A stretch of DNA of 64,000 nucleotides, taken from assembly GCA_019638615.1 (NCBI GenBank), contig JAHBTL010000022.1, forward strand, positions 47,182-111,181, in the 5' to 3' direction. A program made the position numbers and the translations under genes. Origin of the DNA: Chitinophagaceae bacterium (GTDB taxonomy: Bacteria; Bacteroidota; Bacteroidia; Chitinophagales; Chitinophagaceae). A model generated the notes under the pieces. The model saw only the letters and a program-made list of their open reading frames with translations. It was not told the origin of the DNA and ran no database searches. This document shows, piece after piece, positions 1 to 64,000 of this stretch (position 1 is the stretch's first letter; each line of letters opens with the position of its first letter).

Positions 1-501
1 TGTATATAAAAGTATAGTAAAAAAGCCCAGCATTCCGCCAACTCCCAGGGCATGCATGCTGATCTTGATATAAATGTTAGCAATAAACGCTGCGATCGAG
101 GCGAAAAAAATCCCTAACGACATTTGAGCTATCACCGGAGGCACACCGGTTTTATTTTTAAATACATAAAAAGTCCAGAAAAAAAAGATCATGGTGATCG
201 CGTACAATACAATCCTCTCCTTTTGTGTGCGGAGATAAAGCGACTGAATAAAGCCCAAAGCCTTGCAAAGCAATACCGACACCAAAGGAAAAAAAACACT
301 GTTAATGATATAGATCAATAAGGTTTGCAGCTTTCCTGCTTCGCTAACGCCTATGAAATAATCGGCGTTGCCGTAAATGAGGAACAAAGCCATATATAAC
401 CCGATGAGCAACGGGTGAAAAATCCAGGAAAAAAAGATACCTGAAAATTTGTAGGCAGGAGCCAGGTAAATACCTGCTCCCGGGTTTTCATGTTTGATCA
501 T
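1..501 (-). CDS. Polytopic membrane protein, C-terminus outside the window
   Basis: The reverse strand is open from an ATG at 501 through position 1, giving 167 codons without a stop, so the gene runs off the window edge. The product starts MIKHENPGAG and has several hydrophobic stretches, at roughly residues 22-45, 65-90, 105-125 and 132-150, so it is an inner-membrane protein. Near the visible end it carries the segment KISMHALGVGG. I recall similar segments in Bacteroidota membrane proteins annotated as PAP2-phosphatase-like, but no complete PAP2 motif is visible and this remains a guess. The ATG overlaps the rpoN stop codon (ATGA), so it is probably co-transcribed and translationally coupled with rpoN. 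Existence is well supported; function is not. Confidence 0.72.
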   Translation of the reverse strand, partial: MIKHENPGAGIYLAPAYKFSGIFFSWIFHPLLIGLYMALFLIYGNADYFIGVSEAGKLQTLLIYIINSVFFPLVSVLLCKALGFIQSLYLRTQKERIVLYAITMIFFFWTFYVFKNKTGVPPVIAQMSLGIFFASIAAFIANIYIKISMHALGVGGMLGFFTILLYT

Positions 502-1982
502 AACTGCTTTCTTAACCGTGCTACAGAAATATTTAACTGTTCCCTGTACTTTGCAACAGTGCGGCGCGCAATATTATATCCTTTTTGCTGCAGCAAGTCG
601 GTAAGCCGCTCATCGCTCAGCGGCTTTTTCTTGTTTTCGCCTTCTACCAGGTCGCTCAATATCTTTTTTACTTCGCGGGTAGATACCTCTTCGCCACTTT
701 CTGTACTGAGCGATTCACTGAAAAAGAATTTTAAACGGTAGGTGCCGAACTCCGTTTGAACAAATTTGCTGTTGGCTACACGGCTCACTGTAGAAATATC
801 CAGCCCGGTGCGTTCCGCAATATCTTTCAGGATCATCGGCTTTAGCATGGTTTCGTCGCCTGTTAAGAAAAAATCGCGCTGGTAATCCATAATAGCGTGC
901 ATGGTGGTATACAGCGTATGCTGCCTTTGCTTGATGGCGTCGATAAACCATTTGGCAGCGTCTATTTTCTGTTTGATGAAAATGACTGCTTCTTTCTGTC
1001 GCTTATCCCTTTTACTGCCCCTGTCATACTCCTTCAGCATATCACGATAGCCTTCGCTTATGCGCAGGTCGGGTGCATTTTTTGAGTTAAGCGTTAATTC
1101 AAGATTGTTGTTATTATTATGAATGAAGAAATCGGGAATAATATAGCTCTCGGCTTTGTTTACCTCGCCCATATTACCTCCCGGCTTAGGATTCAGGCGC
1201 ACAATCTGGCTGATGGCATTTTTCAGGTCATCGTCGGTAAGGTTTAAGCCGCGTTGAATTTTTTCATAATGCTTTTTGGTAAACTCCTCAAAATAATCGG
1301 AAAGAATATCAATGGTTGTATCTACGTCTAATCCTTCTTCTTTTTTTCGCTGCAACTGGAGCAATAAACATTCCCTCAAATCCCTTGCGCAAATTCCGGG
1401 AGGGTCAAAGTGCTGGATCTGTTTTACCAATGTATCAATTTCCTCTTCGGTAGCAGTTATGTTTTGCCGGAAGGCAAGATCATCGGCTATGGCGCCATAA
1501 TCCCTTCTGAGATACCCGTCATCATCAATGCTGCCCACTATATGTTCTGCAATTTTTCTTTGTTTTTCATCAAGGTTCAGCATGCTAAGCTGCTCCAGTA
1601 AAAATTCGTGAAAAGTACTTTCAATCCTAAACGGGAGCGTTTGCTTTTCATCCATTTCAGGATAGTTTTCATCTTTCAGCTTGTAATCGGCTATATCGTC
1701 GTCGTCACTCACGTACTCACTTATATCCAGGTTATCATAGTCGTCTTCGCTGCCATCCGCTTCAAATTCATCATCTGTATCCGCCTCAAACTCGTCCTGG
1801 GCCTCTGTTTCATTCTCTTCATGGTTTTCTTCCGCTGCTTCAAGGGCCGGATTTTCCTCCATTTCTTCTTTAATGCGCTCTTCCAGGTTAGCCGTAGGCA
1901 CCTGCAGCAATTTCATTAGCTGAATTTGCTGAGGCGATAGTTTTTGCAACAATTTTTGTTGTAAACTCTGACTAAGAGCCAT
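498..1982 (-). CDS. rpoN: RNA polymerase sigma-54 factor
   Basis: The 494-residue product is RpoN, which directs core RNA polymerase to -24/-12 promoters and needs an AAA+ activator to open them. The glutamine- and leucine-rich region I occupies about residues 1-48 (LSPQQIQLMKLLQ). A strongly acidic region II covers about 50-110, followed by the core-binding domain and a helix-turn-helix. Near the C-terminus lies the RpoN box, ARRTVAKYRE at about 475-484. Length and domain order are normal. It is the first gene of a two-gene minus-strand unit whose next gene overlaps its stop codon. The start at 1982 places region I at the N-terminus as usual. No sigma-54 activator with a GAFTGA motif was found in the window. 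Confidence 0.97.
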   Translation of the reverse strand: MALSQSLQQKLLQKLSPQQIQLMKLLQVPTANLEERIKEEMEENPALEAAEENHEENETEAQDEFEADTDDEFEADGSEDDYDNLDISEYVSDDDDIADYKLKDENYPEMDEKQTLPFRIESTFHEFLLEQLSMLNLDEKQRKIAEHIVGSIDDDGYLRRDYGAIADDLAFRQNITATEEEIDTLVKQIQHFDPPGICARDLRECLLLQLQRKKEEGLDVDTTIDILSDYFEEFTKKHYEKIQRGLNLTDDDLKNAISQIVRLNPKPGGNMGEVNKAESYIIPDFFIHNNNNNLELTLNSKNAPDLRISEGYRDMLKEYDRGSKRDKRQKEAVIFIKQKIDAAKWFIDAIKQRQHTLYTTMHAIMDYQRDFFLTGDETMLKPMILKDIAERTGLDISTVSRVANSKFVQTEFGTYRLKFFFSESLSTESGEEVSTREVKKILSDLVEGENKKKPLSDERLTDLLQQKGYNIARRTVAKYREQLNISVARLRKQL

Positions 1983-2354
1983 AATTAGATTTAAATGCTA
2001 AACTTTAAGAATAGGAAGCTTTTTAATGTGAGAGGGCGCACCTTCCACAAAAATCAGGCCGTAAATTTAAGAACAAACACGTTAACAGAGGATTTAAAAA
2101 GCTTGTTTATCTACATGTTAACATTTCTTTATTGTTGCCTGCTTACTCCCCAATGGACGAGATAAAAAATTTGCCTGCAATTATAGTTTGCCTTTTTATA
2201 TACCAATTTGTATTATATCTTTAAATACATTGATTATTAATAAGTTCAAATGAATTATCAAATATCAGCCCTATTGTAGGGCCAAAGACAATGCAGGGTA
2301 ACATAGTATGCGCTGCCAAAATATTTCTTTATCAAAAAGAAACAAGTCTGTTAA
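1983..2354. other. Intergenic region between divergent rpoN and REC-HPt genes
   Basis: This 372-bp AT-rich gap separates divergently transcribed genes and must hold both promoters. I see no convincing operator palindrome and no open frame of note. TTTG-containing stretches near 2184-2212 resemble parts of Bacteroidota promoters, but the spacing does not fit well enough to call one. Confidence 0.5.
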
Positions 2355-3134
2355 ATGTATGTTATGAATGAAGAACCGTTGAAAAACCTGTCCATACTTT
2401 TAGTTGAAGACAACGAAATGAATACACTGCTTGCCTCTTCCATTATAAAACGGACAGGAGCCATTATAACGGAAGTTGATAATGGCAAAGACGCGATTGA
2501 AGAACTTGTAAAACAATCGTTCGATATTGTACTGATGGATTTACACATGCCGGTAATGAACGGCTTTGAAACAACAGAGTACATCAGGAAAAAATTAGCG
2601 CTGAATATCCCTATCATAGCGATTACGGCCAATGTGATAAACGACGAAGAGAAAAGATGCCTGGAGTCAGGAATGAATGGCTTTATTTCGAAACCATACA
2701 CTGAAAAAGCTTTGCTGGATAAGATCTTATGGACACTTGAAAAGCCGGGAGAAGCGGAAACCCATGTGGACAATATGCCTGCTGCAGGCGTTTCTTCCCT
2801 GTACAACCTGTCGGCATTGCGGGCAATTACCGGCAGCAATGCTGCATTATTGAAAAAAATACTGACTGTTTTCTGTATGGAGGTACCTGCCGCCATTAAG
2901 GATATGAAAAAGGCTTATGCGGGTAAAAACCTGCTGCAGGTATCGGAGCTGGCGCATAGCATCAAAGCCAATATTGACAGTCTTGAAATAACATCGCTGA
3001 AAGAAACCATAAGAAAAATAGAATCAATTACAAAAGCCAATACACCCGGCCCGGAACTGGCTGCATCGATCACCCTCCTGGAAGCCACCATTGATATCGT
3101 GGTATTGCAACTGATGTCAAATGAGCTCTCCTGA
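2355..3134 (+). CDS. Orphan receiver-HPt two-domain phosphotransfer protein
   Basis: The 259-residue protein has an N-terminal receiver domain (about 11-128) with the acidic pocket E18-D19, the phospho-acceptor D62 in LMDLHMP, T91 and K113 in SKPY. It is followed by a histidine phosphotransfer domain (about 145-259) whose phospho-histidine is probably H201 in LAHSIKAN. There is no DNA-binding domain and no kinase domain. The arrangement resembles the C-terminal tail of hybrid kinases set free as a separate protein, so it likely relays phosphate between a kinase and a regulator. No kinase is adjacent, so the partner is unknown. An in-frame ATG at 2364 is an equally good start. It is transcribed alone, divergently from rpoN. 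Confidence 0.88.
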   Translation: MYVMNEEPLKNLSILLVEDNEMNTLLASSIIKRTGAIITEVDNGKDAIEELVKQSFDIVLMDLHMPVMNGFETTEYIRKKLALNIPIIAITANVINDEEKRCLESGMNGFISKPYTEKALLDKILWTLEKPGEAETHVDNMPAAGVSSLYNLSALRAITGSNAALLKKILTVFCMEVPAAIKDMKKAYAGKNLLQVSELAHSIKANIDSLEITSLKETIRKIESITKANTPGPELAASITLLEATIDIVVLQLMSNELS

Positions 3135-3249
3135 TCGGGTGCATTCCAAATTGTTGCTGCATATTTAATTGCCCTCACCCTTTTTATTCCCTCTCCGCGC
3201 AGCGACGAGGGAAAAGCTGTACGACAATTTGAAATGCGCCCTCCTGATC
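3133..3249. repeat. Short element with imperfect terminal inverted repeats
   Basis: The sequence between the REC-HPt stop and the next gene begins GATCGGGTGCATTCCAAATT and ends with an imperfect inverted copy (CAATTTGAAATGCGCC...GATC). The inside contains an inverted CCCTC/GAGGG pair. It looks like a small non-coding repeat or hairpin and may also end transcription of the two convergent genes. No second copy was recognised in this window. Confidence 0.45.
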
Positions 3250-3261
3250 TGTGGGAGTTGA

Positions 3262-4374
3262 TCATTGGTGCGAAAGCTCAATTTTAGCCCCGGCTTTCCT
3301 GATCGATTCGTAAATGGCATCTATAACGATCATGTCTTTTAAACCCTCCTCGCCCGTTACGTTGGGATCGGGCGCGCCATTTAAAATACAGTCTGCTATC
3401 CCATCCATCTGCAAGGTTTGATGTTTGATAACAGGCTGGTCGATAGGACCTAAATGGGTAAAACCTTTAATAGGGCCATAGCCAAAGGCCGGTTTTAATT
3501 CCGCAAAGCCTTTTTCACCCGAAAGAAAAAGCCGTTCGGCATAATTGAAATTATACGTGCAACCGCAGGAAGCGGTAGCCCCGGAGGGAAAACCCAGTTG
3601 GAAATGCACCGTTTCATCCACATCTGCAAATTTTACCGGGTCTGTTTTAATTTCCTGTGCGGTTACCCACACCGGTTCTTCACCCGTGGCATACCGTGCG
3701 CCATTGAGTGAATAAACGCCTACATCCATTAATGCGCCGCCGCCAGCCAGTGCTTTTTTTAAACGCCATTGCGTGGGATCTCCTATCCTGAACCCCATAA
3801 AATTGTCTACATACTTAACGGCTCCGAATTCGCCTGCTTCACGCATGCGTATCAGCTCCCTTGTATGAGGCTCAAAATGCAGCCTGTATCCTACATAAAA
3901 CTTTACTCCGGCCTTTTTACAGGCTTCTGTCATTTCTCTTGCCTGCTGTGCCGTATCGGCCAACGGTTTTTCGCACAGGACGTGCTTACCCGTTGCTGCT
4001 ATCTGCAACACATGTTTGTGATGAAGTGAGTTAGGTGTTGTAATATACACCAGGTCTATATCTTTGTTTTTGGCAATGTCCTGCACCGTTTGATAATTGT
4101 ATACATTTTTGTCAGGAATACCATATTTGCTTTTCCAGGTATTTATTTTTGAAGGAGTGCCGGTAACGATGCCGGTAAGTTTGGCCATTTTACAGTCTTT
4201 CATGGCTTCTGCAACAATGCTGGCATATCCGCCCAGTCCCATTAACGCTACATTCAGCTTTTTGCCGGGGAACGATGGCAGGGATAAAGAAGAGGCCCTG
4301 GAAGCCAATGGCGTAAACGCCGCTGCGCCAATACCAATTGAAAGCTTTTGCAGGAAATCGCGTCGGGTATGCAT
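3262..4374 (-). CDS. Tat-exported Gfo/Idh/MocA-family oxidoreductase
   Basis: This 370-residue protein belongs to the glucose-fructose oxidoreductase/inositol dehydrogenase family of NAD(P)-dependent sugar dehydrogenases. It opens with a twin-arginine signal (TRRDFLQKLSIG, residues 3-14) and an alanine-rich stretch, so it is predicted to be exported folded with its cofactor. A Rossmann fold follows with the glycine motif GLGGYA, and then the family signature CEKPLAD. The C-terminal half is the family alpha/beta domain. The exact sugar substrate cannot be read from sequence. It is transcribed alone; the 3' end faces the REC-HPt gene. A periplasmic Gfo/Idh protein is common in Bacteroidota that process glycans outside the cytoplasm. 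Confidence 0.9.
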   Translation of the reverse strand: MHTRRDFLQKLSIGIGAAAFTPLASRASSLSLPSFPGKKLNVALMGLGGYASIVAEAMKDCKMAKLTGIVTGTPSKINTWKSKYGIPDKNVYNYQTVQDIAKNKDIDLVYITTPNSLHHKHVLQIAATGKHVLCEKPLADTAQQAREMTEACKKAGVKFYVGYRLHFEPHTRELIRMREAGEFGAVKYVDNFMGFRIGDPTQWRLKKALAGGGALMDVGVYSLNGARYATGEEPVWVTAQEIKTDPVKFADVDETVHFQLGFPSGATASCGCTYNFNYAERLFLSGEKGFAELKPAFGYGPIKGFTHLGPIDQPVIKHQTLQMDGIADCILNGAPDPNVTGEEGLKDMIVIDAIYESIRKAGAKIELSHQ

Positions 4375-4880
4375 AACTTATTGTATTTGTTGGGATAAAA
4401 GCTGGTTTACAACTAAGTTCGTGATTTTGGAACAAACCCGGCATAATAATTCTTTGAAAAAGGCAGGCTGTAAAATCTCCTTATCGAAGGTATTTCACCA
4501 AATATCGAAACAAAGCATCCTTTTGGCGAAATAAGTTCTGCCGGTGCGGTATATTGAACATCTTTGTACTGTCATTAATGATAACGATATCCTGGAAGAA
4601 AGACCGACTGCCCAAATCCTGAAGAACCGCCCCCGATCCCCCTGAAAAACCTGAACCCTGAGAAAGAACCCAATCCTTTAAAAGCCAGGCCAATACCACA
4701 AAAACCCAGGTCTATATCCAATGAAAGAAGTAATATCCAGGTCCGTTGAAAACCATACCCATATCTTTTGAATGATCAATCTCCGCATCCTTAAAAAACC
4801 AGGCCATCACTGAAGTCCGTCAGCCTCTATTGAAACCGTTATTTGCTAACGATCTAACCTCTGACAAGATTTCAAAATAT
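4375..4880. other. G-poor intergenic region with degenerate direct repeats
   Basis: No credible gene is visible. Between about 4590 and 4815 the plus strand is low in G and contains loosely repeated words (ATATCC, AAACCAGG, CCTGAA) that recur every 15-40 nt. Read on the minus strand they are variants of GGCCTGG-TTTT-AAGGAT. They look like decayed tandem repeats. The stretch ends in a plus-oriented terminator at 4883-4909, so a short plus-strand RNA is possible, but no promoter could be assigned. Confidence 0.4.
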
Positions 4881-4882
4881 TG

Positions 4883-4909
4883 AGTCCCGCTTTTGGCGGG
4901 GCTTTTTTT
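4883..4909 (+). terminator. Rho-independent terminator, plus orientation
   Basis: An 8-bp stem (AGTCCCGC pairing with GCGGGGCT, one G-T pair) with a 5-nt loop is followed by seven T residues. The T-run is on the plus strand, so it would end plus-strand transcription, although both neighbouring genes are on the minus strand. Confidence 0.75.
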
Positions 4910-4915
4910 ATGTGG

Positions 4916-5629
4916 TTAGCGCCATTGCATCAATGCGGAATTAAGGGCTTCTTCCACTCTTCGCCGGGGTTTGTAAAAATAACTCATCCCATGCCCGGGC
5001 AACATCACATCGGTATCGATTGCAGAAAAGCGCAGCAGGGATGCTGTATATTTCTTTTTATCAAAATCAATAGAGCCGCTCCAGCCGAAATCTCCTGATA
5101 AAAGTGTGCCTATTACATCGCCGCTGATAACAACCCGTTTATCATCCCACGTAAAGAAATAAGCGGTACAGCCCATGCTGTGGCCCGGCAGATGCATGGC
5201 TGTAAAATTGATGCCGCACAGGTTAAAAACCTCCCCGTCTGTAATCACTCTGTCAACCATTACAGGAGTAAATGTTTTATGATACAAATATCCGCAGCAA
5301 CGCTCGTCGCCCGAAGCTACCGCGTCGGCGGTTTCCCTGATTGAAATAAGCTGAACGCCTTTTTTCTTTAAAAGGTGAGCGCCACCCGCATGATCGTAAT
5401 GCGGGTGCGTTAGCACGCAATAACGGATATCGCCAGGCGAGAGCTGCCAGTATAACATATTGGCGAAGATCTGGTCCATCGTGTCGCCGCAGCCGCAGTC
5501 GAACATGACCAGCCCCTGGTCTGTTTTGATCATATAGGAGTTGGCATCGTTCCACAAGGCGCCGGGCTGGTCAAAAGTCAGTCCGTTGATATCGCCCCCC
5601 ACCTGGTAAATATTCCTGAGCAACTGCAT
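4916..5629 (-). CDS. Metallo-beta-lactamase-fold hydrolase
   Basis: The 237-residue protein has the metal-binding signature THPHYDHAGG with H75, H77, D79 and H80, then LPGHSMG (third histidine), ISGDV (bridging aspartate) and LPGHG near the end. These are the five metal-ligand blocks of glyoxalase II-like binuclear hydrolases. No signal peptide is visible, so it is probably cytoplasmic. The substrate cannot be inferred. Its upstream region carries a 74-bp copy of the leader of the TlpA-like gene at 6106-7029, so its promoter region may have been acquired by duplication. Length is normal for a single-domain member of the family. Confidence 0.88.
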   Translation of the reverse strand: MQLLRNIYQVGGDINGLTFDQPGALWNDANSYMIKTDQGLVMFDCGCGDTMDQIFANMLYWQLSPGDIRYCVLTHPHYDHAGGAHLLKKKGVQLISIRETADAVASGDERCCGYLYHKTFTPVMVDRVITDGEVFNLCGINFTAMHLPGHSMGCTAYFFTWDDKRVVISGDVIGTLLSGDFGWSGSIDFDKKKYTASLLRFSAIDTDVMLPGHGMSYFYKPRRRVEEALNSALMQWR

Positions 5630-5680
5630 GCCTGTTCGTTTAGATTAAAGACGTTAAGATAAGGAACATGAGCGATAAGG

Positions 5681-5754
5681 TAAAAGCCTGTAAGGCATAC
5701 AGGTAATTTTTTTATTTCCTGGCAGCGTTTAATTATAAAGCTACAAATACTTTT
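5681..5754 (-). pseudogene. Duplicated leader and signal-peptide start of the TlpA-like gene
   Basis: These 74 bases align without gaps to 6995-7068 with only five mismatches. In the intact copy the segment spans the 5' leader, the start codon and the first residues MKKLPLCLTGF of the TlpA-like protein. In this copy the ATG has become ATA and the frame continues into unrelated sequence, so it cannot encode the protein. It is a vestige of a tandem duplication or a captured leader, lying about 50 bp upstream of the metallo-hydrolase start. Confidence 0.8.
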
Positions 5755-5780
5755 TTACCTGTTGATGTTGCCGCATCGCT

Positions 5781-5828
5781 GTTGTTGGTGAAGCCCCAAC
5801 GCGATAAGCTATGCACAACACCAACAAC
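5781..5828. repeat. GTTGTTGGTG palindromic element, copy a
   Basis: Perfect 10-bp arms, GTTGTTGGTG at 5781-5790 and its inverse at 5819-5828, enclose a 28-nt spacer ending CTATGCACAA. The spacer end matches the copy at 24562-24607. It lies in a gap between minus-strand genes, downstream of the TlpA-like gene. Confidence 0.8.
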
Positions 5829-5901
5829 GGCAGCAACGCTTCATTCCGTAAATTTTTTAACGCCGTTTTTGAGATGCCGGCAACTGATCTTTCAGGGTGC
5901 C

Positions 5902-5949
5902 GTTGTTGGTATTCGTGGGCTGGCTATGTGATTTGGATCTACCAACAAC
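5902..5949. repeat. GTTGTTGGTG palindromic element, copy b
   Basis: Arms of 9 bp, GTTGTTGGT at 5902-5910 and ACCAACAAC at 5941-5949, enclose a 30-nt spacer. It is the second of three copies in the 5630-6105 gap. Confidence 0.75.
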
Positions 5950-5984
5950 AGCAGATATGGAAAGGGTTATTCGAATACTTATCG

Positions 5985-6030
5985 TTGTTGGTGAGGGCTG
6001 AACGCACTGCCCGCTGCTCAACACCAACAA
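5985..6030. repeat. GTTGTTGGTG palindromic element, copy c
   Basis: Arms TTGTTGGTG (5985-5993) and CACCAACAA (6022-6030) enclose a 28-nt spacer. The reverse complement of this copy resembles the copy at 14082-14127 into the spacer: TTGAGnGCG...GCGTTC...CCTCACC. The two are therefore true relatives, not chance palindromes. Confidence 0.78.
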
Positions 6031-6105
6031 TGGTAGCAAAATACCCGGATGAGGCTTACGTATGAATAGTCATCGGTTCAACTGTAGCCAACCGGGATAT
6101 GTAGT

Positions 6106-7029
6106 TTAGTCAAACATTTGCTTTAACATATCCTGGAGTATGGTATAATCATCAGTGTCTTTGTCCAGGAAACTTTCGTATACCAGTTTGCCGTCTTTAT
6201 CAATCAAAAAATATTGAGGAATGTAATATACCTGGAATAAATCAGTGAGCCCGGGACCGGTTGTATAGGAAGGCAAATTGCAGGTTTGCAACCACGGCAT
6301 ATCATATTTTTGCAAAGCCGCTAACCAGTCAGTTTCATTTCTGTCGGAAGATACAGAAATCAGTTGCAATCCTTTATCGCGGTAGGTTGAATCTATTTTT
6401 TTAAGAAAAGGAATATTTTTTACGCAGGGCCCGCACCACGATGCCCAAAAGCAAAGCAATACATATTTTTGTTTGCGGAAAGCCGCAAGTTTAACCGTTT
6501 GCCCATTTGGCATTTTGAATGAAAACAAAGGTACCTCGTTGTTTATCTGCAGTGCTTTTTTCCGTTCAATTGATTCTGCCACCCTAAGTCCTAATGGCGT
6601 TTCGCGGATATCTTTATCTAAATGCAAAAATATTTTGGAAAGGCTGTCTGCTGAAAAACGGGAAGAAATTAATATCCATTCCTTAAGATTGAACAAAGAG
6701 GCGTAGCTGCCGGGATGCTGCTGAATAAATTCAATCTTACGCAGGAATGCAGTATTATTTTGTTCAGCGTAGACCTTGGTCAGGGAGTCTTTGTCGAAAC
6801 TTTTGAGATATCCTTTTTCAACTGCCGATAGCAGGTTATATGTCTTTCCGGCTTCTTCCGCAGAAGGATTGGTATAAGCAAGGAATGCCCGACCCTCTTC
6901 CTTGAACTGTAACTGGTATTTTTCCGGGATGCTGTCTCCCGCATAATCCATAAGGGGAACCTGCGCGTTTACGCAAAGCGCATATACAATAAAATAAAAG
7001 CCTGTAAGACATAGAGGTAATTTTTTCAT
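6106..7029 (-). CDS. Secreted TlpA-like thioredoxin-fold protein
   Basis: With the start at 7029 the product has 307 residues and begins with a clean signal peptide (MKKLPLCLTGFYFIVYALCVNAQ). A longer frame back to 7161 exists but would bury this signal and cross a hairpin, so I reject it. The N-terminal 150 residues are helical with no recognised domain. The C-terminal part is an AhpC/TSA-thioredoxin fold with the active-site motif WCGPC at about residue 198, followed by the usual cis-proline region. The family carries out thiol-disulfide exchange in the periplasm, often in cytochrome c maturation or peptide-linked redox roles. It lies 153 bp downstream of the CxxCH/QW-repeat gene and could be the distal gene of that operon. 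Confidence 0.9.
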   Translation of the reverse strand: MKKLPLCLTGFYFIVYALCVNAQVPLMDYAGDSIPEKYQLQFKEEGRAFLAYTNPSAEEAGKTYNLLSAVEKGYLKSFDKDSLTKVYAEQNNTAFLRKIEFIQQHPGSYASLFNLKEWILISSRFSADSLSKIFLHLDKDIRETPLGLRVAESIERKKALQINNEVPLFSFKMPNGQTVKLAAFRKQKYVLLCFWASWCGPCVKNIPFLKKIDSTYRDKGLQLISVSSDRNETDWLAALQKYDMPWLQTCNLPSYTTGPGLTDLFQVYYIPQYFLIDKDGKLVYESFLDKDTDDYTILQDMLKQMFD

Positions 7030-7073
7030 TTCCTGGCAGCGTTTAAATATAAAGTTACAAATACTTTTAAATA

Positions 7074-7104
7074 GCGTTCCGAACCTTCCAAAGGTTCGGA
7101 ACGC
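7074..7104. repeat. 14-bp perfect hairpin between QW-repeat gene and TlpA-like gene
   Basis: GCGTTCCGAACCTT and its exact inverse enclose a 3-nt loop. No T-run follows on either strand, so it is not a textbook terminator, but it could attenuate or stabilise mRNA between the two minus-strand genes. Its arm GGTTCGGAACG recurs at 7125-7149 and 19077-19102. Confidence 0.8.
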
Positions 7105-7124
7105 TGCTGATATTTGTTCCGGAT

Positions 7125-7149
7125 TTCCAATCTTTAAAAGGTTCGGAAC
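7125..7149. repeat. TTCCAATCTT-GGTTCGGAAC repeat, copy 1
   Basis: The sequence TTCCAATCTT followed after a few bases by AAGGTTCGGAAC is shared with 19077-19102. Both copies lie between minus-strand genes of the same signalling block. Confidence 0.6.
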
Positions 7150-7182
7150 CCGAATCGCCATCGGCGTTAAAGGCTGCGGACA

Positions 7183-8202
7183 CTATTCCTTCTTTGCTGC
7201 CAGCAATAATGCCATCGTTGCCCAATTGCTTCCCGCGGCTGAAATAAACTGGTCGGCTTTATGCGGAAAACCACTGTCAACAAAAGGCACAAATGGAAAT
7301 GATCTTGTTTTTACATGCCATGAGCCATCGGACTGCTGGGTATGCAACAAAAAATCTATTCCTTTTTCATACGCTATATCAGTAACCTTTAAAGCCCCGC
7401 ATTTGTTCAGCGTATACAAAGCCTGCCCTGTTGCATAGGCGTCTGTTGGCAGCGAATCCAACTGGCTCCAGCCACCGTCGGCATGTTGTGCAGATAATAA
7501 TGCTTTTGCCTGCTGTGCAATATAATTTTTGTCTGCATCGCACCATGTCAGCCCTAATAGCTGAAATATTTTTTCTTCATTGGCAACAGGCTTTGTTTGT
7601 ATCATCCATTCTCTCGCTTTTGCCACACGCTGCGCTACTTCATTTTTTAAAACAGCCGGCATATATGCCTGAATATTCTTTACAGCAAGCGCTGTAACGC
7701 TGAAGGAATAATACTCAAGCGGCGGTCTTTGCCCGGGGCTGAACCAACTGCCGTTGAATGTTTGCTTGCGCATGATATTCTGCGACAAAATATCAATGAG
7801 CTTATCGCTTTTAAAATTATTTTCTTTCAATGCCCACAAATCATAACCACCCGTGATCAATACGGCAACCGGGTCGTCATTTTCCATTAATGCCTGTATT
7901 TTATCAGGCGTTTTCCATTGCCTGTAAGTACTGTCAATCGCTTCCTGTACAATGGAATCGCTTATGGCAAAACCGCTCTCCTTTGCCATAGCAAACGTTA
8001 CCAGCCCCAATCCCTGGTTATGGCATGAGTGACAATTGATCATAACCGCCGCGTTTTTTAAAAAAGCATGACTGCTGCTTTGCAGTAATGGCAGGCTCTT
8101 ATTAATAGCTGCATTAATGGCTTCAGCTCTTGTTTCATCTATTCTATTTTTGAAAGCAAGCAAAGCGGCCATGATACAAAAAAGTATAAACAGTTTCTTC
8201 AT
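7183..8202 (-). CDS. Exported CxxCH protein with squalene-cyclase-like QW repeats
   Basis: The 339-residue product starts with a short signal or membrane anchor (MKKLFILFCIMAALLAF). One c-type heme attachment motif, CHSCH, lies at residues 57-61. The rest is helical with three QW-like motifs, QTFNGSW (147-153), QHADGGW (239-245) and QQSDGSW (289-295). These are typical of the alpha/alpha-toroid of squalene-hopene cyclases and prenyltransferase-type repeats. No DxDD cyclase acid motif is seen, so cyclase activity is doubtful. I read it as a periplasmic heme-bearing toroid of unknown function. It follows the ankyrin gene by 18 bp and belongs to the operon headed by operator site 1. I recall acidobacterial proteins fusing ankyrin repeats, a similar CxxCH segment and QW repeats, which would fit the two genes acting together; this is unverified. 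Confidence 0.85.
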   Translation of the reverse strand: MKKLFILFCIMAALLAFKNRIDETRAEAINAAINKSLPLLQSSSHAFLKNAAVMINCHSCHNQGLGLVTFAMAKESGFAISDSIVQEAIDSTYRQWKTPDKIQALMENDDPVAVLITGGYDLWALKENNFKSDKLIDILSQNIMRKQTFNGSWFSPGQRPPLEYYSFSVTALAVKNIQAYMPAVLKNEVAQRVAKAREWMIQTKPVANEEKIFQLLGLTWCDADKNYIAQQAKALLSAQHADGGWSQLDSLPTDAYATGQALYTLNKCGALKVTDIAYEKGIDFLLHTQQSDGSWHVKTRSFPFVPFVDSGFPHKADQFISAAGSNWATMALLLAAKKE

Positions 8203-8220
8203 GATGCGTTTGTATATTTA

Positions 8221-9186
8221 TTATTTTGCGCCAGCCTTTCTTAATAAATGGACGGTGGCGGTATTTCCTTTTTTTAAAGCCCATGATAGCGCAGTGCTGC
8301 CGTTATCGGAAACAGCATTTATATGGGCGCCTTTATCTAAGAAAGCCCGGATGATCCCGGGATTATCATATTCGCTATATACCGCCCACATCAACGGCGT
8401 CATGCCCGCTCTCGTTTTTTTTGTATTGATGTTTTTTGTTTTGGGCAAAATAACCTTTACGGCTTCCATATTGCCTGCCGCAGCAGCCCATGCTGCCGGA
8501 AGATAATTTTGCTCATCCGTAATATTTACATCGGCCCCGTGGTTCACCAGGCAGGGAACAGCGTTCCAGTTACCCATTCTTACCGCATACATTAATGGCG
8601 TAAATCCCCACGGGTGGGCGTTTATGTCGAGCCCTTTGCCGAGCAAAAGCTTAATAGTCATCGTATCGCTGAATTGTGCGGCGCGCATTAACGCTGTTTC
8701 CGCATTCCATCTTTTGGCGTTCACGTCAGCGCCGTTATCTATCAGCCATTTCACTGTTTCGTACATGCCATATCCGGAACAGGCGATCAATAAAGCGCTA
8801 TTGCCCGATTTTGCCGTATCGTTGATGTTTGCTCCATACCGGAGCAGCAATTTCATTTTGTCGAGATCATTGGTGCAAAGCATGAGCGCCGTTTGCCCGT
8901 ATTTGTTTTTAAGGTTTGGATCGGCTTTGTTTTCCAGCAGTAACTGCATGCAGTTTGCCGACGCGTATATAGCCGCATTGATTAATACATGATCACTGTC
9001 ATCATCATACGCATTTACATCCGCACCGGTTTGTATAGATTTTAATATTGCACCGGCGTCGTTATTTTTTACTGCCTCAATCAAAGCTGCTGATTGTGCC
9101 TGCACGTATTGCACAGCCGGCAGCCAGTGAGCGATAATGGAAAGGAACAGGATTTTATACGTGTGCATAAAAATGTTTTGTAACAT
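8221..9186 (-). CDS. Exported ankyrin-repeat protein
   Basis: The 321-residue protein has a signal peptide (hydrophobic ILFLSIIAHWLPAVQYVQAQ) and about nine ankyrin repeats covering residues 32-321. The consensus signs GADVNA, G.TALM.A and LL..GA recur every 32-36 residues. It should form an extended periplasmic binding surface. The start at 9186 is supported by the preceding peptide gene, whose TAA overlaps this ATG by one base (TAATG). An in-frame ATG at 9168 would give a tidier signal peptide and is the alternative. The next gene is 18 bp downstream and encodes the CxxCH/QW protein. No enzyme domain is present; a binding or chaperone role toward its neighbour is inference. Confidence 0.92.
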   Translation of the reverse strand: MLQNIFMHTYKILFLSIIAHWLPAVQYVQAQSAALIEAVKNNDAGAILKSIQTGADVNAYDDDSDHVLINAAIYASANCMQLLLENKADPNLKNKYGQTALMLCTNDLDKMKLLLRYGANINDTAKSGNSALLIACSGYGMYETVKWLIDNGADVNAKRWNAETALMRAAQFSDTMTIKLLLGKGLDINAHPWGFTPLMYAVRMGNWNAVPCLVNHGADVNITDEQNYLPAAWAAAAGNMEAVKVILPKTKNINTKKTRAGMTPLMWAVYSEYDNPGIIRAFLDKGAHINAVSDNGSTALSWALKKGNTATVHLLRKAGAK

Positions 9187-9329
9187 TAATAATGGCTGAC
9201 ACCTGCCGGTAAATGCAGGATGAAATCAATCATTTGCTGAAAAAGGCTGAATAAAATAAGAAAGACGCCGATAAAAAGAGTGGCAATACCTGCTACTCCT
9301 GCTGCTTCGAGTGTTTTAGTTGAGTTCAT
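9186..9329 (-). CDS. 47-residue single-span membrane peptide
   Basis: A 47-codon frame runs from ATG at 9329 to TAA at 9186-9188. The peptide begins MNSTKTLEAAG, has one hydrophobic segment (VAGIATLFIGVFLILFSLF, about residues 12-30) and a short tail ending SHY. It is real by context: it is the first gene after operator site 1, its stop overlaps the ankyrin start, and its -7-like promoter element lies 22 bp upstream. It resembles the very small membrane subunits or assembly factors that sit at the head of some respiratory operons, but I recognise no family. Confidence 0.7.
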   Translation of the reverse strand: MNSTKTLEAAGVAGIATLFIGVFLILFSLFQQMIDFILHLPAGVSHY

Positions 9330-9350
9330 GTGTAGTTGTTTTAACTACTG

Positions 9351-9399
9351 TAAAAATAGTTTGTGTTGCTGCGGAGGGCAATCACCTGAACGGGTGATT
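9351..9399 (-). promoter_or_regulatory. Operator site 1 and promoter of the ankyrin/CxxCH operon
   Basis: The palindrome AATCACC-N6-GGTGATT lies at 9380-9399 with both 7-bp arms perfect. Exactly 21 nt downstream on the minus strand is TATTTTTA (9351-9358), close to the Bacteroidota -7 consensus TAnnTTTG. The palindrome would be centred near -42, the position of a class II activator. The first start codon, 9329, follows after about 21 nt. Confidence 0.82.
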
Positions 9400-9653
9400 T
9401 TGATGATGATCAGGAAATGATAGTAGCAGATGTGCTTTAAATAAATTTTGAAAAGGGGAAGCTAAAATTCAGGTGTGCAGATAAAAGATAATAGTGCATT
9501 CAATGTCGTTTCCTTAGTTGCAGGTGTCTGTAATAAGCAATGGAACACTGAACACAGTTCATTTCGAGTAATTTATTAGGCGAACCCAAATCAATGATGC
9601 GATGACGTGCAATTAACAATAATCGTACATAGCGGCAAGTCAGGAGATTGCTT

Positions 9654-9881
9654 CCACAAGTGTTCGAAACCTGAAATTTACTCAAGAGGTGCAGCGCACC
9701 TTAATCTTTGTAGCTGATTATCATGAACGTTTTTTTAGCCGCAGAGCGGCGAAATATTTTTTACCCACTAAAATGATATTCCGGTGCGCTGCACCTTGCA
9801 TCCACGGAATCAATTGTCTACAAATATACCGCCGCGCTGCGGCTGAAAGCGGTTATTGTGAAAGGTTTCGAACACTTGTGG
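9654..9881. mobile_element. 228-bp MITE-like element with 19-bp TIRs and 7-bp target duplication
   Basis: Perfect 19-bp terminal inverted repeats, CCACAAGTGTTCGAAACCT at 9654-9672 and its inverse at 9863-9881, bound the element. Both ends are flanked by the same 7 bases, ATTGCTT (9647-9653 and 9882-9888). The insertion lies in the GATTGCTTC portion of a separate repeat family. Inside are four small GC-rich hairpins (near 9690, 9740, 9790 and 9830). No transposase frame fits in it, so it is non-autonomous and would need a transposase elsewhere in the genome. Confidence 0.85.
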
Positions 9882-10076
9882 ATTGCTTCTTCCGCCAAAA
9901 CATTCACTCAATTCAAATGATCATGCGGGCGGGATCGCAAGGACGGCAAGAGATTGAGTAATTGCATACTTTGCCTTAGTATTGGTTGTAAAGCCAAAGC
10001 CCTCTCGTTCGTCATTGCGATCCCGCCAGCATCGAAACTTTAGCTAAAACAAAGTTTTGGCGGGAGAAGCAATCTC
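9882..10076. repeat. ATTGCGATCCCGCC/GATTGCTTC inverted-repeat elements, two copies
   Basis: The first copy (about 9882-9950, broken on its left by the 228-bp insertion) runs from GATTGCTTCTTCCGCC to GGCGGGATCGCAA. The second copy at 10011-10076 runs from GTCATTGCGATCCCGCC to GGCGGGAGAAGCAATCTC. The second is 66 nt long and differs from 13987-14052 at only two positions. Each unit folds into an imperfect hairpin downstream of the cytochrome gene. Confidence 0.85.
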
Positions 10077-10094
10077 TGAACTTACGTGCATTTA

Positions 10095-11420
10095 TTATTT
10101 TATTTTCTTAAAAACCTCTCCGTAATCGGTTGCTTCTTTTAATGCCGTTATATTTCCTGCTGCATCGCTGATAAAATTAACAGGCAGCGGCCAGCCTGGT
10201 GTTAGAAAATAAGTTGCTGTTTGCGGTATCAATTCAATTTTTGGTGCATTTTCCGCCTGTTGCCCCATTAATTTTTTTCCCTGTTTTGTGATGATATAAG
10301 TTGCATTGTATTTTTCGTTGAAATAGACACCAACATATTTATCATATAAATTATCACTAACCTTTATGCCGTGTGGTTTTGGAATTATATTTTTATCACC
10401 ATTGCCATGTTTCTGCCCGCATAGTATGCAATACGTAAATGGTTGCTGATTCGTAATATAATGTTGAGCCTTTGGCAGTGTGGTCAGATAGGCGTAAATA
10501 GCCCGCAGGTCAGCATCATTCAGATTTTTAAAACTATTCCACGGCATCACAGGACTAAGCGTATTGCCCTTGCCTGTTCGTATCACAAAAAAAAATGCCT
10601 GCAATCCATAATTAATACCGGAAGCATCTGTAGTAATATTTGCACTAAATGCCTGATGCCCGGATATGTTGATATTATATCCGCCGGCAAAAAGCCCGGG
10701 GCTGTATTCGCCGCTGTAACTATGGCAGCCCATGCAATCACCGATTCGTACCAGGTAGCTGCCGCGTTGTATTGAGTCTGACAAATCAGGAGCAATAACT
10801 TTTTCCGTAACCGGGCTATATGATTTTTCAAGCCATGATTTTTCATCTGCAGATAATTTGGTGGCAGCTACTTTATTATACACTGCCGGCAACGAGCGCA
10901 GGTAAACAATAACTGCGGCAAGGTCTTCATCTGACAAATACCTGAAATTATAATAAGGCATTTTCGTGCTTAATGCTCTTCCATCGTGACCAATACCTTC
11001 ACGTATGGCACGAACAAGCATATCATCTGTCCACATACCGGCGCCGGTTTCCTTATCAGGTGTAATGTTTGGCGCTATTATTTTTGTAGTGCTGTCTTCA
11101 AATAAAATATCGCCGCCGCTTCCTTCCTTCCCTGCAACCGGCGGCGCACCCGCAGCATTCCAATTGAGCGGAGAATGGCAGGTAAGACAATGGAGTATTC
11201 CATTAACCAAATATTCACCACGGGATAGTCGCTCCGGAGTGCTCGTAAACGTAATGTTGGTAAGTGGCCGTGCTTTAAAACTATCTTGTGAGTTATTGGT
11301 AAATGAACCGGTATTATCAATAGTTTTCTCTGCTGAATTTTGGCATGACGGTGAATATATTATCACTATAATTACAGCAATAATTAGTAAGAACGTTGTT
11401 ATGATTTTTTTATTAGTCAT
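10095..11420 (-). CDS. Diheme cytochrome c lipoprotein with extra C-terminal domain
   Basis: The 441-residue product has an N-terminal hydrophobic segment ending in SPSC (C26), a plausible lipoprotein site. Two cytochrome c modules follow. Module 1 has CLTCH at 78-82 and a likely methionine ligand in MPYYNF (M154). Module 2 has CMGCH at 229-233 and MPWNSF (M292). At 331-335 there is CILCG, a third pair of cysteines lacking the heme histidine. Residues about 355-441 (KYVGVYFNEKYNATYIITK onward) resemble the small beta domain DUF3471, an unusual partner for cytochromes. It is the last gene of a three-gene operon headed by operator site 2, 10 bp after the previous gene. It probably transfers electrons in the periplasm; donor and acceptor are unknown. 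Confidence 0.9.
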   Translation of the reverse strand: MTNKKIITTFLLIIAVIIVIIYSPSCQNSAEKTIDNTGSFTNNSQDSFKARPLTNITFTSTPERLSRGEYLVNGILHCLTCHSPLNWNAAGAPPVAGKEGSGGDILFEDSTTKIIAPNITPDKETGAGMWTDDMLVRAIREGIGHDGRALSTKMPYYNFRYLSDEDLAAVIVYLRSLPAVYNKVAATKLSADEKSWLEKSYSPVTEKVIAPDLSDSIQRGSYLVRIGDCMGCHSYSGEYSPGLFAGGYNINISGHQAFSANITTDASGINYGLQAFFFVIRTGKGNTLSPVMPWNSFKNLNDADLRAIYAYLTTLPKAQHYITNQQPFTYCILCGQKHGNGDKNIIPKPHGIKVSDNLYDKYVGVYFNEKYNATYIITKQGKKLMGQQAENAPKIELIPQTATYFLTPGWPLPVNFISDAAGNITALKEATDYGEVFKKIK

Positions 11421-11430
11421 CTTGTCAAAT

Positions 11431-11961
11431 TCATTCTGCTTTAGTAAGTTTCATCTCAAGAAAAACCGCGCCTTCTTTTCCATTAATTTCCGGGCGCGAC
11501 TGGATAAGCCAGGTGTTCATATCGGGTTGCCATATCAGCCGTTGTACAACACTGGTATCACTGCTGAATTTTGCCACAGTTTTAAACTCGTTGCCGCTTC
11601 GGTAGCCATAAAAAAATCCTTCAGATAAATCTGCATCACCTTCAATGCTCATGCCATGAATAGTGTAGCGTTGTTTGTTGCGGTTGTATCCGATGTATTG
11701 ATAATACTCCATTTCCACACCCCACCACGGAATTACTTCATTGCTTTTTAAATGGATGAGCAAATATTGATGATTTAATATCCAGCGTGCATCCATTTCT
11801 GAAGTAAACCTGCTGCCATGTGCAACAGCAGTAACGTGCCAGTTGCCAACAAGATGATCAAGCAGATCATCATGAAATCTTCCGTCAGTAGTGTCTTTTG
11901 TTTGTGTAAAAACTGTTGTTACAACAAATATTTTTACCAATAAAAGCAATAGTTTTTTCAT
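11431..11961 (-). CDS. Secreted DUF1579-like protein (regulon copy 1)
   Basis: The 176-residue product has a signal peptide (MKKLLLLLVKIFVVTTVFTQ) and a single beta-rich domain of the DUF1579/lipocalin-like type. Its marks are DDLLDHLVGNW at about 30-40, WILNHQYLLIH, YIGYNRNKQRY and a final block LIWQPDMNTW. It is clearly related to the protein at 14276-14824, which shares DDLLDH, WILNHQ and WQP. The family is thought to bind small hydrophobic ligands but no function is established. It sits between another DUF1579-like gene (16 bp upstream) and the cytochrome gene (10 bp downstream), so all three are one operon. Confidence 0.85.
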   Translation of the reverse strand: MKKLLLLLVKIFVVTTVFTQTKDTTDGRFHDDLLDHLVGNWHVTAVAHGSRFTSEMDARWILNHQYLLIHLKSNEVIPWWGVEMEYYQYIGYNRNKQRYTIHGMSIEGDADLSEGFFYGYRSGNEFKTVAKFSSDTSVVQRLIWQPDMNTWLIQSRPEINGKEGAVFLEMKLTKAE

Positions 11962-11977
11962 ATTGCATCGTTTATCA

Positions 11978-12616
11978 TTATTTCGCTTTCACTCTTGTGA
12001 AATATATCTCTGTATCTTTAATGTATCTTCCATTTTTTTCAGAATAATAGTTCCACTGGTAATGATCTTTATCATTAAAAATAAAATCAAAACGAGCATT
12101 GGTTTTTACATCCGGCGTATCTTCAAACACAGCATAAAACACAATGGTTCTGGCAGCAGCGTCATATGTGCCCTGCCAAAAAGTTATATCGCTGCCGATA
12201 TGACTATTGATATAGCTGAATTGAAATTTTTCGCTTACATTATTATACCCTTCCAACTGAATTGCTTTTGCATGATCATTAATCATTTTCCCGTTTCGCA
12301 CAGGTAAGGCTATTTTCGCCGCTGTGGTTAGTTCTGTAATAAAAAAACGTCCGTAAGCAAAAGGTTTTCTTGTAAGGCTTCCGGCTAATTTTACACTCTC
12401 TTTACTTGTAACGGAATCAACCCATTCCAGGTGGCTGCCTTTGAAAGTCCAGTTGCCTGTAAGTTCTTCAAGCATATAGTGATACCTGCCGGGTCTTGAA
12501 TAATCGAGCATTTGCTGAAAAGTGTTGTCCTTATTAGCCGATGAATCTTTACTGTTTTGGGCGAATGCAGCGGTTGCAATAAGTATTGTTACCAGGGCAA
12601 TCAGCAGGCGGTTCAT
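11978..12616 (-). CDS. Secreted DUF1579-family protein (regulon copy 2)
   Basis: The 212-residue protein begins with a signal peptide (MNRLLIALVTILIATAAFAQ). The mature part matches DUF1579: LEELTGNWTFKG at about 49-60, PFAYGRFFITE, GYNNVSEKF, and WQGTYD. It is more distant from the copies at 11431 and 14276 than those two are from each other. It is the first gene of the operon driven by the promoter at operator site 2, with a leader of only about ten bases. The following gene starts 16 bp after its stop. A periplasmic ligand-binding role alongside the cytochrome is inference. Confidence 0.88.
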   Translation of the reverse strand: MNRLLIALVTILIATAAFAQNSKDSSANKDNTFQQMLDYSRPGRYHYMLEELTGNWTFKGSHLEWVDSVTSKESVKLAGSLTRKPFAYGRFFITELTTAAKIALPVRNGKMINDHAKAIQLEGYNNVSEKFQFSYINSHIGSDITFWQGTYDAAARTIVFYAVFEDTPDVKTNARFDFIFNDKDHYQWNYYSEKNGRYIKDTEIYFTRVKAK

Positions 12617-12631
12617 GTATAAAATTTTCAG

Positions 12632-12680
12632 TAAAATTACCTGCTACGCGAACGAAGAACAATCACCCAAACTCGTGATT
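12632..12680 (-). promoter_or_regulatory. Operator site 2 and promoter of the DUF1579/cytochrome operon
   Basis: AATCACC-N6-CGTGATT lies at 12661-12680, with one mismatch in the second arm. TAATTTTA, a -7-like element, lies at 12632-12639, again exactly 21 nt downstream on the minus strand. The start codon of the DUF1579-family gene is at 12616. Confidence 0.8.
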
Positions 12681-12689
12681 TTTATACCA

Positions 12690-13415
12690 TCAGGGTAATA
12701 AGTCCCAGATCAATATCAAAAAAATGTGAACGCTTACAATACAGGCGCTGCCTGTCAAAGTGATTTTATGGATACTTTTTATTGTAAGCAGATCATAAAT
12801 AAAAATGGGGATCAACAGCAAATCATTATAAACAAACCATGCAGAGGGAATAGGGTTGTTCAATAAAGACAGTTTTGCCATTGCAGGTATCCATTCCAGT
12901 GTTGCATTAACACCTGCGTAGATTAAAACACGGTTAAAACCGGCAGATATTAAAACCAGTGTTGCAAGTAAAAGCAGGCGCTTATGCGCTGCCGCATTTT
13001 TCCTGGCAACTATGCCCCAGGTAAAAAATAACCCGAACAGGCATATAGTTAAGAAAAGAAAAATAACACTGTCCCACGAGATATCGGTATGAAAAGGATA
13101 ACCTATATGCGCATTAAAAGTTACGATACCCATTGATATCCATGCGAGTATGCCCAGTCCTACAGAAAGCAAACCAATCCGCCTGTGCAATTTCAGGTTT
13201 CTTTTAGCTGCAAGCATGGCTTGTATAAGAAAAACCAATAACCACGCTGTTAATAAGGCGCCATGTACATGAACAAACCAGGGCAGCGTTATATGTTGCG
13301 CATTGATAGCCCGGTAATCTTCTCCAAAACCTATCACAGATACACTGATAAAGAAGACAGCCATCATTATGAAAAAATAGCGTGCATAGAATGATTGTTT
13401 TATTGCTGCTTTCAA
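12690..13415 (-). CDS. Seven-span membrane protein with conserved histidines
   Basis: The 241-residue protein has about seven transmembrane helices. The region WFVHVHGALLTAWLLVFLIQ (about 46-65) followed by RNLKLHRRIGLL is typical of a widespread family of polytopic bacterial membrane proteins near DUF2306. The paired histidines suggest heme or quinone contact, but this is unproven. The start codon here is TTG at 13415, placed just behind the promoter of operator site 3; no ATG precedes residue 17. Starting at ATG 13367 would cut into the first helix, so I prefer TTG. It is a single-gene unit of the regulon. Confidence 0.83.
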   Translation of the reverse strand: MKAAIKQSFYARYFFIMMAVFFISVSVIGFGEDYRAINAQHITLPWFVHVHGALLTAWLLVFLIQAMLAAKRNLKLHRRIGLLSVGLGILAWISMGIVTFNAHIGYPFHTDISWDSVIFLFLTICLFGLFFTWGIVARKNAAAHKRLLLLATLVLISAGFNRVLIYAGVNATLEWIPAMAKLSLLNNPIPSAWFVYNDLLLIPIFIYDLLTIKSIHKITLTGSACIVSVHIFLILIWDLLP

Positions 13416-13432
13416 AATTTTATTTTATAATG

Positions 13433-13481
13433 CAAAATTCCGCTTTGATGGGGTCGCAGTCAATCACCCGGACAGGTGATT
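13433..13481 (-). promoter_or_regulatory. Operator site 3 and promoter of the seven-span protein gene
   Basis: AATCACC-N6-GGTGATT lies at 13462-13481 with perfect arms. GAATTTTG at 13433-13440 follows after exactly 21 nt and matches the TTTG half of the -7 consensus. Confidence 0.82.
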
Positions 13482-13673
13482 TATGTATGGTATGAGTAAT
13501 TGAAGAACGTTTGCTGCAGAAGAGCGTAACCTGCCTGTTGGCTATGCACGCGCTGCCAGGATATTATCTGCACTAAAGCCCGGGGATTTCACTTTTAGCA
13601 AAAAGGTCTAAAAGGTGATAATATCATTCTTTAAAGACATCAGGAAAGCGAAATTTTTTAATACCCTCCTGCC

Positions 13674-14052
13674 GTCATGGCGATCCCGCCTGTATCGGAA
13701 TCTTAATTGAAGCAAAAGCCTGGCGGGGGAAGCCATCTCCGTTTTTGAATCCATGAGAGATGGCTTCATCTGCCGCAAGATGCTTATAATTCAATCTTCA
13801 TGAGGCGGGCTGCCAATGACGTATTGTCTAAATAGTTAACTACCAGCGCTATCAGGAGATTGCTTCTCCCGCCGCAATATGCGTTTAATTCAAACAACCT
13901 CCGGGCGGGATCGCAATGACGCTAAAATTGTTTTGGGTTTATAACCGGTACCAAAGCAAAGTATACATTCACTCAACCTCTCGCCCGTCATTGCGATCCC
14001 GCCAGCATCGAAACTTTAGTTAAAGCAAAGTTTTGGCGGGAGAAGCAATCTC
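13674..14052. repeat. Array of four ATTGCGATCCCGCC-type hairpin repeats
   Basis: Copies lie at 13674-13739, about 13755-13820 (inverted), 13856-13920 (inverted) and 13987-14052. Each pairs GTCATTGCGATCCCGCC-like and GGCGGGAGAAGCAATCTC-like arms across a 25-35 nt spacer. The first two are more diverged (GCCATCTC for GCAATCTC). The last is nearly identical to 10011-10076. The rest of the 13482-14275 gap holds no visible gene. Confidence 0.85.
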
Positions 14053-14081
14053 TACTGTTAATTCCACGTCATTTTGTTGCC

Positions 14082-14127
14082 GTTGTTGGTGTTGAGTGCG
14101 GATTTGCGTTCTGGCCTCACCAACAAC
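14082..14127. repeat. GTTGTTGGTG palindromic element, copy d
   Basis: Perfect 10-bp arms lie at 14082-14091 and 14118-14127 around a 26-nt spacer beginning TTGAGTGCGG. It is related to copy c in inverted orientation and lies downstream of the DUF1579-like gene at 14276. Confidence 0.8.
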
Positions 14128-14168
14128 AATTTAGTACTTAAATTTTATAATAGCACATATAAATCCCG

Positions 14169-14240
14169 GTTGTTGGTGTTTGCCTACGCATTTTGCCCAA
14201 CCGCGAACACACAACAACGGCGCTTGAGAACACCAACAAC
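14169..14240. repeat. GTTGTTGGTG palindromic element, copy e
   Basis: Arms GTTGTTGGTG (14169-14178) and CACCAACAAC (14231-14240) enclose a longer 52-nt spacer. The spacer contains an extra ACAACAACGGCG, so this copy may be two overlapping units. Confidence 0.72.
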
Positions 14241-14275
14241 TCTGATAAACCACATTGGCGTAGCCACATCCCGGG

Positions 14276-14824
14276 TTACTCCTTTTGCCTTTCAATTTTT
14301 AAATCCAGGTAGGGCGCTTCCTCTTTGCCGTTATTCATATTTTTTGCAACAAAATGCCACGACTTTGTTTGCGGTTGCCATGTAAAACTTTCAACGTCAA
14401 AGCTGCCGGTAGACGGGTCAGCAAACCGGCTCACAAATTTTATTTCATTGCCATTACGCGTGCCGAATAAAAGATAGCCGAGCTGGTTACCTGCACCAAA
14501 CACATTCAGCAAATGTGCCGCATAACGTTTATTGCCGTGGTCGTAACCAATAAACAATAACGATTCATACTTCATGTGCAGCCAGGGCACAGTATCGTTT
14601 CCTGTTTCATGAACCTGGAAAAACTGGTGGTTCAATATCCACTTTCCTTCAAAGTGTATATTTTTAAATTTCTGCTCATGCACCGTTCCGGAAGCCGTCC
14701 ACATACCTGCAAAATGATCGAGCAAATCATCATAAAAACGATGATCTGTAGTATCATCCGTGATTTGAGAAAATGAGGGAACCGAAATGATACCTGCAAA
14801 AAATAAAAAACAAAATTGTTTCAT
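14276..14824 (-). CDS. Secreted DUF1579-like protein (regulon copy 3)
   Basis: The 182-residue product has a signal peptide (MKQFCFLFFAGIISVPSFSQ) and one DUF1579-like beta domain. The shared blocks DDLLDHFAGMW, WILNHQFFQVH, LFIGYDHGNKRY and FTWQPQTKSW mark it as a paralogue of 11431-11961. It starts one base after the stop codon of the response regulator gene, so regulator and DUF1579-like protein are co-transcribed and probably translationally coupled. This placement ties the DUF1579-like proteins to the signal pathway itself; acting as a ligand-binding accessory is an inference. Confidence 0.87.
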   Translation of the reverse strand: MKQFCFLFFAGIISVPSFSQITDDTTDHRFYDDLLDHFAGMWTASGTVHEQKFKNIHFEGKWILNHQFFQVHETGNDTVPWLHMKYESLLFIGYDHGNKRYAAHLLNVFGAGNQLGYLLFGTRNGNEIKFVSRFADPSTGSFDVESFTWQPQTKSWHFVAKNMNNGKEEAPYLDLKIERQKE

Positions 14825-14825
14825 A

Positions 14826-15464
14826 CTATACTAATTTTTGCTGTATTGCTTTTGCAACGGCCTCACTTTTGGAATGCACGTGCAGTTTTTCGTAAATATG
14901 CCTTACATGTGTTTTAACGGTGTCTATAGACAGGAAGCAGGATTCTGCAATACCCTGGTACGATTTACCTTTTACCAGCCAGCCCAGGATCTCTTTTTCA
15001 CGGTCTGACAAGTCAATAAATTCATTTTTTGTTGTTGCTGACTGATGCCTGAACATTTCCAATACTTTTGCGGCAATAGAAGGCGCCATGGGCGCGCCGC
15101 CATTGTATGTTTCGTGAATGGCTTCAATCATTTTTTGCGGGGATGTTTTCTTGAGCATATAACCGGAGGCTCCTGCACAAAGCGCTGCAAAAATCTTATC
15201 ATTCTCCTCAAATACAGTCTGCATAAGAATTTGAACGTTGGGGAATTTTTCTTTGATGATCTGCACGGCCTCAATACCCGAAGTGCCGGGCATGTTTATG
15301 TCCATCAGCACCACATCAGGATCGGCAGCCTGCATGCTGCGCAAAATTTTATTCGCATCCGCAAAAGCACCGGTGCAATACATATCTTCGCGGCTGTTTA
15401 CAAGCTGTGCTAAGCTTTCGCGCAATACTTTATTGTCTTCGAATATGGCAACTTTTATTTCCAT
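14826..15464 (-). CDS. NarL/LuxR-family response regulator
   Basis: The 212-residue protein has a receiver domain (1-120) with E9-D10, phospho-acceptor D55 in LMDINMP, and K105. A LuxR-type helix-turn-helix follows (about 150-207, LSDREKEILGWLVKGKSYQGIAESCFLS...TVKTHVRHIYEKL). It is the natural partner of the two HisKA_3 kinases encoded immediately upstream. LuxR-type regulators bind as dimers to short palindromes, so I propose it binds AATCACC-N6-GGTGATT at the five sites in 9.4-19.1 kb, including one in front of its own gene (autoregulation). The -7 element at site 4 ends three bases before the ATG, so a transcript from it would be almost leaderless. Confidence 0.95.
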   Translation of the reverse strand: MEIKVAIFEDNKVLRESLAQLVNSREDMYCTGAFADANKILRSMQAADPDVVLMDINMPGTSGIEAVQIIKEKFPNVQILMQTVFEENDKIFAALCAGASGYMLKKTSPQKMIEAIHETYNGGAPMAPSIAAKVLEMFRHQSATTKNEFIDLSDREKEILGWLVKGKSYQGIAESCFLSIDTVKTHVRHIYEKLHVHSKSEAVAKAIQQKLV

Positions 15465-15467
15465 ATT

Positions 15468-15516
15468 TAAAATAACTGAATTAATTATTCATATCGCATC
15501 ACCCGTTTAAGTGATT
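15468..15516 (-). promoter_or_regulatory. Operator site 4 and promoter of the response regulator gene
   Basis: CATCACC-N6-AGTGATT lies at 15497-15516, with one changed base at the end of each arm, and overlaps the stop codon of the upstream kinase gene. TTATTTTA at 15468-15475 follows after exactly 21 nt. It would give the regulator its own promoter within the kinase-regulator cluster. Confidence 0.75.
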
Positions 15517-17255
15517 TTGAATGTAAGCGCTGCTTTTGTTCCATTGTTTATTTCCGAGCTGATCGCATACGCCGCATTTAATTCTTCCGCCCTTCTTTTT
15601 AAGCTGCTCATGCCATTGCCGTTATAGCTTTCTCCTGTTTTAAAACCTTTGCCGTCATCCGTAATATTCATTTCTATATTACTTTCTTTCCTGCTAACGG
15701 TTACCGTTATCTTTTTTGCACCGGAATGTTTTGCCGCATTGTTGATGGCTTCTTTAAAAAACAGGTAAATATTTTTACGCTGCTTCATGGTAAGTTTTAT
15801 ATTATGTAAAGCGGCATCGCTATTAAAGGTAAGTTGTATGTTTTTTGCTTCCGTTATTTCAGTAGCAAACAAATACATGCGTTGCAGCAGGTTTTCAAAA
15901 TGGTCGTTATGGGGGTTTACCGTCCAAACAATATCGCTCATGTTTTCCTGTATGGCTGCCGTGCTTTCGCCAATAGAAGTGAGCAGTTGCAATGCTTCCG
16001 GCGATTTTGCCTTTGCCAGCTCATTCATAATACTGATGCTGCTGAGCGTTGAACCAATATCATCATGCAAATCGTCGGCAATGCTGTTGCGGATATTTTG
16101 CAGTTGCTTTATTCTCCTGTTTCTAATGATCATAAATGCTGCCAGCGAACCAACGATAAACACTACCAGTAACAGGTATAAACGATAACGATTTTGCACA
16201 CTGGAAGTAGCCAGTTCAACTGCATGTTCGTTTTCATTTTTCTTCAGCAGTATATTTTGAAAAGCCATCATCTTTTGATGACTATGCAGGCTGTCTTTTA
16301 TTTTTATTGACAGGTGCAGGTATTTTAAAGCGCTGTCAGCAGAATGACTTTCTTCATATATAGCAGCAATAATTTCAGCAGCCTGTTGTTTGCCTGCGGG
16401 AAATGTAGTAAGGTTTGTATCAGCCAGTATTTTTTTTGAATACATTAAAGCAGAATCAGGTTGATGTTGTTTTTTGAACACACCTGCCATCCCATTGCAG
16501 GCATCAATCCAGTTATACTTCATGTTGGTCCACTCACTAGGAGGAATGCTCATTCGATAATATTTCAACGCTGAGTCATTCATATCATTAATTGCATAAG
16601 CATCTGCCAGCGTTACGTAAACACCACTTTGAGACCATTTCATTTCCCAGTCATTAGAAGAATAATAACTGCTTGTTTTGAAAAGAGCGTACCCTTTTTG
16701 TGCATAAAACAATGCAGAGTCATATTGTTTTAACCCGATAAATACCGGTGACAACATGCTATACATACGATGCAATTCGGGCAGTTTATTCTCAATGCCT
16801 ATTTGCAATACTTTTTTATAGTAAGGCATTGCGGCTGCAAATTCACCAAGGTTAGCGTAACTATCACCAACAGCGCCACTGGAAAAACCCGTTGCATAAA
16901 TGCTGTTCATTCTTTTGGCAAGAGGGATCAATTTAAGAGCGTTCTCCAGTTCCTGGCTATAATTTCCCATAGAATACAATGCGGCATTTATACTAATTAT
17001 CGAAAATAATCTGCCGTTATCAAAGTTTAATTTTTCTGAAAGGTCATGAGCCTGCCGGCCATATTGCAAAGCAGTATCAGGGTATGCAAACGCATAGAAG
17101 TTGCAAAGGGTAATTAATGTCCATACTTTATTGGTATCTTCCTTTTGATATAATGCGGCATTTTTCACTGAATCAACCCATTGCTCTTGTGCTTGTGCAA
17201 TAACAGCTATTAAGCAACAAATGACAGCCACGATATGCACAAAACATTTTTTCAT
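15507..17255 (-). CDS. TPR sensor histidine kinase A (HisKA_3 type)
   Basis: The 582-residue protein has a signal peptide, a periplasmic TPR-like helical sensor region (about 30-340, with repeated DSALxYxxxS motifs), one transmembrane helix (about 352-374) and a cytoplasmic kinase. The HisKA_3 box is DDLHDDIGSTLSSIS with the phospho-histidine at about 396. The ATPase shows NAAKHSG and DDGKGF. This architecture pairs with LuxR-type regulators, here encoded next. Its kinase core is nearly identical to kinase B down to DNA level, while the TPR region is clearly diverged. The start ATG overlaps the stop of kinase B (TAATG). Confidence 0.95.
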   Translation of the reverse strand: MKKCFVHIVAVICCLIAVIAQAQEQWVDSVKNAALYQKEDTNKVWTLITLCNFYAFAYPDTALQYGRQAHDLSEKLNFDNGRLFSIISINAALYSMGNYSQELENALKLIPLAKRMNSIYATGFSSGAVGDSYANLGEFAAAMPYYKKVLQIGIENKLPELHRMYSMLSPVFIGLKQYDSALFYAQKGYALFKTSSYYSSNDWEMKWSQSGVYVTLADAYAINDMNDSALKYYRMSIPPSEWTNMKYNWIDACNGMAGVFKKQHQPDSALMYSKKILADTNLTTFPAGKQQAAEIIAAIYEESHSADSALKYLHLSIKIKDSLHSHQKMMAFQNILLKKNENEHAVELATSSVQNRYRLYLLLVVFIVGSLAAFMIIRNRRIKQLQNIRNSIADDLHDDIGSTLSSISIMNELAKAKSPEALQLLTSIGESTAAIQENMSDIVWTVNPHNDHFENLLQRMYLFATEITEAKNIQLTFNSDAALHNIKLTMKQRKNIYLFFKEAINNAAKHSGAKKITVTVSRKESNIEMNITDDGKGFKTGESYNGNGMSSLKRRAEELNAAYAISSEINNGTKAALTFKIT

Positions 17256-19006
17256 TATACCGGTTTAAATCTTAACTGTATTGTGGTACCCTGGTTGGTT
17301 AATGATGCGATGTTATACACCGAATTCAGTTCTTCCGCTCTCCTTTTTAAGCTGCTCATGCCATTACCGTTGTAACTTTCTCCTGTTTTAAAACCTTTGC
17401 CGTCATCCGTAATATTCATTTCTATATTACTTTCTTTCCTGCTAACGGTTACCATTATCTTTTTTGCGCCGGAATGTTTTGCCGCATTGTTGATGGCTTC
17501 TTTAAAAAACAGGTAAATATTTTTACGCTGCTTCATGGTAAGCTTTATATTATGTAAAGCGGCATCGCTATTAAAGGTAAGCTGTATGTTTTTTGCTTCC
17601 GTTATTTCAGTAGCAAACAAATACATGCGTTGCAGCAGGTTTTCAAAATGGTCGTTACGGGGGTTTACCGTCCAAACAATATCGCTCATGTTTTCCTGTA
17701 TGGCCGCTGTGCTTTCGCCAATGGAAGTGAGCAGTTGCAATGCTTCCGGCGATCTTTCTTTTGCCAGCTCATTCATAATACTGATGCTGCTGAGCGTTGA
17801 ACCAATATCATCATGCAAATCGTCGGCAATGCTGTTGCGGATATTTTGCAGTTGCTTTATTCTCCTGTTTCGTATAGTGGTAATAGCAATAATAGAAAAT
17901 GTAATAAACAAGGTGATCAAAAAATATAACCGGTACCTGTTTTTTAATGCAGTTGTGTCGGCTTCTATTGCTCTTTGATTCTCCTGGTCTTTCAATAAAG
18001 CATTTTGAAATGCAAATGTTTTTTCACGGCTGTAAACACTGTCTTTTACATTTTGTGCAATGCGCAGATATTTTAAACTGCTGTCGGCTGTTTTTTGCGC
18101 TTCATATACGTCTGCCAAAAGGTCTGCTGCTTTTAACCTGCCGGCGGGATAAGCCCGGGTAAATTTATCTGCCAATACTTTTTTTGCATACCATATTGCA
18201 GAGTCTTGCTGACGTTGTTCCTGAAATATATGCGCTATCCCGTTATACGCATCCACAACACCCACCTCTATGTCTGTTTCAAGGCTTAAAGCAATGCTTT
18301 CACGATAGTAGTATAAGGCTGAGTCATATAGATTATTAACCTCAAAAGCTTCTCCTAAAACTAAATATACAAGGCCTTTTGCCACCTTGCCATCGTTGCC
18401 ATTGCTATTATATAAAGCGGGCTGCGCTTTCAGGAGTTGCAGGCCTCTGCGTGCAAAAAGAATGGCCGAGTCGTACTGGTGCAAGCCAATATAAAGGGGC
18501 ACTATTGCAGCGCAGCCGGAATACAATTCGTCCGGAAAATGCTCCGCTATATTTTTCATTACTATACTTGTATATTTTTTAGCTGAATTGTAGTCGCCGA
18601 GATTAATATAACTGTCTGCCATCATTCCGTTGCTCCAGCCATAAGAATACAGGTCATTTAATCTTTTAGCGATAGGCAAAGCTTTGAAAGCAAGGTTCAG
18701 TTGTTCGGTATAATTACCGGTAACATGCAATCCGTTATGTAATGATTGTATTGACCAAAACATACCGCTGTCATACTTCAGTTTTTCAGCTATCGCTAAA
18801 GCTTTTCTTGCGTACATAATGCAGGAGTCAGGATCGTTGTATACGTAATAATCTGCAATGTTTCTTAGCGTCCAGACTTTATTGGTATCTTCTTTTTGTG
18901 TAAGTGCGGCTTTTTTTAATGAATCAACCCAGGCGTTTTGGGTGTACGCCCACGAGGAACACATACTACAAACAATGAGTAATAATATCGTTTTACTGCT
19001 TCCCAT
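17255..19006 (-). CDS. TPR sensor histidine kinase B (HisKA_3 type)
   Basis: The 583-residue protein has the same layout as kinase A: signal peptide, TPR-like periplasmic domain, transmembrane helix (about 355-375), HisKA_3 box with the histidine near residue 397, and an HATPase domain with NAAKHSG and DDGKGF. From IRNRRIKQLQ to RRAEELN (about 183 residues) I count about four differences from kinase A. The last 25 residues and the sensor differ strongly. It is the first gene of the operon behind operator site 5. Two sensors sharing one kinase core suggests two inputs feeding the same regulator. Confidence 0.95.
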   Translation of the reverse strand: MGSSKTILLLIVCSMCSSWAYTQNAWVDSLKKAALTQKEDTNKVWTLRNIADYYVYNDPDSCIMYARKALAIAEKLKYDSGMFWSIQSLHNGLHVTGNYTEQLNLAFKALPIAKRLNDLYSYGWSNGMMADSYINLGDYNSAKKYTSIVMKNIAEHFPDELYSGCAAIVPLYIGLHQYDSAILFARRGLQLLKAQPALYNSNGNDGKVAKGLVYLVLGEAFEVNNLYDSALYYYRESIALSLETDIEVGVVDAYNGIAHIFQEQRQQDSAIWYAKKVLADKFTRAYPAGRLKAADLLADVYEAQKTADSSLKYLRIAQNVKDSVYSREKTFAFQNALLKDQENQRAIEADTTALKNRYRLYFLITLFITFSIIAITTIRNRRIKQLQNIRNSIADDLHDDIGSTLSSISIMNELAKERSPEALQLLTSIGESTAAIQENMSDIVWTVNPRNDHFENLLQRMYLFATEITEAKNIQLTFNSDAALHNIKLTMKQRKNIYLFFKEAINNAAKHSGAKKIMVTVSRKESNIEMNITDDGKGFKTGESYNGNGMSSLKRRAEELNSVYNIASLTNQGTTIQLRFKPV

Positions 19007-19013
19007 AAATGGG

Positions 19014-19062
19014 TAAAGAAAGTTATTTCAGGCATCAAATGCAATCACCCTTTTGGGTGATT
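19014..19062 (-). promoter_or_regulatory. Operator site 5 and promoter of the kinase operon
   Basis: AATCACC-N6-GGTGATT lies at 19043-19062 with perfect arms. TTTCTTTA at 19014-19021 follows after exactly 21 nt. The kinase B start codon at 19006 lies seven bases beyond the -7 element, so the leader is very short. Confidence 0.8.
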
Positions 19063-19076
19063 TGTAGTAAAAAGGT

Positions 19077-19102
19077 TTCCAATCTTCCGAAGGTTCGGAA
19101 CG
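19077..19102. repeat. TTCCAATCTT-GGTTCGGAAC repeat, copy 2
   Basis: It shares TTCCAATCTT and AAGGTTCGGAACG with 7125-7149 and one arm of the hairpin at 7074-7104. It lies between the hybrid regulator stop and operator site 5. Confidence 0.55.
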
Positions 19103-19113
19103 CTTACCAGCAT

Positions 19114-22100
19114 TTATGTATGCTCAGTCTTCCATTCCTGCGGCGTTACGCCATACTCCTGTTTAAATACCCTTGCGAAATAACCGGGATCATTATAGCC
19201 GCAGTCCAACGCTACTGATGCTATACTATTGGACGGATCCAGTAATAATTCTTTTGCTTTTTTAAGCCGGATCATACGGATGAATTTGTTGGGAGAACAC
19301 CCGGTGAGCGCTTCCAGCTTGCGATGCAGTTGCGAATGACTCATAAAGACCAGCCTGCATAATTTCTCAACGGTAAAATCTGCATCCGTCAGGTTTTGCT
19401 CCACTGCTTCTCTTACCCTTTTTACAAAACTGTTTTCAATAGTATGGTCGTCTTTTTTATCATGGATCACAACCGGTTGTGTGGGTACATCGCCCTGTAT
19501 ACCAGCCTTTTTAAGATAATATTGCTGCAGGTTTTTACGCATTTCCAGTAATTTATTTACCCGCACCAGCAGCTCTTCTTTATTGAACGGTTTTTCCAGG
19601 TAGGCATCCGCGCCCTGCTGTAACCCTTCTATCTTACTGCTTATATCGGCTTTGGCGGTGAGCATAATAACAGGGATATGGCTGGTGTTTTCATTGCGAC
19701 GTAATTTGTTCACCAGTTCAAACCCATCCACAAAAGGCATCATTACATCGGTAATGATCAAATCAGGAACAATATCTGTAGCAATGTCAAAACCTTCCCT
19801 GCCATCTTTGCCTACTGCAAGCCTGTAATCAGAAAGACAGGATGCGGTATAGGCTACCACATCCGCATTGTCTTCTACCAATAATATCAATGGCACACCG
19901 ATGCTTTTTTCGTCCTTACCCGGCATCCATTCGCTGAGATCCGGCTTTGCAATAACAGGAGAGGAAATTTGTTTTTTAATATCAGGCAGTGCTGGTCTCT
20001 CTGTTGCCGTTACCTTTTTCAGTGGAAGCGATACCGTAAACTCACTGCCCTTAAAAGCGCCGGCCGGCGGGCTTTTTACCATGATCTCTCCATCCATTAA
20101 TTTAACCAGCTCTTTTGTGAGCGCTAAACCGATACCTGTGCCTTCCGTTTTCCGGGTATGACTGTTATCTAATTGATAAAACCTGTCGAAAACATATTGC
20201 AACTGATCTTCGGGTATGCCTATGCCGGTATCTTTTACTTTAATGATTAAAGTAATATTATCAGTGTTACCGGAGGGTATGGTTTCCGATACACTGATAT
20301 AAATATTTCCTTTTTCAGGTGTGAATTTGATGGCATTGGAAAGCAGGTTGGATATGATCTGTCTTAATTTCTCCCTGTCAAATTCCAGGTGCAGCGTGTC
20401 AATATCCGTTAAAAAGTGTAACTGTTTTTGCTGGCTTTCTGCTAGTGAATGAAAGGATTCAACGATATACCGCAGAAAATGGATAACATCTCCGGGCGAT
20501 AACTGCAACTGCATTTTACCCGTCTCCAGCCTGGAAAGATCAAGCAGTTGATTCACGAGGTTCAGCAGGTTTTGTCCGTTGCGCACGATCATATCCATGC
20601 GGGTATCAAATTGCTCTGAAGGTTTTTCTGTAACCTGCTGCGCGATGCCCAGTATAACGGTAAGGGGCGTACGAAATTCGTGGGTAATATTGGTATACAA
20701 TTGTGTTTTAACAGCGTCTAATTCTTTTGCCCTTTTAGCTTCTAACTGCTCATAGTTGAGCTGCGATTGCAGCTTTGCCTTGTTTACTTTAAACCGGAGG
20801 TACACTCTTATAGCCAAAGCTATCAGCAACGCGTATAGCATATATGCCCACCAGGTTCGCCACCAGGGAGGTAATACGCTGATCTTCAGCTCGGCGGTTT
20901 TATCACTCCATATACCCTGGCTGTTGCTGCCCTGCACTTTAAAAGTATAATCACCTGGCGGCAGGTGGAGGTACGTTACGGTGCGCCGTGTGCCGCTCTC
21001 TACCCATTCCTTATCAATGCCGGCCAGCTGATAGCGGTATTTGTTTTGTGCGGGCGCTGTAAAGTCAAGCGAAGAAAATTCGAGAGTGAGCACATCCTGC
21101 AAATGACGGAGTGTTATGGATGCTGTTTGCTCAATCGTTTTCTTCAGCACGCCTGTTTCATCACCGGGGGTTACCGCTTTATTACCAATTTGTATGGCAG
21201 TAATATATATGTTGGGCGAATAACTGCCGGACAATACTTTTTGCGGGTTAAAAATGTTGATGCCGTTCACTCCTCCAAATGCAAGATCGCCATTGGATAA
21301 TTTCGCCAGCGCATTGGTATTGAATTCATCGGACTGCAGCCCATCACTCGTGCTGAACACCCGGAATTCCGGTGGCGAATCGTTTTCTTCTTTCGCCGCC
21401 GTCATGCAGAATATTCCACGGTTAGTGCTTCCCCATATATTACCGGCTTTATCAGCTAATATTCCATACACCACATCATTGGGCAACCCCTGTTGGGTAG
21501 TGTAATGAATAAATTTCCCGGTTGATTTTTGCATACGGTTGAGCCCTCCGCCTTTGGTACATATCCATAGGAAATCATTATCAGCAGGATCATCCATAAA
21601 CCAGGAAACATAATTATAGCTCAGGGAATTACTGTTACCGGGAATATTTTTAAACCATTTTACTTTAGGTGAGGATGTATCGTTCGCAAATGCCAGTCTT
21701 GCAAAACCATGTTCAGTGCCCAGCCAGAAACTACCCTGTCCATCCTCGTACAATGCATTGGTTTGTGTAAGCGCCGTTGTGCCCGTATATTGCTCAATAT
21801 CTATTACAAATTTTGAAAGGTTGCCGGTGGCAGGGTCAACCCTTGCCAGCGTGCCATTGGCGCCGCAAACCCATATACGATTCCTGCTGTCTTCGATAAA
21901 TGGCTGCAGTTGCTCAGTAGGGGTTGTGTTTACCGGTTCGTCATACACGGCCGTTAATTTCATGCCGGCCGTATGCCGGAACATTTTCTTTTTCCCACAC
22001 CAATAAAGCCAATAGTCGCCGTTTTTTGCCCGCACCACATTCGTAAAAGCAAGTCCATCGTTGATAACAGGCTCAACCGGGTTGACGCGTTCTTCTCCTT

Positions 22101-23232
22101 CAGGGTTCAATAATTTAGCCGTTCTCCACCCCTGCACATACAGCATATTATTATTCCAGGTTGTTATCCGCTGTATGCTCAGGTTCGGCAAAACAGGATG
22201 GAAGCGGTCGTTACGGACGCGGTATTTGTAAATGCCGTGCCCCATAGTGCCCACCCATAGCACACCCGACCGATCCAGCAACAGGCATTTAATATTCTGG
22301 TCTTTCACATCCGTTTTAAGATTGCAGGCGTATATATCATTGGTATTATTCCCCGCTTTTATACCATTAAAGTCATAAAGATTACAGCCAGTAACGCCGG
22401 TTTTTAACGGGAAGCGATGATCAATAATGAACGCCCCGTCTTTTTCATTGGTGATAATACCGGCCTTTAACTGTCCTGTGGAATCAATAAACCCTGTCCG
22501 GATATCCGGAATAACCTTCGCACTTAAAGCCTGGCTGAATTTTGCAGAAAGAAACCTGCCGGTTTTTTCTATAAGATTGGTGAAACGATGCCCATCGTAT
22601 AAGATCTCAAAACCAGGCGTAGCAGGATTGAAAATAAAAATGCTGTTATCCGTACATTTTATCCAGATAAACCCCTTTTCATCTTTAAAAATCCAGTCTG
22701 CGGTACGGCCACCCGGTATATGCAGCGAAGTGATCACAGGCTTGCCGTCATCGGGCAGCGAAATAATGCTCAGGCTGCCGCCCTGCGGATTTACCAATAT
22801 CTGCCCGTCAGGCAGTGCAACCATGGTGGCTTCCACCCGGTTACTTGAAAGCCCTGAGCCCTGATCAATCCGCAGGAAACGCCCGTTTTTTTTATTATAT
22901 ACATTTACTCCACCATCGTAGGTGCTTATCCAAAGCCGCCCCTTGCTGTCTTCCAGCAAATTGCTCAGCGAATTGCTGCTGATGGAACTGCTGTCCTGCG
23001 GATCGGTGGTAAATATTTTGAAGCTGTAACCATCGTAACGGTTAAGCCCACCCTTGGTGGCAATCCAGATAAAGCCCTCTTTGTCCTGCAACATGTCATT
23101 GATCAATCCCTGCGACAGACCCTGCGCAGTAGACATGGTTTCATAACCAGAGCTTGTTTGCGCGGAAGCCGGCTTCGCGCAGGCAGAAAAAAGGAGCAAA
23201 AAAAATATGGGAAGCGGAAGGGTTTTAGGCAT
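19114..23232 (-). CDS. Hybrid two-component system regulator (HTCS)
   Basis: The 1372-residue protein fuses a whole two-component pathway in one chain. A signal peptide leads to a periplasmic double beta-propeller of regulator-propeller repeats (IWIATKGGLNRYDG, LWISTYDGGVNVYN, LWVGTMGHGIYKY and others, about 30-690). A Y_Y_Y domain (about 700-780) and one transmembrane helix (about 790-812) follow. The cytoplasmic part has HisKA with its histidine near 850 (NITHEFRTPLT), HATPase, a receiver with its aspartate near 1160 (IITDVMMPF) and an AraC-type helix-turn-helix (about 1265-1372). In Bacteroidota such proteins usually sense breakdown products of glycans and switch on nearby utilisation loci. 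No SusC/SusD pair is present here, so this one is an orphan or acts on the divergent gene at 23515. Confidence 0.95.
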   Translation of the reverse strand: MPKTLPLPIFFLLLFSACAKPASAQTSSGYETMSTAQGLSQGLINDMLQDKEGFIWIATKGGLNRYDGYSFKIFTTDPQDSSSISSNSLSNLLEDSKGRLWISTYDGGVNVYNKKNGRFLRIDQGSGLSSNRVEATMVALPDGQILVNPQGGSLSIISLPDDGKPVITSLHIPGGRTADWIFKDEKGFIWIKCTDNSIFIFNPATPGFEILYDGHRFTNLIEKTGRFLSAKFSQALSAKVIPDIRTGFIDSTGQLKAGIITNEKDGAFIIDHRFPLKTGVTGCNLYDFNGIKAGNNTNDIYACNLKTDVKDQNIKCLLLDRSGVLWVGTMGHGIYKYRVRNDRFHPVLPNLSIQRITTWNNNMLYVQGWRTAKLLNPEGEERVNPVEPVINDGLAFTNVVRAKNGDYWLYWCGKKKMFRHTAGMKLTAVYDEPVNTTPTEQLQPFIEDSRNRIWVCGANGTLARVDPATGNLSKFVIDIEQYTGTTALTQTNALYEDGQGSFWLGTEHGFARLAFANDTSSPKVKWFKNIPGNSNSLSYNYVSWFMDDPADNDFLWICTKGGGLNRMQKSTGKFIHYTTQQGLPNDVVYGILADKAGNIWGSTNRGIFCMTAAKEENDSPPEFRVFSTSDGLQSDEFNTNALAKLSNGDLAFGGVNGINIFNPQKVLSGSYSPNIYITAIQIGNKAVTPGDETGVLKKTIEQTASITLRHLQDVLTLEFSSLDFTAPAQNKYRYQLAGIDKEWVESGTRRTVTYLHLPPGDYTFKVQGSNSQGIWSDKTAELKISVLPPWWRTWWAYMLYALLIALAIRVYLRFKVNKAKLQSQLNYEQLEAKRAKELDAVKTQLYTNITHEFRTPLTVILGIAQQVTEKPSEQFDTRMDMIVRNGQNLLNLVNQLLDLSRLETGKMQLQLSPGDVIHFLRYIVESFHSLAESQQKQLHFLTDIDTLHLEFDREKLRQIISNLLSNAIKFTPEKGNIYISVSETIPSGNTDNITLIIKVKDTGIGIPEDQLQYVFDRFYQLDNSHTRKTEGTGIGLALTKELVKLMDGEIMVKSPPAGAFKGSEFTVSLPLKKVTATERPALPDIKKQISSPVIAKPDLSEWMPGKDEKSIGVPLILLVEDNADVVAYTASCLSDYRLAVGKDGREGFDIATDIVPDLIITDVMMPFVDGFELVNKLRRNENTSHIPVIMLTAKADISSKIEGLQQGADAYLEKPFNKEELLVRVNKLLEMRKNLQQYYLKKAGIQGDVPTQPVVIHDKKDDHTIENSFVKRVREAVEQNLTDADFTVEKLCRLVFMSHSQLHRKLEALTGCSPNKFIRMIRLKKAKELLLDPSNSIASVALDCGYNDPGYFARVFKQEYGVTPQEWKTEHT

Positions 23233-23514
23233 CTCTATAAAGATACTTTGTCCTGCACATATTTACCTAACGGCAATGCCTGCTTTTTTGCCCGGAACGT
23301 ACAAGAAAGGCGAATTTGTCCGGGTCATGCACAATTTGTCCAGGCAGAAGCTGAAAGTTTTAACTGAATTGATGAAAGACTCCTCACGCTCTGCGCGATC
23401 AGTCAGGAACTTTACGCAACCAATATTCAGGAATACTCTCCCGCTTACCACTGCCCGCCTATCAGCCAAAACATGTATTTCAATTATATTCCTAATTATT
23501 AAACTTCTGATAAA

Positions 23515-24465
23515 ATGAAAAAAGCAATATCAGCGCTCGCGTTCACTTTTGCAGGCACGCTCCTTTTTGCGCAGAAAAAAGAAAACGGAACGATCTATAT
23601 TGATCATCCCGCCATTAAAATAATAGATGAATTTGAGAAAGCGACGGTGGCGGGAGATTCAGCCAGAATCGCCGGCTTTTTAACGGAAGACTTTAAATCG
23701 TATAATGGTACAACCACCAGTTTGAGTAATTTAAGCGAAGCCGGCACCGGCAAGGCGGCATATGTAAATACCATGCTTCACTACAACAGGGAACTGGATT
23801 ATTTTGCCATAGAGCCTGTACCCGGTTCTTACCCCGATGCGCTTGATTATAAAAAAGACAATAAGAACGGGGATATCGTGATACAAGACTGGATCATAAT
23901 AAAGGGTGTACATAAAGCTACGGGGGTAAAGATAGACGCCGCGGCGCAGCGTATCTATTATCTTACCAAAGACAATAAAATCAAACGGATCATCAGCTAT
24001 AGTAATGGTAAGGTGATGGATGAGATATATGCCAGCTTTGCTAACAGAACCAATGGAAAGATCTACAATCATCACGATAATATCAATACCATTCGCAAAG
24101 CCGTGTATGCTTTTGAAAAAGGCGATATTGAAAAATACCTGGGCTATTACAGCGACAATGCGGAGTTCTATGATATTAACGGGGAATGGGGAAAAACCCG
24201 TACCAAAGCGCAGGAAAAAGAGAATATTCAGCAATTCCTGTCGCAATTTGAAATTAAGAGCATAGATATGATCGGCTATCCCGACTACCTGGAATATGAA
24301 ATGGACAATGGTCGCGAAGTGCTCTCGTGGTGGAAATTTAACCTGGTAAGGAAGTCGGATAAAAAAGCCATCGTTCTTCCTATGCATCTTAGCAACAGCT
24401 TTGATGAAAAAGGGAATATTGTTGCTGAATCGGCTTATTACAGTGAAGCGTTACTGGCGAAATGA
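23515..24465 (+). CDS. Secreted protein with two SnoaL/NTF2-like domains
   Basis: The 316-residue product has a signal peptide (MKKAISALAFTFAGTLLFAQ) and two tandem copies of a cone-shaped alpha+beta domain, about 35-170 and 190-314. Each starts with a helix around an F-E-K-A/G-D motif (FEKATVAGDSARIAGFLTED and FEKGDIEKYLGYYSDNAEF), typical of SnoaL-like proteins. Such domains bind small molecules or act as isomerases and hydrolases; no specific activity can be assigned. It is divergent from the hybrid regulator gene with a 282-bp gap, so control by that regulator is possible. Confidence 0.82.
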   Translation: MKKAISALAFTFAGTLLFAQKKENGTIYIDHPAIKIIDEFEKATVAGDSARIAGFLTEDFKSYNGTTTSLSNLSEAGTGKAAYVNTMLHYNRELDYFAIEPVPGSYPDALDYKKDNKNGDIVIQDWIIIKGVHKATGVKIDAAAQRIYYLTKDNKIKRIISYSNGKVMDEIYASFANRTNGKIYNHHDNINTIRKAVYAFEKGDIEKYLGYYSDNAEFYDINGEWGKTRTKAQEKENIQQFLSQFEIKSIDMIGYPDYLEYEMDNGREVLSWWKFNLVRKSDKKAIVLPMHLSNSFDEKGNIVAESAYYSEALLAK

Positions 24466-24561
24466 TATTACCAGGCTGATCAAAATCGTTTTTCTCATGT
24501 TACGCGTTCAATAAACGCATCAGGCTTCCTTTCCAGGTCGCCTTTTTTGTATCTGCGGATT

Positions 24562-24607
24562 GTTGTTGGTAAGGTCAAGGCAATAGGCTATGCACAACAC
24601 CAATAAT
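24562..24607. repeat. GTTGTTGGTG palindromic element, copy f
   Basis: Left arm GTTGTTGGT (24562-24570) pairs imperfectly with ACCAATAAT (24599-24607). The spacer contains GCAATAGGCTATGCACAAC, matching copy a at 5781-5828 (GCTATGCACAAC). It lies between the convergent ends of the SnoaL-like and beta-propeller genes. Confidence 0.7.
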
Positions 24608-24625
24608 GATGTTTAAAGCCTTAAT

Positions 24626-25870
24626 TTATTCTATGGCATAGATATAGGTATCTGCACTTCCAAAATACAATACTCCTTCGTCTATCCATACGGTGGAAAG
24701 AATGCTCCCCATCGTTAAAAACGCTTCATACAGTGAATTAATATCTTCCTGGTATTTGGCTATTATATCTTCCCTTATCTTTTTTGAAGCATCCAAAAAA
24801 GCCGCATGATTCTTTTGACTTAACTCGGTTCGAAAGATTGCCGAAACCTTTCCTGTAGCAATATCTAATTTGTAAAGCACTCCGTCCATGCACCCAAAAT
24901 AAGCAGCGTTATTGTTAATAGAAGCGCTGCTAAATATATTAAGGGGAACAAATGGATCATACAGCTTTTCGCCATAATTTTTTCCAAGCACAGTGATATT
25001 GTGCGCATCAGACATGGTTACGATCAACCTGTCTTCCGAAACACTTGGAACGCTCGTCCAGCTTCCCGGCTGATGGTATACCCAGTGCCCGCTTCCATCT
25101 CTTATTTTCAATGCATATACATTATAGTCCCTGGCACAGAAAAAAACGGTGCTGTCGGCAATTGTTGCGTTAAATTGTACTTCTCCTTTCGGGAAATAAT
25201 GTTCTCCTATTGTATTGAACTTCCACCGCAAAGTACCGTCGGTATTGATACAATAAAAAAATCCGTCAAAGCTTCCTGCCAGCACGGCGTTATCTGCTAT
25301 TACGGGTGAAGCATGTACAATGCCGCCGGTTTTATATTTCCACAACATCTTACCTGTATGCTCATCCAGAGCATAGATATAGCTGTCGCCGCATCCGAAA
25401 TAGACTACCCCGTTGCTTATGGCAGGAGACGATTGGTAATAATCCCAGGCATCGTAAAACTGTTCTCCTGCTGTGCTGAATGTCCATTCCTGCTTCCCGG
25501 TGTTTGCATTGAGGGCGTAAAAAATGCCATCGGTGCTTATAAAGAAAATTTTATTCCCCTCCGCAGCAATAGAAGACCGTATTTCACCGCCGCTCCTGAA
25601 TTTCCAGACCAAGCGGCCGCTTGTTTTATCAAGCGCATACAATATGCTGTCGCACGAGCCGGTTATGAGCATATTTTTGACAAGCACGGGAGACGAAAAT
25701 ATTTTTCCTTTTGTTTTGAACTTCCATTTGACAGACGGATGGTCTGCTACCTGTTTTGAAGAGGTGAAATTTTTTCTGCCTGCCGTTCTGCAAAATTGCT
25801 GTGCATATGCAGCACCGGTTGTTATTGAGGCAATTGTGATAATAAAATATATACTTAGCGTTTTATGCAT
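24626..25870 (-). CDS. Secreted PQQ-type beta-propeller protein
   Basis: The 414-residue product has a signal peptide ending AAYAQQ and about seven propeller blades. They carry the repeated signature of PQQ-enzyme/BamB-like propellers: LYALDKTSGRLVWKFRSGG, YALNANTGKQEWTF, YALDEHTGKMLWKYKTGG, YALKIRDGSGHWVY. Aligned A/W-x-x-x-T-G-x-x-x-W motifs indicate a structural propeller. No catalytic aspartate or cysteine pair of quinoprotein dehydrogenases is visible, so it is probably a binding or scaffold protein in the periplasm. It stands alone on the minus strand. Confidence 0.88.
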   Translation of the reverse strand: MHKTLSIYFIITIASITTGAAYAQQFCRTAGRKNFTSSKQVADHPSVKWKFKTKGKIFSSPVLVKNMLITGSCDSILYALDKTSGRLVWKFRSGGEIRSSIAAEGNKIFFISTDGIFYALNANTGKQEWTFSTAGEQFYDAWDYYQSSPAISNGVVYFGCGDSYIYALDEHTGKMLWKYKTGGIVHASPVIADNAVLAGSFDGFFYCINTDGTLRWKFNTIGEHYFPKGEVQFNATIADSTVFFCARDYNVYALKIRDGSGHWVYHQPGSWTSVPSVSEDRLIVTMSDAHNITVLGKNYGEKLYDPFVPLNIFSSASINNNAAYFGCMDGVLYKLDIATGKVSAIFRTELSQKNHAAFLDASKKIREDIIAKYQEDINSLYEAFLTMGSILSTVWIDEGVLYFGSADTYIYAIE

Positions 25871-26252
25871 GTTCGGGAATAATAAACCTGGTAAGGTAGG
25901 TTGAAAAGATAAATATATTGATTTAAATGTTCCTTTGGTATCGTTGTTGACTTTTGGTTTTCCATAGTGTCTCCTCGCGTTAAACCTTGCGTGAAGGGAG
26001 GGACGCTGCGGGGAATTTGATCGTCTTCTTTTTCATAGCCACATCTTCTTTATATTGCAGGGGTAAAATTGCAGGCTTTGATGCTCCGCCTGCTGCGGAG
26101 TCCTGCCTACGCACATTGTTCAGAGGTGAGACTATGCGGAGAAAGAAATATCCTGCTTTTGCTTTTCATTACGCGGCGAGCCGGGCGGCTATCGCACATC
26201 CCTGTACGCCGAGACTACACCCGGGAAGATGGCAGAACACCCGGCGGCGAAA
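25871..26252. other. Intergenic region with a GC-rich repeat-like block
   Basis: The stretch 26060-26160 contains TTTGATGCTCCGCCTGC-TGCGGAG and, 60 nt on, GCGGAGAAAGAAAT. A related block with the same word order appears at 29640-29760. It reads like a dispersed non-coding repeat. The plus-strand frame across it is rich in arginine and alanine and is not a convincing gene. Confidence 0.4.
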
Positions 26253-26447
26253 AAATGGCGGCAGGTGCGAGTTGGAGGAGCTCTTTTTACTTTTATAAAC
26301 GGATAGCTTTTTTTTGAGCGCTACGATTTCTTTTGCCTGCTCCTGCACCTGTACCAGCAAGGTTAGCTTCTGAATAGCAAGTTCCTGCTGTGGCCTAAAA
26401 AAGGTTAACTTCGCAGCGATTTTCCAGGGTTTATAATTAAAGGGCAT
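26253..26447 (-). pseudogene. IS66-like transposase N-terminal remnant
   Basis: The first 65 residues of this minus-strand frame form a coiled coil followed by KKSSSNSHLPP. That is the layout of the N-terminal region of IS66-family transposases, in which a leucine-zipper-like stretch is followed by a KNSSNSS-PPS-like motif. After HLPP the frame turns into unrelated sequence, and no catalytic domain follows downstream. I read it as a broken fragment of an old insertion. The assignment rests on motif memory only. Confidence 0.5.
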
Positions 26448-26472
26448 TTACTTTTGTTCCAACATCAATAAC

Positions 26473-28098
26473 ATGTCAAAAAAGCAGGCGCAATCAAAAA
26501 CAACGACAGAGAAGACATTGCTTACAACAGTTCAGCCTACAGGAAATGATACGAAATCACAGCAATATCTGCCTTTGATATTTTGCAGCTTACTGGGCAT
26601 TTGGTATTATTATATGTTCAGCGTTTCCGAGGGTCTCTATCAGCATGATGAAACAGGTCATATGCTGGATATGCTCGGGTTTTGGGAGCATCCTCTGGAC
26701 ACGATGATCAATTTATGGTCGAGAGGCGGTTATAAAATACTATATGCCATTTCCGGTGCCATGGGAGAAAAGGCTATTGTAATAACCAACATACTTTTTA
26801 CCTGCGGATCCGCATATCTTACCTGGCTGGTGGCTAAAAAGCTGGAACTTAAACATGCCTGGCTGGGCTTTTTTTTATTCGGCCTGCAGCCATTTATCCT
26901 TAATCTTTCTTTCAGGTGCTACCCCGAAGTGCCTACCATGTTTTTTTCTATACTGCTCATTTTTTTCTACCTGCGTAAGCAATATATATGGGCGGCGGTT
27001 ACGGCTTCTTTTTTATTCACACTACGTCAGGAAATGGCCGTGTTTGCCGTATTCCTGGGTGTCTTTTTTTTGGTAAAAAAGAGATGGCTGCCATTCCTGT
27101 TGCTGGCCTGGGCTCCTATTGCCTTAGGATGTGTAGGGTGGTATAAGACCGGCAATCCCATGTTTATTGTAGATACTCTGGTACAGGGAGGGTTTGCCGA
27201 TACTTATCAGCGTAACGGTTTCTTCTATTTGTGGCTGATGATACCGGAAATTGTAGGAGCCATCATCGCTATTTTGTTTATATCCGGCTATATATCCGTA
27301 TTTACGGGCGATAAAGAAAGCAGGAAACAGCAGTTCCGGAAATTTCATTCGGTATTTATTTTATTTACTGTTTATTTTTTAATGCATTGTGTGTTTACAT
27401 CAAAATCCTTCGGCTTTGGGCGGAGCGGTGGCCTGGGCAGGTTTATCATTGTTGTATCACCATGTATCGCTTTAATAGCGCTGGCAGGGCTCAATTTTTA
27501 TAGCAGCATACAGGCATCAGTAAAAACAAAATTCAAGTTGTTCGCAGTTTCATTTCTTACACTGGTATTTTACCTGCTGTCACTGGAAAGTATCATGCCC
27601 GCAGTATTTAACAGCCTGGTAGTTATGAGCGCCGTAGACAAAAACGCTTTTGCGATAATGGTAAGCGCAGTTATTATATTCCTGCTGATTATACTAAAAC
27701 CTCAGAATACGCAATTATATGCGGCTTTGCTGGCCGGAATCCTGTTCCTCTATACGATTATTTCAGTAAAACCTATAGCGCTTACTGCAGAGGACGAAAC
27801 AATGAAAGATGCTGCCGACTGGTTCTGGAACTCCCCGTACGCAAAAGACAAAGTACATGCAGCGCATTCGTTATTTACTTATTATGGTATGAAGAACGGA
27901 GGGGATTACAGGCATGTGATGGGGCTGGACTCCACAACACTGGTGAATGCGCCCAAAGGAGAAATATTCGTGATAGACAATCATTATGCTTTGAAAAGCG
28001 TGAGCCCGGAGCTGCTCAACAAATCGAAGCTGGTAGTATTGCAACAGTTTAATATACAAGGCGCTCCTTTTGCAGCCGTTATACTGCAAAAACAATAA
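26473..28098 (+). CDS. GT-C type integral membrane glycosyltransferase
   Basis: The 541-residue protein has a soluble lead of about 30 residues and about eleven transmembrane helices. The first periplasmic loop carries YQHDETGHMLDM (about 57-68), an acidic motif in the place where GT-C/PMT-type glycosyltransferases hold their catalytic aspartate. Such enzymes transfer sugars from polyprenyl-phosphate carriers to lipid, protein or polysaccharide on the periplasmic face. A soluble C-terminal tail of about 100 residues (from about 440) completes it. The FAD oxidoreductase gene follows after 20 bp, so both likely belong to one surface-glycan pathway. Sugar and acceptor are unknown. Confidence 0.8.
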   Translation: MSKKQAQSKTTTEKTLLTTVQPTGNDTKSQQYLPLIFCSLLGIWYYYMFSVSEGLYQHDETGHMLDMLGFWEHPLDTMINLWSRGGYKILYAISGAMGEKAIVITNILFTCGSAYLTWLVAKKLELKHAWLGFFLFGLQPFILNLSFRCYPEVPTMFFSILLIFFYLRKQYIWAAVTASFLFTLRQEMAVFAVFLGVFFLVKKRWLPFLLLAWAPIALGCVGWYKTGNPMFIVDTLVQGGFADTYQRNGFFYLWLMIPEIVGAIIAILFISGYISVFTGDKESRKQQFRKFHSVFILFTVYFLMHCVFTSKSFGFGRSGGLGRFIIVVSPCIALIALAGLNFYSSIQASVKTKFKLFAVSFLTLVFYLLSLESIMPAVFNSLVVMSAVDKNAFAIMVSAVIIFLLIILKPQNTQLYAALLAGILFLYTIISVKPIALTAEDETMKDAADWFWNSPYAKDKVHAAHSLFTYYGMKNGGDYRHVMGLDSTTLVNAPKGEIFVIDNHYALKSVSPELLNKSKLVVLQQFNIQGAPFAAVILQKQ

Positions 28099-28118
28099 AA
28101 GAAGCTGAAGAAGAAGTT

Positions 28119-29543
28119 ATGAATGAAGAAAAAAGAATTGCCGTAATAGGAGCGGGACCTGCCGGCCTTACTGCCGCTTATTGTTTAACCAAAAAAGGCT
28201 ATAAGGTTGATGTGTACGAAGCAGATAAACAGGTGGGAGGGATGTGTAAAACAATTGATCTTTGGGGCTGGAAAGTAGATATAGGACCTCACCGGTTTTT
28301 CAGCAGCGACAGGAAAGTAAATGAACTGTGGCTGGAGGTTGCCGGAAGAGATTATAAAATGGTATCAAGGCTTACACGTATCTATTATAAATCGAAGTTC
28401 TATCTGTATCCGTTAAAGCCCATGAACGCGTTTTTAAATCTGGGGACTTTTGAAACGGCAAGATGCTTACTAAGCTATTTTGCACAGAAAATTAACCCTA
28501 CCCCGCTACGGGATGATTTTGAATCCTGGGTAACGCGCCGTTTTGGTAAAAGATTATTCTCTATTTTTTTTAAAAACTATTCAGAGAAACTCTGGGGACT
28601 ACCATGCACTGACCTGGATTCTGATTTTGCCACGCAAAGGATTAAAAAACTGTCCTTATATGAAGCAGTAAAAAACGCGTTCTTTGGAGGAGGCGGTCAT
28701 AAAACACTGGTTGATGAATTTGCCTACCCTGTGGGAGGTACCGGGATGATTTATGAGCGTATGGCGCAAAAAATACAGGAAGGAGGAGGAGGCTTATATT
28801 TGAATGCTCCTGTACAAAAAGTAATTATCCGGGATAAAACGGTAAAAGGGTTAATCAACAGCAGCGGTGCAGTAGTGGATTATGACCATGTCATCAGCAC
28901 CATGCCGCTGACTATTCTTGTAAACAGGCTGGATGGCAGGCCTGAAGATATTAAACAAAAGATTGCACAACTGAAATTCCGGAATACCATTATCGCTTAC
29001 CTGAAGATTGATGGTGTAAATATGTTTGAGGATAACTGGTTGTATGTACATTCTCCTGATATTAAAACCGGGCGGATCACTAATTTCAGAAACTGGGTGC
29101 CACAGTTATATAAAGATCAGCAAAACACGGTTATTGCAATGGAATACTGGTGTAATGATGAGGACGCGATGTGGAAGCAGGATGACGAGGCGCTTCTTGC
29201 AACAGCGAAGGAAGACATGGAAAAAACCGGATTATTAAAAGGAAATAAAATACTGGACGGTAAAATTGTGCGTGTGCCCAGGTGTTATCCGATTTACAAA
29301 AAAGGTTATAAACAGATGTTGTACCCGGTTGAGGAGTATTTGAAAACGATCAGGAATTTATATCCCATCGGGCGTTATGGCGCATTTAAATACAATAACC
29401 AGGATCATTCTATCTTAATGGGTATTATGGTAAGTGAAATTATTGCTGATGGGAAAGCACAAGATTTATGGGCCGTAAATACAGATTATGAAAGTTACCA
29501 GGAAAGCGCTGTTATTACTGAAACAGGACTGGAAATAAAATAA
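28119..29543 (+). CDS. FAD-dependent oxidoreductase, UDP-galactopyranose mutase/amine oxidase fold
   Basis: The 474-residue protein starts with a dinucleotide-binding fold, VIGAGPAGLTAAY (9-21) and E35 in VYEADKQVGGMC, which binds FAD. The conserved DIGPHRFFSSD block follows at about 53-63. The family comprises UDP-galactopyranose mutase-like and protoporphyrinogen oxidase-like flavoproteins common in surface-sugar loci. The substrate cannot be fixed, but its place 20 bp behind a GT-C glycosyltransferase favours a nucleotide-sugar or polyprenyl-sugar modifying role. No signal peptide is present. Confidence 0.86.
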   Translation: MNEEKRIAVIGAGPAGLTAAYCLTKKGYKVDVYEADKQVGGMCKTIDLWGWKVDIGPHRFFSSDRKVNELWLEVAGRDYKMVSRLTRIYYKSKFYLYPLKPMNAFLNLGTFETARCLLSYFAQKINPTPLRDDFESWVTRRFGKRLFSIFFKNYSEKLWGLPCTDLDSDFATQRIKKLSLYEAVKNAFFGGGGHKTLVDEFAYPVGGTGMIYERMAQKIQEGGGGLYLNAPVQKVIIRDKTVKGLINSSGAVVDYDHVISTMPLTILVNRLDGRPEDIKQKIAQLKFRNTIIAYLKIDGVNMFEDNWLYVHSPDIKTGRITNFRNWVPQLYKDQQNTVIAMEYWCNDEDAMWKQDDEALLATAKEDMEKTGLLKGNKILDGKIVRVPRCYPIYKKGYKQMLYPVEEYLKTIRNLYPIGRYGAFKYNNQDHSILMGIMVSEIIADGKAQDLWAVNTDYESYQESAVITETGLEIK

Positions 29544-29933
29544 TATTACCGAAGACAGGCAGAAAGCACCCCGAGGTATAATCATCGTCTCTCTTTTATT
29601 TAATCTACATCTTCCTCATGTGGCATTAAATACAACCTTTGATTCTCCACCTGCCGCAGAGGCGCCTGCTAATTCACGTAGCCCGGATGAGAGAGCCGGG
29701 TAGGCAAGAGCATTTCAGCCAACACATGATTTGGAGTTGAGGTGTTGCAGAGAAAGAAATTTATTAGCAGCCGGGGCGCTGTCGATCCGGTATTGCATCC
29801 CGGCAGCAAACCGGGGCAAAAATTTCACAGTACGTTCATCGGACTGCACGCTCCATAGCAACCGCTTCTGCTGAGTAACTATGCTATAAAAACGGCATGT
29901 TATTATGAGTAATTATTTTTAAAACAGGGTTAT
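29544..29933. other. Intergenic region with a dispersed repeat-like block
   Basis: Positions 29640-29760 hold TTTGATTCTCCACCTGCCGC, AGAGGCGCCTGC and, further on, GCAGAGAAAGAAAT. The order matches 26070-26150. There are also inverted AGCCCGG/CCGGGTA words near 29680-29705. No gene is seen. Confidence 0.4.
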
Positions 29934-30140
29934 ATGAACAACAAACGGTCCCGCCAGTATTTTCAAAAGCAAAAAGGAGCCACGCATCCCATTCGTAGAA
30001 AGGAAGATGTACAGAAAAATCCGGATAACAGGATTGACCAGGATTTTCCGGGGTTCCCGCATGCGCCCGCAAAGGAAGAGCTTATTAATCCCGAGACAAA
30101 GCAGGATGAAAAAACTGCCGGCACCGACGGAGAGCGTTAA
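29934..30140 (+). CDS. Small hydrophilic conserved protein
   Basis: The 68-residue product is rich in lysine, asparagine and proline, without a signal peptide or hydrophobic segment, and is probably disordered. Its centre, DQDFPGFPHAPAKEELINP, is a pattern I recall from short uncharacterised proteins of Chitinophagaceae and Sphingobacteriaceae. This supports it being a real gene although it stands alone. No function is known. It lies 14 bp from the convergent VOC protein gene. Confidence 0.72.
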   Translation: MNNKRSRQYFQKQKGATHPIRRKEDVQKNPDNRIDQDFPGFPHAPAKEELINPETKQDEKTAGTDGER

Positions 30141-30154
30141 TGACAGGATCGCTC

Positions 30155-30577
30155 TTACAGTACCTGGTTAAACTCCAGCCTTTCTCCATCGGGGCCGGTA
30201 ATATTGAAATATTTGCAGCCGTTTTTCCAGAATTGTAAAAAAACAGGTGCCGGCTCCAGGATATTAAACCCTGCTTTCAACAGGCTGTCGTATGCTGCAT
30301 TAATATCACTCACATCAAAAGCTATGTGGTCAATATGCCCGTCCTTCCTGTTTTTAACCTCCTGCAATAGGGCCCCGGGCAACTGGTAAAGCTCAATAAC
30401 AATAGCGCCCTGTTGCATCATAATGCATGTTCCTTTTCCTTCGGGTTGTGTAAATTCCGCTTCCATTACGTTGGTAAAACCAAGCATGCGGTAAAAATTT
30501 TCTGATGTGCGGATATCCGTCACAGGAATTCCGATGTGCTGAATGGCTTTTAGCGATAACTGTACGGGCAATGGCAT
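30155..30577 (-). CDS. VOC-family glyoxalase/dioxygenase-like protein
   Basis: The 140-residue protein consists of two beta-alpha-beta-beta-beta modules of the vicinal-oxygen-chelate superfamily. Metal-ligand positions are H14 in IQHIGIPV, E62 in AIVIELYQ, H83 in HIDHIAFDV and E135 in DGERLEFNQ. It may be a glyoxalase I-like lyase or isomerase, but the substrate is not evident. It is a single cytoplasmic gene. Confidence 0.87.
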   Translation of the reverse strand: MPLPVQLSLKAIQHIGIPVTDIRTSENFYRMLGFTNVMEAEFTQPEGKGTCIMMQQGAIVIELYQLPGALLQEVKNRKDGHIDHIAFDVSDINAAYDSLLKAGFNILEPAPVFLQFWKNGCKYFNITGPDGERLEFNQVL

Positions 30578-30680
30578 GACTTTTTTTGTGCTTTTTTATG
30601 AATGAGATCCTTCCGGCACAATTAAATTAACCAGAATTTTTTTACGGCATGCAATTTTCTTTTGTTAGGTTACACATTAT

Positions 30681-31727
30681 ATGCAGCTCATAGAATTTAC
30701 AGACAAGGGGCTTTATTGCAGCGCCGGAGATTTTTATATTGATCCCTGGGCACCTGTAGACAAGGCGGTGATCACTCACGCGCACAGCGACCACGCTCGC
30801 CCGGGGAATGCTTTTTACCTCTGCCACACGCAAACAGCTCCTGTTTTAAAGCTGAGGTTGGGAGACATCAGTGTACAAACACTGGAATGGAATGAACCTG
30901 TTTATATCAATAACGTTAAAGTATCCTTGTACCCTGCAGGGCATATCATCGGCTCATCGCAGGTAAAGGTGGAGCACAATGGCGAAATATGGGTAGTAAG
31001 CGGTGATTATAAAATTGAAAATGACGGGTTAAGCGGGACATTTGAACCGGTTCGCTGTCATACTTTTATTTCCGAATCCACCTTCGGGTTGCCTGTTTAC
31101 CACTGGAAATCACAGCAGGAAATTTTTGCCGATATACGGCAATGGGTTACCGGCAACCAGCGGGCAGGCAAAACTTCCGTGATGATCGCATACAGCCTGG
31201 GCAAGGCGCAAAGAGTTTTGAAGTGCATAGCGGAAATTACCGACAGGATCTTTGTGCATGGCGCTGTATGGAATGTGCACCAGGCGCTGCTGGCAGCAGG
31301 CCGGGCATTGCCGGCCGTACAGAGGATTACTCCTGAAACAAATAAAAGTGCTTTTAAAAATGCGGTTATCATTGCTCCTCCCAGCGCCGACGGAACGCCG
31401 TGGATGAAAAAGTTTAATCCTTACAGCGTGGGAGTATGCAGCGGCTGGATGCAGATACGCGGCAACATGCGGCGCAGGAATGCAGATGCCGGTTTTGCAT
31501 TGAGCGATCATGCAGACTGGGAAGGGTTATTAACGGCAGTAAAAGAAACCGGCGCTGAAAAAGTGTTTGTAACCCACGGCTTTCAGTCTGCCTTCAGCCG
31601 TTATTTAAATGAAAACGGCATACGATCGGAAGAAGTAAAAACAGCATACGGAGGGGAGGAGGAAGAGCAGGAAAAGCCTTCTACGTCTAAAGAGCAGGAA
31701 GAAGAAATTGCAGGAGGTGACATATGA
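30681..31727 (+). CDS. Ligase-associated DNA exonuclease (metallo-beta-lactamase/beta-CASP-like)
   Basis: The 348-residue protein has the motif HAHSDHARPG (H33, H35, D37, H38), then GHIIGSSQ, SGDYK and a late SDHADW block. This is the set of metal ligands of RNase J/CPSF73-like nucleases. With an ATP-dependent ligase gene overlapping its stop it matches the ligase-associated DNA exonuclease family of a bacterial DNA repair cluster. The C-terminal 25 residues are an acidic lysine/glutamate tail. The last codons also form AGGAGGTGA, a strong Shine-Dalgarno sequence for the overlapping ligase start, unusual for this genome. Confidence 0.93.
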   Translation: MQLIEFTDKGLYCSAGDFYIDPWAPVDKAVITHAHSDHARPGNAFYLCHTQTAPVLKLRLGDISVQTLEWNEPVYINNVKVSLYPAGHIIGSSQVKVEHNGEIWVVSGDYKIENDGLSGTFEPVRCHTFISESTFGLPVYHWKSQQEIFADIRQWVTGNQRAGKTSVMIAYSLGKAQRVLKCIAEITDRIFVHGAVWNVHQALLAAGRALPAVQRITPETNKSAFKNAVIIAPPSADGTPWMKKFNPYSVGVCSGWMQIRGNMRRRNADAGFALSDHADWEGLLTAVKETGAEKVFVTHGFQSAFSRYLNENGIRSEEVKTAYGGEEEEQEKPSTSKEQEEEIAGGDI

Positions 31728-33319
31728 AAACCTTTGCTTTATTAATCGCTCAATTGGGCGCCAGCACCAAAACCAACGAAAAGCTGGATGCGTTGGCGGA
31801 ATATTTTGCAACAGCCGCTGATCCGGATAAGGTATGGGTGATCGCTTTGTTCAGCGGCAGGCGCCCCAAAAGGGTCATCAGCTCTGCCTTTTTACAGTTA
31901 TGGTGCATGGAAGCCGCCAACCTCCCGGCGTGGTTATTTGAAGAATGCTATCATACGGTAGGCGACCTGGGAGAAACCATTGCCTTGCTTTTACCGCCCG
32001 CGAACCGCGAACGCAGTGATACGAGCCTTTCCTCTGTTATCAGCAGGCTAATGACGGTTGAGAAGGAAGAAGAGCGTGTTAAAAAGGCCTTTGTAATGGA
32101 TACCTGGATGCAACTGGACAAAGACGAACGTTTTGTTTTTAATAAACTGCTTACCGGAAATTTCAGGATCGGCGTTTCACAAAAAACGATCGTAAATGCA
32201 CTGGCAAAAACAATACAACTGGAACCCAGTGTAATTGCACATCGCATCAGCGGCAACTGGGATCCTGCTACCACTTCGTTTGAAACATTATTAAGCGAAA
32301 AATCTTCCGCGGCCGATCATTCAAAGCCCTACCCTTTTTACCTGGCGTATGCCATAGACGGGGAAGTGAGCGCTATAGGCAACGAAGAAGAATGGCAGGC
32401 AGAATGGAAATGGGATGGCATACGCGGGCAGCTCATCAAACGCAACCATGAAATTTTTGTGTGGAGCAGGGGAGAAGAGCTGATGACGGAAAAATTTCCT
32501 GAATATCATGCACTAAAGAACATGCTGCCGGAGGGACTGGTGCTGGATGGTGAGATTATCCCCAGCATTGAAAACAAGCCCCTGCCCTTTGCCCTGTTGC
32601 AAACGCGCATAGGGAGAAAAAATGTTACAGGTAAAAATCTCCGGGAAGCGCCTATCGCATTTTTCGCATATGATGTATTGGAATACAATGGAAACGATTT
32701 CAGGGGGCAGCCATTGAGCGCACGCCGTGTATTGCTGGAGGAAATAGTAAGCGCTGTGAACCACCCGGTACTGATCATTTCCCCCGTTATTGAATTTACC
32801 TCCTGGGATCAACTGGAGAACATCCGGAGCGGCTCACGCGATATGGGTGCCGAAGGTATTATGCTCAAGCGAAAATCTTCTGCTTACCAGGTGGGACGTA
32901 GGGTGGGCGATTGGTGGAAATGGAAAGTGGATCCGTTGGTGATCGATGCAGTGATGGTATACGCACAAAAAGGGCACGGGCGCAGAAGTAATTTGTACAC
33001 AGATTATACGTTCGCGGTAAAAGACGGCGACCGGTTGGTGAGCTTTACGAAAGCCTACTCCGGTTTAACGGATAAAGAGTTCGCTCAGGTAGACGCGTTT
33101 GTAAAAAAGAATTCACTTGAAAAATTCGGCCCTGTAAGAACAGTTAAGCCCGAACTTGTTTTTGAAATAGCGTTTGAAGGAATAGCGGCCAGCAACCGGC
33201 ATAAATCGGGAGTGGCATTGCGTTTCCCACGCATTAACCGCTGGAGGAGAGATAAAAAACCAGACGAGATCAACACGCTGGAGGACCTGAAAAAATTGCT
33301 GCAGGCATATGGCAAATGA
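31724..33319 (+). CDS. ATP-dependent DNA ligase
   Basis: The 531-residue enzyme seals nicks with ATP. The nucleotidyl-transferase motif I is EWKWDGIRGQ with the catalytic lysine at residue 229. Later motifs include VLDGEII, AYDVLE, EGIMLKR and WWKWK. An N-terminal DNA-binding domain covers about 1-200 and an OB fold follows the catalytic core, ending in a basic tail (RFPRINRWRRDKKPDEINTL). The ATG overlaps the exonuclease stop (ATGA), with the SD in the exonuclease coding region, so the two are made together. In many bacteria this pair sits with an Lhr-like helicase and a metallophosphoesterase; neither follows here. Confidence 0.95.
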   Translation: MKTFALLIAQLGASTKTNEKLDALAEYFATAADPDKVWVIALFSGRRPKRVISSAFLQLWCMEAANLPAWLFEECYHTVGDLGETIALLLPPANRERSDTSLSSVISRLMTVEKEEERVKKAFVMDTWMQLDKDERFVFNKLLTGNFRIGVSQKTIVNALAKTIQLEPSVIAHRISGNWDPATTSFETLLSEKSSAADHSKPYPFYLAYAIDGEVSAIGNEEEWQAEWKWDGIRGQLIKRNHEIFVWSRGEELMTEKFPEYHALKNMLPEGLVLDGEIIPSIENKPLPFALLQTRIGRKNVTGKNLREAPIAFFAYDVLEYNGNDFRGQPLSARRVLLEEIVSAVNHPVLIISPVIEFTSWDQLENIRSGSRDMGAEGIMLKRKSSAYQVGRRVGDWWKWKVDPLVIDAVMVYAQKGHGRRSNLYTDYTFAVKDGDRLVSFTKAYSGLTDKEFAQVDAFVKKNSLEKFGPVRTVKPELVFEIAFEGIAASNRHKSGVALRFPRINRWRRDKKPDEINTLEDLKKLLQAYGK

Positions 33320-33489
33320 ACCGGCTTTACTTCTTGCTCCAAAGGGGCGGACTCATTCATGCATGACGAACATCCTTGCTCTTTGTTTAAATTATACACA
33401 TGGCTGAACGAAGATTTACTGAATGTGAGAAATTATAATGTGCTTTTTTAAATAAATGAGCTAACTTAATAGGAACTAAAGCTCTTTTT

Positions 33490-33888
33490 ATGATACACCT
33501 AACGATTTCCCGCATTGCCATTTTACTACTGGCGCTCGTAATGATTGTTTTCGGAATTCAGCACTTTACCAATCCTGACAACATGCTGGTATATGTGCCG
33601 CTTTATCTTCCGAAAGGAATAGTTTGGGTTTATTTAGTAGGAATAGCGTTTATCCTTGCAGCGCTCGCTTTTATAACCAACCGGTACGTTTCTTTGGCCG
33701 GGTACCTGCTTGCCGGATTGCTGGTATTGTTCGTAGTATTGATTCACATACCCAATCACCTGAACTCCGGTGATCCGGTTATGAGACAGATAGCCCTGGT
33801 AAATGCATTGAAAGATACAGCATTGGCCGGATTTGCCATGTACATTGCCAGCACTGCCAAACACCAGCGGTTAACCGCCAGTAACTAA
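33490..33888 (+). CDS. DoxX-like small membrane protein
   Basis: The 132-residue protein has four transmembrane helices (about 7-24, 43-62, 66-87 and 105-122) and the DoxX-family signs FGIQHFTNPD after helix 1 and NHL...D in the loop before helix 4. Family members are membrane proteins of unclear redox or quinone-linked roles. It is a single gene preceded by a 170-bp AT-rich gap. Confidence 0.82.
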   Translation: MIHLTISRIAILLLALVMIVFGIQHFTNPDNMLVYVPLYLPKGIVWVYLVGIAFILAALAFITNRYVSLAGYLLAGLLVLFVVLIHIPNHLNSGDPVMRQIALVNALKDTALAGFAMYIASTAKHQRLTASN

Positions 33889-33973
33889 AATCGCTTATTT
33901 TAGAATGAATGAATTGTTCCCGGGCGTATATTCCCGGAACAGGTAAAGCCATGCCGGGAGTGAACTTCCTGAT

Positions 33974-34888
33974 TTATTTTTCCCGCAGGCTGGATACAGT
34001 TTGTTGATCCTCTATCTTATTATTTCTATATTCTTCTTTATATTCAAATTTCCAGCGGTTGTGGCTCCAGAGGTATATTTCGGGCTGCTTGCGGATTACT
34101 TCCTCCAGGTATCGCACGTAGGCCAATGTAAGTTCACCTTCTTTCATTTCAGAAGGATTAATCGTTGCGAGCTTTGATTCAATTACATAATAACCCCGCT
34201 TAGGCTTGGAAAACCTGGTGAAAACAACCGGGATGTTATTGAACCGGGCGTTTTTTTCAGGCCCCTTTACAAAAGGGGTCCAGCGATCAAAAAATTGTAT
34301 CCAGTAAGATTTTTCTGGTTGTCCCGGATTTTGATCCGCTACCAGCGCCAGCAGGTATTGGGTATTCCGGAAAGGGAGCATGGCATTTCGCATATCGGTT
34401 GCGGGCAACATAATAGAACCCGTTTTTTCCCTGAAATGCATGAATAACCGGTCTATCAGCTTGTTCCCGATAGGCATATACACTACCAGGAAGGGATAGG
34501 CTAACTGTTTGGTGACCCTTACATTTACCCATTCCCAATTAAAATTGTGCCCCAGGTGTACCTGGCAGCTTTTACCCGTATTGTATAGTTCATTGTAAAT
34601 GGAAGGGTCAAAGCTTATTCTCTTTTGTAAGCTTTTTTCCGACATGGATAAAAGCTTGATCGCCTCCAAAAAAGTATCGGTAAAATTCCTGTAGAATTTC
34701 TTAATGATCTTTTTCTTTTCTGCTTCGGTTTTTTCGGGGAAAGCGATGGAGAGGTTTTTTATCAGCACCTTACGGCGGTAACCCAGTACATAACAAAGAA
34801 TAAAATAAAAGAAATCGGAAATGCGGTAAATAACCCACAAAGGCAAAAAGGAAAACAGGTAAAGAAGTCCCAGCACAATATAATACAT
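33974..34888 (-). CDS. Lipid A biosynthesis acyltransferase (LpxL/HtrB family)
   Basis: With the start at ATG 34888 the product has 304 residues and begins with a membrane anchor (MYYIVLGLLYLFSFLPLWV). The acyltransferase motif is H114-N-F-N-W-E119, the HX4E catalytic pair of the LPLAT superfamily, followed by ADQNPG and the FDR...FVKGPE block. The enzyme would transfer an acyl chain onto a lipid A precursor or related lipid on the inner leaflet. A start at 34957 adds 23 non-family residues and is rejected. It stands alone on the minus strand. Confidence 0.92.
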   Translation of the reverse strand: MYYIVLGLLYLFSFLPLWVIYRISDFFYFILCYVLGYRRKVLIKNLSIAFPEKTEAEKKKIIKKFYRNFTDTFLEAIKLLSMSEKSLQKRISFDPSIYNELYNTGKSCQVHLGHNFNWEWVNVRVTKQLAYPFLVVYMPIGNKLIDRLFMHFREKTGSIMLPATDMRNAMLPFRNTQYLLALVADQNPGQPEKSYWIQFFDRWTPFVKGPEKNARFNNIPVVFTRFSKPKRGYYVIESKLATINPSEMKEGELTLAYVRYLEEVIRKQPEIYLWSHNRWKFEYKEEYRNNKIEDQQTVSSLREK

Positions 34889-34957
34889 CCGGCAAAGATA
34901 AATGTTATAAGCAATGCTTAATTTCCGGGCATTTGTTGGGGGCATTACCGGGTGCAT

Positions 34958-35596
34958 TCCCTGCGAGGAAAAAAGTTACTTTTAGTGAGAGCTATTTTCA
35001 TTGCGGCAAAAACAGAAATAAGCAAATCCCGCAATAAAGTTCAATTTTTCAACTCTCCGGTAGGTGAGACACCATAGCCGTGAACGTAAGCCCCCGAGCT
35101 ATTTTAGTGTTAGCAAAGGGTCGTTAGTCATAACATTGGGATAAAATATTTTCTTGTATTTCACCGATCACTTTACATGAAGGGTAGTCCGCCGCGGCGG
35201 ACAAATAAAACGGATGGTTTTTTTACAAACAGGTAGCCGCTATGCGGCATGCTTCCCCGGGTGAATAAAATACTTTTAGTCAGCTTCTGCACTATACAAA
35301 ATGCTGTTAGATATATGGGATTGGCTGTGCCATCGGCACAACCTGTTTGTAGATAAAGAGGTTAATTTCAATTATGCGCCTTAGGCGCTACCCTGGATGT
35401 AGAAAGAAGCCCCCCGGAGCCATTGATCCAGCAACTAAAGTTCAAAATCCCGCTTAATAATATTATATTTCCTTAACTAAATGACATTACCTTTTCAAAG
35501 TATTTTATGGACCCTGTTTCTTAAGTTGACGGCCATGGTGAGACACCGACCGGTAGTGGGGAGAGCAGAAGGCTTGTAAGTGGTTAAAAATAAATG
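34958..35596. repeat. Intergenic repeat region with variable-stem hairpins
   Basis: The gap contains short perfect hairpins: GTCCGCCGCGGCGGAC (35187-35202), GCCGC-TAT-GCGGC (35235-35247), TGTGCC-ATC-GGCACA (about 35326-35340) and GCGCC-TTA-GGCGC (about 35376-35388). The last two sit in a conserved frame (TTTGTAGATAAAGAGGTTAA) that recurs in reverse at 40108-40194. The phrase GGTGAGACACC occurs near 35063 and again near 35539 as a direct repeat. No gene is seen. Confidence 0.7.
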
Positions 35597-36229
35597 CTAC
35601 TGTTTAAAATATTTATTAATGGCTTCTACCTTATTATTTACCTGCAATTTTTCGTATGTATTGTAAATATGTGATTTTAATGTGCTTAAGCTGATAAACA
35701 TCTTGTCTGCCGCTTCCTGGTAAGTCATTCCTTCTGCCAGGTAGGTAAGCATTTCGTCTTCCCGCCGGGAAATACCAAAGTCATTTTTGAAAGGTTTAAG
35801 ATGGTTGCTTTGTTGCGAAAACAGGTTAATCAGCTTTCGTGCAATATCACTGCTGATGGGCGAGCCGCCATTATGAACTTCCTTAATTGCCTTTATTAAA
35901 TCAGCCGGGGGAGTCGCTTTCATAAGATAAGAAGTAGCTCCCGCTTTCAGCGCATCAAATACCACTTCGTCCTGGTCGGCAACAGTAAAAGCCACAAATT
36001 CCGTATTGCGGCACCGGGGCTTTAATTTGGCAATGCACTCTACTCCCGACATATCGGGCAGGCCGATATCCATTAACACAACATCCGGGTTCTGCAGGGG
36101 AATGTTATACAATGCTTCCTGCCCCGTCCTTGCCGATCCTGAAAAAATAAATTCAGGATGGGTTTGAAATAGCTGGGTCAAAAGAATGTTGAAATCATTG
36201 TTATCTTCTACAACAAATACGGAAATCAT
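35597..36229 (-). CDS. NarL/LuxR-family response regulator (second system)
   Basis: The 210-residue protein has a receiver domain with E8-D9, phospho-acceptor D54 in LMDIGLP and a lysine in SYLMKAT, then a LuxR helix-turn-helix (about 150-205, ISRREDEMLTYLAEGMTYQEAADKMFISLSTLKSHIYNTYEKL). It follows its probable partner kinase by 39 bp on the same strand. No AATCACC-N6-GGTGATT site occurs near it, so its targets differ from the 15-kb regulator. Confidence 0.94.
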   Translation of the reverse strand: MISVFVVEDNNDFNILLTQLFQTHPEFIFSGSARTGQEALYNIPLQNPDVVLMDIGLPDMSGVECIAKLKPRCRNTEFVAFTVADQDEVVFDALKAGATSYLMKATPPADLIKAIKEVHNGGSPISSDIARKLINLFSQQSNHLKPFKNDFGISRREDEMLTYLAEGMTYQEAADKMFISLSTLKSHIYNTYEKLQVNNKVEAINKYFKQ

Positions 36230-36268
36230 ATACCCATTTTTTCAATAAAAGGAGTTGCATTTAAAACG

Positions 36269-38233
36269 TCAGGCGTCTGCTATTGGAATACTCATTGTAA
36301 CAGATAGTCCATTCTTGTTTTCCCAAAGTACATCGCCATTCAATTTTGCAATATTTTCCTGGATATTGCGCAATCCATTGCCGTGGATAATATTTTCAGG
36401 CAACCCCGAACCATTGTCGTGAATAGAAAAAAACAATACATTTTCCCGGTTCGCAATATCTATATTTATTAGCGAAGCGCTGGAGTATTTTACAGCGTTG
36501 TTTAATATTTCCTTTACTGAATGATAAATGTTCCTTCTTTTATAGCCTTCCAGCATGTTGCGCTGATCGTTGAGGTCAGATTGAAATACTAATTGTATAC
36601 CGGTGGTTTGTAAAAAGCTGCCTGCAAATTTCCTGATATACGCCACAAGGCTTTGAACATTGTCATTATTGCTGTTCAGGCTCCATACAATTTCATTGAT
36701 CTGGTTATTGATGGAGCGCGTGTTTTGAATGATAAGCGACATGACCTGTTTTTGACTGTCATTATCGCCCGATAGGGTAATCATATTGGCAGCCATATTG
36801 AGGGTAGTTAATGCCGGCCCGATATCATCGTGTATTTCTTTGGAAATTCTTTTTCGTTCTTCATTTTCCGCCTGCATTTTTAACGTTGCTTTTTCAATGA
36901 TGACCTGTTGTTCCAATGCCTTTATACGTTGTGTCTCCAGTAACTTTTTTCTGCGTTGGTTCATATACAGCAGCAACCCTATTATTGCAATAAAAAAAGC
37001 AGCAATGGCAAAGCCGGCGGTATATAGTTTTTGTTCATCGATTTTCTGCTCTTTTTCGGCAATTGTTTTTTCGGCGCGGGCTTGTGTAATCTTTTCTTCA
37101 AGCGCTGCAAGCGCTACGCTTTTTTCTTCGCGATGTGTTTCTTTTTCAATCTTTCTAACAGCCTCAAGGGAGGAAAGCGCTGTTAATAAATCCCCTTTAT
37201 GTTTACTTACTTCGTATTTTGTTTCGTAGTATTCATCCTGCGAATTACCCGGCGCATCCGCAGAAAGATCGCCGTGGCTGTCAGCAAAATGTAAAAGCTG
37301 TTCTGCCCTGGCAAAGTCCTTCATTTTAGCATACACTTTTGCTTTCAGCACATATGGAATGATCTGCATTTTATCCGTCCTGGTATCCGCAATTCGTTTT
37401 TCATATCCGTTGTAAAAAAATAAGGCGCTGTCAAAGTTGTTTTTCGCAAAATAATAATCGCCCATCGACCGGTATATTGTTTCATCGCCTTTGCCGTCCA
37501 GGGAGTCCATCATTATACGGTATGCTTTGCTTAAAATGGTAAAAGCGGCAGTTGTATCTTTTAATCCCATTTCGCATAAATAGAAATACTGGTACATATG
37601 TATTTCGTTAGGGAGCCTGTTATCGAAATGTTCCTGCCGTATAAGTTCAAGCGCTTTTGTCGCGTACTGTTTGGCTTCTTTGTAATAGGCTTTGGTAATA
37701 TAGGTTCTGCTCAGGTTGGCATACAATATTCGTTTGTACACATCAGGCAGCCAGGTAGTATCTTCCAGAGCAGCCTTATAGTAGAACAAAGCGCTGTCGG
37801 TTCCAACATTCCGGGGACTGGCGGCAAAAGCCAGATTCAGCTGGCCCTGTAATTGATGAATATTAAAGTGGCGGACTACCCATGCGGCAGAGTCGAGATA
37901 CCGGTTCCCCTTTTCAATTTCACCAAAGCTGTACAATCGTTGCGAATAAATGTTGTAAACCTGGAAAAGGTAAATATGATACCTGTTTTCTTTGCAAAAT
38001 GTAACTGCTTCGTCCAGCGCAATGCGTTCTCCTTTTATGTCGCCCTTCGAGCCGGCATTATCAACTTTGGTAACGATGGCCATCCATTTTACGGAGTCGG
38101 CCGGAGGCATAATATCGTGTATTTCGTTAGACAGCTCAGGCTTGTTTGCTGGGTTACAATGCTGCAAGCCGAGGATCAACGTCAGCAAAAGGGCCGGAGC
38201 AGTCACTTGAAAGATGTGGCGTTTTACAGGCAT
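36269..38233 (-). CDS. TPR sensor histidine kinase, lipoprotein-like N-terminus
   Basis: The 654-residue protein opens with a hydrophobic segment ending LQHC, a possible lipidation site, and a TPR-like sensor (about 45-380, repeated DSALFYYxxxE motifs). A coiled coil precedes one transmembrane helix (about 402-424). The HisKA_3 box is RISKEIHDDIGPALTTL with the histidine near 468. The ATPase shows N in EILNNAVKYSSA and HDNGSGLP. It pairs with the regulator gene directly downstream. Compared with the kinases at 15.5-19 kb it has the same plan but clearly different sequence. Confidence 0.94.
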   Translation of the reverse strand: MPVKRHIFQVTAPALLLTLILGLQHCNPANKPELSNEIHDIMPPADSVKWMAIVTKVDNAGSKGDIKGERIALDEAVTFCKENRYHIYLFQVYNIYSQRLYSFGEIEKGNRYLDSAAWVVRHFNIHQLQGQLNLAFAASPRNVGTDSALFYYKAALEDTTWLPDVYKRILYANLSRTYITKAYYKEAKQYATKALELIRQEHFDNRLPNEIHMYQYFYLCEMGLKDTTAAFTILSKAYRIMMDSLDGKGDETIYRSMGDYYFAKNNFDSALFFYNGYEKRIADTRTDKMQIIPYVLKAKVYAKMKDFARAEQLLHFADSHGDLSADAPGNSQDEYYETKYEVSKHKGDLLTALSSLEAVRKIEKETHREEKSVALAALEEKITQARAEKTIAEKEQKIDEQKLYTAGFAIAAFFIAIIGLLLYMNQRRKKLLETQRIKALEQQVIIEKATLKMQAENEERKRISKEIHDDIGPALTTLNMAANMITLSGDNDSQKQVMSLIIQNTRSINNQINEIVWSLNSNNDNVQSLVAYIRKFAGSFLQTTGIQLVFQSDLNDQRNMLEGYKRRNIYHSVKEILNNAVKYSSASLINIDIANRENVLFFSIHDNGSGLPENIIHGNGLRNIQENIAKLNGDVLWENKNGLSVTMSIPIADA

Positions 38234-38594
38234 GGATGCGGTATTTGAGTTCTTGTCAGCATTTTCAAAAATAATACTTTAGTACTATTTTCTGCCTGGA
38301 ATATCTTGATAACTTTGTCTCCGTTTTTAAAAGGCGTTAAGTGGAGCAGGCTATTTTCCTGCACGGAAATATGTCCCTCCGGCGCTTTACAGCCGTTGCT
38401 ATCACTCACTATTGATGTAACATAAAGAACTGTACCTTGTAAACGATGTGCGATGGAGAGCCGGCGCAAGATGAGATATGATGAACGGGTGCAATGCATA
38501 GCTCAGCAAGCCGGCCACTCGCATCATTAGCGTAAATATTCCATTTTTTGTTGGTGAACTCACTGTCGAAGAACTTTTAAGAAATGTTTTTACA
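38234..38594. other. Intergenic stretch without a recognised gene
   Basis: A minus-strand frame of 91 codons (38224-38499) overlaps the kinase start by ten bases. It has no recognisable motif and an odd composition, so I do not call it. No repeat of the window families and no clear promoter is seen. Confidence 0.4.
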
Positions 38595-38738
38595 TTACTT
38601 CTTCAATAATTTGAGTATGGTTTGCTGATTTTTAAGGATCTGGCCCAGCATTTTCTGGTTTTTAAGAATGGTGCCCTGGTTGTCTTTGATTATTTTCTGG
38701 TTGGTAATAACCAGTTTGTCATTTTGAATAGCGGCCAT
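38595..38738 (-). CDS. 47-residue coiled-coil peptide
   Basis: A frame from ATG 38738 to TAA 38595 encodes a peptide starting MAAIQNDKLV and ending ILKLLKK. Isoleucines and leucines alternate with NQ pairs at close to heptad spacing (ITNQKI, IKDNQG, ILKNQK, ILKNQQ), which predicts a continuous amphipathic helix forming a coiled coil with buried asparagines. I recall similar short NQK-repeat peptides in Bacteroidota, uncharacterised. The frame has no atypical codons and is too periodic to be chance. It lies 75 bp downstream of the transporter binding-protein gene on the same strand. Confidence 0.65.
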   Translation of the reverse strand: MAAIQNDKLVITNQKIIKDNQGTILKNQKMLGQILKNQQTILKLLKK

Positions 38739-38813
38739 AGTTGTTGAGCTTTAATAGATGAAAGAATGTGATTTATTTGCAATGTCGCTGTTGCTCCATT
38801 ACTTTTCGTAACA

Positions 38814-39896
38814 TCATTGTCTTTTAATGGTGGAAGGATCGGGTATCCATGCTTCGTCAATGGGGGCGGGCGTTATTACCTGCGGTACAAATTTGCGGTC
38901 TATCAGCTCATTCATCGGGATATTTTTTGTGAGCAGCTTTAACTTTATTCCCTGGTCCTGTATTTGCTGCAGGTCTTCATCCGTTGGCGTAAGCTTCAGG
39001 TAGCTTACCCGTTTGGGGTCGGAGGTCAATACATAGTTCAGCACCTTTTGGTCCTGCCTGAAATAGGGCGACGCGAGTTTGGCGGCTTCTGCCCGGTGTG
39101 TTTCGGCCCAGGCGCCCGATTCCGCTATGCCTCTTACCAAGTCTTCCACCACACCCGGGTTTTGCTGTATCAGGTCTTCGTGCACTACCAGCGCACAGGA
39201 AATAAAGTTGGGCCAAATGTCGCGGGCATAATATAAAACCCTTCCTGTTCCGTCTAATTCGGCTTTGGCGCAAAACGGCTCGCCTACTATATAGGCGTCA
39301 ATGGCGCCCGAGGCAAGTGAGGTAGGCATATCCGGCGGCGGTAATACAATAAATTCAATGTCGTTGGGCTGCATGCCAAAGTCCTCCATCAGCTTGTGTA
39401 TTACAAAGTGCTGGTTACTGTAAGGACTTGGTATGGCCATTTTTTTTCCCTTTAAATCTTTCAGGCTTCTTGCTCTGCTGTTTTTCGCTACTATCACCTC
39501 TGTGCCATCCCTGTGACCCAGGTAGCAAATTTTCACCGGCACCCCCTGCTCCCTCAGTTTCATGGCCAGCGGAACGATCATAAAAGTGGCCTGTACCTGC
39601 TTGGCTTCCAGCGCGCTTACTACAGTAGGAAAATCAGTAAAAACCCTTGAGTTGAAATTGGTATTGGTTTGCGTGGTTTTAGAAGCAAAATCTGTAACGG
39701 GGCAGGTAAGATGGCAGGTAACGGGCAAATAGCCCACCGTTAGCTCACGGGTAGCTTTTTTGTTAACCCCTTCATGTATAACATCTCTTGCCGTAGCTGC
39801 ACCGTTTTTTTTCCAGGGTTTATAACGCAGCAGGCCCAGGGTTGTTAAAACAACCACTACACCCAGTATCAGTTTTTTAAAAGTAAATGTATTCAC
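38814..39896 (-). CDS. NitT/TauT-family ABC transporter substrate-binding protein
   Basis: The 360-residue protein has an N-terminal signal anchor (KLILGVVVVLTTLGLL) and the fold of SsuA/TauA/NrtA-type binding proteins. Signs are VGYLPVTCHLTCPV (about 54-67), LGHRDGTEVIV, SLKDLKGKKMAIPSPYSNQHF and SGAIDAYIVGEPF. It would capture a small anion such as nitrate, a sulfonate or a related ligand in the periplasm; the ligand is not determined. The start codon is GTG at 39896. ATPase and permease genes lie upstream on the same strand, separated by a 442-bp repeat-rich gap, so it may have separate transcription. Confidence 0.9.
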   Translation of the reverse strand: MNTFTFKKLILGVVVVLTTLGLLRYKPWKKNGAATARDVIHEGVNKKATRELTVGYLPVTCHLTCPVTDFASKTTQTNTNFNSRVFTDFPTVVSALEAKQVQATFMIVPLAMKLREQGVPVKICYLGHRDGTEVIVAKNSRARSLKDLKGKKMAIPSPYSNQHFVIHKLMEDFGMQPNDIEFIVLPPPDMPTSLASGAIDAYIVGEPFCAKAELDGTGRVLYYARDIWPNFISCALVVHEDLIQQNPGVVEDLVRGIAESGAWAETHRAEAAKLASPYFRQDQKVLNYVLTSDPKRVSYLKLTPTDEDLQQIQDQGIKLKLLTKNIPMNELIDRKFVPQVITPAPIDEAWIPDPSTIKRQ

Positions 39897-40338
39897 TATC
39901 CGATTTTCTATGAGCTCAAATGTAGCTTAATTATTTTTTAGTTCAAAAGGGGGGTATGGCTTCCAGTGAGAACTATTGAAGTCGTACCGGGTCTTCCTTC
40001 AAAGCTATTGCGGGCAGCCATGCTATCGGGTTCTGAACCTTTTAAGCTGCGCCGGGGTCTCACCTCACACAATTACCTGGCTGTGAAGACCCCGGCGAGA
40101 CGAAAAAGGGTAACGCCGATGGCGCATAATTGAAAATTATCCTCTTTGTCTACAAATGGGTTGTGCCGATGGCACATAAATCCCGGTATACCCAGCAGCC
40201 TTAGGTCGCACCGGGTCTTCATGTAAAGCTATTGCGGGCAGAGTCATGAGACCCTGGTGCTTGCTGAAGAATTCGCCGGCATCTCGCCCTACAATTATCT
40301 GGCTGTGAAACTCGATGGAACGAAAAAACAGATGTATA
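39897..40338. repeat. Repeat block inside the ABC transporter locus
   Basis: Two diverged copies of one unit lie at about 39981-40105 and 40208-40326. Each contains CACCGGGTCTTC or TACCGGGTCTTC, AAAGCTATTGCGGGCAG and CTGGCTGTGAA. Between them, 40108-40194 is a reverse copy of the variable-stem hairpin element at 35310-35395 (CCTCTTTGTCTACAAAT between GCC-GAT-GGC stems). No gene is present. Confidence 0.75.
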
Positions 40339-41064
40339 TTATTGCGGCAGTCCCAATGCCTGTAATATTTCCTTCATGGCTTCAATAACGGAGCTGCTCG
40401 TAAGGTCTCTGGGGCGTGCGGTATGGATCGGTAATTCCCTGCATATGGTTGCCGGGCGGCTGGACAATACCAGCACCCTGTCTGCCAGTTGCGCAGCTTC
40501 TTCAATATCGTGGGTTACAAAAACAACGGTACGCGGACGCTGCTTTAATATTCTTACCAGCTCCAAACGCATCCGCAGCCTTGTTTGGTAATCCAAGGCA
40601 GAAAAAGGTTCATCCATTAATAAAATATCCGACTGACCGGCCAGGGCTCTTGCCAGTTCCACGCGCTGCCGCATTCCGCCCGATAGTTCATGAGGGTAGT
40701 GGTTTTCAAAACCCTCCAGGTGGATCAATTCAACCAGTTCTTTCTTTTCCTTTTTGCGCTGTGAAATATCATCAATCGTTTGTAAGCCCATCTCTATGTT
40801 TTCCGCAACGGTCAGCCAGGGAAAAAGCCCGTCCTGCTGGTATACTGTTCGTATAATGCCTGTTCTGTGCACCGTGCCGGAAGCAGGCTGTATATAACCG
40901 GACAGCAGGTTCAGTATCGTTGTTTTGCCACAGCCGGAAGGCCCCACCAGCACCACCACCTCGCCGGCATTCACCTGCAGCGTCAATTCCTTTAATACAG
41001 TTGTAGATCCGAAACTGTGCGATACGTCTTGCAATACCAGGCTTACCTTGTTTTTATCGTTCAT
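40339..41064 (-). CDS. NitT/TauT-family ABC transporter ATPase
   Basis: The 241-residue protein has Walker A GPSGCGKTT (39-47), Q-loop YQQDGLFPW, the signature LSGGMRQR, Walker B ILLMDEPF and the switch histidine in FVTHDIEEA. It belongs to the SsuB/TauB/NrtD group and powers the importer formed with the adjacent permease. Its start overlaps the permease gene end by 11 bp. The binding-protein gene follows after the repeat block. Confidence 0.94.
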   Translation of the reverse strand: MNDKNKVSLVLQDVSHSFGSTTVLKELTLQVNAGEVVVLVGPSGCGKTTILNLLSGYIQPASGTVHRTGIIRTVYQQDGLFPWLTVAENIEMGLQTIDDISQRKKEKKELVELIHLEGFENHYPHELSGGMRQRVELARALAGQSDILLMDEPFSALDYQTRLRMRLELVRILKQRPRTVVFVTHDIEEAAQLADRVLVLSSRPATICRELPIHTARPRDLTSSSVIEAMKEILQALGLPQ

Positions 41065-41842
41065 AACCCCATCTTACGTTTGGAAGTTTAGTTAATTGGG
41101 ACAGCAGCCTGTCTATGCCCATGCCCAGCACGCCGATCACGATCATATAGCATACCGCCGAATCCAGCCGCAATCCATTCCTGGCTTCCCATATACCATA
41201 GCCCAGTCCATCCTGGCAGCCCACCATTTCCGCCGCTACAATTACCACCCACGAAATGCCATAACTTACACGAAGCGCGGTTATTACCTGGGGCAGCACA
41301 GAAGGGAACGTGACTTTTGTAAGCAAATCCCAACCGGTATAATGATAGTCTTTCGCTACCCTGAAATAAATGCTTGGTATAGTAGCTACTGCAGACATGG
41401 TAGCCAATACCAACGGGAAAAAAGTGGCCATGAATATCAGGAATACTGCCGGTTTATCGCCGATGTGGAACCAGAGTATGGCAAAGGGTATCCAGGCCAG
41501 GGGAGACAGGAAACGAAAGAAATTGAGCATGGGTACAAAAGCTTTCCGGGCATACAAATGCTGACCCAGCCACAGTCCCAATGGAATACCTAATACGGCA
41601 GACAGTACAAAGCCGATTGCTACCCGCCACAGGGAAGCGATGATATCATTTATTAAACGCCCTGCCAGGAACTCTTCTTTAAAGCTTCTTATTACTGCTG
41701 CGGGCGATGGCATTGCATACGCCGGGAAGAGAGTAGTATAAGAGGCGATAGCCCATAATACTATTACAGCCGCTAATACTATGATGGGTAATAAGGTGTG
41801 AATTACCTTTTTTTTCCGGATTGTATTTTCCGCGTTTATCAT
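41054..41842 (-). CDS. NitT/TauT-family ABC transporter permease
   Basis: The 262-residue protein has six predicted transmembrane helices and the permease coupling loop EMVGCQDGLGYGIWEARN, the EAA-type motif of SsuC/TauC-like subunits. It forms the membrane channel of the importer with the ATPase encoded next (overlap 11 bp). It is the first gene of the transporter unit, downstream of a terminator at 41915-41946. Confidence 0.93.
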   Translation of the reverse strand: MINAENTIRKKKVIHTLLPIIVLAAVIVLWAIASYTTLFPAYAMPSPAAVIRSFKEEFLAGRLINDIIASLWRVAIGFVLSAVLGIPLGLWLGQHLYARKAFVPMLNFFRFLSPLAWIPFAILWFHIGDKPAVFLIFMATFFPLVLATMSAVATIPSIYFRVAKDYHYTGWDLLTKVTFPSVLPQVITALRVSYGISWVVIVAAEMVGCQDGLGYGIWEARNGLRLDSAVCYMIVIGVLGMGIDRLLSQLTKLPNVRWGYER

Positions 41843-41914
41843 ACATTCCTGATTTAGGTACGATAACTAATTTCTGACGACTGAAAATAAGCAGAATATG
41901 CGAAAGGATAATAC

Positions 41915-41946
41915 AAAAATGACGGTAGTGTATTACCGCCATTTTT
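41915..41946 (-). terminator. Rho-independent terminator behind the acyl-CoA dehydrogenase gene
   Basis: AAAATGxCGGTA pairs with TACCGxCATTTT around a 6-nt loop. On the minus strand the hairpin is followed by a T-run (CATTTTTG). It lies about 95 bp after the dehydrogenase stop and separates it from the transporter operon. A plus-strand T-run makes it possibly bidirectional. Confidence 0.72.
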
Positions 41947-42040
41947 CAATAAAAGAACTCCGCCTTCAAATACAAATGAAGAGGACGTGATGAGATGTAT
42001 AGTATGCTGTTTACCGGATCGCCGGCTTTTGTTTAATGGC

Positions 42041-43846
42041 TCAGGACAAAGCGTATTTATTATCTGCGATCAGTTTATCCGCTATCCTTCTTCTGGCTTC
42101 TTTTGTATTAAAAGGTTCCGCTTTTGTAAAACGTTTCACGCCCAAAAGCATCATACGCTGCTCATCACCTTCGGCAAAAGCATTAATGGCATCCCTGCCG
42201 CTTTTGTTTACCCTGTCGGCGGTATCATACAGGTAGGTGCGGACCATATCCACATGCAATGCCGATCCGGCTTCCCCTTTGGCTGCCACCATCTTTATGG
42301 CGCGCAACAGGGCGCTTTCCGCATGAAACACATTGATGGCCATATCTGCCACATTCATTAGTATTTCCTGTTCACTTTCTATTTTCATCATCAGCTTTTG
42401 CACGGCGGCGCCGGCTACCATCAGGATCGCCTTTTTCATATTCGCTATCAGCTTCAGTTCCCTGGCAAAGGGGCCTTCTTCGCCGCTGCCAAAATCCGGA
42501 ATGCTCATCAGCTCCTTCTGAACTGCCATGGCCGGTCCCATGAGGTCGAGCTTGCCCTTCATGGCCCGTTTCAATACCATGTCTACCGTGAGTAAGCGAT
42601 TGATCTCATTCGTGCCTTCAAAAATGCGGTTGATGCGGCTGTCGCGGTAGGCCCTTGAAATAATATATTCGGCGCTGAAACCGTTTCCGCCATGTATCTG
42701 CACGCCCTCATCTACCACAAAATCAAGCACCTCGCTGCCAAATACTTTCAGCATGGCACATTCAATGGCATATTCCTCGGCGGCGCCCAGCAATGCTTCG
42801 TTGAATGGCTTGCCCGCCTGCAGCAATTCCTGCTCTTTATCATCAATCCATTTGGCCGTGCGGTATAATGCGCTTTCGGCTACCCACATGCGGATTGCCA
42901 TTTCTGCCATTTTGTGCTTTATAGCGCCGAAGCCGGCTATGGGCTGTTTAAACTGTTCGCGCGTATTGGCATATTGAATAGAAATATTGGCCGCACCCTT
43001 GGCTCCGCCTAAAGCAGCCGCGCACAATTTTAACCGCCCGATGTTTAAAATATTGAACGCAATGATATGTCCTTTGCCTATTTCGCCCAGTACATTTTCA
43101 ACCGGCACTTTCGCATCCTGGAAATACAACTGCACAGTAGAAGATCCTTTGATGCCCATTTTATGTTCTTCCTGCCCCTGGGTAAAACCCTCTGTATTAC
43201 GGTCAACAATGAACGCGGTAAATCCTGCCTTGCCCTCTCCCTCCACTTTAGCAAATACAGTATATACATCTGCAAAGCCGCCATTGGTGATCCAGCATTT
43301 TTGCCCGTTCAGCAAATAATATTTTCCATCTGCGCTCAGTTTGGCAGATGTTTTTGCGCTCAATGCATCGCTGCCGCTGTTGGGTTCCGTTAAGCCATAG
43401 GAGCCCTTCCATTCGCCGGTGGCCAGTTTGGGTATATATTTTTCCTTTTGTTCGGGCGTTCCAAAATACAGGATAGGCAAGGTGCCAATACCCGTATGCG
43501 CTGCCAATGCCACCGAAAATGAAAATCCGCCCCCCAATCCTTCATTGATCAGCGTGGAGGTTACGAAATCTTTTCCCAATCCGCCGAATTCTTCCGGGAT
43601 GGAAGCGCTCAGCAAGCCCTGTTCGCCTGCTTTGTCGAGCAGCGCAGGCATTAAACCCGGCTCCAGGTTGTCAATGCGTTCTATATGAGGCAAAACTTCA
43701 TTCCGTAAAAATGAAGTACACATTTCCATGATCATTTTCTGCTCTTCGGTATAGTCTTCGGGAGTGAATACCTGGTCGGGTTGGCTTTCTTTTATCAGCC
43801 ATTCTCCTCCTTTTAATGTGGCAGATATTGCTGCTGTATTACTCAT
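42041..43846 (-). CDS. Long-form acyl-CoA dehydrogenase
   Basis: The 601-residue enzyme oxidises acyl-CoA to enoyl-CoA with FAD in beta-oxidation. Signs are YGLTEPNSGSDAL (FAD/substrate block), CWITNGGFAD, and EIINRIFEGT-type block RINRIFEGTNEINRLL with the catalytic glutamate near residue 410. A C-terminal extension of about 150 helical residues makes it longer than the 380-residue classic family, as in many Bacteroidota fatty-acid enzymes. It follows the MarR gene by 27 bp and is probably controlled by it. No signal peptide. Confidence 0.93.
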   Translation of the reverse strand: MSNTAAISATLKGGEWLIKESQPDQVFTPEDYTEEQKMIMEMCTSFLRNEVLPHIERIDNLEPGLMPALLDKAGEQGLLSASIPEEFGGLGKDFVTSTLINEGLGGGFSFSVALAAHTGIGTLPILYFGTPEQKEKYIPKLATGEWKGSYGLTEPNSGSDALSAKTSAKLSADGKYYLLNGQKCWITNGGFADVYTVFAKVEGEGKAGFTAFIVDRNTEGFTQGQEEHKMGIKGSSTVQLYFQDAKVPVENVLGEIGKGHIIAFNILNIGRLKLCAAALGGAKGAANISIQYANTREQFKQPIAGFGAIKHKMAEMAIRMWVAESALYRTAKWIDDKEQELLQAGKPFNEALLGAAEEYAIECAMLKVFGSEVLDFVVDEGVQIHGGNGFSAEYIISRAYRDSRINRIFEGTNEINRLLTVDMVLKRAMKGKLDLMGPAMAVQKELMSIPDFGSGEEGPFARELKLIANMKKAILMVAGAAVQKLMMKIESEQEILMNVADMAINVFHAESALLRAIKMVAAKGEAGSALHVDMVRTYLYDTADRVNKSGRDAINAFAEGDEQRMMLLGVKRFTKAEPFNTKEARRRIADKLIADNKYALS

Positions 43847-43873
43847 GATATATTATTTATAATTTAGCAATAG

Positions 43874-44314
43874 TTATTTAAGATTATCGTACACCTTTTG
43901 TAAAACAGATTTACATACTTCTACCTCTGCCGATGTTACACCACCTAAAGCTTCGTTTAAGGTTTGATTGGCCATTTCCATCGTTTGATCGCGAAGTGGA
44001 TGTACCGATTCACTAAGATAAATCAGGTTGATGCGCCTGTCTTCTTTTGAAGGAACCCGTTTTACAAGCTTCAGCTTTTCGAGGTTGTCTACCAGGCGCG
44101 TAATGCTGGGTTTATCTCTGAAAGTAGCGTTGCATAACTCCTGTTGGCTCAACCCGTCATTCTTCCATAAATGATACAGAACGCTCCACTGCTCAATAGT
44201 AATATCTATGCCGTGCTGTTTAAATTTTTTTTGCAGCCGCCTTGCGATGGCTGTAGATGCCACGCCCGTAATAAAACTGTATAATTCGCCTCTTTTAAAT
44301 TGGTTGTTTGGCAT
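43874..44314 (-). CDS. MarR-family transcriptional repressor
   Basis: With the ATG at 44314 the product has 146 residues. The winged helix-turn-helix is at about 45-110: ITIEQWSVLYHLWKNDGLSQQELCNATFRDKPSITRLVDNLEKLKLVKRVPSKEDRR. This is the MarR plan with the wing arginines. A longer reading begins with TTG at 44338 inside the operator and is unlikely. Its gene leads a two-gene unit with the acyl-CoA dehydrogenase, so it likely responds to an acyl or aromatic ligand. The palindrome next to its start suggests autorepression. Confidence 0.92.
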   Translation of the reverse strand: MPNNQFKRGELYSFITGVASTAIARRLQKKFKQHGIDITIEQWSVLYHLWKNDGLSQQELCNATFRDKPSITRLVDNLEKLKLVKRVPSKEDRRINLIYLSESVHPLRDQTMEMANQTLNEALGGVTSAEVEVCKSVLQKVYDNLK

Positions 44315-44319
44315 ATAGT

Positions 44320-44333
44320 TAGTTATGCAACTA
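44320..44333. promoter_or_regulatory. Probable MarR operator
   Basis: TAGTTATGCAACTA is a perfect inverted repeat (TAGTT, 4-nt centre, AACTA) ending five bases upstream of the MarR start codon. Size and TAGTTGC character match typical MarR-family sites. Binding there would block expression of marR and the dehydrogenase gene. Confidence 0.7.
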
Positions 44334-44654
44334 TTCAAAACTAAAGAATATCTTTTGTATTGTGAAGATATTTTGCTGTTTTAAACCTGTGATAACAAAT
44401 TATGAAAATTATTGCTCTTTGGGTAATGCCCTTTGTAATAGTAGTAGTGGTGGATGCTTTTTAAAACATAAAAAAAACAGTAGTAGCCCCACGGGTCGGA
44501 GACTCGAACCAGATATTAGAGGATTTGAAGCAATTGGCGACATCTGGTGACATTTCCTGATTTATTTGGAATATTTTGGTTCGAGATATTCCTGATTGGT
44601 TCTGAAGAGGCAGATTAAAAGAAATTATTACATAAGGAAAGAGCAGGATGCGTT
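44334..44654. other. Intergenic edge of the toxin island with a tRNA-3'-end-like fragment
   Basis: At 44482-44510 the plus strand reads GTAGCCCCACGGGTC followed by GGAGACTCGAACC. That resembles the 3' end of a minus-strand tRNA (TTCGA loop, GGCTAC end) but has no matching arms, so it is not a tRNA gene. It may be an integration scar. Nothing else is recognised. Confidence 0.35.
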
Positions 44655-45704
44655 TCATTGAAGCTTTGTATTGTTATAATTACCTGCTGTTTTTAGCCAT
44701 TGTAAGTACATTTTTTCCGGCATTTCCCTATAATACAATTTCGCCAATCTTATATATGCCGCTTCCATTTTCCTGTAGGTTTCAACAGCCTCGGGTTTCT
44801 TTTCTTTGTTTTGAAGGGCATAAACTTTTCTCAACGTTTCTGCTTTTAGTAATAACGCCATTGGGTTTACAGGATGATACTGTAAAACAAGATCACAACA
44901 CTGAATAATAAAACCGTCATTGTAGTTATGCGTTTGAGCTTCGTATCCCTTTGCTAAATCAAGCACACATAAGGCAATAGATTGCTGATTACTTAATGTG
45001 TCCATATATAAACCGCTTCGTACGGCATTAGGATGGATATAAGATGTTGTCATGATCCAGGCATCCGTAGGGAATGACCTGCTGGTAAGCTCTGTGTTAT
45101 ACCAGCCAAAATACTGGCTGAAATTTTTAATATAGATGTGATTAGGTGCAAGCGCCAGCCAGCATTTTGCACCTATTTTATCAGCAATTATTTTATACAG
45201 ATAAGCGAGGCTGTGGCAATTGCCTTTACCAGTCTGCAAAAGCTTTGAGACAAACATGTTCGTCCAATCTTGCTTTGCTAAGGGATCTTCGGGTAAAAAA
45301 GAGAATGAAACTTTTATATTCCCTGCATTGGACTGATTCATTGATTTAACCACTGAAGTATCAAAGAATAAACTGAATATTGAATAATTTTTCAAGTAGT
45401 TAATGCTATCAGGTTGATTGTATTTGATAATCTTTTGGTGATCCAAATAACTTAATCCGAATTCTGACAAAAAATTAATTGCTTCATTAAACTTTGTCGA
45501 ACTCAATCCATTATCGTTAAAAAGTTGTTCAGTGGCGAAAACAGCTTCTTCAAAGCTCTGTTTGGATTTCAAATTTATTGTCAACCTCCTAAATGCCTCA
45601 TCAAATTCAAGTTTTAAGCTGTCAACAATGTTCAACTGAGATTGACTGATCGAGAATAATGGTTGAGTTAAAAGTATGTATATTAAACAATATTTTACCT
45701 TCAT
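44655..45704 (-). CDS. Secreted transglutaminase-like protein 2 of the toxin island
   Basis: The 349-residue protein has a signal peptide (MKVKYCLIYILLTQPLFSIS). A helical region (about 25-140) precedes a Cys-His-Asn/Glu core: GKGNCHS (C163, H164), LAPNHIYI (H189) and GWYNTE (N203, E205). This order and spacing fit a transglutaminase/papain-like fold. The C-terminal part is TPR-like helices. It is a paralogue of 47524-48939: NMFVxKLLxxGKGxCHS and YMDTLS/YLDSLS are shared. It lies 84 bp downstream of the immunity gene and may be in the same transcript. Proteolysis, amidase or crosslinking activity is possible; none can be assigned. The region is AT-richer than its surroundings. Confidence 0.8.
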   Translation of the reverse strand: MKVKYCLIYILLTQPLFSISQSQLNIVDSLKLEFDEAFRRLTINLKSKQSFEEAVFATEQLFNDNGLSSTKFNEAINFLSEFGLSYLDHQKIIKYNQPDSINYLKNYSIFSLFFDTSVVKSMNQSNAGNIKVSFSFLPEDPLAKQDWTNMFVSKLLQTGKGNCHSLAYLYKIIADKIGAKCWLALAPNHIYIKNFSQYFGWYNTELTSRSFPTDAWIMTTSYIHPNAVRSGLYMDTLSNQQSIALCVLDLAKGYEAQTHNYNDGFIIQCCDLVLQYHPVNPMALLLKAETLRKVYALQNKEKKPEAVETYRKMEAAYIRLAKLYYREMPEKMYLQWLKTAGNYNNTKLQ

Positions 45705-45788
45705 TTTGATATATGTAAATTACTTCAGTAATAGAGAAAATCTAATGATGACAAAATTGTTGGTAAAGGTTTATGTCTCTGTTAATAA

Positions 45789-46280
45789 CTAATTGAACCT
45801 TTCAAGGTGCGTCACATCCTCTGCACAATAAAAATATCCAAGATGATGATCCCCATATTCGCCCATCTGGCTTTTGTCAAGCAAGGACACTTTAATGTCG
45901 CTTAAAAGATATTCACCATCACCATACTTTATCACAGAAGAATATTTACTCAATCCTGAAGCGATGAAGGTTAAATCATCATTAAAATTGAATACAAAAT
46001 CATTAACTTTTATTTTGTCACAATTATGTATCTCCACTTCACTTAGCAAATCATTTTCGTTATACCCTAAGAAGAAATAATTTTTTGTAGCGTTTAAATT
46101 TTGATAAATATCTCTTCGCTGATATATCACATCTGTATCAGAATCTCCAATCTGAAGAATTTGATCATCTACTATATGTTTTTTTCCAAGTTTTCTTCTA
46201 ATAGACTCTCTTTTTTCACCAAACTCTAAAGCAGTTTCATCTATGAAGATTTTCCTAAGTGGGTTATAAAATATGATCAT
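45789..46280 (-). CDS. Probable immunity protein for the RHS-core toxin
   Basis: The 163-residue product lacks a signal peptide, is acidic and rich in beta-strand-like aspartate/asparagine segments, and I recognise no family. Its place, five bases after the stop of a polymorphic toxin gene on the same strand, and its cytoplasmic character are the classical signs of an immunity gene. It would bind and neutralise the C-terminal toxin domain. Base composition is markedly AT-rich. Function is inferred from context only. Confidence 0.62.
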   Translation of the reverse strand: MIIFYNPLRKIFIDETALEFGEKRESIRRKLGKKHIVDDQILQIGDSDTDVIYQRRDIYQNLNATKNYFFLGYNENDLLSEVEIHNCDKIKVNDFVFNFNDDLTFIASGLSKYSSVIKYGDGEYLLSDIKVSLLDKSQMGEYGDHHLGYFYCAEDVTHLERFN

Positions 46281-46285
46281 ATTAA

Positions 46286-47494
46286 TTATTGGGTGATGGT
46301 TCTTTGTTGCAATTGTTGTTGCAATTGCGGAACAATACTTTTTTGGTAATATTCTCTCGCCTGATTTAAAGCATCGTTGTATTTGTTTCCGTATGCTGCT
46401 CGAACTCGTTGTGCATTTAAATCAAAAGCTTCCATAAACTTACCTTGATTTAACAAACCAGCCTCTTGATTACGAAAAGCTGTTGCGACTTTACTGCTTC
46501 CTGTTGAAATAAATGCCCTGTGTTCCTCGTAAAGCATCTGAAAAGCACTGCCCTCGTTATAGCTAACCTTAAATCCAGCAATATCCATTGAACCCATACT
46601 GGGAGCATGATTTCCTTCTAAAATTCCTCTTTTAGAATATAGATCACCTTTAGCCCCACCCAGGAATTTTGATTCAGGTGAATTTAAAGATGACTTTAAT
46701 TCACTTTCTGTAACCCGCAATTCTGATTTTGCTAACCAACCGGAAGCCGCAAGATTAAGAAGAGAAGAAAAAATATTATATCCCTTGTATAGCTTACTTT
46801 TAGCTTCTTCAATCTCTTCGAATCTAAACTGCATGTCTGCTTGAGTAAAACGTTGATGTTGAACATTACCGCTTGCATCGGTATAAGAATATTCAGCATA
46901 ATTTTCGATTCCTAATTCTGGCGCAAATTCAAAGTATTGAAAGCTGCCATTGTCTGGTTTTGGATTCTGTTGATAGGTTATAGCACTGTGGGCGGCTATT
47001 TGTTTATCAGTTTGAGGTGCTCCTAAAGGATTAATACTTATATCAGTTTTTTGTACCCAGACATCATTAGTAATTGTAACTATTGGCTTTCCATTTGAAA
47101 TTTTAAAAGAGGCTGTCCTAATGGATCTTTCAGCCCCTTCTAAATCAATACTTCTTATTACATCATTCTCAGCAAAAGCGTACGGGCTATTCCACGGGAA
47201 ACTTTTCGTTAACGGATCAACACTCAAAAACCTTTTCCCGGCAGTATTATCCAATCTTCTTTCTGCTTCTTCTTCAGTCAGCAGCTTCACCACTTTGTTG
47301 GTCTGGATATTTACCAGGGCAGTACCAATTTGCTGAACATCCTCATCATCAAAAAACTCATCATACTTACCATCGGTAAGCGTAAGCACTTTCTCTTTCT
47401 TCCCGATTTCTTTATAAGGATTTTTTTGTGCAAAAGATGCAAGGGAAGCTGTAAGGATCAGCAGTAGTATTTTGAGCGAATTTTTTACTTGCAT
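46286..47494 (-). CDS. RHS-core polymorphic toxin with C-terminal nuclease-like domain
   Basis: The 402-residue protein begins with a signal peptide ([23 protein letters not shown]). It carries one RHS-associated core signature, [20 protein letters not shown] and [10 protein letters not shown] (about 88-122), but no long RHS repeat shell. After a variable middle, the last 115 residues contain EGNHAPS (293-299), EEHRAF (323-328), then GKFMEAFD and [13 protein letters not shown]. That pattern I know from RHS C-terminal toxins of the HNH/nuclease type, with H296 and H325 as candidate catalytic residues. The immunity gene follows after five bases and transglutaminase-like genes lie on both sides. 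Nuclease activity is a prediction. Confidence 0.8.
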
Positions 47495-47523
47495 ATGGTG
47501 GCCAGTTTTAGGTTTTGTAATAG

Positions 47524-48939
47524 CTATTTTTCAGGTGTGTTTGTAAATGTTGGTTTTATCTTCTTTAGTTTTTGAATCTGGCGCAATAACTTTTCATACT
47601 CCTGCCTGTCTTGTTCTTTTTGATTGTCTTCATCCATACTTTTCAGCCATTGCCGGTAAACATCGGGTGGCATTGACTGAACGCCTATCTGATCCAGTTT
47701 AGCGTATACCGTCATCAGGTCTTTATAAATAGCATACAATGCCGGATAATTGATTAATTGTTCAGGGGGTGGGCTGCCTGCCATATAGGCTTTTTCATTG
47801 AGCACTTCCCTGAGATACCATGCCTGTATACTTAGAGCGCTAATATTCGAACTGTCTGTTTCTAATATTTTTTTAACCATTTGGTCAGCTACTCCATCAT
47901 AGCCGATTTTTGTTACATAACCATACAACATATCTCCCAGGCAATGCGCATATAGTCTCCTGCCTGATAATGAATCAAGATAAGTGCCTTGTTTTAATGC
48001 AGCAGCACTAACCCCGGTAGATTGCATTAACCATGCTTCAGAGATGAAGTGACCATTCGTTGTTTCAAAATTGTAGTGCCTGCCCTTTTCATCGAAGTAT
48101 TGAATGTAAGAGTGACTGGGAGACAAAGCAAGGTAGGCTTTGCCACCTAATTGCTCTGTAACGCAGAGGTAGTTTAAAGGAAGTGAGTGGCATTGCCCTT
48201 TCCCTTTGTCCAGTAGCTTTATTACGAACATATTTCTCCAGTCATTATTACCCATTGGATCATTAAAATCATATTCCAGCTTCGCAAGGGTCTGTTGCTT
48301 TTTAGTTATGGGATCATAATATATATTATCCTGTTTATACAGTTTCTGTATTGCGTAATTAATAGCGGCATTATTTTTCACGCTAAGTCCCTCCCGTTGC
48401 AGCATTTGCTTAACCACATTGGCATATTTCTGTATGCTTGCCTGGAATTGTTGCCATGAAGGGGGATTGTCATACCATGCACTTTCTGAAAGATATATAG
48501 CTTTGGAAATAGAAAAATCATCAGGATTCATTTGCAGAAACCGGCTGAACTGTTGCTGGTATCTTCCAGAACTATACCTCATATAAGCATCTTCATCAGC
48601 CATTTGAATTTCCCTGCGAATTTCCTCCAATTGCTTTTGCTGATTGACACCAGGTGCGCCTAAAATAGTCATACCACCCTGTCGCATTAGTTTCAGATTT
48701 TGTTCGCGGTACGGGTCATTCGGCTGTAACGGGTTATAGTTAGGAGGGCGTTGTGAGGGAAAATTATTTACCGGAGGCATACTTTTATCGGTGGTTACCG
48801 GCTGAAACGATTTAAATACAGGCGTGGAAGGCTGAGAAACGATGAACTGTAAAATACAAAGAAAAAGCCATGTGCAGCACATCTTCCTTCCCACACCTGA
48901 TGGGCTAAGGCGATAGTGTAGATGGTTAAGATTGTGCAT
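47524..48939 (-). CDS. Secreted transglutaminase-like protein 1 of the toxin island
   Basis: The 471-residue product has a signal peptide ([15 protein letters not shown]) after a basic lead; an in-frame ATG at 48882 is an alternative start. A proline-rich linker (about 38-76) and a helical region lead to the Cys-His-Asn/Glu core: GKGQCHS (C250, H251), LSPSHSYI (H276) and HYNFET (N290, E292). The tail is a charged helix (about 425-471). It is the first gene of the cassette, 29 bp before the toxin gene. It is a larger paralogue of 44655-45704. Processing or delivery of the toxin is a testable idea, not a known function. Confidence 0.8.
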
Positions 48940-49090
48940 CTTAAAATGCTTTTATTGTTAAACAATTTTAACTTTTCTTTCCCGACAACACAAATAAATT
49001 TTTTTATATATGAAAACACTTATCTACTCAATACATGGTTATGCCTATAGGAAGAAGGCGATCTTTGCATAATGAAGAATATAATAATTA

Positions 49091-49252
49091 TTAAGCCACA
49101 AGTCTATCTTCAAATATGTTCATTTCACCGCCCTGATTAAACCTACCCATTTGTACAGCTTTGCCTTTTTCGGGTATATCAATCACTACATCCACATCAT
49201 GCTGAAAAGTGTTCGCTCCTCTAAGTTTTCCATCTTTGGTGGTTTGAAATGA
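49091..49252 (-). pseudogene. C-terminal remnant of a RecA-like mobile-element ATPase
   Basis: This minus-strand frame of about 50 codons ends at TAA 49091-49093. It includes TTKDGKLRGANTFQHDVDVV and GKAVQMGRFNQGGEMNIF. I recall this block as the end of RecA/DnaB-like ATPases on Bacteroidota integrative elements. There is no start codon or upstream domain; the frame runs into the tRNA terminator. It is therefore a 5'-truncated fragment beside tRNA-Arg, consistent with an old integration. Family recall is unverified. Confidence 0.55.
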
Positions 49253-49271
49253 GTTGAAGTGTAATACAAGA

Positions 49272-49319
49272 GGAAAAAGAAACCGGAACTTCTGAGACGA
49301 TTCTCAAAAATTCCGGTTT
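49272..49319 (-). terminator. Terminator of the tRNA-Arg gene
   Basis: AAACCGGAA (49280-49288) pairs with TTCCGGTTT (49311-49319), with an inner TGAGA/TCTCA stem. On the minus strand the hairpin is followed by CTTTTTCC, a T-run. It begins directly at the tRNA 3' end. Confidence 0.85.
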
Positions 49320-49393
49320 GGTAGCCTCGACAGGAATCGAACCTGTATCTGGAGCTTCGGAAACTCTTATACTATCCATTGTACTACGAGGCC
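49319..49393 (-). tRNA. tRNA-Arg, anticodon CCG
   Basis: Read on the minus strand the gene starts GGCCTCG and ends CGAGGCT-A-CCA, giving a seven-pair acceptor stem with one G-T pair and an encoded CCA. The D-arm is TAC...GTA. The anticodon loop is TTCCGAA, so the anticodon is CCG, decoding CGG. The T-arm is ACAGG-TTCGATT-CCTGT. Length with CCA is 75 nt. Confidence 0.93.
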
Positions 49394-49417
49394 AAAACAA
49401 ATTTGAAAATGTCATTT

Positions 49418-49993
49418 TCAAATTAACCCGGGTGCATTACTGGCAAATATTTTTACCGCAATGGCGAGCAATATTACGCCAAAAAATTTACGTACGGCCA
49501 GCAAGCCCGCATTTCCGAGCAATCTTGCTATAAAACCAAGTGATTTCAATACGATAAATATAATAATAAGGTTAATAACTATAGCAAGCAGCAATGTGGT
49601 TTGCCCATAGTTTGCCTTCAGCGAAATAATAGTGGTCAGCGTTCCCGATCCTGCTATTAAAGGAAATGCAATAGGAACCAGGGTAGCCGCTTTTACGTCT
49701 TTCTCGCTTTTAAAAAATTCCATGCCCAGCACCATTTCCAATCCGAGTATAAATATTACGATGGAACCGCCTACGGCAAATGATTTTACATCTAATCCAA
49801 GAACGTGAAGGAAAGGCTCACCGACATATAAAAAAACGATCATTAACAATCCGGAGATAACAGTAGCCCTTAACTCCCTGATCGGCCCCGATTTTTGCTG
49901 TATGGAAATCAGGATAGGAATGGAGCCGATAATATCAATCACGGCAAACAGTGTAAAAACTACTGTAAGCAACTCATTAAGATCAATGGGCAT
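49418..49993 (-). CDS. MarC-family integral membrane protein
   Basis: The 191-residue protein has six transmembrane helices and family blocks VFTLFAVIDIIGSIPIL (about 11-27), FAVGGSIVIFILGLEMVLG (about 72-90) and PIAFPLIAGSGTLTTIIS (about 107-124). MarC-family proteins are widespread and of uncertain transport function. The gene ends 24 bp before the tRNA-Arg gene on the same strand. Confidence 0.92.
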   Translation of the reverse strand: MPIDLNELLTVVFTLFAVIDIIGSIPILISIQQKSGPIRELRATVISGLLMIVFLYVGEPFLHVLGLDVKSFAVGGSIVIFILGLEMVLGMEFFKSEKDVKAATLVPIAFPLIAGSGTLTTIISLKANYGQTTLLLAIVINLIIIFIVLKSLGFIARLLGNAGLLAVRKFFGVILLAIAVKIFASNAPGLI

Positions 49994-50090
49994 AAGCTGA
50001 ATTTAAGCAAAGGTATAAGAAAGAAATATCCCTGAACCGGCAAACCGTATTACCAAAACCTTATAACCGGTTGAGCTGAAGCCGGCCGGG

Positions 50091-50306
50091 TTAGCTCCTG
50101 TGGCTTCTCCACCAGCGATAGATGATAACCCCCACAGCCGCAAAAGGAACAAGCGCCAGGTAAATAATCCCCGCATTGAGAGCTTTGGCAGGCGCTTCAC
50201 CCATTTGCTGAGCCGTTTTGGTGCAGATAGAACATTGCGCCGATGCGCCGATAGTACATATAACCAATATTCCCAAACAAACCAGCCTTGCAAATACCCG
50301 CTTCAT
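50091..50306 (-). CDS. Small exported membrane protein with CxxC-like pair
   Basis: The 71-residue product (start ATG 50306) has a signal segment (VFARLVCLGILVICTIGASA), then QCSICTKTAQQMGEAP and a second hydrophobic helix (GIIYLALVPFAAVGVIIYRWW). I recall short Bacteroidota proteins with the same CSICTKTAxQMG and LNAGIIYL blocks, of unknown function. The longer frame to 50492 would run across the divergent promoter and is rejected. It is divergent from the NAD synthetase gene. Confidence 0.78.
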   Translation of the reverse strand: MKRVFARLVCLGILVICTIGASAQCSICTKTAQQMGEAPAKALNAGIIYLALVPFAAVGVIIYRWWRSHRS

Positions 50307-50411
50307 GGTGAGTGTAAATTGAAGAGCAAAGTTACAACGAATAATACAACCTTCCGGCCTCAAATAACAGGAATGAAAAATAGTATATCTGTTAAGCCTT
50401 AATTTTGGAAC

Positions 50412-52139
50412 ATGAAAATAGCACTGGCGCAGCAAAACTATCATATAGGCAATTTTGAAAGCAACACGCGTAAGATCATAGAAGCGGTACAAAAGGCAAA
50501 AGCCCTGGATGCAGACCTGGTGATTTTTTCCGAATTAAGCGTTTGCGGGTATCCCCCCCGCGACTTCCTGGAATTTGAAGACTTCGTGAGCCAATGTTAT
50601 TCTTCTATAGAAAAGATCAAAGAACAATCGCAGGGAATAGGCGTGATTGTAGGTGCTCCGCAGAAAAACCCCGGCAAGCTGGGGAAAGACCTTTTTAATG
50701 CTGCATGGTTTTTATACAATGGAGAAGTGACGGGCGTAGTACAAAAGACGCTTTTGCCTACTTATGATGTTTTTGATGAGTATCGTTATTTTGAACCTGC
50801 GTTTGAATGGAATGTTATTCCTTTTAAAAACCATCGCATAGCGCTTACTATATGCGAAGACATCTGGAACCTGGGTGATAATCCTTTGTACAGGATCTGC
50901 CCGATGGATATACTTGTGCAGCAGGAGCCGGATATCATGATCAATATTTCCGCATCGCCTTTCGACTATGATCATGATGAAGACCGGAAGGAAGTGGCGC
51001 GTGCCAATGTATTGAAATACGGGTTACCGCTGGCATACTGTAATGCGGTAGGGTCGCAAACCGAAATTGTATTCGATGGTGGCAGCCTTGCTTATGATCC
51101 GGATGGCAACCTCCTGGAAGAAATGAAATATTTCGGGGAAGACTTTTGCATCGTGGATATACCCACAAAAAATACCCGCCGTCCCGCTAAAGATATAAAT
51201 CCACAGCCTGTTATTGTTTCGGGGTTTACAGACAAAGAAATGCGGGTATCCAAGGTAAGCAATCCCGATAAGATCATCGGGTTTCTTACCGCAGAGAATA
51301 ATATCAGGCAGATACAGGAAGCGCTGGTGCTGGGAATTAAAGATTACTTCAGCAAAATGGGGTTTACCAAAGCCATCCTGGGCAGCAGCGGTGGTATAGA
51401 CAGCGCGGTAACGCTTGCGCTTGCCTGCCAGGCATTGGACGCTGAAAATGTGCGCGCCATACTGATGCCGTCTGAATTTTCATCGGATCATTCGGTAAAT
51501 GATGCCGTGCAACTCAGCAAAACGTTGGGCAATCCTTACGATATTATCCCTATTAAAAATGTATATGAGACATTTCTTCATACACTGCAGCCTGTATTCA
51601 AAGATCTTCCTTTCAGTCTTGCAGAGGAGAATATACAAAGCCGCTCAAGAGGGAACCTGTTAATGGCAATCGCCAATAAGTTTGGATACATCCTGCTGAA
51701 TACTTCCAACAAAAGCGAACTGGCAACGGGTTATGGCACGTTATACGGCGATATGGCAGGCGGGCTGAGCGTGCTGGGTGATGTATACAAAATGCAGGTA
51801 TATGCGCTGGCGCGGTACATTAACAGGGAAAAAGAGATCATCCCCAACAATATTATCACCAAAGCGCCGTCTGCAGAATTGCGTCCTAATCAAAAGGACA
51901 GCGATAGTTTACCGGAGTACGATATACTGGATAAAGTATTGTACCAGTATATTGAAAGGCGGCAGGGGCCAAAAGAAATGATAGCGATGGGGGTAGAACC
52001 GGCGCTGGTAGCACGGATATTAAAGCTGGTGAACAGCAATGAATACAAGCGCAACCAGTTTTGTCCTATTATACGCGTAAGCTCCAAAGCATTTGGTGTG
52101 GGCAGGCGGGTACCTATTGTAGGAAAATACCTGAGTTAG
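50412..52139 (+). CDS. nadE: Glutamine-dependent NAD+ synthetase
   Basis: The 575-residue enzyme makes NAD+ from deamido-NAD+, using ammonia from glutamine. The N-terminal nitrilase-type glutaminase (about 1-265) shows the triad E41 (FSELSVCGY), K112 (QKTLLPTYD) and C148 (TICEDIW). The C-terminal synthetase (about 290-575) has the ATP pyrophosphatase P-loop SSGGIDSA near 323 and STNKSELATGYGT-like NTSNKSELATGYGTLYGD. Length is normal for the two-domain form. It precedes asnB by 60 bp on the same strand. Confidence 0.96.
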   Translation: MKIALAQQNYHIGNFESNTRKIIEAVQKAKALDADLVIFSELSVCGYPPRDFLEFEDFVSQCYSSIEKIKEQSQGIGVIVGAPQKNPGKLGKDLFNAAWFLYNGEVTGVVQKTLLPTYDVFDEYRYFEPAFEWNVIPFKNHRIALTICEDIWNLGDNPLYRICPMDILVQQEPDIMINISASPFDYDHDEDRKEVARANVLKYGLPLAYCNAVGSQTEIVFDGGSLAYDPDGNLLEEMKYFGEDFCIVDIPTKNTRRPAKDINPQPVIVSGFTDKEMRVSKVSNPDKIIGFLTAENNIRQIQEALVLGIKDYFSKMGFTKAILGSSGGIDSAVTLALACQALDAENVRAILMPSEFSSDHSVNDAVQLSKTLGNPYDIIPIKNVYETFLHTLQPVFKDLPFSLAEENIQSRSRGNLLMAIANKFGYILLNTSNKSELATGYGTLYGDMAGGLSVLGDVYKMQVYALARYINREKEIIPNNIITKAPSAELRPNQKDSDSLPEYDILDKVLYQYIERRQGPKEMIAMGVEPALVARILKLVNSNEYKRNQFCPIIRVSSKAFGVGRRVPIVGKYLS

Positions 52140-52198
52140 CGCAACGGGCCGGTATTATTTTTATCATTCTGACAAAACCAGGTAATTTACTATAATCC

Positions 52199-54058
52199 AT
52201 GTGTGGCATTGCCGGCATCATATCTCGCGATACAGGATCGATTGATCGGCAACGGCTGAAAAAAATGTCGGATGCACTGGCGCACCGTGGCCCCGATGGA
52301 GAGGGTGTATGGATCAACAGGCGCGGCAATGCCGGCTTCGCTCACCGGCGGCTTGCTGTTATTGATTTGTCGCCGGCCGGGGCTCAACCGATGCATTATC
52401 CTTCAACAGAAGAGCCACGCTATACCATTGTGTACAACGGCGAAATATATAATTACATCGAGCTGAAGGAAATCCTGCAAGCCAAAGGATATATTTTTCA
52501 TACACAGTCAGACACAGAAGTGATACTGGCAGCATACGATTGTTATAAGGAAAACTGTCTTGGTTTATTTGACGGAATGTTTGCTTTCGCCCTCTGGGAT
52601 GAGCGGGAGCAGCAATTGTTCGCAGCCCGCGACCGGTTTGGGGAAAAGCCTTTCTTCTATCATTGCCATAACAATGCTTTGTATTTTGGAAGTGAAATAA
52701 AAGCATTGAGCGCTGCCGGCATAGAAAAGCGCGTAGACGAACAGGTACTGCTGTACTACCTGGCATCGGGAATGTCGCAATCGCCTGCAAACAGGCAGCG
52801 TACTTTTTACAGGAATATCCTGTCGTTGCCGCCGGCACATTATTTTTATTATAAGCCGGCTGACCTTCATATACAATGCACCCGCTATTGGGACATTGAT
52901 AAAACCATTGAAACGGATAAAACCATTGACCCGGTTGAACGGTTCAGGGAGCTGTTTTACAATTCTGTTAAAAGGCGCCTGCGAAGCGATGTCCCGGCAG
53001 GAACCAGTCTCAGCGGCGGCTTGGACAGTTCTTCTATCGTAAGCAGCATCAGCGGGCTCACCAACCCTGCCCGCAGCTATAAAAGTTTTTCCGTGGTATT
53101 CCCGGGATTTGAAAAAGATGAATCGGGGTATATCCAAGAGGTAATAACAAAATACGGGATAGAGAACTTTTCCATCTCTCCTACCGTTCATGATTGTATC
53201 AATGATCTTGAGCAGGTATGTTATCACCAGGAGCTTCCTTTTGATTCAGCAGGAATATACCTTCAGTTTGCATTAAGCCGGCTGGCGAAGCAGCATGGTA
53301 TAAAAGTGTTGCTTGACGGTCAGGGGGCTGATGAAGCCCTGGCCGGCTATACCAAATATTTTCACTACTACCTGCAGCAACTGATCGGCACTGGCGCAAT
53401 GAAACTTTTTAAGGATGAAAAAAAGGCGTTACTCAGCAACAATACAGATGTTAAATGGAGCTATAAAAATTACCTGGCTGCTTTACTGCCCCGGCAGGCT
53501 GCGTCTTTTCTCCGCAACAGGGAAATGCAAGGGCTGACGCGTGCAGGCGAAATAGAAGATGAGTTCATTGATCAGTATTTGGATGAGGAACTGTTTTTTA
53601 AACCGGTTGTAAAAAACCTGAATGATATATTGTATTATAACACAATGCAATCAGGACTTGAAGATTTGCTAAGGTATGCCGACCGGAATTCGATGGCTTT
53701 CGGAAGAGAGCTGCGGCTCCCTTTTTTAAATCATGAACTGGTTGAGTTTGTGTTTTCCCTGGCAGCCGGTTTCAAAATAAAGGAAGGGTATTCAAAATGG
53801 ATACTCAGGGAAACAATGAAAGAAAAGCTGCCTGCATCCGTAGTATGGAGACGGGATAAAACCGGCTTTGAGCCCCCCCAGTTGCAATGGATGAAAGAAC
53901 CTTTACTGCAGGAACGTATTTATCATTCACGACAAAAGCTCTTTGATGCAGGCATTCTTAAAAAAAGCAAAGTAAATATACCGGTACGCCCGGTAGCAGC
54001 CTATGCCGCAGATAATATGGACTGGCGGTATCTTATAACCGGCGCCCTGCTACCATAA
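52199..54058 (+). CDS. asnB: Glutamine-hydrolysing asparagine synthetase
   Basis: The 619-residue protein begins MCGIAGI, with C2 as the glutaminase nucleophile after removal of methionine, and has RGPDGEG and YNGEIYN in the class II amidotransferase domain (about 1-200). The synthase domain has the P-loop SLSGGLDSSS near 268 and LDGQGADEALAGY. Many Bacteroidota AsnB-like proteins of this length serve amidation of other acceptors in cell-surface loci, but with nadE as neighbour plain asparagine synthesis is the simpler reading. Confidence 0.92.
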   Translation: MCGIAGIISRDTGSIDRQRLKKMSDALAHRGPDGEGVWINRRGNAGFAHRRLAVIDLSPAGAQPMHYPSTEEPRYTIVYNGEIYNYIELKEILQAKGYIFHTQSDTEVILAAYDCYKENCLGLFDGMFAFALWDEREQQLFAARDRFGEKPFFYHCHNNALYFGSEIKALSAAGIEKRVDEQVLLYYLASGMSQSPANRQRTFYRNILSLPPAHYFYYKPADLHIQCTRYWDIDKTIETDKTIDPVERFRELFYNSVKRRLRSDVPAGTSLSGGLDSSSIVSSISGLTNPARSYKSFSVVFPGFEKDESGYIQEVITKYGIENFSISPTVHDCINDLEQVCYHQELPFDSAGIYLQFALSRLAKQHGIKVLLDGQGADEALAGYTKYFHYYLQQLIGTGAMKLFKDEKKALLSNNTDVKWSYKNYLAALLPRQAASFLRNREMQGLTRAGEIEDEFIDQYLDEELFFKPVVKNLNDILYYNTMQSGLEDLLRYADRNSMAFGRELRLPFLNHELVEFVFSLAAGFKIKEGYSKWILRETMKEKLPASVVWRRDKTGFEPPQLQWMKEPLLQERIYHSRQKLFDAGILKKSKVNIPVRPVAAYAADNMDWRYLITGALLP

Positions 54059-54079
54059 ATGTAACCGGCGCCGGTAGCC

Positions 54080-54520
54080 TTAAGATTGTTTTTTCAGCCG
54101 CTCATAAACTTCTCCCTCACCGTTGGAGTCGAACCTAACGGTATACCAGTATTTGCTGTCTTCCAGTTTAACAAAATAAGCAATGTCTTCGCCTGAAGTA
54201 ATTTCAGTAACACCAAACGCTATTTGCCGGCTGTAAGAATGCTGCAAAGCGCGCAGAATATGGGCGGGCAGCAAGGCTGGTTGGTAAAACCGCATGGAGT
54301 TGATAATAGATCCCTTTTTATCGTAATACACTATATACCGTACATCTCCCTGTAAAAAGCGAACGGAATAACTGTTGCCGCTCTCATTCCACTTTACCTG
54401 TTCGGCGTTTGTAAATGTTTCTTTGAATGATTTTAAAACTTTTTCATTCACTTCTGTAGGTCCGGCAAATACAGCTGCTGCAAGCAATGTAAACAATGAC
54501 AAAGCAAATATCTTTTTCAT
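54080..54520 (-). CDS. Secreted PepSY-like small protein
   Basis: The 146-residue product (start ATG 54520; TTG 54538 rejected) has a signal peptide (MKKIFALSLFTLLAAAVFA). A two-fold repeated beta-alpha-beta pattern follows: VKWNESGNSYSVRFLQGDVRYIVYYDKKGSII (about 46-77), and VTEITSGEDIAYFVKLEDSKYWYTVRFD. It matches the putative beta-lactamase-inhibitor-like PepSY group common in Bacteroidota. Function is unknown. It is convergent with asnB, 21 bp apart. Confidence 0.82.
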   Translation of the reverse strand: MKKIFALSLFTLLAAAVFAGPTEVNEKVLKSFKETFTNAEQVKWNESGNSYSVRFLQGDVRYIVYYDKKGSIINSMRFYQPALLPAHILRALQHSYSRQIAFGVTEITSGEDIAYFVKLEDSKYWYTVRFDSNGEGEVYERLKKQS

Positions 54521-54831
54521 AACATGGTTTTTTAACAAGAGAAAAAAATTAATGATTCTGATTCAAAAATATACCTGGACTTTATAGCGTAAAATGTAAT
54601 TTACGCAGGCGGGTGTATCATGATAACAATAGCAGCTTTCTTTTGTTACCTCCTGAGAAAAGTAAAAAGCAACTTACTCCGAGATGCTTGTCTGTACTGC
54701 TTTATAAAGCACAATATAGTTTGTTACTGCTGCACGGTTAAGCTTCTGTTAAACTGGAATTCCGGAAAATAACTTGATAAGTTTAAACTCATGGCATTTC
54801 CCCATCTTTGCAATTCATTTTTACAATTGTT
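54521..54831. other. Divergent intergenic region
   Basis: This 311-bp AT-rich gap lies between the divergent PepSY-like and cystathionine-synthase-like genes. It should hold both promoters. I see no clear palindrome, riboswitch or small gene. Confidence 0.4.
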
Positions 54832-55977
54832 ATGAAACCAGCTACTAAATTCATCCATGCCGGAGTGTATCCGGATCCTTCTACCGGCGCAATAATGACA
54901 CCGATCTATCAAACATCCACATATGTTCAGGACGGCCCGGGCAGACATAAGGGCTATGAATATGCAAGAACACAAAACCCTACCAGGACGCAATTGCAAA
55001 ATGCGCTTGCTGCGGCCGAAAACGGAAAGTATGGCATCAGTTTCGGAAGCGGTCTCGCCGCTACAGATACATTGCTTAAATTGTTTAAGCCGGGCGATGA
55101 AATTATCAGTACCAATGACTTGTATGGAGGCACCTATCGCCTGATGCGCAGGATATGGGAAGAATACGGGCTCAGGTTCCATTTTATTGATATGACAGAT
55201 GCCGCCAATATAGGCAGGCATGTTACGGCGGCTACTAAAATGATATGGGTTGAAACACCTACCAATCCGCTCATAAGGATCATTGATATTGAAGCCTGTG
55301 CAGCCGAGGCTAAAAAAGCAGGCGCGTTGCTGGTGGTAGACAATACTTTTGCTTCACCCTTCCTGCAAAATCCGCTCGATCTTGGAGCGGACATTGTGAT
55401 GCATTCGGCAACCAAGTATATAGGGGGACATAGCGATGTGGTACATGGTTGCCTGATCACCAACAATAAAGAAATTGCCGACCAACTGTATTTTTTACAA
55501 AATGCCTGTGGAGCCGTTCCCGGCCCGCAGGATTGTTTTTTATTGCTGCGCGGACTGAAAACCCTGCATGTGCGTATGCAGCGCCATTGCGAGAATGGAG
55601 AAAAAATAGCTCAGTTCCTGCGCAGTCATCCGATGGTAGCCAAAGTGCATTGGTGTGGCTTTACAGATCATCCCGGCTATGCGGTTGCCAAAGAGCAAAT
55701 GAAGGGTTTCGGAGGCATGATGAGTTTTGAATTGAAGAATGATACCGTTGCCGCCGCCGAAAAGGTATTGTCGTCTACAAAAATCTTCGCCTGTGCGGAA
55801 TCGTTAGGCGGTGTGGAATCGCTGATCGGGCACCCTGCCAGTATGACCCACGCTTCTATTCCAAGGGAAGAGCGTATTGCGAATGGACTGGCAGACGGGC
55901 TGATCCGTTTAAGCGTGGGCATTGAAGATGCGGATGACCTGGCGGATGACCTGAAACAGGCGATTGAAAGCGTATGA
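54832..55977 (+). CDS. Cystathionine gamma-synthase/lyase family PLP enzyme
   Basis: The 381-residue enzyme (start ATG 54832; an upstream TTG at 54808 is rejected) belongs to the Cys/Met metabolism PLP family. The pyridoxal lysine is K195 in HSATKYIGGHSD. Other family blocks are YEYARTQNPTR, FGSGLAAT, WVETPTNPL, VVDNTFASP and the C-terminal SLGGVESLIGHPASMTH. Distinguishing cystathionine synthase from gamma-lyase needs more than sequence reading; the group is typical of trans-sulfuration. Its stop overlaps the following gene (ATGA). Confidence 0.93.
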   Translation: MKPATKFIHAGVYPDPSTGAIMTPIYQTSTYVQDGPGRHKGYEYARTQNPTRTQLQNALAAAENGKYGISFGSGLAATDTLLKLFKPGDEIISTNDLYGGTYRLMRRIWEEYGLRFHFIDMTDAANIGRHVTAATKMIWVETPTNPLIRIIDIEACAAEAKKAGALLVVDNTFASPFLQNPLDLGADIVMHSATKYIGGHSDVVHGCLITNNKEIADQLYFLQNACGAVPGPQDCFLLLRGLKTLHVRMQRHCENGEKIAQFLRSHPMVAKVHWCGFTDHPGYAVAKEQMKGFGGMMSFELKNDTVAAAEKVLSSTKIFACAESLGGVESLIGHPASMTHASIPREERIANGLADGLIRLSVGIEDADDLADDLKQAIESV

Positions 55978-56750
55978 ATACAACGGCAACGCTTAAAGCA
56001 TTCCTGGACAGGAAGGTAGAAGAATACAACCGGCCTGCTTTTATTGAAAGCGACCCGGTTTGCATACCTCATGCATTTTCAAAACAGCAGGATATTGAAA
56101 TAGCCGGTTTTTTTGCCGCTATACTGGCATGGGGCAACCGTACTACCATCATCAATAAAAGCAGGGAATTGATGCGGCTGATGGACAATGCTCCCCACGA
56201 ATTTTGCCTGTCGCCTTCTGCTTCCGGGTTAAAAAAGCTGGCAACATTCAAACACCGTACCTTCAACGCTACCGATATCCTGTATTTTGTTGAATTCCTT
56301 CATCATCATTACAATATATCGGACTCGCTGGAAACTGCATTTACGAAAGGAATGCTGAAAGGGGATGAAGATACAGGCAACGCCTTGCGCGGGTTTTACA
56401 GCTATTTTTTTTCGCTGGAAGAGGCACCAAAGAGAACACACAAACATATTGCCACACCGGACAGAAAATCTACCTGTAAAAGGCTGAATATGTTTTTGCG
56501 GTGGATGGTGCGCCGGGATAAAAAGGGCGTTGATTTTGGCATCTGGAAAAAGATAAGTCCCGCGCAATTGATATGCCCGATAGATGTGCATGTGGCAAGA
56601 GTAGCAAAAAGATTTAATCTTGTATCAAGACACCAGACGGACTGGCTGGCGGCACTGGAACTGACGGAGCACCTGAAAAGCCTGTGCCCCGAAGACCCGG
56701 TAAAATATGATTTCGCTTTATTCGGGTTAGGCGTGATAGAAAAATTTTAA
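55974..56750 (+). CDS. TIGR02757 family protein (DUF2400)
   Basis: The 258-residue cytoplasmic protein matches the TIGR02757 family. Signs are ILAWGNRTTIINKSRELM (about 44-61), RTFNATDIL, KRLNMFLRWMVRRDKKGVDFGIW and IDVHVARVAKRF...LTEHLKSL.PEDPVKYDFALFGLG. The HhH-glycosylase-like arrangement of the second half hints at DNA binding, but no function is established. It overlaps the upstream gene by four bases and is followed after two bases by the next gene, so the cluster is one transcript. Confidence 0.9.
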   Translation: MNTTATLKAFLDRKVEEYNRPAFIESDPVCIPHAFSKQQDIEIAGFFAAILAWGNRTTIINKSRELMRLMDNAPHEFCLSPSASGLKKLATFKHRTFNATDILYFVEFLHHHYNISDSLETAFTKGMLKGDEDTGNALRGFYSYFFSLEEAPKRTHKHIATPDRKSTCKRLNMFLRWMVRRDKKGVDFGIWKKISPAQLICPIDVHVARVAKRFNLVSRHQTDWLAALELTEHLKSLCPEDPVKYDFALFGLGVIEKF

Positions 56751-56752
56751 AT

Positions 56753-57076
56753 ATGCACGATCAACAATTGGTTACATTGCTGAATAAGGAACTGGCTATA
56801 CAGGCAACCGATACCATGAGCGAAGAGGAGATTGTGAAAATTGTAAAGCAAAAAGTAAATGAGTTGCTGCAAACTGATTTCAATGCGCTGCTGACCTTAT
56901 TGTACCGGATAGATGTAAGTGAAGAGAAACTGAAATGGCTGCTGGAAACAAACCAGGATAAAGACGCGGCAGACATTATCAGCGGGTTGATCATTGAAAG
57001 GCAAGTGCAAAAAATCAAAAGCCGGAAAGCGTTTAAAACAAATAGTAACAATATCAGCGAAGAAGATAAGTGGTAA
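56753..57076 (+). CDS. Conserved small cytoplasmic protein
   Basis: The 107-residue helical, charged product has no signal peptide. A central segment LQTDFNALLTLLYRIDVSEEKLKW resembles a conserved block in Bacteroidota hypothetical proteins encoded beside TIGR02757 genes. It starts two bases after the stop of that gene, so co-expression is certain to the extent the operon is. Function unknown. Confidence 0.8.
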   Translation: MHDQQLVTLLNKELAIQATDTMSEEEIVKIVKQKVNELLQTDFNALLTLLYRIDVSEEKLKWLLETNQDKDAADIISGLIIERQVQKIKSRKAFKTNSNNISEEDKW

Positions 57077-57104
57077 CGGGAAAAGCGCTGATCAATCTTT
57101 TGAT

Positions 57105-57449
57105 ATGATAGCAATTTATGGAATACCTACCTGCGATGCTACAAAAAAGGCAATGGCATGGTTAAAAAAGCGTAAACTATCTTACCAGTTCCACGATTAT
57201 CGTGTTGCAGGCATAACCGCAACAAAGTTACACGATTGGATAAGCAGGGAAGGCCTGGAAAAGATACTCAATAAAAAGAGTACTACCTGGCGCAGCCTCT
57301 CGCCTGCCGAACAGGCGCGTGCAGCCACCCCGGATGGAGCTGTTAAGCTGATGCTGGAGCATCATACGCTTATTAAGCGTCCTGTTGTTGAAAAAGGAAC
57401 GATACTTATCGTTGGAACGGATGAAAAAAGATATGATGCGGAGCTATGA
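57105..57449 (+). CDS. ArsC/Spx-like thioredoxin-fold protein
   Basis: The 114-residue protein begins MIAIYGIPTCDATKKAMAWL. C10 corresponds to the redox cysteine of the ArsC/YffB group and TCDATKKA matches the YffB-type TCDTxKKA motif. The rest has YQFHDYRVAG, KKSTTWRSL, and LIKRPVVE, the cis-proline block. Most members reduce small substrates with glutathione or similar, and arsenate activity is not implied. The start at 57105 is chosen; frames further upstream lie in the preceding gene. It is the last gene of the run from 54832. Confidence 0.92.
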   Translation: MIAIYGIPTCDATKKAMAWLKKRKLSYQFHDYRVAGITATKLHDWISREGLEKILNKKSTTWRSLSPAEQARAATPDGAVKLMLEHHTLIKRPVVEKGTILIVGTDEKRYDAEL

Positions 57450-57964
57450 GGTATGGGTGCTGCAGGGGCTGACTAAAAAGGTCATCATTGCGATCCGCCG
57501 CGGCGGAGAAGCAATCCCAAATACTTAATCCGTTGTCGTTCAATGAGATTGCTTCGGTCGTCCCTCCCTGCCAATGACATATCATCCAGTTTGCTATTTA
57601 TCAACTGGTTATGAACTTCAATTTGTTGTTCCACAAACCCGGTTTTCCTTTCAACTACAATCCCTCCGCTTTTTTCTGTTACTTTTTTGCGGAAAAAAGT
57701 AACCCAAAAGCCGCCGGGAAATTATTACCGCAATTTCCCGGAACGCTCTGATGAAGCTTTAGTACTACTGTGAATTCAGCAACAGAGCCCCGCTACGTTT
57801 GCTGATAACTTAGCCGACTTAGGATACTTACAAATCAGAAAGCTGTAACAAGCAAATGCAACATGTCATATCTTCATTGATTTGGCCCCTAATTTTTTAC
57901 TCGTAAAGACGTTTAACGACCTTTTTGGTCAGCCCCATACCTGCAACTTGTAACCTGCACCCCC
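57450..57964. repeat. Intergenic region with an ATTGCGATCC/GATTGCTTC repeat
   Basis: At 57482-57590 there is a diverged copy of the repeat family seen at 10011-10076: CATTGCGATCCGCCGCGGCG, then GAGAAGCAATC and, inverted, GAGATTGCTTCGG...CCAATGACA. The remaining bases contain a C-rich and T-rich stretch and an AAAAAAGTAACCC inverted pair near 57680-57710. No gene is seen. Confidence 0.7.
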
Positions 57965-58915
57965 TCACTCTCCCACTTCCGTCAGTGTCCAGTTGCCGCG
58001 CCGCCTGTTCCATAAAATACTGTAATCTTTACCGTGTACCAGTTTGTATGTACGATATCCGTTGAAATATTTTAAACGGAGCCAGCCGTAGTTGTAGATC
58101 TCAAATTTAAAAACGAATGGTTGCCCGGCCTTGATTTCAGCCTGTTGAAAATTACGTCCGTCATCGCTTAGCAACACCACTTCGTCTTTATTGCTTTGAA
58201 TGGTAAGCCATATCCAGCTTGGGTCTGTATTGGGATCGGTTTGCGTGTTGCCTGGTACAGGAGCGGGAGGCGGAGAAGGAATAGTGGGCACATTGCCCGT
58301 ATTTTCAGGAATGGTAGGCTTGGGATTAGACGGAGTGGTATTGCCTGGCGTTCCTTTCACCTCGTTCCAGCCCCGTGTAATGGCATTTACCCTGTCGGCT
58401 TTTGCGGGGTGACTGCTGCTCGCCCTGTCGGAAGCAACAGCCTGCATCGCAGCAATGGACTCCTGTAATGTAGCTCCGAGTTTTGCCATTACATAACCGG
58501 AAAATGCATCCGCTTCAATTTCCTTGGGCGGTGTGCTGCCGGAACTGCTTACTACATGATTGTAGTAGTGGTGCCCTACTTCGTGCGCCAGCACGCTGAT
58601 GGAAGCCCATTTGGTGGAAGTGTATGCATCGAGGTTTTCAAGAAAATCGTTGTCGTATATTATCCACCTGGCCCGGTTAATGATGGTAGCATACGCGTTT
58701 TGAATTCCGTTTTGTTCCCTTACATTAAAGTTTTCCTGCCAGTTGATGGATGTAAGCATTTTGTTGAGAATGTCTTTAGCTTCATATACCGAACTGAAAT
58801 TGGAACGGAGAGACCTGGGCGGCACTTTGAATCCGCAACCCGTTACTTTTTGTCCATGAGTAGCTGTAACAGAAGAGATTACAAGGCAAAACAGCAGCAA
58901 TAGTTTTGTACGCAT
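57965..58915 (-). CDS. Secreted M48-like zinc metallopeptidase
   Basis: The 316-residue product has a signal peptide (MRTKLLLLFCLVISSVTATHG). The zinc site is H111-E112-V-G-H115 in LAHEVGHHYYNHV, with the third ligand E134 in EIEADAFSGY, the gluzincin pattern of M48-like peptidases. A proline/threonine-rich linker (about 178-230) leads to a C-terminal beta domain (about 230-316) with no family recognised, perhaps for substrate or surface binding. It is transcribed alone and divergent from the efflux operon. Confidence 0.87.
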   Translation of the reverse strand: MRTKLLLLFCLVISSVTATHGQKVTGCGFKVPPRSLRSNFSSVYEAKDILNKMLTSINWQENFNVREQNGIQNAYATIINRARWIIYDNDFLENLDAYTSTKWASISVLAHEVGHHYYNHVVSSSGSTPPKEIEADAFSGYVMAKLGATLQESIAAMQAVASDRASSSHPAKADRVNAITRGWNEVKGTPGNTTPSNPKPTIPENTGNVPTIPSPPPAPVPGNTQTDPNTDPSWIWLTIQSNKDEVVLLSDDGRNFQQAEIKAGQPFVFKFEIYNYGWLRLKYFNGYRTYKLVHGKDYSILWNRRRGNWTLTEVGE

Positions 58916-59009
58916 TTTAAGGTATATTATAAGGAATAAAGAGTTTTCGGGAACAATTTACAACGCTTCCGCAACATGCGGATAACAAATCGTTAACTCA
59001 AAAGCCGGG

Positions 59010-59042
59010 TTAAACGTTTGTTTAATTTAAACAATCGTTTAA
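59010..59042. promoter_or_regulatory. 33-bp TetR operator palindrome
   Basis: The sequence is a near-perfect palindrome: TTAAACG and TTGTTTAA on the left, TTAAACAA and CGTTTAA on the right, each separated by a single T. Only the three single-base spacers break symmetry. It lies 22 bp upstream of the TetR start, where it would block the promoter of the efflux operon, the usual TetR arrangement. Confidence 0.85.
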
Positions 59043-59064
59043 TTTTGTGCCCTAATTGGAAAAC

Positions 59065-59691
59065 ATGTCTGACAAACGGCTACATATTCTCGAGGCTGCT
59101 GAAGTGCTTTTTGCCGAAAAGGGTTTTGATGGTACTTCGGTGAGAGATATTGCCGCTCATGCCAATGTAAACCTGGCAATGATCTCTTATTATTTCGGAT
59201 CGAAGGAAAAATTACTGGCATCACTGATTGAGCATCGGGCAGGATACACAAGGGATATTATAGAAGAACTGGCAAAAAATGAAAACCTCGCTCCATTTGA
59301 AAAAATTGACAGGTTGGTTGACCTGTATGTAGATAAGATTTTTATTCACTCAAAGTTCCATTGCATTGTTACCACACACCTGCCTACCATGCAGTCGGGT
59401 GAGATCAAGGATATGATGGCAGATATCAAATTCAGGAACCTGGAGCAAATCAAAAAGATTTTGGCCGACGGGCAAAAGAAAAAAGTATTTGGCAAAGTGG
59501 ATATGGAGCTGACGGTAGCAAGCATTATGGGGACTATTACGCAGGTAACTTCTTCAAAAGCATTTTACTATAAAGTGTTCAATATCGAAAAAAACAACCA
59601 TGAATTGTACAACAGGAAAATGATACCTAAGTTAAAAACGCATCTCAAACAATTGCTGCACGCCCATTTGAATATTAATAACCACGAATAG
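59065..59691 (+). CDS. TetR-family repressor of the efflux operon
   Basis: The 208-residue protein (start ATG 59065; TTG 59056 is possible) has the TetR helix-turn-helix at about 5-55: ILEAAEVLFAEKGFDGTSVRDIAAHANVNLAMISYYFGSKEKLL. The C-terminal ligand-binding domain is all-helical. It is encoded 24 bp upstream of the TolC gene in the same direction and sits behind a 33-bp palindrome, so it likely represses the whole operon until a substrate binds. The inducer is unknown. Confidence 0.94.
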   Translation: MSDKRLHILEAAEVLFAEKGFDGTSVRDIAAHANVNLAMISYYFGSKEKLLASLIEHRAGYTRDIIEELAKNENLAPFEKIDRLVDLYVDKIFIHSKFHCIVTTHLPTMQSGEIKDMMADIKFRNLEQIKKILADGQKKKVFGKVDMELTVASIMGTITQVTSSKAFYYKVFNIEKNNHELYNRKMIPKLKTHLKQLLHAHLNINNHE

Positions 59692-59715
59692 CATTTTTTA
59701 ATAACAATCATACGC

Positions 59716-61038
59716 ATGAAAAAATATGCAGGCGTTGTAATACTGCTTACAACCGCCATTACCTCTTATGCCCAGAACCGAACTCTTTCCCTGCAGGAGG
59801 CGGTAACCATGGGTTTGCAAAACAGCAAGCAGTTAACATTGGCAAACCATGCAATTGACAAAGCGGGTTCAGCGCTGGAGCAGGCAAAGGACGCTTCTTT
59901 GCCGTCGGCCAAAATAAGCGCTGGATACAGCCATGCATTAATGCTGGCAAGAAGCTTTTACCTTCCCTCTTCTGATGGCAGCGAGCCCAAAAAACTGACC
60001 CTGCCTTTTGACAACAGTGTTTATATGTCAACGCTTAGTATTAATCAGCCGGTTTTTTCGGGTAACCAATTCCGCTATGCCAGGAAATCGGCAGAGCTGA
60101 TGATAGAAGTAAGCAAGCTGGACGCTGAAACGGATAAGGAGGAGATCGCTTTCAATATCATCAACGCGTATATCAATTATTATAAGTTGAAGCAGAATCA
60201 AAAAATACTGGCACAAAACCTTTCGGATGTTGAAAGCAAACTGGAGGAAATTAAAAAATTTGAAAGCCAGGGTTTAGCTACAAGGAACGATGTATTGCGC
60301 TTTGAGCTGGAAAGATCGAATATGAAATTATCGGCGATCGAACTGGAGAATAACCGCAAAATTGTAAACTATAATCTTGATGTAATGCTGGGGCTTCCCG
60401 AAAACACCATCATTGAAGAGCAGGATGTAAGCTATAAGCTGGATATGAACGACAGCTTTGAAAATTATCTTGCCCAGGCATTGAAAGACAGGAAAGAGCT
60501 TGAAGGATTAAAATACCAGGATAAAATATCTGATATCAACATCCATAAAATAAAAGATGAAAAGCTTCCTACCGTAGGCGTTGGAGGAAATCTTTATTAC
60601 ATAAACCCTTCTAAAGATTTTATACCAAAGAACGGGGCTTACCTGGCACCCTTCGTTATAGGCTTAAATGTAGGCTGGGATATTTCTGCTTTGTATAAAA
60701 ACAGGAATAAGCTGGCAGAGGCTAAAATTCAAAAGCAGGAAGTGGCAGACAAAAATGAGATCATTAAAGACCAGGTACGGACAGAAGTACACAAAAGCTA
60801 TATACAATATAAGCAGGCGCTGGAAAAGATCACCGTATTACACGATGCTATTACACAGGCTGCGGAAAACGAGCGGATAACGGAATCCAAATTTCAAAAC
60901 AATCTTGCTACTACTACGGACAGGATAGATGCCCAGACATTATTATACCAGTCACGCATCAATCTTGAGCTGGCAAAGTCTGATGCAACCGCCGCATATT
61001 ATGCATTACTGAAATCAACAGGTCATATTCAACCATAA
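59716..61038 (+). CDS. TolC-family outer-membrane efflux protein
   Basis: The 440-residue product has a signal peptide (MKKYAGVVILLTTAITSYAQ) and two repeats of the OEP domain, with long helical stretches (EIAFNIINAYINYYKLKQNQKI, QVRTEVHKSYIQYKQALEKI). TolC proteins form a trimeric channel through outer membrane and periplasm. It is the second gene of the tetR-tolC-emrA-emrB operon; spacing to the next gene is 32 bp. Confidence 0.95.
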   Translation: MKKYAGVVILLTTAITSYAQNRTLSLQEAVTMGLQNSKQLTLANHAIDKAGSALEQAKDASLPSAKISAGYSHALMLARSFYLPSSDGSEPKKLTLPFDNSVYMSTLSINQPVFSGNQFRYARKSAELMIEVSKLDAETDKEEIAFNIINAYINYYKLKQNQKILAQNLSDVESKLEEIKKFESQGLATRNDVLRFELERSNMKLSAIELENNRKIVNYNLDVMLGLPENTIIEEQDVSYKLDMNDSFENYLAQALKDRKELEGLKYQDKISDINIHKIKDEKLPTVGVGGNLYYINPSKDFIPKNGAYLAPFVIGLNVGWDISALYKNRNKLAEAKIQKQEVADKNEIIKDQVRTEVHKSYIQYKQALEKITVLHDAITQAAENERITESKFQNNLATTTDRIDAQTLLYQSRINLELAKSDATAAYYALLKSTGHIQP

Positions 61039-61070
61039 CAAAAAACAACTCAAAGTATAAAAACTATTAT

Positions 61071-62117
61071 ATGAGTAACAAACAGAAAAAGTCAAAAGGA
61101 AAAAAAATAATCTTCCCTGTCCTGTTGGGTCTCGTGCTGGTGGTAGCGTTAATTATTACGCTTAAAGAATATTTTTATTCACAAAGCCACGAAGAAACAG
61201 ATAACGCGCAGGTTGATGCCGACATCAGTCCGGTTATCAGCAGGGTACAGGGTTATGTAAAGGAAATACGCTTTAAAGATAACCAGGTGGTAAAAGCCGG
61301 CGATACGCTGGTAATACTGGATGACCGTGATTATATAATAAAGCTGCAGCAGGCTGAAGCGGCGCTTGCATCCGTTAGGCAGGCTGTAAGTGTTGCGCGG
61401 TATGCCATAGCGGAAACAAAATCGAATATTGCTACGGCCCAGGCAAATGTGCAGGCTGCAAAAGTGAGGGTATGGAAAGCAACAGAAGATTATAACCGGT
61501 ATAAAAATTTGTATGACGACCATGCTATTACCAAAGCGCAGTTTGACGCGATGAAAGCGGAAAAGGAATCTGCGGAAGCGGCTTTGCTGGCGGCACAAAC
61601 GCAGGTGCCGGTAATCCATACCAAAGTAAATACCAATAAGCAACAGGCAGATGCCACTGAAGCGAATATCGCACCGCGCCAGTCTGATGTTGATTTTGCA
61701 AAACTGCAATTATCCTATACCGTTATTACGGCGCCGGCGGATGGTATTGCATCAAAAAGAAATATCCAGTTAGGGCAATTGGTGCAGGCAGGTCAATCGT
61801 TGTTTTCTATTGTGAACGATAATGGGTTATACATCACCGCCAATTTTAAGGAAACACAGATGGAACACTTAAAGGTGGGTGAAAAGGTAGATATACAGGT
61901 TGATGCATATAAACATACCCCGGTACAGGGAACAGTGGAATCATTTGCAGGAGCAACAGGGGCTAAGTTTTCGCTGCTTCCCCCGGATAATGCCACCGGT
62001 AACTTTGTGAAAGTGGTGCAGCGTGTTCCTGTAAGAATAAAGCTCGATGCCGCTCCGGAATTTGTTGCACAGCTTCGCCCCGGCATGAGCGTTAAAGTGG
62101 TGGTACACACTAAGTAA
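61071..62117 (+). CDS. emrA: Membrane-fusion protein of the efflux pump (EmrA-like)
   Basis: The 348-residue protein has one N-terminal membrane anchor (IIFPVLLGLVLVVALIITLKEY), a split lipoyl domain (DISPVISRVQGYVKEIRFKDNQVVKAGDTLVILDDRDY and APADGIASKRNIQLGQLVQAGQ...), a long alpha-helical hairpin and a beta-barrel. It links the inner-membrane transporter encoded next with the TolC channel. The family is HlyD/EmrA. The next gene follows after about 100 bp that contain a hairpin repeat. Confidence 0.94.
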   Translation: MSNKQKKSKGKKIIFPVLLGLVLVVALIITLKEYFYSQSHEETDNAQVDADISPVISRVQGYVKEIRFKDNQVVKAGDTLVILDDRDYIIKLQQAEAALASVRQAVSVARYAIAETKSNIATAQANVQAAKVRVWKATEDYNRYKNLYDDHAITKAQFDAMKAEKESAEAALLAAQTQVPVIHTKVNTNKQQADATEANIAPRQSDVDFAKLQLSYTVITAPADGIASKRNIQLGQLVQAGQSLFSIVNDNGLYITANFKETQMEHLKVGEKVDIQVDAYKHTPVQGTVESFAGATGAKFSLLPPDNATGNFVKVVQRVPVRIKLDAAPEFVAQLRPGMSVKVVVHTK

Positions 62118-62118
62118 A

Positions 62119-62170
62119 GGTGAAGGGTATAGGGTGGAAGGTATAAGGCCTTACATCTTACTCCTTCACC
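62119..62170. repeat. GGTGAAGG inverted repeat inside the efflux operon
   Basis: GGTGAAGG (62119-62126) pairs with CCTTCACC (62163-62170), with AAGG-CCTT at the centre. Further AGGGTG/CACCCT words continue to 62200. The hairpin lies between emrA and emrB without a T-run, so it may tune distal expression rather than end transcription. Confidence 0.6.
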
Positions 62171-62221
62171 TTTTACCCTCTCCCTTTCACCCTACACCTT
62201 CTAAACTCAAACAATTATACA

Positions 62222-63769
62222 ATGGCCGAGCATGGTTTAAGAAAATGGATCATTACCCTCACGGTGATCATGGCATCGCTGCTGGAGCTGATTGATACCA
62301 CGATAGTGAATGTAGCGCTGCCCGATATTATGGGTAACCTGGGTGCAACGCTCGAAGACGCCGGATGGCTGATCACGGGCTACGCTGTTGCGAATGTAAT
62401 TGTGCTGCCCATGTCGGGCTGGTTAGGTGATCGCTTCGGCAGGAAAAACTATTTTTTAACCTCCATCATAGTCTTTACGCTCGCCTCTATACTTTGCGGA
62501 AATTCAACAAGTCTTGAAGAACTGGTGGCATTCAGGATATTGCAGGGGTTGGCCGGTGGCGGATTGCTCTCTACCGCCCAGGCTATTTTACTTGAAACCT
62601 GGCCGCGCGAAGAAGTAGGTATGGCAACAGCCCTGTTCGGATTGGGTGCTGTATTTGGTCCTACCGTAGGCCCTACGATCGGCGGCTTTATTGTAGACAA
62701 TAAAAGCTGGCCGTATATATTTTATGTGAATATCCCGGTGGGTGCATTGGCCGCCTTTTTGGTAACCACTTTTGTAAAAGAATCTCCAAAATATGGTAAA
62801 GGGCAGCCGGTTGACTGGTGGGGTATACTGCTGCTGGCAATAGGAGTTGGCAGTTTGCAGGTGGTGTTAGAAAAAGGAGAAACAGAAGATTGGTTTGCCA
62901 CGCCGTATATTGCTGTGCTTACCGTTGCCACCATCCTGGCTGCCATTGCTTTTATATGGAGAGAGCTGAGCACAGATCACCCGGTGGTGAATTTCCGTAT
63001 TCTTAAATACCGGAGCTTTACCATTGGTATATTCACCTCGTTCGCGTTAGGCTTTGCGTTGTACGGCTCTATGTTTACGTTCCCGGTTTTTTGTCAGAAC
63101 CTTTTAGGCTTTACGGCACAGCAAACAGGCGAGCTGATGTTTCCCGGCGGACTGGCTACCATATGCATGATGCCCTTTGTGGGTATGATGCTTAAAAAAG
63201 GAGTACCGGCGCAAATTCTTGCATCGGGGGGCTTTATCCTGTTTTTTGTATTTAGCTGGATGTTATCTTCCTCTACATTAGAATCCGGTACCGGCGATTT
63301 CTTTTGGCCGCTGATCATACGCGGGTTGGGCATGAGCATCTTGTTTGTGCCGCTTACCACATTGGGTATACAGGACCTGCATGGTAAAGATATCGGGCAG
63401 GGGGCAGGGTTAAATAATATGATGCGGCAGTTGGGCGGCTCGTTCGGCGTAGCCATTCTTACCACGCTTATTCATGTTAACAGTGGTAAAAACAGGAATA
63501 TACTGTTAGAAAATATCAACAACTATAACACGCCTTTCCTGGAAAGGAAGCAGGCGTATTTGCAGGGCTTTATGAGTAAAGGATTCAGCGCGTTCGATGC
63601 AGAGCAAATGGCCAACAGGGCAATGGAAGGCGCAATAGCCAAACAAACAATGCTGGTAACATACGATAATATTTACCTGCTGGTAGGTGTGTTTGTATTG
63701 TGTTGCATTCCGCTGGTATACCTGCAAAAGTTTAAGAAAAAGGCGGTAATACCGGTAGATGTACATTGA
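62222..63769 (+). CDS. emrB: DHA2-family MFS drug exporter (EmrB/QacA-like)
   Basis: The 515-residue protein has fourteen predicted transmembrane helices and DHA2 motifs: LIDTTIVNVALPDI (about 21-34, motif D1), GWLGDRFGRKN (about 65-75, motif A), and GPTVGPTIGGFI (about 141-152, antiporter motif C). With EmrA- and TolC-type partners it would pump hydrophobic compounds across both membranes using the proton gradient. It is the last gene of the TetR-controlled operon. Confidence 0.95.
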   Translation: MAEHGLRKWIITLTVIMASLLELIDTTIVNVALPDIMGNLGATLEDAGWLITGYAVANVIVLPMSGWLGDRFGRKNYFLTSIIVFTLASILCGNSTSLEELVAFRILQGLAGGGLLSTAQAILLETWPREEVGMATALFGLGAVFGPTVGPTIGGFIVDNKSWPYIFYVNIPVGALAAFLVTTFVKESPKYGKGQPVDWWGILLLAIGVGSLQVVLEKGETEDWFATPYIAVLTVATILAAIAFIWRELSTDHPVVNFRILKYRSFTIGIFTSFALGFALYGSMFTFPVFCQNLLGFTAQQTGELMFPGGLATICMMPFVGMMLKKGVPAQILASGGFILFFVFSWMLSSSTLESGTGDFFWPLIIRGLGMSILFVPLTTLGIQDLHGKDIGQGAGLNNMMRQLGGSFGVAILTTLIHVNSGKNRNILLENINNYNTPFLERKQAYLQGFMSKGFSAFDAEQMANRAMEGAIAKQTMLVTYDNIYLLVGVFVLCCIPLVYLQKFKKKAVIPVDVH

Positions 63770-63891
63770 CGGTACTCACGGGCAGATTTGAGAAACGCTT
63801 CATCTAAATTCTTACAGGCGCTGATTAAAAAGGTTGCTGAACATTGCGTTTCCAAGCAAAGGTCGGGTTCGCAGTGAAAAAGATTATGGTC

Positions 63892-64000
63892 ATTGCGACC
63901 CCGACCTTCGGTTGGGGGAAGCAATCTCAACGATTGAATTTAGGTTGGGACTGCTTCTCCCGCGCCAACATACTTTAATTTAATACAATCCTATCGCGGA
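63892..64000. repeat. ATTGCGA-type repeat copies at the right edge
   Basis: GTCATTGCGACCCCGACC and GGGGGAAGCAATCTC (about 63890-63930) form one diverged unit, and GGGACTGCTTCTCCCGC begins a second, cut by the window end. They belong to the family at 10011-10076 and 13674-14052. The rest of 63770-64000 shows no gene. Confidence 0.7.

Follow-up and report, generated by a model that had tools for sequence, protein, structure and literature searches.

Five inverted repeats of the form AATCACC-N6-GGTGATT, found in a stretch of 64,000 nucleotides from a Chitinophagaceae bacterium (the window), are probably the operators of a response regulator encoded among them at 14826-15464; once phosphorylated, this regulator would act from a class II-like position to activate its own gene and neighbouring operons. 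The first-pass annotation had proposed such a regulon; its claim holds, and the system appears to be one case of a wider design. The sites, their register, the recurrence of this register across the family and the co-variation of operators with regulators are observed directly in the sequence. The operators and their -7-like octamers are as follows.

Operator 1, 19043..19062, minus strand: exact; before the kinase operon; octamer TTTCTTTA at 19014-19021
Operator 2, 15497..15516, minus strand: one change per arm; kinase-regulator junction; octamer TTATTTTA at 15468-15475
Operator 3, 13462..13481, minus strand: exact; before the gene of a 241-aa protein; octamer GAATTTTG at 13433-13440
Operator 4, 12661..12680, minus strand: one mismatch; before the DUF1579/cytochrome unit; octamer TAATTTTA at 12632-12639
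Operator 5, 9380..9399, minus strand: exact; before the peptide/ankyrin unit; octamer TATTTTTA at 9351-9358

All five positions given in the first-pass annotation are confirmed: sites 9380, 13462 and 19043 are exact, 12661 has one mismatch and 15497 has two, one in each arm. Every site lies upstream of a minus-strand unit, and at all five a minus-strand octamer starts exactly 21 nt past the operator, also as described earlier. Of the six fixed positions of TAnnTTTG, the Bacteroidota sigma-A promoter element that the octamers resemble, TATTTTTA, TAATTTTA and GAATTTTG match five, and TTATTTTA and TTTCTTTA match four. The earlier judgement that identical spacings are unlikely by chance agrees with the probability of a summed octamer score of at least 23 at one fixed spacing (p ~1.7e-7, uncorrected for ~30 possible spacings), which was drawn from octamer scores at 31,336 upstream positions within stretches fetched from the organism's own genome. 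At up to three mismatches, the operator pattern matches 8 times in the window versus 2.97 expected from shuffles, and eight matches were reached in 1 of 100 shuffles.

The operators head units encoding two kinases (19043), the response regulator (15497), a 241-aa protein (13462), a DUF1579-type protein with a cytochrome c (12661), and a 47-aa peptide with ankyrin genes (9380). The genes of the cluster, with homologues in the related cluster of another genus (assembly G074), are listed below.

19114-23232: AraC-type hybrid sensor; gene ends just upstream of operator 1
17255..19006, minus strand: kinase 1, 583 aa; TPR region, HisKA_3, HATPase_c
15507..17255, minus strand: kinase 2, 582 aa; TPR region, HisKA_3, HATPase_c
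14826..15464, minus strand: NarL/LuxR-type response regulator, 212 aa; Response_reg and GerE; putative binding protein
14276..14824, minus strand: secreted lipocalin-like protein of the regulator unit; no Pfam match
12690..13415, minus strand: 241-aa protein; membrane protein by hydrophobic sequence; no family match above cut-off
11978..12616, minus strand: DUF1579 protein (Pfam)
11431..11961, minus strand: DUF1579-like protein, below cut-off; 70% homologue in the G074 cluster
10095..11420, minus strand: cytochrome c protein; two Cytochrome_CBB3 stretches
9186..9329, minus strand: 47-codon peptide with a hydrophobic stretch; stop overlaps the ankyrin start (TAATG)
8221..9186, minus strand: ankyrin-repeat protein
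7183..8202, minus strand: second gene after the ankyrin gene; weak squalene-hopene-cyclase-type match; 57% homologue in the G074 cluster

The regulator has the architecture that defines NarL/FixJ (LuxR-type) proteins, namely a receiver (Response_reg, 85.5 bits; cut-off 30.2) followed by a C-terminal GerE helix-turn-helix (66.7 bits; cut-off 23.5), and HisKA_3 kinases adjoin its gene. The autoinducer-binding N-terminal domain of quorum-sensing LuxR proper was not found in it, the Pfam search giving receiver and GerE only. Identity with the NCBIfam equivalogs NarL (135 bits; cut-off 250) or MctR (139.4 bits; cut-off 300) was rejected, as was that of kinase 1 with FimS (41.3 bits; model cut-off 600). 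The two kinase genes share 573 identical positions over their final 630 nt, and the pair therefore probably arose by recent duplication or conversion. The lipocalin-like protein at 14276..14824 matches the G074 homologue of 11431-11961 at 40% identity.

In the organism's own genome (7.18 Mb; its contigs carry C-numbers, genome assemblies G-numbers), the operator pattern occurs nine times with at most one mismatch, versus once for the reversed-pattern control, and 23 versus 14 times with at most two. All three exact sites of the genome are inside the window, and the nine near-perfect sites are divided among the window (4), a cluster on C11 (3), C13 (1) and C49 (1). Eight of the nine have a NarL-type response-regulator gene within ~10 kb and lie in promoters, that on C13 before a kinase-regulator operon; the ninth (C49) is inside a 294-aa reading frame. 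The first-pass annotation had named equal frequency in coding regions as evidence against its claim; only this one site of nine lies inside a reading frame away from a regulator. With up to two mismatches, 11 of the 23 sites are within ~10 kb of a NarL-type regulator gene; an octamer scoring at least 4 stands at 21 nt in the direction of the gene at 9 of these 11, versus none of the other 12 in either orientation. Chance was taken as the explanation for C49:19003 and for the twelve two-mismatch sites that lie away from regulator genes or lack an octamer; C36:23971 is doubtful (octamer 3/6), and so is a tie of C13:8030 to the window regulator, given that the C13 regulator shares only 29% identity with it. 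At E <=0.001, the window regulator has 52 matches in its own genome, some of them receiver-only.

A combined search for operator and octamer gave 16 matches in the same genome versus 5 for the reversed pattern. Matches with at most two combined mismatches are confined to C15, C11 and C13, with three-mismatch places on C3, C4 and C24. No distant target with at most two combined mismatches was found outside the C15, C11 and C13 loci, and the window regulon therefore looks local to the regulator locus. The earlier label of a cytochrome/ankyrin regulon fits the window; it does not extend beyond it, as no cytochrome was found in the 19.9-kb stretch of the G074 cluster and the genes controlled in the C11 cluster are different ones.

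A separate NarL-type regulator, 47% identical to that of the window, is encoded in the C11 cluster, which matches the window in layout: four sites (one with two mismatches) point in the same direction, an octamer with a score of 4 stands exactly 21 nt from three of them, and one lies between kinase and regulator, as 15497 does. A C11-type system is also present in another assembly of the same genus (G010), where all three sites, one of them at the kinase-regulator junction, have TAACTTGC at 21 nt; G009 retains one site of this set. In G007, a promoter homologous to that of operator 1 precedes a gene for a kinase that shares 77% identity with kinase 1, and its operator is exact, followed by TTTCTTTA at 21 nt; the contig ends there, and no close relative of the window regulator was found in this assembly (best 45%). 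The octamer scored 4 at 21 nt in these three assemblies (G007, G009 and G010) among the 14 loci inspected in a genus-wide scan with the window motif. Matches of that scan with one mismatch outside G000 are mostly chance; the other inspected loci lacked the octamer. A family-wide kinase search, in which up to 9 candidates per genome were scored, gave relatives at E <=1e-100 in at least 2 of 147 genomes, one being the organism's own.

The cluster in G074, from another genus of the same family, encodes a regulator 79% identical to that of the window and a single kinase 54% and 65% identical to the two window kinases. One operator stands before the kinase (one mismatch, TACCTTTA at 21 nt), another over the kinase stop codon (two mismatches, TTTCTTTA at 21 nt), and there is a weaker third site; overlap of an operator with the kinase stop, as at operator 2 (stop 15507-15509), is common to C11, G010 and G074. 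The match to the operator is weak at window site 15497, at C11:99349 and at the third G074 site. Ankyrin genes (57-60% identical) and lipocalin-like genes are also shared with the window. It could be argued that another protein binds the dyads, such as a global regulator or the AraC-type hybrid sensor, whose gene ends next to operator 1. We regard this as very improbable, because few sites lie away from regulator genes, the hybrid sensor has no match at E <=1e-4 in the 19.9-kb G074 stretch although the operators are retained there, and the motifs predicted for such sensors, in the accessible text of the relevant paper, are direct repeats and not dyads (PMC3878776).

The arrangement of dyad and octamer recurs with other operator sequences. 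A paralogue in the same genome (C1:375669, 42% identical) has AATACTG-N6-CAGTATT twice, in divergent orientation, each with a good octamer at 21 nt. When dyad gap was scanned against spacing in 233 upstream regions from 97 loci, the peak fell on dyads centred 31 nt ahead of the octamer, so that gaps of 2, 4, 6 and 8 pair with spacings of 23, 22, 21 and 20. With a score of at least 12, 32 matches in the 233 regulator-operon upstream regions were at 31 nt, versus 2-12 at other distances from 24 to 40. Control regions of the same loci also rose at 31 nt (43 of 965, versus 10-23 at 24-39 and 15 at 40), which is expected if some of them are targets. Among 161 distinct regulators (proteins >170 aa kept from 183 loci), the 160 nt upstream gave 56 matches with a score of at least 11 at 31 nt and 31 at 30 nt, versus a mean of 11.9 over 24-29 and 33-39 nt.

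Related regulators are not independent, and they were clustered at 70% identity. In an independent test with 50 clusters from named genomes outside Verrucomicrobia, 15 had a score of at least 12 at 31 nt and 5 at 30 nt, versus a mean of 1.05 and a maximum of 4 at other spacings from 14 to 59. The 47 clusters from the same genome, genus and family, with the discovery loci removed, gave 5 at 30 nt and 1 at 31 nt (mean 0.33 elsewhere), and 10 and 6, respectively, with a score of at least 11 (mean 2.09). The register is therefore 30-31 nt and not always 31. The 14 Verrucomicrobia-labelled clusters gave 1 at 31 nt. No excess at 31 nt was found for OmpR-type regulators (n=30; 3, mean 2.7) or LytTR-type regulators (n=30; 0, mean 1.15), and with a score of 12 the OmpR controls gave 3 of 30 at 30 nt.

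For many related regulators such a site was not found, and several of the closest (50-59% identical) are among them: in ten stretches from G038, G073, G014, G105, G068, G048, G033 and G065, no repeated dyad was found at the register. By eye, some junctions of these regulators carry degenerate look-alikes of the dyad. In six of 27 other loci of at least 9 kb, the junction operator recurs once more (no more than 2 of 16 arm positions mismatched, octamer at 31 nt), directly after the regulator gene in five. The window, with five copies, is the richest of the 28 loci scanned; a sixth match on the other strand has four mismatches and is probably chance. As intergenic inverted repeats in a region where dispersed repeats occur nearby, the dyads might be taken for terminators, RNA structures or dispersed repeats rather than operators. 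This is barely credible, as the arms are constant while spacers and flanks vary, a promoter octamer stands on one side at one spacing, and the arms differ by regulator at one register.

The view that these dyads are operators of the adjacent regulators is consistent with the relation between arms and recognition helices. We compared 49 junctions, comprising 48 sites with a score of at least 11 centred 40-80 nt before the start codon, plus the window junction site added by hand; the set includes the C13 regulator (L058), whose site is probably chance. Operator similarity correlated with identity of the recognition helix (Mantel r 0.42; 0 of 2,000 permutations), of the whole DNA-binding domain (0.38) and of the receiver (0.34). 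The helix given the receiver retained 0.28 (0 of 2,000), versus 0.18 for the DNA-binding domain given the receiver (20 of 2,000) and 0.13 for the receiver given the helix (37 of 2,000). Dyads at the wrong distances of 27, 33, 35 and 37 nt gave r of 0.24, 0.07, -0.02 and 0.02 with the helix, and at most 0.08 once the receiver was removed, the 27-nt control falling to 0.08. Operator arms thus vary between regulators and follow the recognition helix more than the receiver domain.

When the start of the helix has an aspartate, the arm is GTGATT in 12 of 17 regulators, versus 2 of 32 otherwise (Fisher p 4.7e-6, relatedness ignored). The helix motif is S-I-D-T-V in the window regulator and S-M-D-T-V in the C11 regulator, and this pairing explains why a regulator only 47% identical has a near-identical operator; cross-talk between the two systems is possible. 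The earlier proposal that the LuxR-type regulator is the binding protein is well supported by correlation: eight of the nine near-perfect sites are close to NarL-type genes, the other-genus cluster with the 79% identical regulator retains both autoregulatory operators, and differing recognition helices go with differing arms at the same register. The autoregulated loop that had been suggested is likewise favoured by the operators that immediately precede the regulator gene and the kinase operon.

A class II activator site is centred near -41.5, overlaps or abuts the -35/-33 element and keeps a fixed register. The dyads have this geometry, their centre being 31 nt (in some cases 30) before the -7 box and the repeat overlapping or abutting -35/-33. 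In the accessible text of a Flavobacterium psychrophilum promoter study, the -7 box was mapped at -12 to -5 (PMC9723704). Transferred from that species, this mapping puts the dyad centre at about -43.5; the class II position claimed in the first-pass annotation is thus supported by the fixed register, with the centre displaced from the -42 given there. Of 48 junction promoters (one of the 49 was lost to a length filter), 20 have TTG at -35 to -33, versus at most 1 at neighbouring offsets and 2 with the mirror triplet on the far side; four of the five window sites have TTG there as well. The promoter-proximal (right) arm thus often runs into the -33 element.

An arm lying over the -33 TTG, as in these 20 of 48 promoters, is in the usual position of a repressor, and the regulator might repress from the same sites, with the dyad covering the -33 element and blocking RNA polymerase in negative feedback. 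This is improbable, though less so than the other alternatives: the register is fixed even where arms differ, and repressors need no such register; matches without TTG still peak at 31 nt (34, versus 22 at 30 nt and 6-16 at 26-29 and 32-36 nt); and the window octamers are off consensus, as might be expected of activator-dependent promoters. The persistence of the 31-nt peak without TTG speaks for contact of the dyad-bound regulator with RNA polymerase and not simply for overlap. In C11 and G010, the octamers TAACTTGC and TAGCTTGC conform to TAnnTTGY, the F. psychrophilum motif SM5, which differs from the sigma-A consensus in the accessible text of the same study (PMC9723704); a different sigma factor may therefore act in the C11 system.

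At operator 2 of the window, the dyad centre coincides with the end of the kinase 2 stop codon (15507-15509). Of the 49 junctions with a dyad, 43 have an upstream frame of at least 150 codons, and the same position (stop beginning at operator position 8) was found in 14 of these 43, versus at most 3 for any other offset; by their differing arms, judged by eye, these 14 form about five groups. In 92 clustered junctions taken without selection for a dyad, the dyad score, compared over 101 offsets, reached its maximum precisely at the stop end (mean 2.90 versus 2.41, sd 0.18), where 9 junctions had at least 6 of 9 dyad matches versus 1.87 per offset. The -7 score of these junctions was highest at +31 (2.20), except for the stop codon itself (-3, 2.96), followed by -9 (2.13) and -8 (2.11), with a mean of 1.67. 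Nothing special was found at the stop-end offset in 35 OmpR/LytTR junctions (2.54; 1 with at least 6 matches). The peak at the stop end indicates that the last two codons of the kinase often write the left arm; kinase 2 ends Ile-Thr-stop. Tentatively, and with somewhat less than even confidence, we suggest that a single portable module of ~60 nt comprises the kinase 3' end, the operator and the promoter of the regulator gene: the final codons encode the left arm, the stop ends exactly at the dyad centre, the right arm also serves as the -33 element, and the distance from there to the -7 box is fixed. Operator copies before neighbouring genes would make self-contained regulons, and operator and helix would co-evolve under the coding constraint of the kinase C-terminus.

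For the window system, we infer phosphorylation, binding, activation and its positive sign. One or both TPR-containing kinases would phosphorylate the regulator, a dimer of which would bind the 20-bp dyad, its promoter-proximal arm usually running into the -33 TTG. Fixed ~43 nt upstream of the start, the bound regulator would contact sigma/RNA polymerase (class II activation), raising its own gene and the kinase operon in positive feedback, as well as three neighbours: the membrane protein, DUF1579/cytochrome and peptide/ankyrin units. With other operator sequences, the module may serve many NarL-type regulators of Bacteroidota, the operator at kinase-regulator junctions often being built around the kinase stop codon.

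Several known systems share parts of this design. Like the window regulator, ComA of B. subtilis and NarL combine a receiver with GerE and use inverted-repeat operators, with a site beside the upstream element of the promoter. According to the accessible text on ComA, a 6-4-6 inverted repeat is combined with a direct repeat at the class II place, where an inverted repeat works poorly (PMC4797271). In contrast, the window-type inverted repeat itself occupies the class II place, in many regulators and with the Bacteroidota -7 box. FimS/FimR of Porphyromonas gingivalis, from the same phylum, resembles the window system in having a kinase with a TPR region, and FimR is a NarL-type regulator. It was reported to act on the mfa1 promoter, and the accessible text names no palindrome, inverted repeat or binding site (PMC1974823). 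The hybrid two-component systems of Bacteroides also have local regulons around the regulator gene; unlike the window system, they are one fused protein with an AraC-type domain, for which the accessible text gives predicted direct-repeat motifs (PMC3878776). The F. psychrophilum promoter paper names no regulator dyad, palindromes and response regulators being absent from its accessible main text (PMC9723704). In the literature searched, mostly papers available without subscription, no shared operator rule was found for Bacteroidota NarL-type regulators.

These genomes encode many two-component regulators of the NarL type. Should the rule hold, some of their binding sites and local targets could be read directly from the kinase-regulator junction, the pairing of helix residues with arm bases would provide a testable recognition code, and the modules would supply parts for regulated promoters in Bacteroidota. 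It would also be a case of a regulatory site evolving in the context of a stop codon.

The two kinases of the window lie in tandem (15507-19006), and their kinase-coding ends are nearly identical (573/630 nt), whereas their sensor halves are divergent. In G074, a member of another genus of the family, there is a single kinase instead of the tandem pair. Downstream of the ankyrin genes lies a further gene:

6106-7161, thioredoxin/redoxin-type protein

This gene is perhaps part of one unit with the ankyrin genes.

Short repeated hairpins of the AACCTTCnnAAGGTT type occur in the window at 19074-19102, 7075-7103, and 7129-7150 (5 matches versus 0 in 100 shuffles). Similar hairpins are present in the C11 cluster, the second system of this genome, on the far side of three operators (L016:8248, 14726, and 17350). 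Intergenic DNA of the window also carries a dispersed repeat around GTCATTGCGATCCCGCC, at 9928-10027, 13674-13690, 13904-14003, and 63889-63905 (6 matches, with 0.03 expected); it is possibly a MITE- or REP-like element. By eye, CAACAAC-type words were also seen to recur in both orientations between genes at 14080-14270.

The octamers TAACTTGC/TAGCTTGC, found at two loci on contig C11 (L016 and L114) and at L117 in G010, a genus member with a C11-type system, resemble TAnnTTGY, which PMC9723704 describes as an alternative promoter box in F. psychrophilum.
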